Shown here one piece after another: positions 1-39,474 of a stretch of DNA of 39,474 nucleotides; the stretch's first letter is position 1; each line of letters begins with the position of its first letter. This DNA is from Anaerofustis stercorihominis (GTDB lineage Bacteria; Bacillota; Clostridia; Eubacteriales; Anaerofustaceae), in NCBI RefSeq assembly GCF_005844425.1, contig NZ_SPHL01000014.1, positions 465 through 39,938 of the forward strand, given 5' to 3'. The position numbers and the translations under genes are program-made. The notes beneath the pieces are model-generated. The model worked only from the letters and a program-made list of their open reading frames with translations, did no database searches and had not been told where the DNA came from.

Positions 1-121
1 AATCAAGAGCAATTATCCCAAAAAGCCCTAGTAAAGCAAATATAAAAGAAAATGCTGAAAGAATTATCATTATTATACTTGATACTTTTATAAGTGTAGC
101 ACCTTTTGCATTATTTTCCAT
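1..121 (-). CDS. Small membrane protein, N-terminal part only
   Basis: The reading frame starts with MENNAKGATLIKVSSIIMIIL and leaves the window after about 40 residues. A good ribosome site (AGAGAGG) lies just upstream of the ATG. After a short polar N-terminus, a hydrophobic membrane segment begins near residue 12. The next gene upstream also encodes a small multi-pass membrane protein with a short charged N-terminus, so the two may be a related pair, but this is inferred from layout. Function is unknown and the C-terminus is not visible. Confidence 0.6.
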   Translation of the reverse strand, partial: MENNAKGATLIKVSSIIMIILSAFSFIFALLGLFGIIALD

Positions 122-180
122 TTTGTTACCTCTCTTTCTTTAAGACAGTATACTTCATAAATACAATATAAACAATACCT

Positions 181-714
181 TTATAAAATTTTATTATTTT
201 CGTTATTTTCAGATTGATTTGTTTCGTTTATATTAACTTGATTTTCATTAGAATAAGGGTTTACAAAAATATTTTCTTGATACATTTTTTTTGTATGTAT
301 GTTTTTATTTGCACCTTTTATAAAAATAATAGGGGCTGCAATGAGTATTGCAGTAGTATATATTCTTTCCAAAATTAAAAGAGAAACAAATGTATCTAAA
401 ATTATGCAGATAAGGCTTATTATAGCCCAAAATTTACATTTTGACATAACCTCTTCATCAGTTACTTTTGCATTTTTAAAACCCAAATATGCACAGTATC
501 CTTCTATTATACCTATTACTAAAAAGAATATACCGGCAAGGCAGTATATTATAGCTTCATTTTGATATACAATATCAAAAATCATTGTTATATATCCAAA
601 TAACATAAAAAGCCCTGTAAGCACATTTTGAATACATGCAAATATAAATATAGCAGAAGATGCACGTAAAAAATTTTTACCTTTTGCAAAATCTATATAA
701 TTTTCGTTATACAT
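181..714 (-). CDS. Four-helix membrane protein of unknown function
   Basis: The 177-residue protein has about four hydrophobic segments (near residues 20-43, 55-76, 92-113 and 117-136). The tail is polar and rich in Asn, Glu and Gln and ends in NNENNKIL. The start is supported by a GAGGG ribosome site. No catalytic motif is visible and I do not recognise the family. It lies 60 bases upstream of the partial membrane protein on the same strand, so the two may be cotranscribed. Confidence 0.7.
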   Translation of the reverse strand: MYNENYIDFAKGKNFLRASSAIFIFACIQNVLTGLFMLFGYITMIFDIVYQNEAIIYCLAGIFFLVIGIIEGYCAYLGFKNAKVTDEEVMSKCKFWAIISLICIILDTFVSLLILERIYTTAILIAAPIIFIKGANKNIHTKKMYQENIFVNPYSNENQVNINETNQSENNENNKIL

Positions 715-788
715 TTTATTCCCTCTTTATTTATAAGTTTTATTTCGTATATTATATATTTTAAGACAAAATAATGCAAATTAATATA

Positions 789-1904
789 TTAAAGCCCAAC
801 AAAATTCTTAAAAATATTTGTAAATTTGTAAAATATACCTTTATTAGCATTTTTATGTGCTAAATGTTCACTGTAAGAATAAGTTTCATTATTAACATTA
901 ACGCTGTAATTTAATATGTAATTATCACTTCCTGAGTTATACACTTTCTTATAATCAACTTTGTACTCTTCTCCATCTTTTAAGGGAAAATATATATCAT
1001 TTTCTGCAGTAAGTTTTGTAATACCTTTTTTGCTGTTTTTAAGAGGCAGAGTTTTTATGTATTCACCTTTTTCGATAATTTTTTCCATTTTATAATTACT
1101 AAAACACATATTAAGCAAATTTTTACTGTCTGTGTAATGGTCTGCACTTTTTAATACTACCCCCACAACCTGCATATCATTTCTCTTGGCAGCAAAAACA
1201 AAACACTTCCCTGCCTTTTTTGTATATCCTGTCTTTACACCATTTGAACCATCAAAACTATTTAAAAGTTTATTTCTGTTATATATTACTCTACCTTTCT
1301 CTTTTCCCTCATATGACATACTCCACTTTTTATCATTTATTATTTTTACGAAATTTTCATTTTTCATGGCATATGATGCAAGAAGTGCAAAATCATAAGC
1401 GGTAGTATAATGTTCATCGTCAGGAAGTCCGTTTGGATTTTTAAAGTTTGTATTTTTCATTCCAAGTTCCTTTGCTTTTTCATTCATCATTTTGGCAAAT
1501 CCTTCTATTGAACCTCCAATATGATAAGCCACCGCAACTGCTGCATCATTACCGGATACAAGCATCATTCCGTGTAGTAAATCTTCAAGGGTTAATTTTT
1601 CCCCTTCCTTTAAATATATACTTGTTCCCTCAATTCCTGTATATTCCTTTTTTATTTCAACAATGTCATTTAAGCTTCCTTTTTCCAAAGCTAAAACGGC
1701 GGTCATAACCTTTGTTGTTGAAGCCATAGGGAGTTTTTCGTCTTTATTTTTGGAATATAAAAGCCTATTTGTGCTGCACTCCAAAACCGCATATGCCTTT
1801 GAATTTATACTAAAGGCCTCTACATTTTTTTGTTTAGGCAGACTAAAAAAAGATACAAGTAAAACAAATACACATAAAATAATTGATATAACTTTATTTT
1901 TCAT
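789..1904 (-). CDS. D-alanyl-D-alanine carboxypeptidase, DacF/PBP5 type
   Basis: This is a serine D,D-carboxypeptidase (peptidase S11), which trims the terminal D-Ala from peptidoglycan stem peptides outside the membrane. A signal peptide occupies residues 1-30. All three penicillin-binding motifs are present: S62-T-T-K65 (catalytic Ser), S117-G-N and K224-T-G. The length of 371 is normal for the family, and a C-terminal PBP5_C-like beta domain follows from about residue 275. In Clostridia and Bacillus, DacF-type enzymes often act in sporulation. The divergent neighbour is spoIIID, which fits a sporulation role here, but housekeeping DacA activity cannot be excluded. Confidence 0.93.
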   Translation of the reverse strand: MKNKVISIILCVFVLLVSFFSLPKQKNVEAFSINSKAYAVLECSTNRLLYSKNKDEKLPMASTTKVMTAVLALEKGSLNDIVEIKKEYTGIEGTSIYLKEGEKLTLEDLLHGMMLVSGNDAAVAVAYHIGGSIEGFAKMMNEKAKELGMKNTNFKNPNGLPDDEHYTTAYDFALLASYAMKNENFVKIINDKKWSMSYEGKEKGRVIYNRNKLLNSFDGSNGVKTGYTKKAGKCFVFAAKRNDMQVVGVVLKSADHYTDSKNLLNMCFSNYKMEKIIEKGEYIKTLPLKNSKKGITKLTAENDIYFPLKDGEEYKVDYKKVYNSGSDNYILNYSVNVNNETYSYSEHLAHKNANKGIFYKFTNIFKNFVGL

Positions 1905-2019
1905 AAAACCATCTCTTCCCTTTTATTCTATGTTTATTTATATGTATCTAAAATAATTTAATGTTAAGGATAAAGCATAATAAACCGTTCTTTATTACAC
2001 AAAATTTTTTTTATTTTAA

Positions 2020-2047
2020 TCATATCTTTATAAAAAAAACATAACTT
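2020..2047 (+). promoter_or_regulatory. Possible sigma-E-like promoter of spoIIID
   Basis: TCATATC at 2020-2026 and CATAACTT at 2040-2047 are separated by 13 bases. They resemble the sigma-E pattern (KMATATT, 14-15 bases, CATACAnT) known to drive spoIIID in Bacillus. The match is imperfect in the -10 element and in spacing, and the region is very A/T-rich, so this is tentative. Confidence 0.3.
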
Positions 2048-2069
2048 TTAATTAAGTGAGGAAAAAGAT

Positions 2070-2354
2070 ATGTTAGATAATATAAAAACAAGAGTCATTA
2101 AAGAAGCAAATTATATTGTAGATAATAAATCCACAATAAGAAAGTGTGCAGATATTTTTAAAGTAAGTAAAAGCACTGTACATAATGATTTATCAAAAAG
2201 GCTAAATAAAATCGATATATCATTATATAAAAAAGTAAGAGATATTATAGAAATAAACAAAGAACAAAGACATATACGAGGCGGAATTGCAACAAAAGAA
2301 AAATATAGGGAAATAAGAAATGAAAAGAAACAAAAGAAAGAAACCAAGCTTTAG
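2070..2354 (+). CDS. spoIIID: Sporulation transcription factor SpoIIID
   Basis: This is a small DNA-binding regulator of mother-cell gene expression during sporulation. The 94 residues match the family length. A helix-turn-helix lies at about residues 23-44 (STIRKCADIFKVSKSTVHND), followed by the basic tail expected for SpoIIID. The start has a GTGAGGAA ribosome site. The last 35 bases overlap the next gene, which implies translational coupling. In Bacillus, sigma E drives the gene; a weak sigma-E-like site lies upstream. Its presence argues that the organism can form endospores. Confidence 0.92.
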   Translation: MLDNIKTRVIKEANYIVDNKSTIRKCADIFKVSKSTVHNDLSKRLNKIDISLYKKVRDIIEINKEQRHIRGGIATKEKYREIRNEKKQKKETKL

Positions 2355-3513
2355 GCTTGTAAGTGCTGTTTTACTTATAATATTAATATTTACGTATAAA
2401 TTTTATATTAGAGATATTTATATAGATAAGTTTATAAATAAAGAACAGACAAAAACATATCAAGGACTTATTAATCTATGGGACAGCCCCACAAGAAGCG
2501 TTATAGGAAGCAGCTATGGTTTTATAAACAACGCCATATATAACTTTGAAGAGGAAAGTGAACTATTACAAATAGAGCTTAGAGAGCTTTCTTTTGAAGG
2601 AGCAAAGACACTTGCAAACGAAAAAGCACAAAGTGAAAATCATCCTGATATAATAAGCAAATACATAGAAAATACCATAACAAAAACAGACAATATTATG
2701 TACGATAAAGAATTTGTAAATTATATGAAAGAAACCTACGGCATAAAAAAAATAAAAGAAGAGGAAGAAAGGTGTATATTCCCGTTATATGGTTCTTTTA
2801 ACGTTATAATAATAAACAAAACCGCCTTTGAAGAAATGGGAATAAACCTTCCAAGTAAAGATTGGAGTTACAATACTTTTATAAACCTAATCAGAGAAAT
2901 AAAAGAAAAGGATACAAAAAAAGAAAAAATACCCTTTGACATGTTCGTAGATGAAGATAACTTTTCATATATGAATTTTATTCTTGATAACGGATACGAA
3001 AATATAGGATATAAAAAACTTGAAACATTAAAAAAAGAACTTAAGGGATATAATTGTTTAAAAACTAAGAAAAGCGAAGAAGATGTTCATTATGACTTAT
3101 ATAATTCTAAAACAATTATATATGCAGGAAATATGGATGATGTGAATTATTTAATAAGAACAAAAGACAAGGAAAATGCTTTTGAGTTTGAAGTATATCC
3201 CTATCCTTATGAAACAAAAAAAGTAAACTTTATGCAAAATGTAAAAAGTTATTATCTGTTAAATACAAAAGATGAATCAAAAGAAAGGGTAATAAAAAAT
3301 TTTATGGAGTATTTATATCAAAAGGAAGGTGAAAATATACTTAATATTCAAGGAAAAATTCCAATGTTTAACGTAAATTATAATGCTCAAAAATTAAAGT
3401 ATCCATATTTAAAAGATTATATAAATTTAGAAGAATATTATTCCACAGAAGATGAAGAATTTATTTTAAAACAAAAAGATATTTATAAAGAAGTCAAAAA
3501 TATTTTAAAATAA
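2320..3513 (+). CDS. Membrane-anchored solute-binding-like protein
   Basis: The 397-residue protein starts with a basic stretch (MKRNKRKKPSFR) and one transmembrane helix at about residues 12-27, which would anchor it outside the membrane. The rest resembles a family 1 extracellular solute-binding protein. It has a middle block with FNVIIINKTAFEEMGINLPSKDWSYNTFINLIREI, typical of ABC sugar-binding proteins, and a C-terminal helical region (NFMEYLYQKEGENILNIQGKIP). There is no lipobox cysteine and no adjacent permease gene, so it may sense rather than transport. The start lies inside the end of spoIIID, so the two are probably cotranslated. A terminator follows directly. Confidence 0.65.
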   Translation: MKRNKRKKPSFRLVSAVLLIILIFTYKFYIRDIYIDKFINKEQTKTYQGLINLWDSPTRSVIGSSYGFINNAIYNFEEESELLQIELRELSFEGAKTLANEKAQSENHPDIISKYIENTITKTDNIMYDKEFVNYMKETYGIKKIKEEEERCIFPLYGSFNVIIINKTAFEEMGINLPSKDWSYNTFINLIREIKEKDTKKEKIPFDMFVDEDNFSYMNFILDNGYENIGYKKLETLKKELKGYNCLKTKKSEEDVHYDLYNSKTIIYAGNMDDVNYLIRTKDKENAFEFEVYPYPYETKKVNFMQNVKSYYLLNTKDESKERVIKNFMEYLYQKEGENILNIQGKIPMFNVNYNAQKLKYPYLKDYINLEEYYSTEDEEFILKQKDIYKEVKNILK

Positions 3514-3540
3514 AAAAAGCAGGTCAGCCTGCTTTTTTTT
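3512..3540. terminator. Bidirectional intrinsic terminator
   Basis: The hairpin AAAGCAGG-TCAG-CCTGCTTT is flanked by A and T runs on both sides, so it can serve the plus-strand spoIIID operon and the minus-strand csm6. The csm6 stop codon overlaps its last bases. Confidence 0.9.
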
Positions 3541-4855
3541 AAAGTTCATCTATTATTTTTTTGTTCATTTCATCATAACTGTTTAAATATTCTTTACTAA
3601 AAGGAATATTAGTATACTTTAATAAGTCTACAATCATATTAAATACTTCATTTGACGTATATCCTGTAGTTTGTTTTACATATTCATCTGTTACTGATTT
3701 AATTTGATGAGCTGCTGTATTTCTGACTTTACTTTCCACATCTCTTACTTCGTTTATTTTATCCTTCACATCATCATTAGTACAAAATCCATCAATTAAA
3801 AATTTAAAATGAACGCTTTTTAATGTATCCGTAGTATTAAATTTACCGTTTAAAGCATTAGGACCGTTTATTGTATCTAAAACACGGCTGTCTCCGTTTC
3901 TTAATTTTCCGTCAGACCATTTTTTTGTTTTGTTATCCATAAATGTAAAATCATCAATATTTAATCCGGAATACTTTTCAAATATTCTTATACTGATTTC
4001 CAAAAATAACGGAGAAATTGCCCTTATAAAATCGGCGTATTCTTTCTTTTCTATTTTTATTTTTAATGATAAAAGATATTCTATAATATCTCTGTCTTCT
4101 CTTCTATTTATAGGAAGAAAATGTTCGTTATATTTTGAAATATATCTTGTCATATTTGCAAAATCAAGTTGAAGTCTTCTGTATGCCCCATTTAACAAGT
4201 CCATAAATTTATCACTTATAAACTCTTTAGAACCATTTGCGATATCTATGGCAGAAGAATAATTATATTTTCTAATTTGTTCCTTTATAATATCGGCTTT
4301 AATTTGAAAAGCAAGGTTTCTTTTTTTAGATTTCTTACATCTATTTTCAAAGTTTTCCTCGTTATCTATATTACATTCCCACATAAGTTCAACATCATAA
4401 TCTTTTTCCATTCCGTCATTCATTCTTTTTACTGGGGTAGAAACCTGTATTGGAATGAGGTTTTCTTCCCCAAGAACAGATAGAATCTGAACAGAGCTTT
4501 TCATTGCAGGAGAGCCTGAAGAAACATTTACATATATTTCACTCTCAGGATTTTCTTTTCTTATTCTTTTTATTATTTCTTTAAATTCATCAAAAAAGTC
4601 ATCAAAAATATGAACATCCACAAGATTTGGTCTTTTAATAAGTTCGTATTCTATGTTCTTTTCTATATGTTTTGAAAGAAGTTCAAGAGTTTTAGTGTAT
4701 CTATGGTCTGATTCTTCCTTTTCAACCATTTCCTTTGAAAGATACATATAAACTTTATCAGGTTTAAACACTCTTGAAATATGTATAAAAGCACCATCAT
4801 AAGACCCTCTTATAGGGTCTGTTCCTCCTATTGGCGTGAATAAAATTTTTTTCAT
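3539..4855 (-). CDS. csm6: Csm6, CARF-HEPN ribonuclease of type III-A CRISPR
   Basis: Csm6 is the accessory RNase of type III-A immunity. Its CARF domain binds cyclic oligoadenylate made by Cas10, and its HEPN domain then cuts RNA nonspecifically. The N-terminal CARF fold shows MKKILFTPIGGTDP and the ligand-loop-like VSSGSPAMKS near residue 110. The HEPN catalytic motif is R378-NTAA-H383 (Rx4H). The frame opens 12 bases earlier, but that ATG lies inside the ribosome site (ATGGAGGAAATAATG), so the second ATG is the better start. The gene lies beyond the array, away from the csm operon but on the same strand. Length and motifs look intact. Confidence 0.92.
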   Translation of the reverse strand: MKKILFTPIGGTDPIRGSYDGAFIHISRVFKPDKVYMYLSKEMVEKEESDHRYTKTLELLSKHIEKNIEYELIKRPNLVDVHIFDDFFDEFKEIIKRIRKENPESEIYVNVSSGSPAMKSSVQILSVLGEENLIPIQVSTPVKRMNDGMEKDYDVELMWECNIDNEENFENRCKKSKKRNLAFQIKADIIKEQIRKYNYSSAIDIANGSKEFISDKFMDLLNGAYRRLQLDFANMTRYISKYNEHFLPINRREDRDIIEYLLSLKIKIEKKEYADFIRAISPLFLEISIRIFEKYSGLNIDDFTFMDNKTKKWSDGKLRNGDSRVLDTINGPNALNGKFNTTDTLKSVHFKFLIDGFCTNDDVKDKINEVRDVESKVRNTAAHQIKSVTDEYVKQTTGYTSNEVFNMIVDLLKYTNIPFSKEYLNSYDEMNKKIIDEL

Positions 4856-4870
4856 TATTTCCTCCATTAT

Positions 4871-5321
4871 AACGTCCCTGCAATAGGGATTGTTTTGGAA
4901 AACACTTAAGGATAAAAGATATATCTTTGGTGGTTCTCGTCCCTTTTATAGGGATTTTTAGACTTACGCAGCAATTAAAACTGCACAAAAAGACACGATT
5001 TCGTCCCTTTTGTAGAGATTTTTTATTACTATTATACACCTTAAAGAAAAGGATAATAGATATATTCGTCTCTTTTTAGAGATTAAAACAAAACATATAT
5101 AATAATATACGTTTATTTTATCAATATATTAATTAATTTACAATATATAAATATTTAATACATAACTATAAAGTCCCTTTAATAGGGATTTTTCATTAAT
5201 ATCGAAGTACATAAGTTAAAAGAATAGTGTTTTCGTCCCTATGATAGGGATTATTTTTTTATGGACATTTTTGAAATGTTGTTCACAGCACAAAACGGGT
5301 TTTCGTCCCTATTATAGGGAA
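4871..5321 (-). CRISPR. Degenerate type III-A CRISPR array, main part
   Basis: Seven repeat-like units occur at about 4872-4895, 4935-4960, 4997-5025, 5063-5089, 5171-5196, 5229-5260 and 5298-5321. Spacing is mostly 61-69 bases, with one gap of 106. On the minus strand they share a hairpin core close to CCCTATNATAGGGACG and end in ACGAAAAC or ACGAGAAC, which resembles known type III 8-nt crRNA handles. The sequences between them are unrelated to each other, as expected of spacers. Repeats nearest csm6 are the most diverged (CTCTAAAAAGAG in the fourth), the usual picture at an old trailer end. The unit at 5298-5321 is cut short on the right by a structured repeat element. I infer a decaying array; whether it is still processed is unknown. 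Confidence 0.75.
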
Positions 5322-5324
5322 AAG

Positions 5325-5470
5325 TTAGGGACTCTGTCCCTATAACCCTGCTCTTTTTTTGCTTGTCCCAAAAAAGAGGTAAAAACGACACTTCTCGGCG
5401 AAGTGCCTTATTACGCTTTTCGATGCCTACGTAAAACTCTCCCAAGTTTTACTGGCAGAAAAGCTACCCC
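5325..5470 (-). repeat. Structured repeat element, copy E1
   Basis: On the minus strand the element begins GGGGTAGC. Arm 1 pairs GCTTTTC (5415-5421) with GAAAAGC (5458-5464), TGCC with GGCA, and GTAAAACT (5431-5438) with AGTTTTAC (5445-5452). Arm 2 is CTCTTTTTT with AAAAAAGAG. The terminal hairpin AGGGAC/GTCCCT (5327-5341) lies directly next to a CRISPR repeat. It is head-to-head with E2. Confidence 0.75.
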
Positions 5471-5524
5471 AAACCTAACTTAATGAGGGGATATCGTTAA
5501 ACATTACCCTAACAAATAATAAAA

Positions 5525-5674
5525 TAGGGCGGCGGTAGCACTCGTTCATAGAAAAATCGGGTAGATTTTTCATGAAATCCGAGTGCGTTATAAGCCCCCA
5601 CGGCGAGTGGCGCCCTTTTATTCGACTTTTTTAGGCGAGTAAAAAAGTCGTGGGGTTTAGGGGTGAAACCCCTA
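5525..5674 (+). repeat. Structured repeat element, copy E2
   Basis: Arm 1: GCACTCG (5538-5544) pairs with CGAGTGC (5580-5586), TTCAT with ATGAA, and GAAAAATC (5551-5558) with GATTTTTC (5564-5571), around loop GGGTA. Arm 2: CGACTTTTTTA (5623-5633) pairs with TAAAAAAGTCG (5640-5650) around GGCGAG. A short AGGGG/CCCCT hairpin ends it, just before another CRISPR repeat. Confidence 0.85.
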
Positions 5675-5676
5675 TC

Positions 5677-5762
5677 TACGTCCCTATGATAGGGATTATT
5701 TTTTTACAGTTAATTTTTATGTAGTTAATAGCAATTTTCGTGTTTTCGTCCCTATTATAGGG
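5677..5762 (-). CRISPR. Degenerate CRISPR array, two detached repeats
   Basis: Two further units (about 5677-5706 and 5740-5762) are separated by one spacer. They have the same core as the main array and are nearly identical to the units at 5229-5260 and 5298-5321. A pair of structured elements separates them from the main array, and a second pair separates them from cas6, where a leader would be expected. The rightmost unit breaks off into an element at the same base as the one at 5321. Confidence 0.65.
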
Positions 5763-5767
5763 AAAAG

Positions 5768-6012
5768 TTAGGGACTGGCCCTATAACCCTGCTCTTTTTT
5801 TGCTTGTCCATTCGCAATTTTTCTTAAAAAATCGCTCATGTTGTTTAAAGCTTTCAGCTTCCTGAGTTTTTATAAAAACTCAGCTGTTTCTTTGAAACAG
5901 TAAACAGTCACAATAAGAGGTAAAAACGACACTTCTCGGCGAAGTGCCTTATTACGCTTTTCGATGCCTACGTAAAACTCTTCCCGAGTTTTACTGGCAG
6001 AAAAGCTACCCC
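5768..6012 (-). repeat. Structured repeat element, copy E3, with insertion
   Basis: This is close kin of E1 in the same orientation. Arm 1 has GTAAAACTC (5972-5980) and GAGTTTTAC (5986-5994) around a loop that reads GGGAA on the element strand. Arm 2 is interrupted by about 105 bases (about 5810-5914) that carry further hairpins, including a perfect 22-bp palindrome at 5862-5883 and CTGTTTC-TTT-GAAACAG. It is head-to-head with E4. Confidence 0.75.
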
Positions 6013-6065
6013 AAGCCTAACTTAATGAGGGGTATCGTTAAACATTATCCTGACAAATAATAAAA

Positions 6066-6214
6066 TAGGGCGGCAGTAGCACTCGTTCATAGAAAAATCG
6101 GGTAGATTTTTCATGAAATCCGAGTGCGTTATAAGCCCCACGGCGAGTGGCGCCCTTTTATTCGACTTTTTTAGGCGGGTAAAAAAGTCGTGGGGTCTTA
6201 GGGGTAAAACCCCT
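6066..6214 (+). repeat. Structured repeat element, copy E4
   Basis: The arms match E2: GCACTCG (6079-6085) pairs with CGAGTGC (6121-6127) around GGGTA (6100-6104), and CGACTTTTTTA pairs with TAAAAAAGTCG around GGCGGG, one base different from GGCGAG. The closing AGGGG...CCCCT hairpin overlaps the stop codon of cas6. Confidence 0.85.
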
Positions 6215-6962
6215 ATAACAACATTTTTATACACCCCATCCCCTGAGGCGACTTAACACCTATACCTGCATAGGATGCAAAATCAAAAAGCAAATGAGTT
6301 AGACTTAACAGAGGTTTTGGACCTTTTACATAAAAACTTACGTTACCTATAAAGGATTTAATTCCAACATCACTGGATTTGAACATAGTGCTTTTAATGT
6401 TAAAATCCTTTAGTGAAATATTATTTATTATAGTTTCCATTGTTTCTTCATCTTTTAAAGTAACAGGTAAAAATGAATCAGCCTTGTTTACCATACTTTT
6501 TACTATAAGCCTAATATCAGGAACAAAAACATTTTCTCCAAAGGATTTAAAACTTGTGGGGGTTACAAATTTTACTTTTATTACCTTGCTTTTTTCCTCT
6601 TTATAAAAGGAATTTATATATTCGTTTAAGTCTTTTATTTCTTTCAGATTATATTCATATGGAATGTATTTATGGTCTTTATAAGTAATATTAATAAATC
6701 CCTCTTTGTTTAATCTTTCGATTAATGGCAAGATAATATTTTCTCTTGCTTCTTCATTTAATGTATTTATCTGCCATATATATTCATCATTATTTAGCAT
6801 AAAAACACTTTGAGAATAAGGTTTTAAACCTTGAAGATGTAGAAAGTCTGCATATTCTTTTTTGCATGTTTCCATAATATACCCGTGAAACAACGGTGCA
6901 TTGTTATAAAAAAGAGGAAAGCCCTCTTCTTTTTTTATTTTTACTGTTAATCTTGAAATCAT
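6213..6962 (-). CDS. cas6: Cas6 CRISPR RNA endoribonuclease
   Basis: Cas6 cuts the pre-crRNA within each repeat and leaves the 8-nt handle on mature crRNAs. The predicted protein has 249 residues and ends in the diagnostic Gly-rich loop YAGIGVKSPQGMGCIKM. An N-terminal PLFHGYI segment carries a candidate catalytic His. The frame opens at 6986, but the ATG at 6962 overlaps the csm5 stop as ATGA, the coupling expected in this operon, so I prefer it. The TAG stop lies inside the terminal hairpin of element E4, so the last residues (MLL) may be recent. The leader and adaptation genes usually found beyond it are missing. Confidence 0.87.
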   Translation of the reverse strand: MISRLTVKIKKEEGFPLFYNNAPLFHGYIMETCKKEYADFLHLQGLKPYSQSVFMLNNDEYIWQINTLNEEARENIILPLIERLNKEGFINITYKDHKYIPYEYNLKEIKDLNEYINSFYKEEKSKVIKVKFVTPTSFKSFGENVFVPDIRLIVKSMVNKADSFLPVTLKDEETMETIINNISLKDFNIKSTMFKSSDVGIKSFIGNVSFYVKGPKPLLSLTHLLFDFASYAGIGVKSPQGMGCIKMLL

Positions 6963-8038
6963 TCCAAAACCTCTACTATTCCGCAAAGTCTTGTGCCTTT
7001 TTCGTTTGTTACGACTTTAAGTGTTCTTGGACTGTAATTTTTATCGTTTATGTGTTCGCTGATTTTTTTCATTCTAGGATTTTTCCCATCTTTATGTATC
7101 GCTTCTTTTGTTTTATCTATTAATTCATCCCCCTCATATGCACCTTTTAAAATGCTTTTTGAATGATATCCAACCATTCCTCCGATAACAAACAAAGCAT
7201 TTTTATTATTATAATTAGGTAAAAACTTTTCTTCTTTATTTCCTATTTTTAAAGTATTTAAATAAAGTTCAAAACCTTTTTTTAAAATATTTAAGAAGTC
7301 TTCTTTTGATTTTAAGTTTATACCGTATTTTTCATATAAAAGGTTGGTTTTTGCCTTATCCAAAGTAACACTGAAAGAAAACACACTTCCCTCTTTTATG
7401 AATTCCTTAAAATTGCTTATAGTTTTAGATTTTCCATTTATATAATTATAATCTTCTCTTTGTAAAACCTGTATAGAATCTTTTTTTATCTTATTAGAAT
7501 CGGAAATCATAACCCCGCTCATAATCTGCAAATCGTCTTCTTTTAATAAATATTTCTTTACAGCTTTTGGATTTACTTTAAAATCATTTAATGCTTTACT
7601 TGAATTATTTAGTATGTAGCTTTCAAGAACTGTTCTAAAAGCTCCTTTCAAACTGCTTCCAGGTATATAAGGGTTACTGTCAATATCTTTAATAAATAAA
7701 TCTATTTCATTTAGATTTGTTTTTGAAATCTTGTTTTTATAATATTTAGCCCTGCTACTTTCAATTAATGAATAATCTATTTTATTTACCGTTCCTCCTT
7801 TTATTAAAATATCGAAAAATTCCTTTAAAGAAGCCTTATCATTTTGTAGTAAAAATTTATTAAATTCATTTAGACATTCTATCTCTTTAAAATACTTTAT
7901 AAGTTTTCTTTTATCTATAAAGATAACATCTTTGTTATTAAGCAAATAATCGAGTTTATTTATTTTTTCACCGCTTCCGATAAATAAAGGAGACATAACT
8001 TTACAATTTAGTGTGAAATTTACATAATCAGACTTCAT
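6959..8038 (-). CDS. csm5: Csm5, RAMP subunit of type III-A effector
   Basis: Csm5 caps the 3' end of the crRNA in the Csm complex. The 359-residue protein has the RAMP features MSPLFIGSGEKI near the N-terminus and the Gly-rich GSSLKGAFRTVLESYIL near residue 130, typical of Csm5. The reading frame opens 15 bases earlier, but the ATG at 8038 overlaps the csm4 stop as TAATG and follows GGGGGATAG, so it is the more likely start. It lies within the minus-strand order cas10-csm2-csm3-csm4-csm5-cas6. Confidence 0.9.
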   Translation of the reverse strand: MKSDYVNFTLNCKVMSPLFIGSGEKINKLDYLLNNKDVIFIDKRKLIKYFKEIECLNEFNKFLLQNDKASLKEFFDILIKGGTVNKIDYSLIESSRAKYYKNKISKTNLNEIDLFIKDIDSNPYIPGSSLKGAFRTVLESYILNNSSKALNDFKVNPKAVKKYLLKEDDLQIMSGVMISDSNKIKKDSIQVLQREDYNYINGKSKTISNFKEFIKEGSVFSFSVTLDKAKTNLLYEKYGINLKSKEDFLNILKKGFELYLNTLKIGNKEEKFLPNYNNKNALFVIGGMVGYHSKSILKGAYEGDELIDKTKEAIHKDGKNPRMKKISEHINDKNYSPRTLKVVTNEKGTRLCGIVEVLE

Positions 8039-8952
8039 TATTCTATCCCCCATTTTAGTGCTTTTGCATATCTGTAAATGCTTCTTATATTTTCTTTATT
8101 TACTTCCTTTATCTTCCCTTTAATATCAAAATCCATACATGAACCGCTTTTTAACATTGGTGTTGTTTTCTTTTTTACCATATTTCCATTTACGACAGAA
8201 AATCCGCTTCTTGAAATAACGGAATAAAAACTATTTGAAGTTTTAAGCATCATGACTTCTTCATCAGTTGGAATAACACTAGATAAAAGCATTTTATATT
8301 TACAATTTGAATTTAAACTGTTTATTATATATTCATTTGGTTTCATTATTTCATCTATTTCAAATTTACCGTATCCGCTTGATTTTTTACCCCCTATACC
8401 ACTAAAAGAAAGGCTTTTCATAACATTATCAAACTCTTCTTTTATTTCATCCTTAAAAGAAACAATAAAATATAAACCGCAGTTTTTATAAAACTGTATT
8501 CCAGAAACAGTGTAAGGAGTCTGCTCTTTTGAAAAATTATACTTTGTTTGATAAACCTCTTTAAAAAATGGTTTAGAAAGTTTATATTTTAAAAGATCAT
8601 TACCGTTTTTTAAATCATTAATATATTCATTAAATTCATTCATTTGAATATATTTTATCTTCTTACCTATTTTTCTGTCTTTGTTCTTGTTTTCCACCAA
8701 ACTATCAAATATCATAATTGGCTTTGGAAGATAAAGATTATCTTCCATAAAAGGAAATAAATCACTTATATAAAAATCATTAAGGAGTTTTTTCGCTTTA
8801 TCTATACCGTATAGATTTACATATTCATTAAAAATACTTGCAAAAATCTGGTCCGAAGTAAAATCGGAAGAATTGTCATTTGTTATATTTCCCTTTGTAA
8901 CACCAAAACGAACAGGCGTTACAAACTTAAGTTTATAAATATAATAGTTCAT
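8038..8952 (-). CDS. csm4: Csm4, Cas5-like RAMP subunit
   Basis: Csm4 binds the 5' handle of the crRNA and contacts Cas10. The 304 residues start MNYYIYKLKFVTPVRFG, a RAMP beta strand. A Gly-rich loop, SGIGGKKSSGYGKFEIDEI, lies near residue 190, followed by a second RAMP half. The ribosome site is AAGGTG. It lies just downstream of csm3 and overlaps csm5 by one base, so stoichiometric translation is likely. Confidence 0.9.
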   Translation of the reverse strand: MNYYIYKLKFVTPVRFGVTKGNITNDNSSDFTSDQIFASIFNEYVNLYGIDKAKKLLNDFYISDLFPFMEDNLYLPKPIMIFDSLVENKNKDRKIGKKIKYIQMNEFNEYINDLKNGNDLLKYKLSKPFFKEVYQTKYNFSKEQTPYTVSGIQFYKNCGLYFIVSFKDEIKEEFDNVMKSLSFSGIGGKKSSGYGKFEIDEIMKPNEYIINSLNSNCKYKMLLSSVIPTDEEVMMLKTSNSFYSVISRSGFSVVNGNMVKKKTTPMLKSGSCMDFDIKGKIKEVNKENIRSIYRYAKALKWGIE

Positions 8953-8960
8953 AGTTCACC

Positions 8961-9641
8961 TTAAAATACATTTTCAATAATAGATTTTATTTTTTCTTCG
9001 TTTTCCTTTGTTGCAAACATTATATCTTCATTTTCAATGTTTATTTTTACTCTTCCGTATCCTCTTGTACCGTTTCCTCCAAGATAATCCATTTCAAGAA
9101 TATCAAAACTATCCTTTAAGTTTTTAATATCCTCTTCAAATTCATCAATACTTTCAACATTATAAATAAGCTTAAAATCAAATTTTGCACCGGCAGGAAC
9201 ACGTTCAATTTGTCTTGGGTTTGCTACTGCTGTAATTCTATCAATTGTATTTTCAAATTTTGCTTCTGTTACATATAAATCCGTATCGGCATTTTTAAGC
9301 ATTTCGGCATTTTCTTCATTTAACTTTAAATCAAAAAATTGAAGTCTTGATGACACTATTTGATTATTTGAATTACCGCTTCCAAAAAGTCTTTTTATGG
9401 TAATATCTTCATCGTCAATTTTATTTAAAACAGAATTTTCACTTTTTATTCTTGAAAGAAGATATCTTAGTTTTCCTTTTAATGAGCTTCCGGGAATGAT
9501 AGGTAAATTTGTTATTGAATCTTTTATTACAGAATTGTCAATGGCACCTATTGCTGCAAAGTCATCACTTCCTCCTATGTGAAGCCCTGTTAATATATCC
9601 AAACTTCCTTTAAACATTATTTTTGCATATAACTTATTCAT
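8961..9641 (-). CDS. csm3: Csm3, backbone target-RNA nuclease of type III-A
   Basis: Csm3 forms the backbone along the crRNA and cuts target RNA every six bases. The protein has 226 residues, normal for Csm3. The motif GLHIGG at 19-24 is followed by IGAIDNSVIKD, where D35 matches the catalytic Asp of characterised Csm3 proteins. The Gly-rich GSSLKGKLRYLL loop follows, and a second one (GGNGTRGYGRVKI) is near the C-terminus. The start has a GGAGGGG ribosome site. The residues needed for RNA cleavage appear intact. Confidence 0.94.
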   Translation of the reverse strand: MNKLYAKIMFKGSLDILTGLHIGGSDDFAAIGAIDNSVIKDSITNLPIIPGSSLKGKLRYLLSRIKSENSVLNKIDDEDITIKRLFGSGNSNNQIVSSRLQFFDLKLNEENAEMLKNADTDLYVTEAKFENTIDRITAVANPRQIERVPAGAKFDFKLIYNVESIDEFEEDIKNLKDSFDILEMDYLGGNGTRGYGRVKINIENEDIMFATKENEEKIKSIIENVF

Positions 9642-9650
9642 TTTCCCCTC

Positions 9651-10100
9651 CTACTTGTCTCTTCCATAGAATTTTTGATAAGCAATCAAAGCTTCAGTAT
9701 AATCAAAAAAGTTATCCATGTCTTTTACTGTTTTTATTGTACTTAAATATAAAATGAAAGATATTTTTTTATCTTTATACTCATAATGTGGTAGTTTATT
9801 GATAAACCACCATAAAGCAGATTTATTGTTTATTTTTTTATTTTTTATTTCAAAATCATTTGGTTTAACTCTTCCGCACTGGTAAGCAACCTGCATTTTT
9901 AAATATTCTAAATCATCAAGAATTTTATCGCTTAATTTTCCATCAACAATATTACCGTTCAACTTTTCCATTTCATATGTATTTTTCAAATTGTTTATTT
10001 GTGAAAAAATCTTTCTAAGCTGAGTAGTTGTAGGTAACATTGCGTTTTTCTCGGCAACTTTAATAAGATTCTCTGCTCTTTTTATATCCTCTCTGCTCAT
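9651..10100 (-). CDS. csm2: Csm2, small subunit of type III-A effector
   Basis: This is a small, mostly helical protein of 149 residues between cas10 and csm3, the standard position of csm2. The middle segment (LSDKILDDLEYLKMQVAYQCGRV) is typical of Csm2, which lines the target-RNA channel of the effector. The ribosome site GAGAGG lies upstream. Assignment rests mainly on position, length and the YQCGR segment. Confidence 0.87.
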   Translation of the reverse strand: MSREDIKRAENLIKVAEKNAMLPTTTQLRKIFSQINNLKNTYEMEKLNGNIVDGKLSDKILDDLEYLKMQVAYQCGRVKPNDFEIKNKKINNKSALWWFINKLPHYEYKDKKISFILYLSTIKTVKDMDNFFDYTEALIAYQKFYGRDK

Positions 10101-10102
10101 TT

Positions 10103-12520
10103 TTATTCCTCTCTTTCTCTGTTTAAGTAAATAATTAAAATTATTGTTGTAATAAGTTTTTTAATGTTTTCTTTGCTGTTAATATTATCTATAATTAAAT
10201 TAGTAAATTTATTATAGTTTTCTCTTTGTGCTAAATTTTTAGGTTCAATCATTGCAAGAGCATAAGAAATTCTCGCAAGATTTATGCTTTCCTTACTATT
10301 TCTAAGTAAGTTTAATAGTTTATATAAAAATCCGTTTCCCAAATATATTTTATCTTCACATTTTTCCTCTTCATCAAAGAAACAGTATTCGTTAAATTTT
10401 AAATACAAATTTCCATAAATATCGTTAATAAATTCATCCCACTTATATACATTGTTTTCATCAAATAATGTAATGCTGTCTTTTGTGTTTTCCTTAGATA
10501 TTTCAAGCAAATTTGCGCTTAAACTTGCCATATTATTTATAGGAAGATTTGCATCGTACATTCCAAAACCTGCACTTATGCTTAACCTTTCATTAGAGAA
10601 TATTTTGAAATACTGTCTTATATTTATTGAAAGATCCAATACTTCATTCCATGCTCCAACAATAAAAAGATCATCTCCTCCTGCATATATTATTGAAATA
10701 TTTTTAAGAAAATCTTTATTTGTAAAATATAACTTTGTGTCTTTATAACCTGCTATTTTATTTAGATAGAACTTAAAAAACATTGAAAGCATTGAAGACA
10801 AACTTTGAAAACGTGATATTGTAGCGTATTTATATTTATCTTCACCTTCTTTATCAAATCCTTTTATAAATGCACTTCCAAGGTCGTCAACGTCCATTCT
10901 TAGAACTCCAAGCCTATTTATACCAATACTTCTTTTAGATAAATCAGAGAATGAATATAAGCTCTTACCTTTGAATCTGGTATAATTACCCATCCAAATA
11001 TTTACGCAGTATTTAAGTCCTATCATTGGGTTATTTATTGAATATCCTCTTATAATCTGGTTATTATTGATATCATTAATAAATTCATTTTTATTCTTTA
11101 AGTATAAATAATTTTCACCATCAAGAGAAAATAAACTAATCAAAGAATCTTTATCTTTTTTGTTTGATATACTAAAAAGCATTTCATCTTTCATTGTATC
11201 AACTCTGAATATTCCCTCTCCGAGTTTATACATACTCTCACAGCTTTCGCATACCATATTTCCAAGATCTTCATTTTCGTGTAAATCTTTATAAGACCTT
11301 TTACACACACTACATTCTCTTAAATCTACATCGTTATTAGTATACTTACTGTTATCATTAAACAATTCATCTAAAGTATTTTTGTATCTATTTATTTTAT
11401 CTTTTGAAATTTCATGACCTGCATTTTTATATATTTTAGATAAGGTATCATTACTGTTTATATTAATTAATTCATTAGCAGAACATTCACTATATCCAAA
11501 GGCAATATATAAATCTATGTAATATTTTCTTAAAAAATAAGAATTAATTTTGTTTTGAAGATATTTTATTTTATCTTTTGTTTCCTTTGTGTTTGCAAGA
11601 AGCATATAAAAATGACCTCCCCCGTTATAAAGGAGATTTGCTCTTGACAAATCAAGATAATTTAACATTTCATCTATTATGTTTTCCATTTCAATTTCAA
11701 GATAGAAAGAACGACCTTTAATTGACCTTAAAGCCCCTTTTGAAGAAATATTAAAAATAAAATCTTGTATACCAGATAAGTCACCGCTTAAAAGAATCAT
11801 TGTTTTTTCACTGTATATATTTTCTTCTTCACTAAAACAACATTTTTTATAATCTGTTATTCCTTTAAAGTTAAAGTAATCAAAAAAACAACTGGCTATT
11901 GCGGCAGTAAGTTTTGAATGTGAATAAAGAGAGACATCATTTATTCCGTTTTTGTCAGTGGAAGCAGGGATAAATGAAAATGTACTTTCAATAAGTTGTA
12001 ATAAAGAATTTACGTTAATATCATTGTTTGTAATATATTCAAAATTTTTATCAAAATATTCAAAGGCTTTCGAATAATCATATTTGTCGGTTAAATTTCT
12101 AGCCGTATTGGTATCTTTAGGCAAAAGAATATCTTTTTTTATATCAATATCAGAAACATTAAAAGCACTTATAATATTATTCTTATTTGTATTTAACAGA
12201 TTAAAAATATTCATAAGTGGAGCTTTTTTATCATATCCAAACTCAATATTTCCATCATCTTTTTTTCTTCTGTCTATGGCAGATGAAATGTTATCACAAA
12301 CATATGTTATATATGAAAAATCATCATTTGTTAAATTTGCATTTGTAATTTTATTCTTATGATGATACAAAACAGAATTTAAAATCTTATCATTTGTAAT
12401 TCCTTTTTCTTTTAAATAATTATAACCTAAAAGAGAATGATTTGTTTTTTCGTTTGTACTCCTCATAATGAATTTCCCCAAATCATGCAATACGGACCCT
12501 ATTATTAAATCCTTATTCAA
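10103..12520 (-). CDS. cas10: Cas10/Csm1, HD nuclease and cOA synthetase
   Basis: This is the large subunit of the Csm complex. On target-RNA binding it cuts ssDNA with its HD domain and makes cyclic oligoadenylate with its Palm domain, which activates Csm6. The 805 residues begin with H12-D13-LGK (HD). A zinc ribbon CxxC...CxxC lies at about 404-427 (CSVCKRSY, CESCESM). The cyclase motif YAGGDDLFIVG is near residue 613. All these sites look intact. Translation starts at TTG, set by GGGAGG 8 bases upstream; the ATG between them leads to an immediate stop. It is the first gene of the csm operon. Confidence 0.96.
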   Translation of the reverse strand: MNKDLIIGSVLHDLGKFIMRSTNEKTNHSLLGYNYLKEKGITNDKILNSVLYHHKNKITNANLTNDDFSYITYVCDNISSAIDRRKKDDGNIEFGYDKKAPLMNIFNLLNTNKNNIISAFNVSDIDIKKDILLPKDTNTARNLTDKYDYSKAFEYFDKNFEYITNNDINVNSLLQLIESTFSFIPASTDKNGINDVSLYSHSKLTAAIASCFFDYFNFKGITDYKKCCFSEEENIYSEKTMILLSGDLSGIQDFIFNISSKGALRSIKGRSFYLEIEMENIIDEMLNYLDLSRANLLYNGGGHFYMLLANTKETKDKIKYLQNKINSYFLRKYYIDLYIAFGYSECSANELININSNDTLSKIYKNAGHEISKDKINRYKNTLDELFNDNSKYTNNDVDLRECSVCKRSYKDLHENEDLGNMVCESCESMYKLGEGIFRVDTMKDEMLFSISNKKDKDSLISLFSLDGENYLYLKNKNEFINDINNNQIIRGYSINNPMIGLKYCVNIWMGNYTRFKGKSLYSFSDLSKRSIGINRLGVLRMDVDDLGSAFIKGFDKEGEDKYKYATISRFQSLSSMLSMFFKFYLNKIAGYKDTKLYFTNKDFLKNISIIYAGGDDLFIVGAWNEVLDLSINIRQYFKIFSNERLSISAGFGMYDANLPINNMASLSANLLEISKENTKDSITLFDENNVYKWDEFINDIYGNLYLKFNEYCFFDEEEKCEDKIYLGNGFLYKLLNLLRNSKESINLARISYALAMIEPKNLAQRENYNKFTNLIIDNINSKENIKKLITTIILIIYLNREREE

Positions 12521-12555
12521 AACATACCTCCCATTTAATCGTAAATATTTTCTTA

Positions 12556-12564
12556 ATTATACCA
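12556..12564 (-). promoter_or_regulatory. Extended -10 promoter of the csm operon
   Basis: On the minus strand TGGTATAAT (TGn plus consensus TATAAT) lies about 36 bases upstream of the cas10 start. No good -35 hexamer is present, which is normal for extended -10 promoters. The rest of the 264-base gap between cas10 and degV is A/T-rich with no credible gene. Confidence 0.5.
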
Positions 12565-12723
12565 TACAGAAAATTGACTGAAATAAAAAAATAAATTAAA
12601 ATATATAAAATATTGATAAAAAGGAAATTTTTCCCTATTATATTACAATTTTTATATATATAATGAAAACAATAAATATATATTATATAAAACATTTCCC
12701 TACATTAAAATTTCATTAATATT

Positions 12724-12752
12724 TTGAAAAAAAATGTAATATATAGTATAGT
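12724..12752 (+). promoter_or_regulatory. Sigma-A promoter of degV
   Basis: TTGAAA (12724-12729) and TATAGT (12747-12752) are separated by 17 bases, with degV starting 33 bases downstream of the -10. Confidence 0.55.
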
Positions 12753-12784
12753 TATTATATATAAATAAGAAATTGGAGGATAAT

Positions 12785-13675
12785 ATGGCTTTTAAAATTA
12801 TTACAGATTCGGCAAGTGATATTCCACAATATATAATAGATGAATTTAATTTACATGTAATTCCAACTCCCGTTGTTATAAATGAAAAAGACTATTTTGA
12901 TGGCGAAACAATTTTTCCCAAAGACTTTTACAGCATTTTAGAAGATAAAACAAAAGATATTAAAACGTATCATATTAATGTTGAAATGTTTAAAAGAAAC
13001 TTTGAACCTTATGCAAAAAACGGCGTTGAAGTTTTATATATGTGCTTTTCAACAGGTATAGCAGGAACATTCAATGCAGCAAACCTTGCAAAAGAAGAAC
13101 TGCTTGAAACTTATCCTGACTTTAAAATTACAATTATAGATACGAAATGTGCATCTTTAGGATTTGGTATTCCCGTTTATAAACTTTTATTAATGCAAAG
13201 AAACGGTGCAGACAAAGAAACAATTATAAAAGCAGCTAAACATTTCTGTAAACACATGGAACACATCGTAACTGTTGAAACACTTGATTATTTATACAAA
13301 GGTGGTAGACTTTCAAAATTATCTTACGTTGTTGGCGGAGGACTTAACATAAAACCTATGATTGAAATTGACGAAAACGGTTCTCTTGTTGCTTATGCAA
13401 AAGTAAGAGGAAGAAAAAAAGCAATAAATAAAATTATAGAAGAAGTCGGAAAAAGAGGCAAAGACCTTGAAAATCAAATTATCGGAGTTGTTCATGGAGA
13501 CAGAGAAGAAGAAGCAAAAGAGCTTGCAAATATTTTGAAAGAAAAATACAACGTTAAAGACGTTGTAATAAGTTATGTAGGTTGTGCAATAGGGGCTCAT
13601 ACAGGTCCGGGAGTCATTGCCGCTGTTTGCGAAAATGAAAGCGACGGTGAATTTAAGGAATACTTATATAAATAA
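12785..13675 (+). CDS. DegV family fatty-acid-binding protein
   Basis: DegV proteins bind a long-chain fatty acid; in Firmicutes the FakB members present it to the kinase FakA. The 296 residues start MAFKIITDSASDIPQ, the family's opening strand, and contain CFSTGIAGTFNAA, the DTKCASLGFG segment and YLYKGGRLSK, all DegV signatures. GGAGG lies 6 bases before the ATG at 12785, so the upstream in-frame TTG is not the start. It stands alone between a promoter and a terminator. Whether it acts as a FakB partner cannot be told from the sequence. Confidence 0.93.
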   Translation: MAFKIITDSASDIPQYIIDEFNLHVIPTPVVINEKDYFDGETIFPKDFYSILEDKTKDIKTYHINVEMFKRNFEPYAKNGVEVLYMCFSTGIAGTFNAANLAKEELLETYPDFKITIIDTKCASLGFGIPVYKLLLMQRNGADKETIIKAAKHFCKHMEHIVTVETLDYLYKGGRLSKLSYVVGGGLNIKPMIEIDENGSLVAYAKVRGRKKAINKIIEEVGKRGKDLENQIIGVVHGDREEEAKELANILKEKYNVKDVVISYVGCAIGAHTGPGVIAAVCENESDGEFKEYLYK

Positions 13676-13688
13676 TTATACATACTTT

Positions 13689-13714
13689 AGCCCAAAAAAA
13701 TTTGGGCTTTTTTA
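13689..13714 (+). terminator. Intrinsic terminator of degV
   Basis: The hairpin AGCCCAAA-AAAA-TTTGGGCT is followed by six T residues, 14 bases past the degV stop. Confidence 0.9.
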
Positions 13715-13841
13715 TGTTAAATTGATTATAGTAAATTTGTTTTATTATTAAAATTTTATCTATTAATATAATAAATGTATTTTTTTAAATATAATTTATC
13801 CAAATAAAAATATCTAACATTTAAACATATTATATAACCAT

Positions 13842-13889
13842 AATAAAAAAGACAAAACATATTTATGCAAATGTTTCATCTTTTTTATT
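13842..13889. terminator. Terminator after the sensor kinase gene
   Basis: Outer arms AATAAAAAAGA and TCTTTTTTATT enclose a second paired block (AAAACAT with ATGTTT). It lies 4 bases beyond the kinase stop on the minus strand and could act in both directions. Confidence 0.65.
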
Positions 13890-13892
13890 ACT

Positions 13893-15254
13893 TTACAATG
13901 TTCTCGGAAGAGTAACTATAAATACAGTTCCTTTATTTTCCATACTGGATACCTCAATTGTTCCTTTATGTAATTGAACAATAAGTTTTACTATAAAAAG
14001 CCCCAACCCAAAACCATCGTTATTATGGCTTGAATTTACCTGATAAAATCTGTTCCATATTTTATTTAAATGTTCTTTCGAAATTCCAATACCGTCATCT
14101 TCAATATAAATTTTAATTAGTGAATTGTCACAGCTTAAAGATATATTTACATTTCCGCCTTCCCTTCCGTATTTGATTGCATTTGAAATTAAATTAGTAA
14201 AAAGCTGTATCAATAATGTCATATCGCCTATATATTCGATTTTTCCCAAATGATCCATTAAATTTAATGTAATTTCTTTTTCCTTTGCATCTTCTTCCAT
14301 TTCTTCCATAACCGACTGAACTAAAACGGAAAAATCTATTTTATCATAATTTATTTCATAATTACTTTTTTCCAATCTGGAAATAACCAATAATGCATCT
14401 ACAAGATTTGCCATATGACTTGTCTTTTTATGAATTGTCGTTACATATTTTTTCTCTTCGTCTTCCAATTCACATTCTTCCAAAAGATATTCCGAATTTG
14501 ATAAAATGACACTTATGGGTGTTCTAAGCTCGTGAGCAGCATCGGATACAAATTGTTTTTCTATATTAAAATGTTCTTCAAGTTTACTTATCATCCCGTT
14601 AAATGATTTAGATAAGTATGACAATTCATCTTCTTTTCTTATTTCTTTTATTCTTAAAGATAAATCCTGAGAATTTGTAATTTCATTTGCAGTATCCGCC
14701 ATTTCTTTTATGGGCTTGAAATACTCTGAAATCATTCTATACCCTATCAAAGCCGTAAACAAGGTTAATATTGGAGAAAAAACAAAAAACCATTTTGTTA
14801 TATTGTTTATCATATTAGCAACAGAACTGTATGAATGAATACCTCTTATCCATAAATATTCATTCTTCTCTCCTGCTCTTATTTTCTCATCATATATATA
14901 CCAATAATCTTCGTTTTTTGAAAGAGAATGTATTTCCTTTTCATCAAAAGGATAATCCTGAGGAAAATCATCCGGGACTATTCCGTTTATATATTTTCCG
15001 TCATTTGTATATAAACTCAGCATAACACCGTCATCATAATAAGACATAAGTTCGTTATCCGGAAAATAACTTGAATAATTATTCATATCTTCTTTTAAAT
15101 CTCCGACTTCATCCATTAACTCCGTTCTGATATTATCGGTACTGTAATATTCGGAAATAAAAAGAAACCCGCATATAGTAACCAAAAATACTACTATGAT
15201 AATTCCTGTATACCAAAATGTTATTTTATTTTTTATCGTTTTGGTCTTGTTCAT
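13893..15254 (-). CDS. Two-component sensor histidine kinase
   Basis: This is a membrane sensor kinase of the EnvZ/OmpR class. Two transmembrane helices (about 11-35 and 155-176) flank an extracytoplasmic sensor of roughly 120 residues rich in Tyr and Asp. A HAMP linker follows, then a HisKA domain with VSDAAHELRTP (phosphorylated His about 241), an N box (NLISNAIKYG) and G boxes (DDGIGIS, GFGLGLFIVK). I prefer the ATG at 15254; an in-frame TTG lies 9 bases upstream. The gene overlaps the 3' end of the response regulator gene, so the two are coupled. The signal is unknown. Confidence 0.92.
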   Translation of the reverse strand: MNKTKTIKNKITFWYTGIIIVVFLVTICGFLFISEYYSTDNIRTELMDEVGDLKEDMNNYSSYFPDNELMSYYDDGVMLSLYTNDGKYINGIVPDDFPQDYPFDEKEIHSLSKNEDYWYIYDEKIRAGEKNEYLWIRGIHSYSSVANMINNITKWFFVFSPILTLFTALIGYRMISEYFKPIKEMADTANEITNSQDLSLRIKEIRKEDELSYLSKSFNGMISKLEEHFNIEKQFVSDAAHELRTPISVILSNSEYLLEECELEDEEKKYVTTIHKKTSHMANLVDALLVISRLEKSNYEINYDKIDFSVLVQSVMEEMEEDAKEKEITLNLMDHLGKIEYIGDMTLLIQLFTNLISNAIKYGREGGNVNISLSCDNSLIKIYIEDDGIGISKEHLNKIWNRFYQVNSSHNNDGFGLGLFIVKLIVQLHKGTIEVSSMENKGTVFIVTLPRTL

Positions 15255-15918
15255 CAACTTCAAGTTTATACCCCATTCCTCTGACAGTTTTTATCATTTT
15301 ATTCCCACATATATCATATATTTTTTTTCTTAAATATCTAATATATACGTCTACTATATTAGAACCCCCTTCAAATCTGTTGTCCCATGCCTGTTGCTCC
15401 AATTGTTCTCTTGTTAAAATAATGTTTTTATGATAAACAAAATACTCCAAAAGCATATATTCTTTTGCTGTCAAGTCCATAATTATTCCACAGCATTTTA
15501 CTATTCTGTTTCGTGTGTCAATAGTTAAATCTCCCGCATGTATTATATTATTCTTTTGATTTGTACTTCTTCTCAATAAAACCCTTAATCTTGCAAGCAG
15601 TTCATCAAAAGAAAAAGGTTTTGTAAGATAATCATCCGCTCCGTAATCCAATCCTTTTACCTTATCTTTTATTTTATCTTTTGCGGTTATCATAATTACG
15701 GACGTATCCAAATCCGAAGCTCTTATATATTTTAAAACCTCAAATCCGTCAATTTCGGGAATCATTACATCCAGTAAAATAATATCATAAGAATATACAC
15801 TTATATAATCTATTGCTTCCCTGCCGTCTTTACAATAATCAACAGTATAATATTTTTGAAGTTTTTTTGTCATAACTTCTCTTAAATCATCTTCATCTTC
15901 AACTATTAAAATTTTCAA
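15226..15918 (-). CDS. OmpR-family response regulator
   Basis: This is a response regulator partnered with the overlapping kinase. The receiver domain has acidic residues at 7-10, phospho-acceptor D50 (IILLDVMIPEIDG), T78 (MITAKD) and K100 (YLTKPFSFDELLAR). A winged-helix output domain follows, ending in VDVYIRYLRKKI and VRGMGYKL. Translation starts at a TTG after a weak AAGTGATG site. It is transcribed away from the operon at 16013-19612 with only 94 bases between them, so that operon is the obvious candidate target, by inference. Confidence 0.95.
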   Translation of the reverse strand: MKILIVEDEDDLREVMTKKLQKYYTVDYCKDGREAIDYISVYSYDIILLDVMIPEIDGFEVLKYIRASDLDTSVIMITAKDKIKDKVKGLDYGADDYLTKPFSFDELLARLRVLLRRSTNQKNNIIHAGDLTIDTRNRIVKCCGIIMDLTAKEYMLLEYFVYHKNIILTREQLEQQAWDNRFEGGSNIVDVYIRYLRKKIYDICGNKMIKTVRGMGYKLEVDEQDQNDKK

Positions 15919-16012
15919 CTTATCATCACTTTCTTTTCATTTTAATATTCACTTAATGATTTTATTGTATTATCTATTTATAAAATAAGTCAAGTAAAAA
16001 AGGAGTAAAGAT

Positions 16013-16825
16013 ATGAAAAAGAAAAGATTATTTTTAACTTTGGCAATCGGCTTGATTCTCATATCTGCGTTTGCATTATTTAAACAAGGCAATATTTTAA
16101 AAAAAGAACAACAAATCGGTTCTTTAATAATAAAAGTAAATCCCGAAATTGCCATTTCATATGACAGCGAAGGAAAAATCATTGATGTTACACCGATAAA
16201 CGATGACGGAAAAGAACTGTTAAAAGATTACAATGAATATGAAAACAAACATTCAAGAACAGTTATAAAAGACATTATAAAATTGATGTCCGATAAAGGC
16301 TATTTAAAAAACGGGGCAAATGCTAAAGACATAACCGTTACAGTTGAAAAAGGTTCAAAAATGCCAAATGATAAATTTTTAGATTATATAATTTATGATG
16401 TTAAAGATACTCTAAAAAATAACACTACAAACGGACAAATAATAATCGAAGGTGAAAGTAATTACGGTTTAAGCGAATATCAAAATTCAAATTACGGAAA
16501 AACAAAAACAACGAAAAAGAAAACAACAAAAACAAATAACAATACAAAATCAACAAACAATTACAATTCAAACAATACCAATTATAACAATAATACAAAC
16601 TATAACAACAACAGTAATTACAGTAATAAATCAAACAACAACAGTTCAAATTACAGCAAGCCTTCAAGCTCGAACAATTCAAATTATAATAACAACTCTA
16701 ATTATAATGATAACAATTCAAATTATAATAACAACTCTAATTATAATGATAATAACTCAAATTATAACAACAACTCTAACTACGATAATAACAGTAATTA
16801 TTCAAACAGCAATTATGATGACTAA
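16013..16825 (+). CDS. RsgI-like membrane protein with Asn-rich repeat tail
   Basis: The 270-residue protein has one N-terminal membrane helix (about 5-22). An external domain of about 130 residues follows; its opening (IIKVNPEIAISYDSEGKIIDVTPINDDGKELL) resembles the middle domain of anti-sigma factor RsgI proteins. The last hundred residues are low-complexity Asn, Ser and Tyr, with a 13-residue tandem unit (SNYNNNSNYNDNN) encoded by nearly identical 39-base DNA repeats. There is no cytoplasmic sigma-binding domain, so it is not a full RsgI. AAGGAG precedes the ATG. The stop overlaps the start of the VTC-domain gene, so it belongs to that operon, perhaps as a wall-spanning or surface component. 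Confidence 0.72.
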   Translation: MKKKRLFLTLAIGLILISAFALFKQGNILKKEQQIGSLIIKVNPEIAISYDSEGKIIDVTPINDDGKELLKDYNEYENKHSRTVIKDIIKLMSDKGYLKNGANAKDITVTVEKGSKMPNDKFLDYIIYDVKDTLKNNTTNGQIIIEGESNYGLSEYQNSNYGKTKTTKKKTTKTNNNTKSTNNYNSNNTNYNNNTNYNNNSNYSNKSNNNSSNYSKPSSSNNSNYNNNSNYNDNNSNYNNNSNYNDNNSNYNNNSNYDNNSNYSNSNYDD

Positions 16826-17531
16826 AACAAATTTTTATGAAAAAAAGAACTTAAAATACAGACATGAAATAAAATATCAAATTAATTTCGCAGAATATTT
16901 TATTCTAAAAGAACGCTTAAAAAAAGTATTTAAAACAGACATATATGCTGCTCCACATGGTTATTATCATGTGAACAGCATATATTTTGATACTCCTTAT
17001 GACAAAGCTCTGTATGAAAAAATAAACGGAACGGACAAAAGAGAAAAATACAGAATAAGATTTTATAATCAAAATATGGATTATATAAAACTTGAAAGAA
17101 AAATAAAAGAAAATCGTCTTACTTCAAAACAATCTTCCTTACTGTCTTATGAAGAAACAAAAAAAATTTTATTAAAAGATAATGACTTTTTGTTATATTC
17201 AAACAATCCTTTGTTAATTGAATTGTACAGTAAAATAAAAGGCCAGGGGCTTATGCCCAAAAATATTGTAACCTATAGAAGAGAAGCTTTTATATATTCC
17301 CCGTCAAATGTAAGAATAACTTTAGACAGCGAAATTCAATCAAAAAAAATTTCTGCAGAAAGTAAATGTTTTTACGAAAAGTATAATTATATAAAAACAT
17401 TCAACAATAAATTTATTTTGGAAGTAAAATATGATAATTTTTTACCGGAAATCGTAAAAATAATGTTAAGTACTTTGGATAAATTACCGATTTCTTTTTC
17501 AAAATATGCTTCATCAAGAATTTATGAATAG
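16818..17531 (+). CDS. VTC-domain polyphosphate polymerase-like protein
   Basis: The VTC domain is the catalytic tunnel domain of eukaryotic vacuolar polyphosphate polymerase; bacterial homologues are placed in the CYTH/VTC superfamily. The 238 residues carry the expected alternating basic and acidic strands: RHEIKYQI, NSIYFDTPYDKALYEKINGTDKREKYRIRFYN, IKLERKIKENRLTSKQS, TYRREAFI and LEVKYDNFLP. The ATGATGACTAA junction with the upstream gene shows coupled translation, and no separate ribosome site is seen. The frame opens 111 bases earlier, but that extension translates the Asn repeats out of frame. Neighbours DUF4956 and CotH commonly accompany it in Clostridia. Substrate is not proven. Confidence 0.88.
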   Translation: MTKTNFYEKKNLKYRHEIKYQINFAEYFILKERLKKVFKTDIYAAPHGYYHVNSIYFDTPYDKALYEKINGTDKREKYRIRFYNQNMDYIKLERKIKENRLTSKQSSLLSYEETKKILLKDNDFLLYSNNPLLIELYSKIKGQGLMPKNIVTYRREAFIYSPSNVRITLDSEIQSKKISAESKCFYEKYNYIKTFNNKFILEVKYDNFLPEIVKIMLSTLDKLPISFSKYASSRIYE

Positions 17532-17542
17532 GAGAAATTATA

Positions 17543-18214
17543 ATGACATTTCAAGATATATTCAAATCAAGTTTTTTAAACAACATTGCATCAATTACGG
17601 CCTTTGATATGATACTATCGTTTCTTTTTGCTTTTTGTTTGGGGATTTTGATTTTTTTTGTATATAAAAATACTTTTTCCGGAGTTATGTATTCTTCAAG
17701 TTTTGGTATTTCCCTCATAGGATTATCTTTAATCACCACTTTGGTTATGTTATCCATAACAAGCAATGTCGTATTGTCTTTGGGTATGGTGGGAGCATTG
17801 TCTATTGTTCGTTTCAGAACTGCCATAAAAGAACCTATGGATATAGTTTTTTTGTTTTGGAGCATAGCAATAGGTATAGTAATAGCAGCAGGTCTTATTC
17901 TTTTGGCGGTGTTTGGAAGCATTTTTATTGCTTTTGTATTAATTGTTTTTGCTCAAAAAGATACATTCGACAAGCCATACATTCTTATTCTTCACTGCAG
18001 TGATGAAGAAACAGAAAAAGAAACAATGAAAATTATAAAATCAAAAGTAAAAAAAATATCGTTAAAAAGCAAAACCGTTACACCCGACAATATAGAATTA
18101 AACTATGAAATCAGAATCAAAGAAGAATCCACTAAATTTGTTAATGAAATAGAAAAGAAAGAAGGAGTAAACGCAATCACATTAGTTTCTTATAACGGAG
18201 ATTATATGGGGTAA
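17543..18214 (+). CDS. DUF4956 membrane protein
   Basis: The 223-residue protein has about four transmembrane helices in its first 145 residues, including the conserved block LGMVGALSIVRFRTAIKEPMDIVFLFWSIAIGI typical of DUF4956. A cytoplasmic C-terminal domain follows (about 150-223; HCSDEETEKETMKIIKSKVK). GGAGAAATT precedes the ATG, 11 bases after the VTC gene. The biochemical role of DUF4956 is unknown to me. Its frequent pairing with VTC and CotH suggests a membrane partner for polymer synthesis or export, which is inference. Confidence 0.88.
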   Translation: MTFQDIFKSSFLNNIASITAFDMILSFLFAFCLGILIFFVYKNTFSGVMYSSSFGISLIGLSLITTLVMLSITSNVVLSLGMVGALSIVRFRTAIKEPMDIVFLFWSIAIGIVIAAGLILLAVFGSIFIAFVLIVFAQKDTFDKPYILILHCSDEETEKETMKIIKSKVKKISLKSKTVTPDNIELNYEIRIKEESTKFVNEIEKKEGVNAITLVSYNGDYMG

Positions 18215-18217
18215 AAA

Positions 18218-19612
18218 ATGATTAAAAGTAAAAAAATAGATTTAATATGTATTATCATAATTTTTGTTTGCGTTATATTTTCTTTTATATTGATATCAAT
18301 AAAAAATTTAGGAATAAAATCTTCCACTATTCAACAACCATACGTAAACAAAATTTTTAATGATGAAAAAGTTCATATGATAGAACTACATATAAAAGAC
18401 TGGGATAAAATGATTACAGAAGTTTCTGAAGAATATGTTCCTTGCAATGTAAAAATAGACGGAGAAATTTTCAATAATATCGGAATAAGAATAAAAGGTA
18501 ACAACTCAAAACAGTTAATAGAAAAATATGGGCTGACAAGGTATAGTCTAAAGCTGGAATTTGACCATTACAACGATTCTACCAATTACTACGGATTGGA
18601 TAAATTAAACTTGGATTGTTCTTTTCAAGATAACAGCTATATGAAAACATATATTACCTTTGACATGATGAAAAAAATGAATATCCCCACCCCTCTTTGC
18701 AGTTATACATGGGTAAAAGTAAACGGAGAAGATTATGGTTTGTTTCTTGCAGTTGAAGAACCGGAAGAGGCTTTTGCTTTAAGAGTTTTCGGTAAAAATC
18801 ACGGTCAATTGTATAAACCTGATTATAAGGACATAAATGACCCCAATTTAGATGTTGCATTAAAATACACAACAGATGAAATTGATGAATATGACAATAT
18901 ATTCAGAAACGCAAAATTTCAATGTTCAAATCGAGATAAAACACGACTGATAAACTCTTTAAAAAATTTATCTGAAAAAAACAATATAGATAACTATGTA
19001 GATACCAACGAAGTGTTAAGATATTTTGTCGTACATAATTTTACGGTTAATCTTGACAGTTATCTCGGACAGACAGGACATAATTATTTTTTATATGAAA
19101 AAAACGGTAAGCTAAGCATGATACCATGGGACTATAATTTAGCTTATTGTACGTATTCCCTCGGTATGCCAAACCCTATAAACGATTCAACTTTATATGT
19201 AAATTATCCAATAGATACTCCTGTTTCAAATGAAATTGCCATAAATCGTCCAATGTTTTACAATTTAATGACGGAAGAAGAATACTATAATTTATATCAT
19301 TTATACTTTAAGGAATTTATAGACATTTATTTTGAAAACAATTATTATAAAGTAAAAATAAAAGAAACTCAAAATTTAATAAAGGATTATGTAAAAAAAG
19401 ACCCAACTGCTTTTTGCTCCTATGATGATTTTAATATCGCAGTTAAAACATTTGAAGATTTTTGTAATTTAAGAGCACAAAGTATAAAAAAACAACTTAA
19501 GGGCGAAATACCTTCAACCAATTACGGACAAAATAAAGACAAAAACAATTTTATAGACGCATCGGAAATTTGGATTCCTAATTTGGGAGAAATCAATGAC
19601 TTAATTGATTGA
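18218..19612 (+). CDS. CotH kinase family protein
   Basis: CotH proteins are secreted or spore-coat atypical protein kinases. This one has 464 residues with one N-terminal membrane helix (about 7-27) and an external CotH domain. Family motifs are GIRIKGN near 90, YSLKLEFDHYN, LDKLNLDCSFQDNSYMKTYITFDMM, AVEEPEEAF, and the active-site-like MIPWDYNLAY near 305. The start is 3 bases after the DUF4956 stop, so it is the last gene of the four-gene operon. A likely substrate is the Ser/Asn/Tyr-rich first gene product, but that is speculation from proximity. Confidence 0.9.
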   Translation: MIKSKKIDLICIIIIFVCVIFSFILISIKNLGIKSSTIQQPYVNKIFNDEKVHMIELHIKDWDKMITEVSEEYVPCNVKIDGEIFNNIGIRIKGNNSKQLIEKYGLTRYSLKLEFDHYNDSTNYYGLDKLNLDCSFQDNSYMKTYITFDMMKKMNIPTPLCSYTWVKVNGEDYGLFLAVEEPEEAFALRVFGKNHGQLYKPDYKDINDPNLDVALKYTTDEIDEYDNIFRNAKFQCSNRDKTRLINSLKNLSEKNNIDNYVDTNEVLRYFVVHNFTVNLDSYLGQTGHNYFLYEKNGKLSMIPWDYNLAYCTYSLGMPNPINDSTLYVNYPIDTPVSNEIAINRPMFYNLMTEEEYYNLYHLYFKEFIDIYFENNYYKVKIKETQNLIKDYVKKDPTAFCSYDDFNIAVKTFEDFCNLRAQSIKKQLKGEIPSTNYGQNKDKNNFIDASEIWIPNLGEINDLID

Positions 19613-19670
19613 TAATTCCTTTAATATTTATTATAATGGACGTAATATAAACACATAAAAACTTTATCAT

Positions 19671-19702
19671 ATAAAAAAGGCACCTAAAGTGTCTTTTTTA
19701 TA
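19671..19702. terminator. Terminator between convergent genes
   Basis: AAAAAAGGCAC-CTAAA-GTGTCTTTTTT forms a hairpin with one wobble or mismatch and T/A runs on both sides. It lies between the CotH gene and the convergent gene ending at 19721. Confidence 0.75.
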
Positions 19703-19720
19703 TTCTATTAATAATTTATT

Positions 19721-20650
19721 TTAAAATCCCATACCATCGACAATGCTCAAATAAGCACTGTTCATCCCCGAATTTACACGTGTAAAAAGTTTGTTTGTTA
19801 AATTATATGTATCGCTGCAATGCCAAATTCCTTCGCTTTTATTAAAAGTTAGGTTAAAAGAAATATCACTTGTTTTATTGATATTACTCTCAGTTAATTT
19901 ATTATAGTTTTCTATGAGTTTTACAAGATATTCCTCATCACTAAGCTTAGACGACTGATTTTGATTAATTGTTTCGTTAATAGCCAAAATAAAAATATCT
20001 TCATAGTCAGGAACATATAAGGTTATATTTATTTTTGCACTGCTTCCAATTACATCAACACTATTAACTTTATAATCTACGTTTTTAAGTGTATTTAATA
20101 ACATTGTATTTATTTCTGATTCACTAAGATTATTTTGCACGGAAGAACCTATAACCATATCTGTAAAGTCTTTTTTTATTTCTCTTAAATCACTGTCAAA
20201 TCCGCTTATATGTTCATTTGTATTTGAAGAAAGATATTTTTCATAAGTGTTTTCACTATCTTTTACAAATATAACATCTAAATAATTTTTTATTTTATCT
20301 TCACTACTTCCTAAGTTTTGAGTAAAATAACATACAAAAGAAGCAAGAACAATAAAAATAACAGCAAAAATAGTAGCTTTTTTACTAACCTTTATATTAG
20401 AAAATATATTCTTTTTATCAGATAAATTATTTGTCTTTTCAAGAACCTCTTCTCTTTCCTCTTTCTCTACTTCATCAAAAAACTCATCAACTTCTTTATT
20501 TTTTCCACTATTTTGTTCTATATTTTTATGAGGATCATTTTGTTTATTATTAAATAAAGTATATTCAGCATAAAAATCATCTTCTTCAGATGAAAAATAT
20601 TCTTTTAATTTTTCTGAGTCATTTAGTTTATTATTGTTTTTTTCTTTCAT
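19721..20650 (-). CDS. Single-pass membrane protein, unknown function
   Basis: The start is placed at the ATG preceded by AAGGGG; an upstream in-frame ATG would add 16 residues without a ribosome site. The 309-residue protein has a highly charged cytoplasmic N-terminal region (about 1-95), one transmembrane helix (about 97-117, KKATIFAVIFIVLASFVCYF) and an external domain of about 190 residues. That domain has no motif I recognise but resembles secreted domains that bind a ligand or partner. The neighbour at 20787 has a similar plan, so the two may work together. Confidence 0.65.
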   Translation of the reverse strand: MKEKNNNKLNDSEKLKEYFSSEEDDFYAEYTLFNNKQNDPHKNIEQNSGKNKEVDEFFDEVEKEEREEVLEKTNNLSDKKNIFSNIKVSKKATIFAVIFIVLASFVCYFTQNLGSSEDKIKNYLDVIFVKDSENTYEKYLSSNTNEHISGFDSDLREIKKDFTDMVIGSSVQNNLSESEINTMLLNTLKNVDYKVNSVDVIGSSAKINITLYVPDYEDIFILAINETINQNQSSKLSDEEYLVKLIENYNKLTESNINKTSDISFNLTFNKSEGIWHCSDTYNLTNKLFTRVNSGMNSAYLSIVDGMGF

Positions 20651-20760
20651 TGTCTTTCCCCTTTTGTATATTTTAATCAAATTACCATAAGGGGTCAATA
20701 TACAAATTTAATTTGTATTTTAAATATAATTTACATTAAATAAATGTAAAACTTTCATAA

Positions 20761-20788
20761 TAAAAAAAGAGGCAATACCTCTTCTTTT
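20761..20788 (-). terminator. Terminator after the 383-residue protein gene
   Basis: On the minus strand AAGAGG-TATTG-CCTCTT is followed by a T run, overlapping the stop codon region. Confidence 0.8.
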
Positions 20789-21938
20789 AATACATATTTT
20801 GGACTAACTTATCAATTTCGATCATAGATTGCCTTTCTTCCGTATAGCTCCATGTAATTACAGCATTATCGCCTTTATATTCATTTTCAGCGACAAAATT
20901 ATTGTCATACTCAAGGTCATATAATTCAGCCATTATATTGTCATAATATTCTACATCATGGTTATAAAAACCCGATAAGCTTCCGTAAATTATATTACAA
21001 TAAGCAGCCATCATACTATCCCTGTCATAAAGCTGATTTGCAATATCATCTTCATTTTTTGGTTTTACTTCTATCCAGTTATAACCGATATTTATATATT
21101 CTATTTTATTTTCTTCATCTAAAAGAAATACAATATTAATATCAGGTTCTTTATCCATTTTTACTGTGCAGTGATAAAAATGATACCCCTCTCCCGCAGT
21201 GCTTGCATCTTCTACCGTAAAACCTTCAAGATTAGGAATTTCATAATCTCCCCATTTATTATCAATCATTGTAATGTTATGATTAATAATTGCAATAAAA
21301 TCATCTTTATCTATTTGAATTTTTCCATCTTCAATAGGAACTCCATGTTTTTGATAGTAAGAAATTGAATTTTTGTAATAGCTATTCATAAACATTCCAC
21401 ATGCAAAAACTATAATAACAAGACCGGCTATTAATGCCATAAATCTTTTATCACTTTTATTTTTGATTTTTTGAGTTTCCTTTTTAACATTACTTTCATT
21501 AATAAATTGATTTTCTCTTAATTTGTTTAAATCAACTTCTCCGCTTTCGCTGCTTAAATTAACCAACTTACTTAAAGCTTCTTTTTCTATATTTCTCTCT
21601 TGTCTTACTTTATTTAAGTCAAGTTCCCCACTTTGAGCTTTTAAATCAGTGCTTTTTTCAACAATATTTTGTTCTTCATTCTCTTTACTTAATTTATTAA
21701 TTTTACTACTTTTATTATTCTTTACAGTAAAAATTGCACTTACAACCATAAGTAATGCTCCAATCCATAAAAGAATATAAAAGTCAAAAAACTCCATTAT
21801 ATTAACAAAAAAAATAGGGCCTTTTTTATAATATATATCTATATAAATTAATTCAACAAAATATTTCCCCATAAATTGAGCTAAAACTAACAATAAACCA
21901 ACAATAAACGCCGGTGCAGATAATATTTTCTTTGCCAT
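20787..21938 (-). CDS. Membrane protein with two SGE(L/V)DLNK repeats
   Basis: The 383-residue protein has two N-terminal transmembrane helices (about 8-30 and 50-72) and a charged cytoplasmic stretch. That stretch holds two near-identical motifs, QSGELDLNKVRQERN and ESGEVDLNKLRENQF. A third helix (about 168-190) and an external domain of about 190 residues follow. The external part is Asp/Glu-rich and contains a short Tyr-rich segment (YNHDVEYYDNIMAELYDLEYDN). The start is supported by GGGAGAAAAGGGAA. I do not recognise the family; the repeated motif could be a docking site for a cytoplasmic partner. Confidence 0.62.
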   Translation of the reverse strand: MAKKILSAPAFIVGLLLVLAQFMGKYFVELIYIDIYYKKGPIFFVNIMEFFDFYILLWIGALLMVVSAIFTVKNNKSSKINKLSKENEEQNIVEKSTDLKAQSGELDLNKVRQERNIEKEALSKLVNLSSESGEVDLNKLRENQFINESNVKKETQKIKNKSDKRFMALIAGLVIIVFACGMFMNSYYKNSISYYQKHGVPIEDGKIQIDKDDFIAIINHNITMIDNKWGDYEIPNLEGFTVEDASTAGEGYHFYHCTVKMDKEPDINIVFLLDEENKIEYINIGYNWIEVKPKNEDDIANQLYDRDSMMAAYCNIIYGSLSGFYNHDVEYYDNIMAELYDLEYDNNFVAENEYKGDNAVITWSYTEERQSMIEIDKLVQNMY

Positions 21939-22067
21939 TTCCCTTTTCTCCCTTTTTATTATTTATATTTTTATTTTAACATATTTTTTATTATCCTCCA
22001 TTTTTTTATATATTCTAAAGCTACTATATAATAATTAAATTATTTACTAAATTATATTATAATATAT

Positions 22068-22105
22068 ACCCTTTTAAATAGTGCATTCCCCATATTTAAA
22101 AGGGT
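22068..22105. other. Long inverted repeat
   Basis: ACCCTTTTAAATA and TATTTAAAAGGGT form a perfect 13-bp stem around a 12-base loop, upstream of the small plus-strand gene cluster. It could be a terminator, though it lacks a clean T run, or a protein-binding site. The remainder of 21939-22176 is A/T-rich with no gene seen. Confidence 0.6.
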
Positions 22106-22176
22106 TTTAAAGCTTTTAAAATTGTTAAAAATCTTCTCAATTTCTAACAAATTTTATTAATTTTTTAAATAAACAA

Positions 22177-22205
22177 TTGACATACTTAATTAAGTATGAT
22201 ATAAT
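22177..22205 (+). promoter_or_regulatory. Consensus promoter with palindromic operator
   Basis: TTGACA (22177-22182), a 17-base spacer and TATAAT (22200-22205) match the sigma-A consensus exactly. The spacer is almost filled by a perfect 18-bp palindrome, CATACTTAATTAAGTATG (22181-22198), placed where a dimeric repressor would block RNA polymerase. The ribbon-helix-helix protein encoded downstream is a candidate binder. Confidence 0.85.
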
Positions 22206-22227
22206 AATTATAGAAATTAGGAAAGAA

Positions 22228-22323
22228 ATGAAAGATGAAATATCAGACATTATAAATTTAATGACAGCCATAGTTAACCTAGTAGCTGTCATCAAAATTT
22301 ATAAACACACAAAAGGGGATTAA
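22228..22323 (+). CDS. 31-residue hydrophobic micropeptide
   Basis: An ATG 22 bases after the consensus -10, preceded by AGGAAAG, opens a 31-residue frame. It begins MKDEISDIINLMTAIVNLVAV and ends IKIYKHTKGD. It has a short acidic start, one membrane-length hydrophobic helix and a basic end, the plan of small toxin or holin-like peptides. An 8-bp inverted repeat (ATGACAGC/GCTGTCAT) lies within the coding region, and AAGGGGAT/ATCCCCTT overlaps the stop. The strong promoter and ribosome site support expression; function is not known. Confidence 0.6.
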   Translation: MKDEISDIINLMTAIVNLVAVIKIYKHTKGD

Positions 22324-22331
22324 ATCCCCTT
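22313..22331 (+). other. Hairpin over micropeptide stop codon
   Basis: AAGGGGAT-TAA-ATCCCCTT is a perfect 8-bp stem with the stop codon in its loop. Only a short pyrimidine run follows, so it may be a weak terminator or an RNA-stabilising structure. Confidence 0.5.
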
Positions 22332-22369
22332 CCCTTTCTAAATTATACATCTTTCTTTTTTAAATATCA

Positions 22370-22453
22370 ATGGAAAATATTACTTTAATTATATCCATAA
22401 TTGCATTAGTAATAAGCATTTACAATTTAATTAGAATATCGAAAAACAAATAA
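22370..22453 (+). CDS. 27-residue hydrophobic micropeptide
   Basis: The frame begins MENITLIISIIALVISIYNL and ends IRISKNK. It is a single hydrophobic helix with a basic tail, the same layout as the micropeptide at 22228. No strong ribosome site is visible, which lowers confidence. It ends 12 bases before the next gene, whose ribosome site overlaps its end. Confidence 0.45.
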   Translation: MENITLIISIIALVISIYNLIRISKNK

Positions 22454-22465
22454 AAGGAGAAAAAA

Positions 22466-22642
22466 ATGGCGGAAACATCATGGCAAGTAAAAGCAAAATA
22501 TAACAAAAAGGCGTACACATCTTTCAGCACCCAAATCAAACCAGAATTATTCAACCGTATCGACAGTTACTGCAAAGAAAACAACTTATCAAGGTCACAA
22601 TTTTTAACAAAAGCGATTGACTTATTAGAACAAAAAAAATAA
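22466..22642 (+). CDS. Ribbon-helix-helix DNA-binding protein
   Basis: The 58-residue protein has a basic N-terminus (MAETSWQVKAKYNKKAYTSF), a beta strand (SFSTQIKPEL) and two helices (FNRIDSYCKENN and SRSQFLTKAIDLLEQ). This is the Arc/MetJ/CopG ribbon-helix-helix plan. AAAAGGAG precedes the ATG. Such proteins bind short palindromes as dimers of dimers, and the 18-bp palindrome in the upstream promoter is a plausible autoregulatory site. It is the last plus-strand gene before the phage region and converges with the holin gene. Confidence 0.75.
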   Translation: MAETSWQVKAKYNKKAYTSFSTQIKPELFNRIDSYCKENNLSRSQFLTKAIDLLEQKK

Positions 22643-22664
22643 GGGGCTTTAAGCCCCTTTTATT
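22641..22664. terminator. Terminator between RHH gene and holin gene
   Basis: The perfect stem AAGGGGCTT/AAGCCCCTT overlaps the stop codon of the RHH gene and is followed by TTATT. It lies between convergent genes and could serve both. Confidence 0.8.
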
Positions 22665-22932
22665 ATTCCCCTATCTTCTCATCAGTAAGTAAATTCTCTC
22701 TATACTTATCAGCTTCAATAGCCTCTTTTGTAAAAGAGTTGTTTTTCCAAAATGCAAGAACCGCCGAAACAACAGTAGTTAAACCCGTTACAACTGTGTA
22801 AATTGTGTTTTCGTCAATATCCAAAGATGTAAAACCAAACATACCTAAAGCACTGTTTACTAAACTTACAAATAAAAAAAGAGTCCTTGCAATAGTACCG
22901 CTTGAAACATTTTTTAAATCAATATTTTTCAT
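22663..22932 (-). CDS. Phage holin, SPP1 family
   Basis: Holins form membrane lesions that release the endolysin. The 89 residues contain VSSGTIARTLFLFVSLVNSALGMFGF, two hydrophobic helices, and the characteristic AFWKNNSFTKEAIEADKYRENL, recognisable from SPP1-type (TIGR01592-like) holins. AGGAGG precedes the ATG. The gene lies 673 bases downstream of the endolysin gene, with a repeat element in between, so the lysis module is split. Confidence 0.88.
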   Translation of the reverse strand: MKNIDLKNVSSGTIARTLFLFVSLVNSALGMFGFTSLDIDENTIYTVVTGLTTVVSAVLAFWKNNSFTKEAIEADKYRENLLTDEKIGE

Positions 22933-23039
22933 TATTACCTCCTGTTATATTTTATAATTCATATTAAACTTTAAAACTATCTTTAAACCTCTCCATACGC
23001 TGTCATGATGATAATAGGTGAAGTTTAGTAAATCTTAGT

Positions 23040-23315
23040 TATATATCTTTATCTCTTCACCATGCCCCACTCCCTAACATAAAACCCATTCAAAGTAATT
23101 ATTTTAATTTCACTATTCTGTCCAACACCCTAAAATAAAAAGCATTAAAAGTATAAATTTAATTTTGTTGTCATGTCCCACTCCTTATGTAAAACCATTA
23201 AAAACAAAACCTAAATTTCATTATAATGTTCCACCCTACTAAATAAAACCCATTCAAAATAATTATTATCATTTCACAACAATGTCCCACCCCACTAAAT
23301 AAAACCAATAATTAA
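23040..23315. repeat. Degenerate ~55-bp tandem repeats, array 1
   Basis: At least five units are anchored by a (T)GTCCCAC-like core at 23062, 23118, 23173, 23226 and 23282 (spacing 53-56). Each continues into AAAACCCATTCAAA and an A/T stretch ending ATTTCA. The whole unit is conserved, not just part of it. It leads directly into element E5. The stretch 22933-23039 beside it shows no gene. Confidence 0.7.
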
Positions 23316-23602
23316 GTTGGGGTGGCGGTAGCATCGGTTCATAAGAAAATCGGGTAGATTTTCCATGAAATCCCGATGCGTCTAAGCCTTCACGGCGATT
23401 GAGTGAAAGCATTTTGTCCAGTATTTTTTGCTTTGGAAAAATACTGGTCGCTCTTTAGAGCGAAACCCTAAAACGCCACGCCCAGTAGCGTCCTTTTATG
23501 TAAATATTTGGGCGAGCAAATATTTGGTGGGGTTCTTAAGGGGTAACACCCCTTAATATCGGGTTGTTAAGGGCAGACAGGGTTAGGGGCAAATCCCCTT
23601 AT
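23316..23602 (+). repeat. Structured repeat element, copy E5, extended
   Basis: Arm 1: GCATCGG (23331-23337) pairs with CCGATGC (23373-23379), and GAAAATC with GATTTTC, around GGGTA. It has two arm-2 hairpins in series: CCAGTATTTTT/AAAAATACTGG (23418-23447) around TGCTTTGG, and AAATATTTG/CAAATATTT (23502-23525) around GGCGAG. Two short GGGG/CCCC hairpins follow, the last ending next to the endolysin stop. It looks like a fusion of two elements. Confidence 0.8.
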
Positions 23603-23605
23603 AAA

Positions 23606-24334
23606 TTACACATTAATATGAACAGCATTACCCATATTAGCTGTTCCATAGTAACTATATGCTGCCCCCAAAGAATATGCTTTTGATTTTATTTTTGCCT
23701 TATCAATACCAGAAATATAAATATCCGCTGCCTTACCTTCCATATGTTTTGAAGTTGAAGAAGAACCGCTTACTTCTGCATTGTGTTTTTTACATCTAAG
23801 CCCTGATGTAATTGTTATAGGCTTACCAAAATATTCTCTTAATTCTTCTAAAATATCAATAAGCTTTGAACTCATCTCAGCGGGGTATCCATTACAATAC
23901 TTACCCCCGCACTGACATTTAAACTCTGATTTTTTAAAATACTTAACCTTATCCCAATTCACTTTTGAAGATGAAGAACTTGAAGAAGATGTATTCTTCA
24001 AAGCCTTAATAGTATTACTTCCTGCAATACCGTCCTGAGATAAACCTTTCTTCTTTTGAAATGACTTAATTGCCGAAACGGTCGCATTTCCAATTATTCC
24101 ATCTACTGTAAGTTTTGCTCTATTTTTATTAAGTAAAGTTTGTAAATTCTTTATGTCTGAAATTAATGCCGAATCTGTCTTACTTCCATAAATTCCGTCT
24201 TGTGTCAGCCCTTTAAACTTTTGATAACTCTTTACTGCAGAAGTCGTTTTACTTCCGACTTTTCCGTCAACACTTCCGGTATAAAATCCATAATAGTATT
24301 TTAAATTAGATTGATAATTTTTTATGCTTAACAC
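23606..24334 (-). CDS. Phage endolysin, PG-binding and M15 peptidase domains
   Basis: This is a peptidoglycan hydrolase of the phage lysis module. The 242 residues hold two PG_binding_1 repeats (about 5-52 and 60-112; DGKVGSKTTSAVKSYQ, DGIIGNATVSAIKSFQ), a Ser linker (115-123) and a C-terminal M15-type zinc peptidase. Zinc-site residues are H197 and D204 in SKHMEGKAADIYI, plus H239 in AVHINV. Translation starts at GTG overlapping the upstream stop (TAGTG), with GGAGGG before it. A structured element begins within 4 bases of the stop. Confidence 0.92.
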   Translation of the reverse strand: MLSIKNYQSNLKYYYGFYTGSVDGKVGSKTTSAVKSYQKFKGLTQDGIYGSKTDSALISDIKNLQTLLNKNRAKLTVDGIIGNATVSAIKSFQKKKGLSQDGIAGSNTIKALKNTSSSSSSSSKVNWDKVKYFKKSEFKCQCGGKYCNGYPAEMSSKLIDILEELREYFGKPITITSGLRCKKHNAEVSGSSSTSKHMEGKAADIYISGIDKAKIKSKAYSLGAAYSYYGTANMGNAVHINV

Positions 24335-24612
24335 TAATGTCCCTCCTTATTTTCAAGTTTTATTATTCTTAATTCATGTTCATCAAGTATCTTGTCTTGC
24401 TTTTCGTTATGATCCCAAAGTCTTTTTCTCTTCATTGCCATTTCTTCTCTACTTTCTTTAAATTCATTTTTTAAATCTTTTAAAACATCATTTAAGTGAT
24501 TTAAAGAAGTTTCTATTTTTGTAACCGCTCCTGCAAATCTGCTTATATTGATTATCACGGTTATAATCAGTCCTATAAGAGCAATAATTATTGTTATTTG
24601 TCCCTCTGTCAT
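24334..24612 (-). CDS. Membrane-anchored coiled-coil lysis-module protein
   Basis: The 92-residue protein has one N-terminal transmembrane helix (about 5-24) followed by a long charged coiled coil. This plan is shared by XhlA-like and similar small proteins found beside phage endolysins. The stop overlaps the endolysin start by one base, so the two are cotranslated. It could be a holin partner or a spanin-like factor; neither is proven. Confidence 0.7.
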   Translation of the reverse strand: MTEGQITIIIALIGLIITVIINISRFAGAVTKIETSLNHLNDVLKDLKNEFKESREEMAMKRKRLWDHNEKQDKILDEHELRIIKLENKEGH

Positions 24613-24662
24613 CTCATAAAATCACTCCTTTATTTTTTATTAAAACCACTAAAAAAAATTTC

Positions 24663-24812
24663 TCTAAGGGGTTTCACCCCTTATACCCCACCAAATATTT
24701 GCTCGCCCAAATATTTGGATAAAAGGGCGCCACTGGGCGTGGAGCCGTAAACGCACTCGGATTTCATGAAAAATCTACCCGATTTTTCTATAAACGAGTG
24801 CTACCGCCCCCC
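24663..24812 (-). repeat. Structured repeat element, copy E6
   Basis: Arm 1: GCACTCG (24753-24759) pairs with CGAGTGC (24795-24801), and GAAAAATC with GATTTTTC, around TACCC, which is GGGTA on the element strand. Arm 2: CCAAATATTTG (24691-24701) pairs with CAAATATTTGG (24708-24718) around CTCGCC. It is head-to-head with E7. Its end lies about 50 bases upstream of the coiled-coil protein start. Confidence 0.85.
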
Positions 24813-24859
24813 CTAACTTATTATTAACTAAAGCAGGATTTTATCACACTCTCATTAAG

Positions 24860-25049
24860 TTGGGGCGTGGGTAGTGGTCGTTTCAAAAATCTCGGGTAGA
24901 GATTATTAGAAAATCCGACCACGTTATAAGCCTTCACGGCGTTTGAGTGAAAGCCTTTTTCCCATATTTTTGGGCTTCGGCAAAAATATGGTCGGGTTGT
25001 TAAGGGTGGAAAACCCTTAAATATGGGTTGTTAAGGGAGAATCCCTTAA
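24860..25049 (+). repeat. Structured repeat element, copy E7
   Basis: Arm 1: GTGGTCG (24874-24880) pairs with CGACCAC (24916-24922), and AAAAATCTC with GAGATTATT (one mismatch), around GGGTA. Arm 2: CCATATTTTTG (24962-24972) pairs with CAAAAATATGG (24981-24991) around GGCTTCGG. Two short end hairpins follow, the last (TTAAGGGA/TCCCTTAA) containing the stop codon of the next gene. Confidence 0.85.
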
Positions 25050-25498
25050 AGCGTTACCTCCTCCCAACCAGCAGGATAACCACTCGGTTCCCAAACATTA
25101 TTATCAACTTTTGATTTATAAACTTTTCCGTTTGAAGCAATACAACACTCATCAATCATATACATACCACTTTGCCCCATAGGTGCAACATATGGTTTTG
25201 CTTTAAGAGGATTTTTTGTGTGGCATAAGCTCCACTGTGCCCTTAAATTTTCGGGGTGATCTTTGTAAACTGTGCTGTCATAAGGTTGTAATAACTGCCA
25301 TACTTGTCCGTTATCTTTTACTACCTGCCCCTTTGTCCAGTTTAAATACTGATGTAATTCGGGGTTAAAATCGGGAATATCATCTTCCCTGTCAATTATC
25401 GCTGTTCCATCAAGCTCGGGAGCTTTTTCTTGGAATAAAGTTGCAGAGTTTAGTCCAACTTCTCTCATTTTATTTAACACATATTCCTTAGACTCCAT
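25046..25498 (-). CDS. Phage protein with CBM5/12-like C-terminus
   Basis: The 150-residue protein has two aromatic-rich segments. The first is LNWTKGQVVKDNGQVWQLLQPYDS, and the second is GKVYKSKVDNNVWEPSGYPAGWEEV, which resembles a carbohydrate-binding module 5/12 (W-x-P...YPAGW). It lies among tail genes and overlaps the previous gene by 11 bases. It may help bind cell-wall sugar. The stop codon lies inside the final hairpin of element E7. Confidence 0.65.
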   Translation of the reverse strand: MESKEYVLNKMREVGLNSATLFQEKAPELDGTAIIDREDDIPDFNPELHQYLNWTKGQVVKDNGQVWQLLQPYDSTVYKDHPENLRAQWSLCHTKNPLKAKPYVAPMGQSGMYMIDECCIASNGKVYKSKVDNNVWEPSGYPAGWEEVTL

Positions 25499-25769
25499 AG
25501 CTGTTTACCCCCTCTCTTATTGCTTTTGCCAGCTCATCATAAGTTACATAATCGTTTCCGCTTGGCTCCGGCTCAGGCTTATTTTGTTCCTCTTCCCACT
25601 GCTTTTTCTTTTCTTCGTCAAGTGTTAAAATTCCGTTTTCATACTTATAAAGAAAACATGGTAAATCATTAAAATCTTCAACACTTAAATCTACTTCTAT
25701 ACTGTTTTCAACGTCTCCGACAGTTGCAAAAGCAACAATATATTTATTTTCATCTAAACTTATTTTCAT
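25488..25769 (-). CDS. Small phage tail-region protein
   Basis: The 93 residues form a likely beta-rich N-terminal half (MKISLDENKYIVAFATVGDVE), a charged linker (EEKKKQWEEEQNKPEPEPSG) and a short helical end. It starts directly after the fibre gene stop (TAAATG) and overlaps the next gene, so it is cotranslated. Similar small proteins follow fibre genes in Firmicutes phages, but no function can be given. Confidence 0.6.
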   Translation of the reverse strand: MKISLDENKYIVAFATVGDVENSIEVDLSVEDFNDLPCFLYKYENGILTLDEEKKKQWEEEQNKPEPEPSGNDYVTYDELAKAIREGVNSYGV

Positions 25770-26858
25770 TTAACGTACCCCCCATATTTCTCTAACGTAA
25801 TATTCTGTTCCACCGCCAATAGATTGTTCTGTTCTAATAATATTATTATGAATTGGAATATCTGTATTAAGTTGAGTATCTGATTGTTTAGTAAATCTTC
25901 CTGTATATATCGTAACTGCGTTTGCGTTATATGTTGTTTTTGGAACCGAGTCGTAACACAATACACTTTGTGTCGACATTTGGTTTTGTTCTAAAACTGG
26001 ATATATACCAGCACCGAAAGGATCTCCCGAAGTAGCAGAACTTATGTTAAATACTAAATATCTATAATTATTCATACTTTCATTTAATGTAATAACACCT
26101 GTTTTTACTGCTCCTTCAAATAGTAAAGTTCTTGTAATTTTTTTTAGCTCTGTGATATTATTTTGAATATTTAAAACTTCTTCTTTTACACTTGTAATAG
26201 TATCATTGATATTTTTCCCTTGTGCAGCACTTAATGCTTTATCTATTTCCGTACTTGTAAGATTATTAATAATTTCTGTATTATTAGCTCCATTTTCAAT
26301 TCCATTTAATTTAATTTTATCAACAGAACTCATAAGCCCGTTTGTTTCTGTTGTCACAGTTTCATAAGTCGTATCGATAAACACTGCATCAGGTGGAACT
26401 GCTGTTTCTACTGTTAAATTATTTACTTTATCAGCATTATTAGCATTCTCTGCAATATCAACAACACCGTCACCATCTGTATCATATACACTTTTTAGCA
26501 TATCACCACTTCCTGCAGTAACAAGATGTTCATCAATATAGTTTTGTAACTGACCTTCAATTTGTATTAAGTTTTCTTCAAGGTCGCTTTGTTCAACTTT
26601 ATCATTAAACTTTTCTACAACGGTTTTATCAAGTGTTTCAAGATTATCAAGTTTTGCTATGTAATCATCATCAACAAGACTTTTCCCTAATTCTTTGTCA
26701 ACTTTTAAATCAAGACTTGCATTTACATCTTCAAATCTATTATCAAGATGTTCGTCTACTATTTCTTCAAGATGAGTATAATCAAAACTTCCCGTATCTC
26801 CTTTATCGCCTTTTTCTCCCTTTAATACGGGAGTATCAACAATTAATTCAATTGCCAT
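25770..26858 (-). CDS. Phage tail fibre or appendage protein
   Basis: The 362-residue protein starts with a collagen-like GEKGDKGDTG (14-23). A long coiled-coil-prone region follows, then a calcium-loop-like DTDGDGVVD (126-134) and a repeat-like middle (TTETNGLMSSVDKIKLNGIENGANN), typical of tail fibres. A compact beta-rich C-terminal domain (about 240-362) probably contacts the host. AAAGGAG precedes the ATG. It is the likely receptor-binding component of the virion. Confidence 0.78.
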   Translation of the reverse strand: MAIELIVDTPVLKGEKGDKGDTGSFDYTHLEEIVDEHLDNRFEDVNASLDLKVDKELGKSLVDDDYIAKLDNLETLDKTVVEKFNDKVEQSDLEENLIQIEGQLQNYIDEHLVTAGSGDMLKSVYDTDGDGVVDIAENANNADKVNNLTVETAVPPDAVFIDTTYETVTTETNGLMSSVDKIKLNGIENGANNTEIINNLTSTEIDKALSAAQGKNINDTITSVKEEVLNIQNNITELKKITRTLLFEGAVKTGVITLNESMNNYRYLVFNISSATSGDPFGAGIYPVLEQNQMSTQSVLCYDSVPKTTYNANAVTIYTGRFTKQSDTQLNTDIPIHNNIIRTEQSIGGGTEYYVREIWGVR

Positions 26859-26871
26859 TTTTTTCTCCTTT

Positions 26872-27201
26872 CTAAATGTTATAAGTATTTTTGTTTACAA
26901 CTTCGCCTATTTCTAAATTTCCTATATCCGTTGAATAACTATCTCCTGTTTTATAAATAAACTTCACATCATATTCCACATCATCGCCTTCTCTAAATCT
27001 TGTCATGTCTTCCTGAGAAAAAGGAACGAGAAAACCTCGCTCCTTTTCAAAATAACTTACTTCACCCGGATATTCTTTTATTAACTGTTTTACACCTCTT
27101 CCAAAAGAAAAAAGCACCTTAGATATAATGCTTAAATCTAAAATGCTCTCTTCACTTACTTTAAAAAATAAATATCCGCTGTTTGAATATTTTATCTGCA
27201 T
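26872..27201 (-). CDS. Small phage structural-region protein
   Basis: The 109 residues are mostly beta-strand-like (MQIKYSNSGYLFFKVSEESILDLS, DDVEYDVKFIYKTGDSYSTD), with AGGAGG upstream. It sits in the late operon between the 190-residue and fibre genes. A minor tail or appendage protein is likely; the family is not recognised. Confidence 0.6.
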   Translation of the reverse strand: MQIKYSNSGYLFFKVSEESILDLSIISKVLFSFGRGVKQLIKEYPGEVSYFEKERGFLVPFSQEDMTRFREGDDVEYDVKFIYKTGDSYSTDIGNLEIGEVVNKNTYNI

Positions 27202-27213
27202 AATTCCTCCTTA

Positions 27214-27786
27214 TTATGCTTGGGATTTTCTGAATTGAAATTCTTCTTTGTTTAAATCCAAATTTCCTTTTCCTAAATACCAATCCTTTAACCCTGAAGC
27301 AATACTTAGTTTTTTACTAAGCAGAGTATCTAAAGCTTTGTTTCTTGTATTCATTGTGTTATATGCAAGTTCTGCAAGTTTAGAGTTTTTGGTGTTGTAG
27401 GCTTGTGCAATTTGATTGTCAAAATTCATTTTTGCCTGTTCTGCCGTTGTTCTTGCCTGTGATATTCTGTTTTGTGCGGTTGTAAAGTTTGCACTTTTAC
27501 TGCTTTCGGAAAAACCGCTTCCGCCAAGACCGGCGCTTGCCTGTTTTTCTGCATTGTATCCATAGGGATTAATGCTTTTTAAGTAATCAGCATTTGCAGC
27601 TCTTGCATCACGGAATGCATCTTTGTCTGCTTGTACTTTCTTTTGCTGATATTCTTTTACTTGTTGATTAGTATCATTCGTTATGTTTGTTTTTGCCGAA
27701 TTATAATAATTATTTACAGCATCATTAGTATTTTTATAATACTTATTCGCATACGAACTTAAACCACTATATGGATTGCTTGCCAT
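27214..27786 (-). CDS. Helical phage virion protein, possible ejection protein
   Basis: The 190-residue protein is rich in Ala, Asn, Gln, Lys and Tyr, with long coiled-coil-prone stretches (DTNQQVKEYQQKKVQADKDAF, NRISQARTTAEQAKMNF). A glycine-rich break (SAGLGGSGFSESSKSA) lies near residue 85. Short helical proteins downstream of the tail hub in podoviruses are often internal or ejection proteins, which would fit, but this is inference from composition and position. AGGAGG precedes the ATG. Confidence 0.55.
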   Translation of the reverse strand: MASNPYSGLSSYANKYYKNTNDAVNNYYNSAKTNITNDTNQQVKEYQQKKVQADKDAFRDARAANADYLKSINPYGYNAEKQASAGLGGSGFSESSKSANFTTAQNRISQARTTAEQAKMNFDNQIAQAYNTKNSKLAELAYNTMNTRNKALDTLLSKKLSIASGLKDWYLGKGNLDLNKEEFQFRKSQA

Positions 27787-27805
27787 AATTTACCTCCTTT
27801 TTATA

Positions 27806-28636
27806 TTAACTTTTTACTATACTGCTTGATGAAGTTTTTAAATACGAACTCTTAACTTTGTATATGCTTGAAGGTTTTATATATACCCCTTTTACCTTTG
27901 ATATATTAGAAGAGCTTACTTTTATATATACTTTAGGTCCCCCATTAAAAGTAAGAGTTCCGCTTTTAGATAAAGAATTACTATTACCAAGAAGTGTAGA
28001 ACCGCTGTAAGTTTTTAAATAACAAGTAAATGTTATAGTCTTATCCTCTCCTAAAATATCCTCTAACTTAGTTAGTTCACTGCTTGTAAAAGATACGGTA
28101 TTCCCGCTTTTATAATTAGTTACGGTTTTTGAAAAAGTCTTACATTTTATAACTAAAGTATCATTAAAAGCTGAATTATATTTTGTATAACTTGCCTTTA
28201 TTCCCTTATATTCATTTACTATACTTAAAGAGTTTAACTTTGATATTCTCTTTATTGTAGGAAGTGTAAAGTTTTTTGAACTTATTGTAGCTGTTCCAAT
28301 TGCAACACCACTATAATGTTTAGCACTTACACTAAAATCTCCTGCACCTGATGAACTATGCTTTATGGTAAAATCAGCCTGTGTTAATAAACACGGATTT
28401 TTATAAGTATCAAAATTAGTTTTAGAATTTGTTTTCTTTACTCCGTCTACTGTTATATAGCTTATATGATCGTAAAAGTTCCAGTGTCTGTAACTGTCTT
28501 TACCTCTAAGCCATAATTCACAGTGTATTACTGTTTTATTAGCTTCTTTATCTTGACTTTTTACTTCCCATTCCAAAGATATATAAACATCATCGTTGTT
28601 TGAATATTTTCCCGTTACTTTTCCGCTGCTTGCCAT
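27806..28636 (-). CDS. Phage minor structural protein, DUF859-like
   Basis: The 276-residue protein opens with MASSGKVTGKYSNNDDVYISLEWEVKSQDKEANKT, resembling the start of DUF859 minor structural proteins of Firmicutes phages. It continues with beta-rich segments of Ig-like spacing. The C-terminus is a Ser/Lys/Val repeat-like tail (SSNISKVKGVYIKPSSIYKVKSSYLK). AGAGGTGAG precedes the ATG. It is probably part of a virion appendage; assignment is from pattern only. Confidence 0.6.
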   Translation of the reverse strand: MASSGKVTGKYSNNDDVYISLEWEVKSQDKEANKTVIHCELWLRGKDSYRHWNFYDHISYITVDGVKKTNSKTNFDTYKNPCLLTQADFTIKHSSSGAGDFSVSAKHYSGVAIGTATISSKNFTLPTIKRISKLNSLSIVNEYKGIKASYTKYNSAFNDTLVIKCKTFSKTVTNYKSGNTVSFTSSELTKLEDILGEDKTITFTCYLKTYSGSTLLGNSNSLSKSGTLTFNGGPKVYIKVSSSNISKVKGVYIKPSSIYKVKSSYLKTSSSSIVKS

Positions 28637-28645
28637 ATCTCACCT

Positions 28646-29032
28646 CTAATACACAAATACTATTGAGCCAATGGGAAGATTAGCTCCATAATTTGAAGTT
28701 GTGGGAACTGTTTTTGAAAATACTATTTTAGGTGATGTATTAACTGCTTCCGATGTACTTTCACCTACATATATTTTAGCAATAGTATTATCCACCCTAT
28801 TTGTTATACTCTCCATATCGGTTTTTATCTTTTCTATGTTCGTTGTGTTCGTGTCAATATTTTCTATAATTTCATCATTTACTTTAGGAAGCAAAACCGA
28901 GTTTAAATACTCTTTTATGTCTACACCGGCTTTATCAAAAGTCTGTCTCAATTCTTCACCTGAAATCATCGGTGTATCTCCAAGAGGCTCTATATTTCTT
29001 ACATCTTCATCAAATCCAATCAGTTTATCCAT
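28646..29032 (-). CDS. Small phage structural-region protein
   Basis: About 128 residues. The N-terminal half is charged (MDKLIGFDEDVRNIEPLG), a coiled-coil-like middle follows (ENIDTNTTNIEKIKTDMESI), and a short beta C-terminus ends GANLPIGSIVFVY. The ATG at 29032 follows AGGTGAATGGT; a TTG one codon upstream is an alternative. Position directly after the large tail protein suggests a tail or fibre-attachment role. Confidence 0.6.
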   Translation of the reverse strand: MDKLIGFDEDVRNIEPLGDTPMISGEELRQTFDKAGVDIKEYLNSVLLPKVNDEIIENIDTNTTNIEKIKTDMESITNRVDNTIAKIYVGESTSEAVNTSPKIVFSKTVPTTSNYGANLPIGSIVFVY

Positions 29033-29043
29033 CAACCATTCAC

Positions 29044-31134
29044 CTACCTTTTAATATAGTTTCCTTTGTAACCTTCCAGTGTGAAAGAGAAAAAGCCGAA
29101 AGGTCTCGATTCTTTTTTGTCAATTGTTTCGCCTTTTAGTTTTATTTGAAGTTCGTTAAATTTCTTTTGTTTCGTTTTTATTACACCATAGTTATTATCC
29201 TGATCTATTAAAAAACTTAATGTCCTAAAATCCAAATCTATAAATGAAAAACCGGCATTTTTATATGTTGTTATATACTTATATTCTTTGCTTTTGTTGG
29301 TTCTTATGTATATTCCAACACTGGAATTTCCCATTACTTTAAACTTTGCTATTCCACCTCTTTTGGAAGTTGTCTTTAAATGGTTTATATCTGAAAAATT
29401 ATCGGATTTTAATAAAATATAGTTTTCCATATTTTCTTCATTATCCTTATACAAGGTTTCATCAAATACGCATATATGCCCTCCGTCTGTTGCAAAATAA
29501 AGTTTATTGTCAAAAGATTTTAGATATATACCCTTATATTCATTTCTTTGTTCATCAAATACTCTAAGTCCTTCAAAATAAAACCATTCATACTCATAAC
29601 CTTTATTTACTTCAAAAGTCTTTCTGCTATCTGCAAGATACATATTTCCGTTTATAAGAATACATAAATACCCTTTGTATATATCCATAGATGCATCAAG
29701 ATATTTATCTTCATTTGTCATTTTAGGATTAACAAGGCTGGACCTTTCGCATACAAAGTCCGAAGCATAAATATCGCTGTTTAAGTCGGAATATTTAAGC
29801 CCATACATTCCTTCTTTCGTTAAAAAACATACATCATCTTTAAAGTTTATACTGCATCCAAAACTTCCAAAACTGCTTTTACCCTGCTTTACGGGATAAG
29901 TTTTATAGTATTTTGTTTCCGATTTACCTTGAATATTTGTTATTGTAATCTGCTCAGTGTCTGGCTTATGATAAAATAAATTATTGCCGCCTTCTTTTGA
30001 GTCCTTAAATACCCAAAGAACATTACCCGCAACCGTAATGGAAGTTATATCTTCATTATCACTTCCATCCTGATAATAATTAAGGTCAGAGATGTATTCA
30101 GGGTCGTTTAATTCGCTGTAAAAAAGACCATTTTTATATGTTTTACTACCGCTGAAAAATACTCTATTATCAAAAACCGCATTAATTTTACAATTATTTA
30201 TTCTGTCAGCGTACCCATCAACATCTTTATAAAACATTATCACTACATTATCTTGACCTAACGTATCAGCCATTGGAGGGGCTACGTTAAAAGTTATTGT
30301 TCCTTTTTTTATGTCAATTCCATTTTCTGCTAATTTAAACGTATCGGTCTTTGTTGTTACTTCGCCGGTCTCGGAATTCTTAACGTCATATGTAAGACTG
30401 GTTCCGTTTTTTAAGTCAATATAAGTGTCATTTATCCATGCTTTAACATAATTTATGTCGTTATTTTTAAATTCCGTTGTATCAAGAACATAAACCTTTG
30501 TTTTATTATCTCCGCTAAAAGAATTTTTTCTAAAACCCGTTAGAACATTTACGCCTTGATAACTTTCTCCCCCTCCGTCCGGAAGTCTTGAAATTGAAGT
30601 TGTAGGAATGAAAGGAATATCAAAACTACTTTCAGAATTTTCACTGTCAATTTTAAGAACCTGTTCGTTTATCCTTTCTTTATTACCTACTTCAATAAGG
30701 TTTTCTCCGTCAAATCTGTAATAAATTAAACCGTCATTTATGTATAATTTTTCGTTATACATAAAACTCATTGACTTACATTCGTTCATTTTATCCGAAA
30801 GTAAAACAGTGTTTTCTAAATTTATTTGACTAGGAAATTCTTTATATAAATATAAAAATTTTCCTATATGCACTAATGCAAGATTATCCGAAAGAGTGGT
30901 ATAAATATGTATACCGTAGATTCTCTTGTTTAACTCGTTATCTATTAAAGAAGAAAAATCAGCGATTAACTTATAACCTTCTCTTGTAACCACACACTGA
31001 GAATCATCAAGATAATCTTTCCACATATTGACCATCATTGGAGAGCGGTTATCACTAACATTTCTTGCCTCTCTTGAAAAATCCACGCCTTTTATGTTCT
31101 TATAGGTTCTTTTTATGGTTTCTGATTTAGCCAT
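29044..31134 (-). CDS. Large podoviral tail protein, gp10/nozzle-like
   Basis: The 696-residue protein starts with YKNIKGVDFSREARNVSDNRSPMMVNMWKD and VVTREGYKLI. This opening resembles packaged-DNA stabilisation or tail-nozzle proteins of podoviruses, which begin 'GVDxS...' and '...TRxGY'. Repeated beta strands throughout suggest a propeller. No tape measure or tail tube gene is near, which supports a short tail. GGAGG lies inside the end of the upstream gene, whose stop overlaps the ATG (TAATG). Exact equivalence to P22 gp10 or T7 gp12 is uncertain. Confidence 0.65.
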   Translation of the reverse strand: MAKSETIKRTYKNIKGVDFSREARNVSDNRSPMMVNMWKDYLDDSQCVVTREGYKLIADFSSLIDNELNKRIYGIHIYTTLSDNLALVHIGKFLYLYKEFPSQINLENTVLLSDKMNECKSMSFMYNEKLYINDGLIYYRFDGENLIEVGNKERINEQVLKIDSENSESSFDIPFIPTTSISRLPDGGGESYQGVNVLTGFRKNSFSGDNKTKVYVLDTTEFKNNDINYVKAWINDTYIDLKNGTSLTYDVKNSETGEVTTKTDTFKLAENGIDIKKGTITFNVAPPMADTLGQDNVVIMFYKDVDGYADRINNCKINAVFDNRVFFSGSKTYKNGLFYSELNDPEYISDLNYYQDGSDNEDITSITVAGNVLWVFKDSKEGGNNLFYHKPDTEQITITNIQGKSETKYYKTYPVKQGKSSFGSFGCSINFKDDVCFLTKEGMYGLKYSDLNSDIYASDFVCERSSLVNPKMTNEDKYLDASMDIYKGYLCILINGNMYLADSRKTFEVNKGYEYEWFYFEGLRVFDEQRNEYKGIYLKSFDNKLYFATDGGHICVFDETLYKDNEENMENYILLKSDNFSDINHLKTTSKRGGIAKFKVMGNSSVGIYIRTNKSKEYKYITTYKNAGFSFIDLDFRTLSFLIDQDNNYGVIKTKQKKFNELQIKLKGETIDKKESRPFGFFSFTLEGYKGNYIKR

Positions 31135-31745
31135 TATAAACCTCCGCCGTAGATTTTTACGGGTCTTACTATTCCCATTACACCGTTTTTCGTTATATCA
31201 AGTGCCGAAATTATCTTTGCTGCCTTTTGGTCAAAGGCTGTATAATCTGCTCCGACATCTGTTTTTAAAACATCGCTTGCAACATGATAACAAAGAACAA
31301 TAACCGAATTTACATCAAGGTCAAGTTCCGTTTCGTCAAGTTTATCATTTGGTATATCGCTTAAATCTTCACAGTAAGGCTTATACTGTGCTTCAATAAG
31401 TCCTTCGTAATTATTTTTAATATATAACTTTTTATTTAAGAAATAATAATCTATATCTTTATAATCTGACTTTATTACCCTTATTCCAAGAAACTTGGCA
31501 CAAAGTGAACCAAGAGAATAAGGCTTGTATTCATCTCTTGACATTTCATTATCAATTTTAACTTCGATTTTCTTTGCCTTTATATTTTCGCTTTGATTAA
31601 ATAACATTTGATAATGAATGTTTATAAGAGGAATAAGTCTTTTGTTTATATCTTCATCATCGGAAGTATACAAATCATTTGTAGAGTACTCTTCAATTAT
31701 CGCAAGAATATATCTTTTTATCTCTTTTATACTTCTTATACTCAT
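31134..31745 (-). CDS. Head-tail adaptor candidate
   Basis: The 203-residue protein is helical at the start (SIKEIKRYILAIIEEYS), beta-rich in the middle and ends GIVRPVKIYGGGL. It lies between head genes and the large tail protein, where podoviruses carry the adaptor or tail-tubular A protein. AAAGGAGG precedes the ATG. Family membership rests on position and general shape, so it is tentative. Element E8 begins 17 bases upstream of the start. Confidence 0.55.
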   Translation of the reverse strand: MSIRSIKEIKRYILAIIEEYSTNDLYTSDDEDINKRLIPLINIHYQMLFNQSENIKAKKIEVKIDNEMSRDEYKPYSLGSLCAKFLGIRVIKSDYKDIDYYFLNKKLYIKNNYEGLIEAQYKPYCEDLSDIPNDKLDETELDLDVNSVIVLCYHVASDVLKTDVGADYTAFDQKAAKIISALDITKNGVMGIVRPVKIYGGGL

Positions 31746-31762
31746 TATTTACCTCCTTTTTC

Positions 31763-31917
31763 TCTAAGGGGCTTTGCCCCTTAACAACCCCACGACTTTT
31801 TTACACGCCTAAAAAAGTCGAATAAAAGGGCGCCACTCGCCGTGGGGGCTTATAACGTGGTCGGATTTTCTAAAAATCTCTGCCCGAGATTTTTGAAACG
31901 ACCACTACCGCCACCCT
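31763..31917 (-). repeat. Structured repeat element, copy E8
   Basis: Arm 1: GTGGTCG (31857-31863) pairs with CGACCAC (31899-31905), and AAAAATCTC with GAGATTTTT, around TGCCC (GGGCA on the element strand, one change from GGGTA). Arm 2: CGACTTTTTTA (31793-31803) pairs with TAAAAAAGTCG (31810-31820) around CACGCC. The end hairpin is AAGGGGC/GCCCCTT. It is head-to-head with E9. Confidence 0.85.
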
Positions 31918-31987
31918 ACCTTATTATTGGTCAGGGTAATATTTAACCATATTCCCATTAATTTTGGTTTGGGGTTATAGTTAAATG

Positions 31988-32178
31988 GGAGGGGTAGCAT
32001 TCCAGCTCTAAAAATACGGGTAGTATTTTTAGTAAGCTTTGGAATGCGTTTAAGCCCTCACGGCGTTTGAGTGAAAGCCTTTTTTCCATATTTTTGGGCT
32101 TCGGCAAAAATATGGTCGGGTTGTTAAGGGTTGAAAACCCTTAAGTTTGGGGGTTTTAAGGGGGGGGGACTCCCCTTA
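31988..32178 (+). repeat. Structured repeat element, copy E9
   Basis: This copy has unique arm-1 sequence: GCATTCCA (31997-32004) pairs with TGGAATGC (32040-32047), GCT with AGC, and CTAAAAATAC (32008-32017) with GTATTTTTAG (32023-32032), around GGGTA. Arm 2: CCATATTTTTG (32086-32096) pairs with CAAAAATATGG (32105-32115) around GGCTTCGG. A second G-rich end hairpin contains the next gene's stop codon. Confidence 0.85.
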
Positions 32179-32526
32179 AGGTAACTCTATTACCCCAATA
32201 GAAACAGTTCCTGTTACGGTAACTTTAACTTTTCCTTTGTTTACTTTTACGTCTTTGTATTTACCGCTTTCGATTACAAGAGTTCTCATTTCTCCGTTTG
32301 GAATATCAAACTCAAATTCTGCCGCTTCTACTCCTTGAATACCATTTCCACTGTGTACTTTTACTTTTGCACCTTCTGATGAAGCCGAAAAAATCATAAG
32401 TGTTTTATCGTCGCATCCGTCAAAATCAATTAACGCTCCGTCTGTTGTGTCAATTGCTGTTAACTCAGGATATTCTCCAGGAGTGTTTCTTTTTATTTTT
32501 ACTCTTTCAATATTTGTTACTGACAT
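32176..32526 (-). CDS. Small head protein, decoration candidate
   Basis: The 116-residue protein is nearly all beta strand, with a C-terminal half of Ig-like look (KVKVTVTGTVSIGVIELP). It lies directly downstream of the coat gene, with GGGAG before the ATG. Small beta proteins in this position are commonly capsid decoration proteins. The stop codon lies inside the final hairpin of element E9. Confidence 0.6.
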   Translation of the reverse strand: MSVTNIERVKIKRNTPGEYPELTAIDTTDGALIDFDGCDDKTLMIFSASSEGAKVKVHSGNGIQGVEAAEFEFDIPNGEMRTLVIESGKYKDVKVNKGKVKVTVTGTVSIGVIELP

Positions 32527-32542
32527 ATTTTATTCTCCCTTC

Positions 32543-33361
32543 TTACTCTGCTTCGTGAGCTTTTATTGTATATAATTCTTTTGGTCTTACTGTTTTTGTT
32601 CCATAAACAAGTAACCCTTTTACAGCGTCCATAAATCTCTTTTCAGGTCTGAATGGCTCAACATTATCAATTTGTTTTCCCGCTGCAATGGCTCTGTTTG
32701 TTCTTATCATTAAGTAATCGTCTTTTCCGTCGTTGTATAAGTTGTTACTCATTTTTACGTAAGCATTTTTGTATTTACCAAGAATACCTTCTTCGATTAG
32801 TTTGTCGTTTCTTGTTTTTAATTCAATAATCTTGTTTTCAAATACGTCGTAAGCCCATGGAGTTAGCTCAATTACTACTCTTTGTGTCATAGGAACTCCG
32901 TTATCTCTTAACCATACAAGACCTTTGTCTACTAATTTTTTCATATCATCTTCTGTTGATACAGCTGTTGACGCTGAAAATTTACCTGCATTTTTTGCTT
33001 CTAAGGCAATGTCATATTCATATGCTTCAGTTAGCCCTGCTGTTGCTTCGGCTCTAAGTGATGACATTAAGCCCTTTCTTGATTGTGCTTTGTCAATATC
33101 ATCAACTCCAAAGTTAAAATATTTTGCCTTGTCGATGTCTAGATAAATACTTGTATCTTTTACATCTTCAGGATCGTGAATGTCGCTTCCGTCATAATCT
33201 CCGATTGTTGGTCTTGCAACTCCAAGAATTTTTACCTTTCCTGCTTGTTTAATGTCTCCGTCAAAATCATGACAACAGTCCTTGTCCAGTACTGCCATTT
33301 TTTCCAAATCTCTTAGTATGTTTGCACTCCATACTGTCGCTTTAAAATTGTTATAACTCAT
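32543..33361 (-). CDS. Phage major coat protein candidate
   Basis: The 272-residue protein resembles small HK97-fold coat proteins. The N-terminal helix (FKATVWSANILRDLEKMAVL) is followed by a beta-rich stretch with GDI and GVARPTIGDYDG. A helical spine lies around residues 100-155 (KGLMSSLRAEATAGLTEAYEYDIALEA), and a C-terminal segment reads VEPFRPEKRFMDAVKGLLVYGTKTVRPKELY. P22-like or related coats share this order. GAGAGG precedes the ATG. A strong terminator-like hairpin lies only 22 bases upstream of the start. Confidence 0.78.
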   Translation of the reverse strand: MSYNNFKATVWSANILRDLEKMAVLDKDCCHDFDGDIKQAGKVKILGVARPTIGDYDGSDIHDPEDVKDTSIYLDIDKAKYFNFGVDDIDKAQSRKGLMSSLRAEATAGLTEAYEYDIALEAKNAGKFSASTAVSTEDDMKKLVDKGLVWLRDNGVPMTQRVVIELTPWAYDVFENKIIELKTRNDKLIEEGILGKYKNAYVKMSNNLYNDGKDDYLMIRTNRAIAAGKQIDNVEPFRPEKRFMDAVKGLLVYGTKTVRPKELYTIKAHEAE

Positions 33362-33382
33362 ATTTTCCTCTCTTTCTTTTAT

Positions 33383-33410
33383 AAAAAAAAGAAGTAACTT
33401 ATGTTACTTC
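33383..33410 (-). terminator. Terminator just upstream of the coat gene
   Basis: On the minus strand GAAGTAAC-ATAA-GTTACTTC is followed by eight T residues, the textbook intrinsic form. It ends only 22 bases before the coat ATG, so it could attenuate or shield the coat transcript. Confidence 0.85.
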
Positions 33411-33639
33411 CCTCATTTTTTCGATATTTTGATAAATATTTTCCCTTTCCCTCCCATTACTTTTCTTTATCCTGTATTTATCAAATATATCTTTTGATAA
33501 TAAATTTATGTTTTTAAATATGCTTTTCTTAAACTTAACACCTCATACCTTCATCCCACGCCTAACCTCGTTTATAGAAAAGTAACTTTAATATAATAAA
33601 ATTTACCCTCAACTAAAAACCATGAAACACAAAACCTGC

Positions 33640-33955
33640 ATTTCATCCCCACACCAACCCCCCCTATATAAATCCCATTCAAAATGAAACTTTCCATTTC
33701 ATCACCATGTCCCACTCCCTACATAAAACCTATTCAAAGTGAAACTCCCCATTTCATCACCATGTCCAACACACTCACCTAAAAATTATTCAAAGTATAA
33801 ATTTGATTTTATTACATTGTCCCACCCTTTAACATAAACATCATTTAACGTAAAACTTAAATTTCACCATGATGTCCCACACCCCTAACATAAAACCCAT
33901 TTAAAGTGAAACGTCCCATTTCATCGCCATGTTCCACTCCCTACCATAAAACCAA
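33640..33955. repeat. Degenerate ~55-bp tandem repeats, array 2
   Basis: About six units are anchored by ATGTCCCAC-like cores at 33707, 33762, 33816, 33872 and 33929 (spacing 54-57), with a weaker one near 33651. The unit continues as ACATAAAACC, ATTCAAAGTGAAAC and ATTTCATCACC; GTGAAA and TTTCATCAC are partly complementary. It is related to array 1 and leads into element E10. The stretch 33420-33640 is A/T- and C-rich with no gene seen. Confidence 0.75.
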
Positions 33956-33963
33956 TAAGCAGA

Positions 33964-34115
33964 TGGGGTAGCGGTAGCATCGGTTCATGAGAAAATCGGG
34001 TATATTTTCCATGAAATCCCGATGCGTTATAAGGCTCCACGCCTAGTGGCGCCCTTTTATTCGACTTTTTTAGGCGAGTAAAAAAGTCGTGGGGTTTAAG
34101 GGGTGAAACCCCTTA
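33964..34115 (+). repeat. Structured repeat element, copy E10
   Basis: Arm 1: GCATCGG (33977-33983) pairs with CCGATGC (34019-34025). The inner stem GAAAATC/TATTTTC has a mismatch at the loop-closing pair; the loop is GGGTA. Arm 2: CGACTTTTTTA (34062-34072) pairs with TAAAAAAGTCG (34079-34089) around GGCGAG. The AAGGGG/CCCCTT end hairpin lies 4 bases before the stop of the acidic protein gene. Confidence 0.85.
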
Positions 34116-34119
34116 TCCA

Positions 34120-34872
34120 CTACCATCTTTCAATAGACCTATTCACAATATCAAGTAACTTCGGATTTCTCTTAAAGTCCTCAACCGTAAAATCGTCCAC
34201 TTCATCGGCAGTGTAATAATCCTTAATACCTCCGGGCTTTTTATTATCTTTAAGACTTCCCGCAGGAGAATAAGTGTTTTGCTCCTTATTAAGCACACGA
34301 CTTTCATAAACATTGTAGACATCCATTAATGGAACATCATCTCTGAAATATTTGGCAAAGTTTATAAAATCATCACTTCTAAGTACGCTTGGATCTTTAC
34401 CAATATTTCTAAGTTCATTTTCATTTGTTCTAAGGGATAACTCACTTGAAAGCCTGTTTAAAAGAACTTCCGATGTTGTATCCAAATTATTTGAATGTAG
34501 AAGTTCATTTAATACTTCGTTCATATCTTCATCTCCTAAAGATATGATTTCATCAGCATAATAATTTCCAAGCTTTGTCTGGCTTAAAGTGTCGTTGTCA
34601 GAATGTGTGATCTCTTCATCCATGAAGTTTTCCATATCAGAAAACTCATCAGCTTTTTGTTCATAATCTTCTTCGTAATCTTCATTAGGCTCTTCATCAA
34701 AATAAGTATCTTCCTCTTGTTCCCGCTCGTCGTCATAATATTCTTTTTCGGTACTTAAGCCCTCATCATACTCAGATGAATCGTAACCATATGAATCGTC
34801 ATAACTATCATAGTAATCTTCTTGATTTAAATCATCTTGTGAAAATGATTGTCCTTCGTAATTTTCTTCCAT
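34120..34872 (-). CDS. Acidic phage protein, scaffold candidate
   Basis: About 250 residues from the ATG preceded by AGGAGG; an upstream in-frame ATG adds 19 residues but has no ribosome site. The first hundred residues are extremely rich in Asp, Glu and Tyr (YDSSEYDEG, NEDYEEDYEQ). The C-terminal half is helical and mixed-charge, ending DIVNRSIERW. Acidic helical proteins encoded just before the coat gene are often scaffolds, so that is the best guess. Between it and the terminase there is no portal gene, only repeat elements. Confidence 0.55.
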   Translation of the reverse strand: MEENYEGQSFSQDDLNQEDYYDSYDDSYGYDSSEYDEGLSTEKEYYDDEREQEEDTYFDEEPNEDYEEDYEQKADEFSDMENFMDEEITHSDNDTLSQTKLGNYYADEIISLGDEDMNEVLNELLHSNNLDTTSEVLLNRLSSELSLRTNENELRNIGKDPSVLRSDDFINFAKYFRDDVPLMDVYNVYESRVLNKEQNTYSPAGSLKDNKKPGGIKDYYTADEVDDFTVEDFKRNPKLLDIVNRSIERW

Positions 34873-34986
34873 ATCATTTCCTCCTTTTCTTTTGTCCGGA
34901 CTTTTACCTTTAACGTAGGTAAGGCGCATAATTTATAGTCTTATGAAGACTTGACACTTTAAGCATTCCCACCCAAAACCACCCAT

Positions 34987-35012
34987 AAAAAAAGACACTT
35001 TTTTAAGTGCCT
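34987..35012 (-). terminator. Terminator upstream of the scaffold candidate
   Basis: On the minus strand GGCACTT-AAAA-AAGTGTC (one G-T pair) is followed by seven T residues. It would end transcripts arriving from the terminase side. Confidence 0.75.
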
Positions 35013-35329
35013 TTAAAGTTTTAAGATAAAATGAAATTACCCTCAAAACATTTTATTTATTTTTCCATAATATATAATAACATAACTTTTCAAAGTTTTA
35101 ATCCCAACATATTCCCATATTTTTAAACTATATTTATAATTATTTTGTTAGGATATTCTTGTTTAAAATTTATTACAAAATATTTAATATTTTTCTTAAT
35201 TTATATTATATTTTTACTTTAATACTATTGTTTCTAACATAAATTACAATATAATAAAATTTATTACGTATTATTTAATATTAAGATACATAATATTAAT
35301 CCTACTACATTATCCCAAACTATAAATAT

Positions 35330-35400
35330 CAAACCATAAAAAGCGAAACATTTCATTTTATTACCATGTTCTTTTTCATAACATAAAACCAATAAACATA
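35330..35400. repeat. Remnant of the ~55-bp tandem repeat
   Basis: One to two diverged units (AAAGCGAAAC, ATTTCATTTTATTACC, ATGTTC, ACATAAAACC) sit immediately before element E11, as in arrays 1 and 2. The stretch 35013-35330 is A/T-rich and no gene is seen in it. Confidence 0.55.
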
Positions 35401-35490
35401 AGGGGTAGCAGTAGCATCGGTTCATGAGAAAATCGGGTAGATTTTCCATGAAATCCCGATGCGTTACAAACCCCAAGCCCAGTGGCACAC
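35401..35490 (+). repeat. Structured repeat element, copy E11, truncated
   Basis: Arm 1 is complete: GCATCGG (35414-35420) pairs with CCGATGC (35456-35462) around GGGTA (35435-35439). The CCCAGTGGCAC linker follows, but arm 2 and the end hairpin are missing. Confidence 0.75.
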
Positions 35491-35532
35491 TTTTTTATTC
35501 AATTAAATTAACTTTTGTAAGACCAATAAATA

Positions 35533-35630
35533 GACGGGGTAGCGGTAGCTTTTGCCCAGTAAAACCCGAGCAGAGTTTTACTAGACGTTAAAAACATTAT
35601 AAGGAAATTCACCCAGTGGCACATTTTTTA
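35533..35630 (+). repeat. Structured repeat element, copy E12, partial
   Basis: After GGGGTAGCGGTAGC, inner arms AGTAAAAC (35558-35565) and GTTTTACT (35575-35582) enclose CCGAGCAGA. The outer arm is decayed and arm 2 is missing. It is a near-identical tandem copy of E13 (about 133-base period). Confidence 0.65.
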
Positions 35631-35664
35631 TTCAATTAAATTAACTTTTGTAAAACCAATAAAT

Positions 35665-35763
35665 AGTCGGGATGGCGGTAGCTTTTGCCCAGTAAAACCC
35701 GGGCAGAGTTTTACTAGACGTTAAAAACATTATAAGGAAATTCACCCAGTGGCACACTTTTCT
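35665..35763 (+). repeat. Structured repeat element, copy E13, partial
   Basis: Same arms as E12, with loop CCGGGCAGA. The repeated unit includes the flanking TTAAATTAACTTTTGTAA, so E12 and E13 arose by duplication of the element with its flank. Confidence 0.65.
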
Positions 35764-35792
35764 ATTCGATTAAATTAACTTTTGTAAGCCAA

Positions 35793-35880
35793 ATAGGCGG
35801 GGTAGCGGTAGCATCGGTTCATGAGAAAATCGGGTAGATTTTCCATGAAATCCCGATGCGTTAAAGCCTCCACGCATAGT
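35793..35880 (+). repeat. Structured repeat element, copy E14, truncated
   Basis: Arm 1: GCATCGG (35811-35817) pairs with CCGATGC (35853-35859) around GGGTA (35832-35836). The linker CCACGCATAGTG remains but arm 2 is lost. The third TTAAATTAACTTTTGTAA flank lies just before it. Confidence 0.75.
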
Positions 35881-35942
35881 GACATACTTTTTTATTCAGG
35901 TACATTAACTAAAATTAAGTATTATTAAACTAATAAATAAAT

Positions 35943-36095
35943 GGGATGGCGGTAGTGGTCGTTTCAAAAATCTCGGGTAGAGATTTTTAGAAAATCCGAC
36001 CACGTTATAAGCCCTCACGGCGCTTGAGTGAAAGCATTTTGTCCAGTATTTTTTGCTTTGGAAAAATACTGGTCGCTCTTTAGAGCGAAACCCTA
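35943..36095 (+). repeat. Structured repeat element, copy E15
   Basis: Arm 1: GTGGTCG (35955-35961) pairs with CGACCAC (35997-36003), and AAAAATCTC with GAGATTTTT perfectly, around GGGTA (35975-35979). Arm 2: CCAGTATTTTT (36043-36053) pairs with AAAAATACTGG (36062-36072) around TGCTTTGG. A GCTC/GAGC hairpin and CCCTAAA follow, and the terminase stop codon is in the last bases. Confidence 0.85.
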
Positions 36096-37661
36096 AATAA
36101 TTTTGATTTCCCCACCAAAATCACCGCCGCTTTTACCGGGCATTTCGGCTTTAAAGTGGAAAGTTCTCGGTTTAACTATTTTCTTTTTAACCATTTCCTG
36201 TTGTTCTCTTATGTGATAAGTAATAGCAAGCCCCATAACCAAATCATCATGAGCCCCAGCTGCCGCCTCAGGTCTTCCCTTTTCGTTTCTTACAAAACTT
36301 AACATCTCTTCTAAAGTAGCCTTATCAACTATTTTTTCTCCCTCTTCACGCACTATCTTTATTAGATTTGCTATTATTATCGGTCTTGTTATCCTTGTTG
36401 TTACAAAACCAAAGGAACTTATCATTCTTCCGGTATATGTATCTTCCCTTTTCCTTACATAAAGTTTAGGATAATCAAGCCTTTCAAGTTCCTTGTTTGG
36501 ATAGGTTGAAAAGTTTGTTTCAATTCCTATAAGCGCATCATTATAATACTTTCCAAGACAGTAAACCTGCCTTGCATATAAATCTTCATCAAACTTGTTT
36601 TTTAAAACAGCAACTTGATTTCCGGTAATATTATCTATTACGTGTGCCGTAAAATTATCGCTGCCTTCTCCTGCCGTATCTCCTCCAAGAACATAAAAAG
36701 AGCTTTTATCCACATCTTCGTAAATGTTTATAAAGCCCTTTTCATCTTCTATAAATTCTATGTTTTTTATTTCCTTTCCGTCATAATCATATTTAAAATA
36801 TCCTGTCTTTATGGGTTTTATATTCTTCTTTAACTGCCTTGTTACTGTGGATACATCAAACACACTATCACCCAAAACACCCCACATTCCAAGACAGTAC
36901 ACATTGTAATAGTATATATCCGTATCCTTGTAGCTTTCGAGTTCCTTTTTGTATTCATCATCTATAAAATGATTGTCTTTATAGGTAGTATGAAGATAGG
37001 TTGCTCTTCCGGTATCAATAAGGGAAGTCTTAATCCAGTGGTTTATGTCTATGGGATTTAAACTCATTACTATCTGCTTCTTTGTTTTACCACCCCTTAA
37101 ACGAACGTTAAGCTGTTTGTAGTCGTCTTCCTCTGCCTCACTGGCTTCTTCTATCCATACATCCGTTAATTCACCACTTTCAAAGGTTGTTGATTTTATC
37201 TTTTCTACATCATCAAGTCCTTTAAATATAATCTGGTTTAAATTCACCTTACAGGTAATGGTAAAATCGCTTTTGTTTATCAAAAATAAATCCCTAAGGT
37301 TCCACTTGTTTATTATCTGTTTAAAAAGTGCAAAGGTGGAAGTTCTGTTTGTATTTCCCGTCTTTCTTACAACAAGTATATTGCAAAGATTGTTTTTTAG
37401 TATCTTATAAATATATCTTTGGACTACAAAAACGCTCTTTCCGCTCCCCGCTCCTCCATAAAATATAAGTAACCTGTCATCATTATCCAAATATGGTATA
37501 TAAACCTCGTTAAATACCTTTTTAGATATTTCAATACTGTAACACTCATCATTTACTTTTTCTTTAAATGGACCTTCCATATTTTCAAGTTCACTGTTTC
37601 TGATTTCCTCTTTTAATTTTTCTATACTGTCCTTTCTTTTTTTATCTTTCAAAATAAACAT
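36093..37661 (-). CDS. Phage terminase large subunit
   Basis: This is the ATP-driven DNA packaging motor with nuclease. From the ATG at 37661 it has 522 residues. The Walker A motif GGAGSGKS is at 69-76, Walker B (VWIEEASE) near 168-175, and nuclease acidic residues at D328 (LGGDTAGEG), E381 (IGIETNF) and D472/D473 (GAHDDLVMG). The frame opens at 37697, but that stretch lies within a terminator hairpin. AGGAGG sits very close to the ATG, so the in-frame TTG nine bases later is another possible start. No small terminase is visible upstream, and the portal gene expected next is absent. Confidence 0.93.
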   Translation of the reverse strand: MFILKDKKRKDSIEKLKEEIRNSELENMEGPFKEKVNDECYSIEISKKVFNEVYIPYLDNDDRLLIFYGGAGSGKSVFVVQRYIYKILKNNLCNILVVRKTGNTNRTSTFALFKQIINKWNLRDLFLINKSDFTITCKVNLNQIIFKGLDDVEKIKSTTFESGELTDVWIEEASEAEEDDYKQLNVRLRGGKTKKQIVMSLNPIDINHWIKTSLIDTGRATYLHTTYKDNHFIDDEYKKELESYKDTDIYYYNVYCLGMWGVLGDSVFDVSTVTRQLKKNIKPIKTGYFKYDYDGKEIKNIEFIEDEKGFINIYEDVDKSSFYVLGGDTAGEGSDNFTAHVIDNITGNQVAVLKNKFDEDLYARQVYCLGKYYNDALIGIETNFSTYPNKELERLDYPKLYVRKREDTYTGRMISSFGFVTTRITRPIIIANLIKIVREEGEKIVDKATLEEMLSFVRNEKGRPEAAAGAHDDLVMGLAITYHIREQQEMVKKKIVKPRTFHFKAEMPGKSGGDFGGEIKII

Positions 37662-37686
37662 CTCCTCCTTTATTATTAATTTATAT

Positions 37687-37712
37687 AAAAAAGACACCCC
37701 TCGGTGTCTTTT
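37687..37712 (-). terminator. Terminator with GACACC/GGTGTC stem
   Basis: The stem GACACC/GGTGTC is extended by A and T runs, just downstream of the minus-strand gene ending at 37724. A near-identical copy lies at 39350-39376. Confidence 0.9.
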
Positions 37713-37723
37713 CTATTCTTAAT

Positions 37724-38434
37724 CTATTCTATCCCCATTAATTCCAAAGTTTCTTCAAGATCAACCCCCTCAGGCAGCTTCGTCCTGTCCATTTCTTCAA
37801 CAAGTCCGCCAAGCATTGCGTTTAAGAAATCAAGGTTATCTTTTTGTTCTGGTAGTTTGCTAATAACAACACTATAGTCACCTCTGCCAATATCAACATC
37901 ATCCTGCTTTTTGTATACATACATTACAGTTTTTTCTTTATTATCTATTATTTTGCTACCTTCATGTTCAAGTTGCTTTGCAAAGTATTTTTGTATTTCT
38001 TCTTTACTTATGTTTTTATTTTGTTCTATATACTTATTTGTTGCCATAACCGCATTTTTATAAGCTTCAGCATAATTATAAGAAGTAACCTTTATTTTTA
38101 CTTTAAAATATCTATTTTTTTGCTCTAATATACTTCCTTGATTTATTAATTCAAAACATTCTTCTTCCTCAATAATATTATATTCAATGTTTTTATTTAC
38201 TTTTTTTATTACATATACCTCTTTTGGATACATCAACATAATCATATTTTTATATTCAACTACATCTTCATCTTTTGAAGTTAAATACTCATAGCACTTA
38301 TTTTTTAAATCATTTGTAGGAATTTTATCATACATATAGAAAAAAAATAATAATAAGATTAATATAATAAAAAAACATATATTAAAAATTATTGTTTTTA
38401 TTTTATTAAAATTACGTTGACTTTTATTATACAT
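37724..38434 (-). CDS. Membrane-anchored protein, EEMDRTKLPEGVDLEE family
   Basis: The 236-residue protein has one N-terminal membrane helix (about 14-34), an external domain with a SYNYAEAYKNAVMATNKYIEQN segment, and a C-terminus reading NAMLGGLVEEMDRTKLPEGVDLEE. Two neighbours share the last motif, with identical DNA over 50 bases, although the rest of the proteins is diverged. It lies directly upstream of the terminase gene. Not recognised; a surface or lysogenic-conversion role is possible. Confidence 0.65.
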   Translation of the reverse strand: MYNKSQRNFNKIKTIIFNICFFIILILLLFFFYMYDKIPTNDLKNKCYEYLTSKDEDVVEYKNMIMLMYPKEVYVIKKVNKNIEYNIIEEEECFELINQGSILEQKNRYFKVKIKVTSYNYAEAYKNAVMATNKYIEQNKNISKEEIQKYFAKQLEHEGSKIIDNKEKTVMYVYKKQDDVDIGRGDYSVVISKLPEQKDNLDFLNAMLGGLVEEMDRTKLPEGVDLEETLELMGIE

Positions 38435-38478
38435 AACATATTCCTTTCTTTATCATTATATATTTTATTATAATATTA

Positions 38479-39180
38479 TCATTCTTTATGTATAATTATC
38501 TCTTCAAGATCAACCCCCTCAGGCAGCTTCGTCCTGTCCATTTCTTCAACTAGACCGCCAAGCATTGCGTTTACTAAGTCCATATTATTCTTTTGATTAG
38601 GAAGAGGGTAAATAATATAAGTTTTTATTTCCATTTTTGAACCGCCAATCTCATGTTCCTTACTACATCTATATACAATATTTGTAGTCATCTGGTTGTT
38701 TTGTATAATTAGCTGTCCTTCTTTTTCTAACTGTTCATAAAAATATTTTTGTATTGCTTCACGGTTTAAAGAATTATTTTTATTTATAAATTCATTTGTT
38801 TTTAAAACTGCATTCTTATATGCGTTTGCATAATTATAGCTTTTTACATTTATACTAACTTTTACATAAAATGACATATAAGATATATTCATAGAATTAC
38901 TATCAATAACTTCTCTATCTGTAATTGTATATGTAATATTATTCTTAATGAACTTTTCTATATCCTCTTCATTTGGATACATTATCTTTAATATTTTTAA
39001 ATAATTATCATTAACATTATTACATTCTTCTAAATAGATACTGCTTTTTTTATTCAAATCTTTTATAAGATAATCTTCTTCGCTTGGATTTAAAATAAAA
39101 AATAATACTATGACAACAATAAAAAGAAGTATAATTTTTATTGCTTTTTTTAATTTTTTATTGCTTTTGTAACTCATCAA
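38479..39180 (-). CDS. Membrane-anchored protein, second family member
   Basis: The 233-residue protein has the same plan as its neighbour at 37724. It has a lysine-rich start, one membrane helix (about 13-31), SYNYANAYKNAVLKTNEFINKN in the external part, and the shared end NAMLGGLVEEMDRTKLPEGVDLEE. The final few residues (IIIHKE) differ from the other two copies. A paralogue by duplication, with the C-terminal DNA kept nearly constant. Confidence 0.65.
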   Translation of the reverse strand: MMSYKSNKKLKKAIKIILLFIVVIVLFFILNPSEEDYLIKDLNKKSSIYLEECNNVNDNYLKILKIMYPNEEDIEKFIKNNITYTITDREVIDSNSMNISYMSFYVKVSINVKSYNYANAYKNAVLKTNEFINKNNSLNREAIQKYFYEQLEKEGQLIIQNNQMTTNIVYRCSKEHEIGGSKMEIKTYIIYPLPNQKNNMDLVNAMLGGLVEEMDRTKLPEGVDLEEIIIHKE

Positions 39181-39349
39181 TTTTCCCTTTAAATTTATAA
39201 ATTAATTTTAATAAATATTTTATATATCAATTTAACCTACTTTATATCTAAATATAACACAATATAATAATATTTTATATATTCAAATTATATAATATAA
39301 TATTTATTAGTTACACAATAAAAATTCTTAATATTCATTTTCACAAACA

Positions 39350-39376
39350 AAAAAAGACACCCCTCGGTGTCTTTTC
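39350..39376 (-). terminator. Terminator, duplicate of the one at 37687
   Basis: The stem GACACC (39356-39361)/GGTGTC (39366-39371) with T/A runs lies 11 bases past the stop of the partial gene at the window edge. The rest of 39181-39349 is very A/T-rich with no gene seen. Confidence 0.9.
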
Positions 39377-39386
39377 TATTCTTAAT

Positions 39387-39474
39387 CTATTCTATCCCCA
39401 TTATTTCCATTGTTTCTTCAAGATCAACCCCCTCAGGCAGCTTCGTCCTGTCCATTTCTTCAACAAGTCCTCCA
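39387..39474 (-). CDS. Third EEMDRTKLPEGVDLEE family member, C-terminal part
   Basis: Only the last 28 codons are in the window. They encode GGLVEEMDRTKLPEGVDLEE followed by TMEIMGIE, the same end as the gene at 37724 (TLELMGIE). The stop codon, following bases and terminator are also shared with that copy. The rest lies beyond the window. Confidence 0.75.
   Translation of the reverse strand, partial: GGLVEEMDRTKLPEGVDLEETMEIMGIE

Follow-up and report, generated by a model that had tools for sequence, protein, structure and literature searches.

Three tandem genes of Anaerofustis stercorihominis, g1, g2, and g3, encode paralogous proteins, each with a globular domain behind a single hydrophobic helix at the N-terminus, and the genes lie in a rearranged podovirus-like prophage. 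The C-terminal peptide of these proteins is kept by selection at the protein level, and there is good support for recent homogenization of the DNA that encodes it, within the cluster on contig C5, by gene conversion or unequal crossing-over. Taken as a whole, an explanation that joins tandem prophage membrane paralogues, conversion of their tails, and a role in immunity or exclusion is, on balance, probable. The setting of the array is of more interest than the conserved block itself. The window, which is the whole stretch of DNA that was analyzed (39,474 nucleotides), covers positions 465-39938 of C5 in the genome assembly G000 (85 contigs, 2.03 Mb), and its relevant features are collected in Table 1.

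Table 1. Features of the window around the repeated 3′ block (positions are those of the window).
Feature	Position	Strand	Basis
Prophage late region	23606..34929	(-)	Major head protein PHROG 267, Peptidase_M15_3
Large terminase subunit, directly downstream of g1	36093..37697	(-)	Pfam Terminase_3 E 2.3e-48, PHROG 3717
Intrinsic-terminator-like hairpin after g1 (GACACC...GGTGTC and T run)	37680..37723	(-)	
g1, single-TM protein of 236 aa with a globular domain; the large terminase gene comes next	37724..38434	(-)	ORF, paralogues, AF2 model
Shared 50-bp block, copy 1 (EEMDRTKLPEGVDLEE)	37752..37801	(-)	Sequence comparison
g2, 233-aa paralogue, 44% identical to g1	38479..39180	(-)	
Shared 50-bp block, copy 2	38501..38550	(-)	Sequence comparison
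C-terminal codons, stop, and terminator of the third paralogue g3, cut by the window edge	39350..39474	(-)	
Shared 50-bp block, copy 3, inside 60 bp repeated on either side of the gap	39415..39464	(-)	

An earlier note on this DNA described three adjacent genes that share 50 identical bases of C-terminal coding DNA, with strongly diverged upstream regions and, in two copies, a common 3′ end and terminator. The identity holds at all three places: the exact run is 50 nt between g1 and g2, 59 nt between g1 and the third copy (with the 50 bp of copy 3 lying within it), and 50 nt between g2 and the third copy. The common 3′ end is equally real, with 97% identity over 125 bases between 37687-37811 and 39350-39474, stop codon and terminator included. 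The bodies upstream are indeed strongly diverged, with amino acid identities of 39% (g1/g2), 57% (g1/g3), and 34% (g2/g3) and pS of 0.50-0.66. The three block copies are thus as described, but the third belongs to a C-terminal fragment at the window edge and not to a complete adjacent gene.

That edge is an assembly gap of 95 N (L009:4440-4534), and 60 bp are identical on its two sides. Examination of the genes past the edge located the body of g3 beyond the gap (L009:4537-5337, with the matched part at C5:40033-40710), its end repeating the same 60 bp. Thus, the third copy is most simply the tail of g3, and the most economical reading of the sequence would make the window tail and the gene beyond the gap one gene whose repeated end is counted twice. 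Extra copies hidden inside the gap are possible. The locus shows that an assembly can break at short repeated 3′ blocks, right at the site of such an array.

The genome holds five short genes of this family, g1, g2, and g3 on C5 and c63a and c63b on contig C63, as well as longer relatives of 445 aa on contig C27 and 611 aa on C5. Two further pieces, possibly parts of one gene, are a 5′ piece of 94 aa, where C27 ends, and a 3′ piece of 176 aa, where C63 begins. Within the cluster, g2 sits 44 bp upstream of g1, and no terminator-like hairpin was seen in between. The five short proteins align over their length, are 43-61% identical to g1, and each carry an N-terminal hydrophobic stretch. Because they align end to end, they do not represent a shared tag on unrelated domains, and the variable N-terminal domains suggested in the earlier note are not supported. 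The 611-aa form is also homologous to the short proteins (hhalign 95%, E 2e-8). Of the short genes, the four that are available in full have open frames. Across the ten pairs of bodies from the five short genes, amino acid identity is 30-60%, pN is 0.25-0.47, and pS is 0.50-0.68; pN is below pS in every pair, the mark of purifying selection on the bodies.

Tail amino acid identity is 73-100% among the five short paralogues, all of which keep the peptide VEEMD[RK]TKLPEGVDLE with its single variable position. Compared along the gene, synonymous divergence within the C5 cluster drops from the body values to a tail pS of 0.07-0.26, versus 0.44-0.93 in the seven pairs that include C63 genes. Since the C63 paralogues keep the peptide with other codons, the peptide is under selection, and the identity of the C5 DNA is a separate and recent matter. 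At the protein level, the even divergence along the gene that the earlier note had named as evidence against its reading did not occur among the paralogues.

Codon choice in the block is unusual. CTG, ACG, GGG, and AGG, which it uses, make up 2%, 10%, 14%, and 15% of the codons for their amino acids in 21 other window genes. Given the codons of g1, a second gene would pick the same 15 codons, an ATG among them, with a chance of 1.1e-8 under the usage of these 21 genes and 1.6e-8 under that of 11 phage genes; with random codons in both genes, the match probability is 9e-5 and 5e-5, respectively. A permutation test on shared codons, which is cruder and ignores codon rarity, is borderline for the three pairs within the C5 cluster (p = 0.051, 0.058, and 0.015). 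The longest run of shared codons coincides with the 50-bp block in all three of these pairs and in 0 of the 7 pairs with C63 genes. A feature absent from the earlier note is the raised third-position GC of the tails, 0.38-0.65 versus 0.15-0.19 in the bodies of each of the five short genes; the tail is perhaps of foreign origin.

The last 42 nt of g1 are exactly those of c63b though the codons before them differ, so the 3′ ends are mosaics across contigs; such ends were seen among g1, g3, and c63b of this one strain. In a comparison that covered the family members other than the 445-aa gene, near-copies of the g1 terminator hairpin stand after g3, c63a, c63b, the gene of 611 aa, and the C63 piece of 176 aa. 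A genome search with the block gave 29 matches at E ≤ 10, and those beyond the paralogues are terminator-like or short. Within the C5 cluster, gene conversion or unequal crossing-over probably acted through the 50-60 bp 3′ block and the terminator. Both processes offered in the earlier note gain support here: gene conversion from rare codons common to the C5 cluster only and from mosaic 3′ ends across contigs, and selection for the C-terminal peptide from its presence in all five proteins despite the high tail pS of the C63 genes.

An AF2 model of g1 from five sequences (mean pLDDT 84) consists of a helix at residues 2-37, judged hydrophobic by eye, and an alpha/beta domain. The elements run in the order N-terminal helix, three helices, two strands, two helices, two strands, and three short helices, and a model without the TM helix keeps this order (pLDDT 84). 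The tail is modeled confidently as part of the domain (block means of pLDDT 93-94, residues 201-230). The basic N-terminus points to an N-in/C-out topology. Foldseek searches with the g1 model, two against the PDB and one against BFVD, returned nothing at E ≤ 0.001. An NTF2-like fold was considered after a VIA search gave a best Z of 3.7 and several NTF2-like matches; without the TM helix such matches were few and the best Z was 3.1. This fold is not claimed because Z did not exceed 3.7 and the signal faded once the TM helix was left out.

Family searches were similarly sparse. Pfam gave no family above the cut-off for the five short proteins, the 445- and 611-aa proteins, or the four large proteins encoded next to family members (p580, p768, p724, and p546). 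NCBIfam gave none above its cut-off for g1, g2, the two long proteins, the four large proteins, and the portal, with one sub-threshold match for p768, and PHROGs gave nothing convincing for g1, p724, and p580. PADLOC, applied to g1, g2, the two long, and the four large proteins, produced a single weak match of g1 to PDC-M29B (E 0.003). A sequence search of solved structures with the short family listed only 6m6z (TMH4C4, E 0.09). None of the libraries, the set of which varied by protein, placed a protein with confidence in an immunity, toxin, or exclusion family that is already known. A relation to the window proteins at 19721-20698 and 20787-21938 was looked for and not seen.

In the sets searched, the short family was confirmed only in its own genome. 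It was found nowhere else among 41 genomes and 67 genomes of the order, sets that overlap and that may leave out genomes very near the source genome. No relative was confirmed among 73 pattern matches in the viral contigs or 74 in the genome contigs, and a search of the sister prophage record described below was negative as well. Across 69 loci (12 from viral contigs, 56 from genome contigs, and the sister locus L044), the best outside match is L078:6163-6399, with E 0.0088. For the large proteins, 117 pattern matches in the viral contigs yielded none that was confirmed. Literature on Anaerofustis and prophages, judged by title, contained no description of the array. A weak match to the long membrane protein at G000:C19:12974-13375 (E 0.04) has three internal stops and is possibly a decayed copy.

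The prophage itself is best described against a sister prophage, the IMG/VR record IMGVR_UViG_641736193_000002 (L038), which is also present in the same-genus genome G002. The large terminase is 78% identical to its sister counterpart. The late region encodes a 269-aa acidic protein that is scaffold-like by position only, the major capsid protein, proteins of 203 and 696 aa, further genes, and an M15 peptidase endolysin; 12 of the 14 proteins compared from this region have sister matches at 31-79% identity, in the same order. By tblastn at E ≤ 1e-3, 18 of 23 G000 prophage or neighboring proteins match the sister, and those without a match are p580, TM445, p150, hol92, and a PDDEXK_4 protein. 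The PDDEXK_4 nuclease-like gene (L021:1887-3188) and a 777-aa ORF on the opposite strand (L021:3438-5771) stand beside the small terminase gene on C27.

Gene order is where the two prophages part. The sister runs from small terminase through large terminase, portal, and scaffold position to capsid, with three ORFs between large terminase and portal, and in several related viral contigs the portal adjoins the large terminase. In G000, the small terminase and the portal are on C27, and the large terminase is on C5 after the array, with repeats filling the space behind it. The genome has one full-length large terminase and one portal match. A second terminase-like match at G000:C55:43318-43974 is 33% identical over residues 70-281 (E 7e-24), and this partial match means that another phage element may be present. 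Gene content and repeated contig ends suggest the order C27-C63-C5; over 121 bp, the end of C63 matches the beginning of p768 at 98% identity. The array was not found in the sister prophage, which has one giant LPD38 polyvalent protein and the usual gene order. With its disturbed order, a giant gene that was not found, and repeats in its gaps, the G000 prophage may be defective as a whole.

These repeats lie between prophage genes at 31746-32175, 33362-34119, and 34930-36092 of the window, at L020:2705-3163, 5123-6149, and 6402-7232, and at L021:104-1370. Their units are 61-99% alike in blastn pieces, occur in both orientations, and in part form a 133-bp tandem. They also occupy the slot after the large terminase where related phages carry the portal, and one unit matches contigs C8 and C47 as well.

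The membrane-protein genes are paired with large genes. The ORFs p580, p768, p724, and p546 (546-768 aa) are mutually related, with pairwise blastp E values of 1e-120 to 8e-4 in a six-sequence set, and a member of the membrane family comes next on the same strand after each of the four. For p768, this member is the 94-aa piece at the contig end. The gene for p768 is the next ORF after the portal on C27, from which 459 bp of repeats separate it; the portal was recognized by tblastn with annotated portal proteins, and the other three large genes are placed elsewhere. The earlier note spoke of cassette-like effectors or surface variants. The cassette-like part fits this neighborhood of large gene and membrane gene; an effector or surface-variant function would be conjectural. 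No toxin domain was recognized in the large proteins, and p546 (L009:7227-9089) may be decaying because 73 in-frame codons continue past its stop.

When the four large proteins are combined in a profile, it matches residues 367-551 of the 2782-aa LPD38 protein of the sister (hhalign 93%, E 3e-7, 150 columns); a profile of three sequences gave 83.5%. As controls, none of 80 shuffles exceeded 0.7%, and none of three unrelated phage proteins exceeded 0.3%. Searches with single sequences show this link weakly or miss it. By blastp in the six-sequence set, p724 matches the giant protein with E 3e-5 in one direction and 0.23 in the other; the pair was listed neither by phmmer with the giant protein at a threshold of E 1e-5 nor by hmmsearch with three of the large proteins. 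LPD38 has 0 matches in G000 and is present in the sister genome G002, and the genes that flank the giant region in the sister stand 12 bp apart in G000. Besides the two sister loci, 5 of the 69 loci have relatives of the giant protein at E ≤ 1e-5.

Tentatively, each group of membrane proteins might shield the lysogen from the large protein encoded just upstream, as immunity or superinfection exclusion at the membrane. This role is favored because tandem immunity clusters show a similar combination of pairing, diverged bodies, and a 3′ block that recombines, and because of the parallel with SieA of P22. The membrane proteins would act at the membrane against the large phage protein encoded immediately upstream, with variable bodies setting specificity. 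The constant tail would either form a structural end that the domains have in common or bind a common part, and recombination at the tail would reshuffle and duplicate the repertoire. It is conceivable, although rather unlikely, that a recombining array of smaller virion or ejection-type proteins, each with membrane-anchored immunity proteins, replaced a single giant injected polyvalent protein; this would make the array a polymorphic conflict system carried by a phage, its exclusion repertoire diversified by conversion of the constant 3′ block. A functional pairing would connect phage-injected polyvalent or ejection proteins with recombining tandem immunity arrays, and it would suggest that lysogens maintain an evolving set of membrane proteins against proteins injected by related phages.

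The T7SS immunity clusters of Firmicutes, esaG of S. aureus and tipC of S. mitis, are similar tandem paralogues with diverged bodies and conserved DNA blocks, according to excerpts of their description (PMC9484751). In the same excerpts, esaG has 5′ and 3′ blocks of about 55 nt and recombines through them, its conserved 3′ block resembling that of the array; the membrane-bound immunity family tsaI shows little recombination (PMC9484751). Both the T7SS clusters, as excerpted, and the array have homology blocks that extend into the downstream intergenic region; the T7SS clusters have mosaic genes and change copy number by recombination (PMC9484751), and the array has mosaic 3′ ends in its one strain. 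However, the excerpts describe esaG and tipC as genes that counter T7SS toxins (PMC9484751), unlike the array, which lies in the phage packaging region beside large phage-region proteins and whose products have a membrane helix and no family match.

SieA of P22 is, in the portion of the source that was available, a membrane protein that keeps podovirus DNA from entering the cell, and mutations that escape it fall in ejection proteins (PMC10883804). The likeness, drawn from descriptions, lies in a prophage-encoded membrane protein, a podovirus-like setting, and an ejected phage protein as the possible target (PMC10883804, in part). SieA, as described there, is a single gene with a demonstrated block of DNA injection, unlike the array, which has many paralogues and is known from genes alone. 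MuF polymorphic toxins offer another parallel, as partial text of their survey places them in Firmicute prophages with a large gene immediately downstream of the portal, like p768, and then a smaller ORF (PMC5576092). Unlike these toxins, the four large proteins have no MuF domain by Pfam and no recognized toxin domain. The ORFs downstream of MuF toxin genes are typically under 150 aa in that partial text (PMC5576092), whereas the downstream genes here encode a membrane helix and exceed this size where complete. The resemblance to LPD38 polyvalent proteins, known from an excerpted account (PMC5512222), is the profile match with the 2782-aa sister protein, although the large proteins here are far shorter and have no LPD38.

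The main rival to immunity or exclusion holds that the membrane proteins are surface proteins of lysogenic conversion unrelated to their large neighbors and that tandem duplication in a decaying prophage made the array grow and its tails identical as neutral side effects. This is a serious contender, though on the unlikely side. It draws on the rearranged prophage, in which the giant gene was not found, the intergenic repeats, the reading frame that continues after the p546 stop, and the restriction of relatives to G000 in the sets searched. Neutral expansion sits poorly with pN below pS in all ten body pairs, the intact frames of the four complete short genes, and a family member next to every large gene.

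Other readings address the block itself. A targeting or docking tag, serving for example secretion or incorporation into a virion or membrane complex and identical by selection alone, would account for a peptide that varies at one position in five paralogues and is modeled with confidence. It is nevertheless improbable: the corresponding part of the two long paralogues differs, the tail is modeled within the domain and not as a free tag, and selection on the peptide does not force DNA identity because the C63 tails use different codons. An assembly artifact at a repeat could be suspected from the third copy, which adjoins the gap with its 60 identical flanking bp, and from the C63 end that nearly repeats the start of p768; copies 1 and 2, however, stand in gap-free sequence with different flanks, which makes an artifact very improbable as the source of the three-copy identity. 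Scarcely credible is a functional nucleic-acid element, such as a recombination, packaging, or RNA site that codes by chance. The unusual third-position GC of all five tails would suit it, but folds of four tails gave z of 0.1 to -1.0 and no stable fold, Rfam searches of the whole window and, at E ≤ 1, of 31700-39474 were negative, the C63 copies differ at many synonymous sites, and the remaining genome matches are terminator-like or short. The reading of an RNA or DNA site was rejected.

Elsewhere in the window, positions 3539-12520 form a CRISPR type III region in which Csm6 is recognized by Pfam and the ORFs at 6213-12520 resemble other csm genes by eye.
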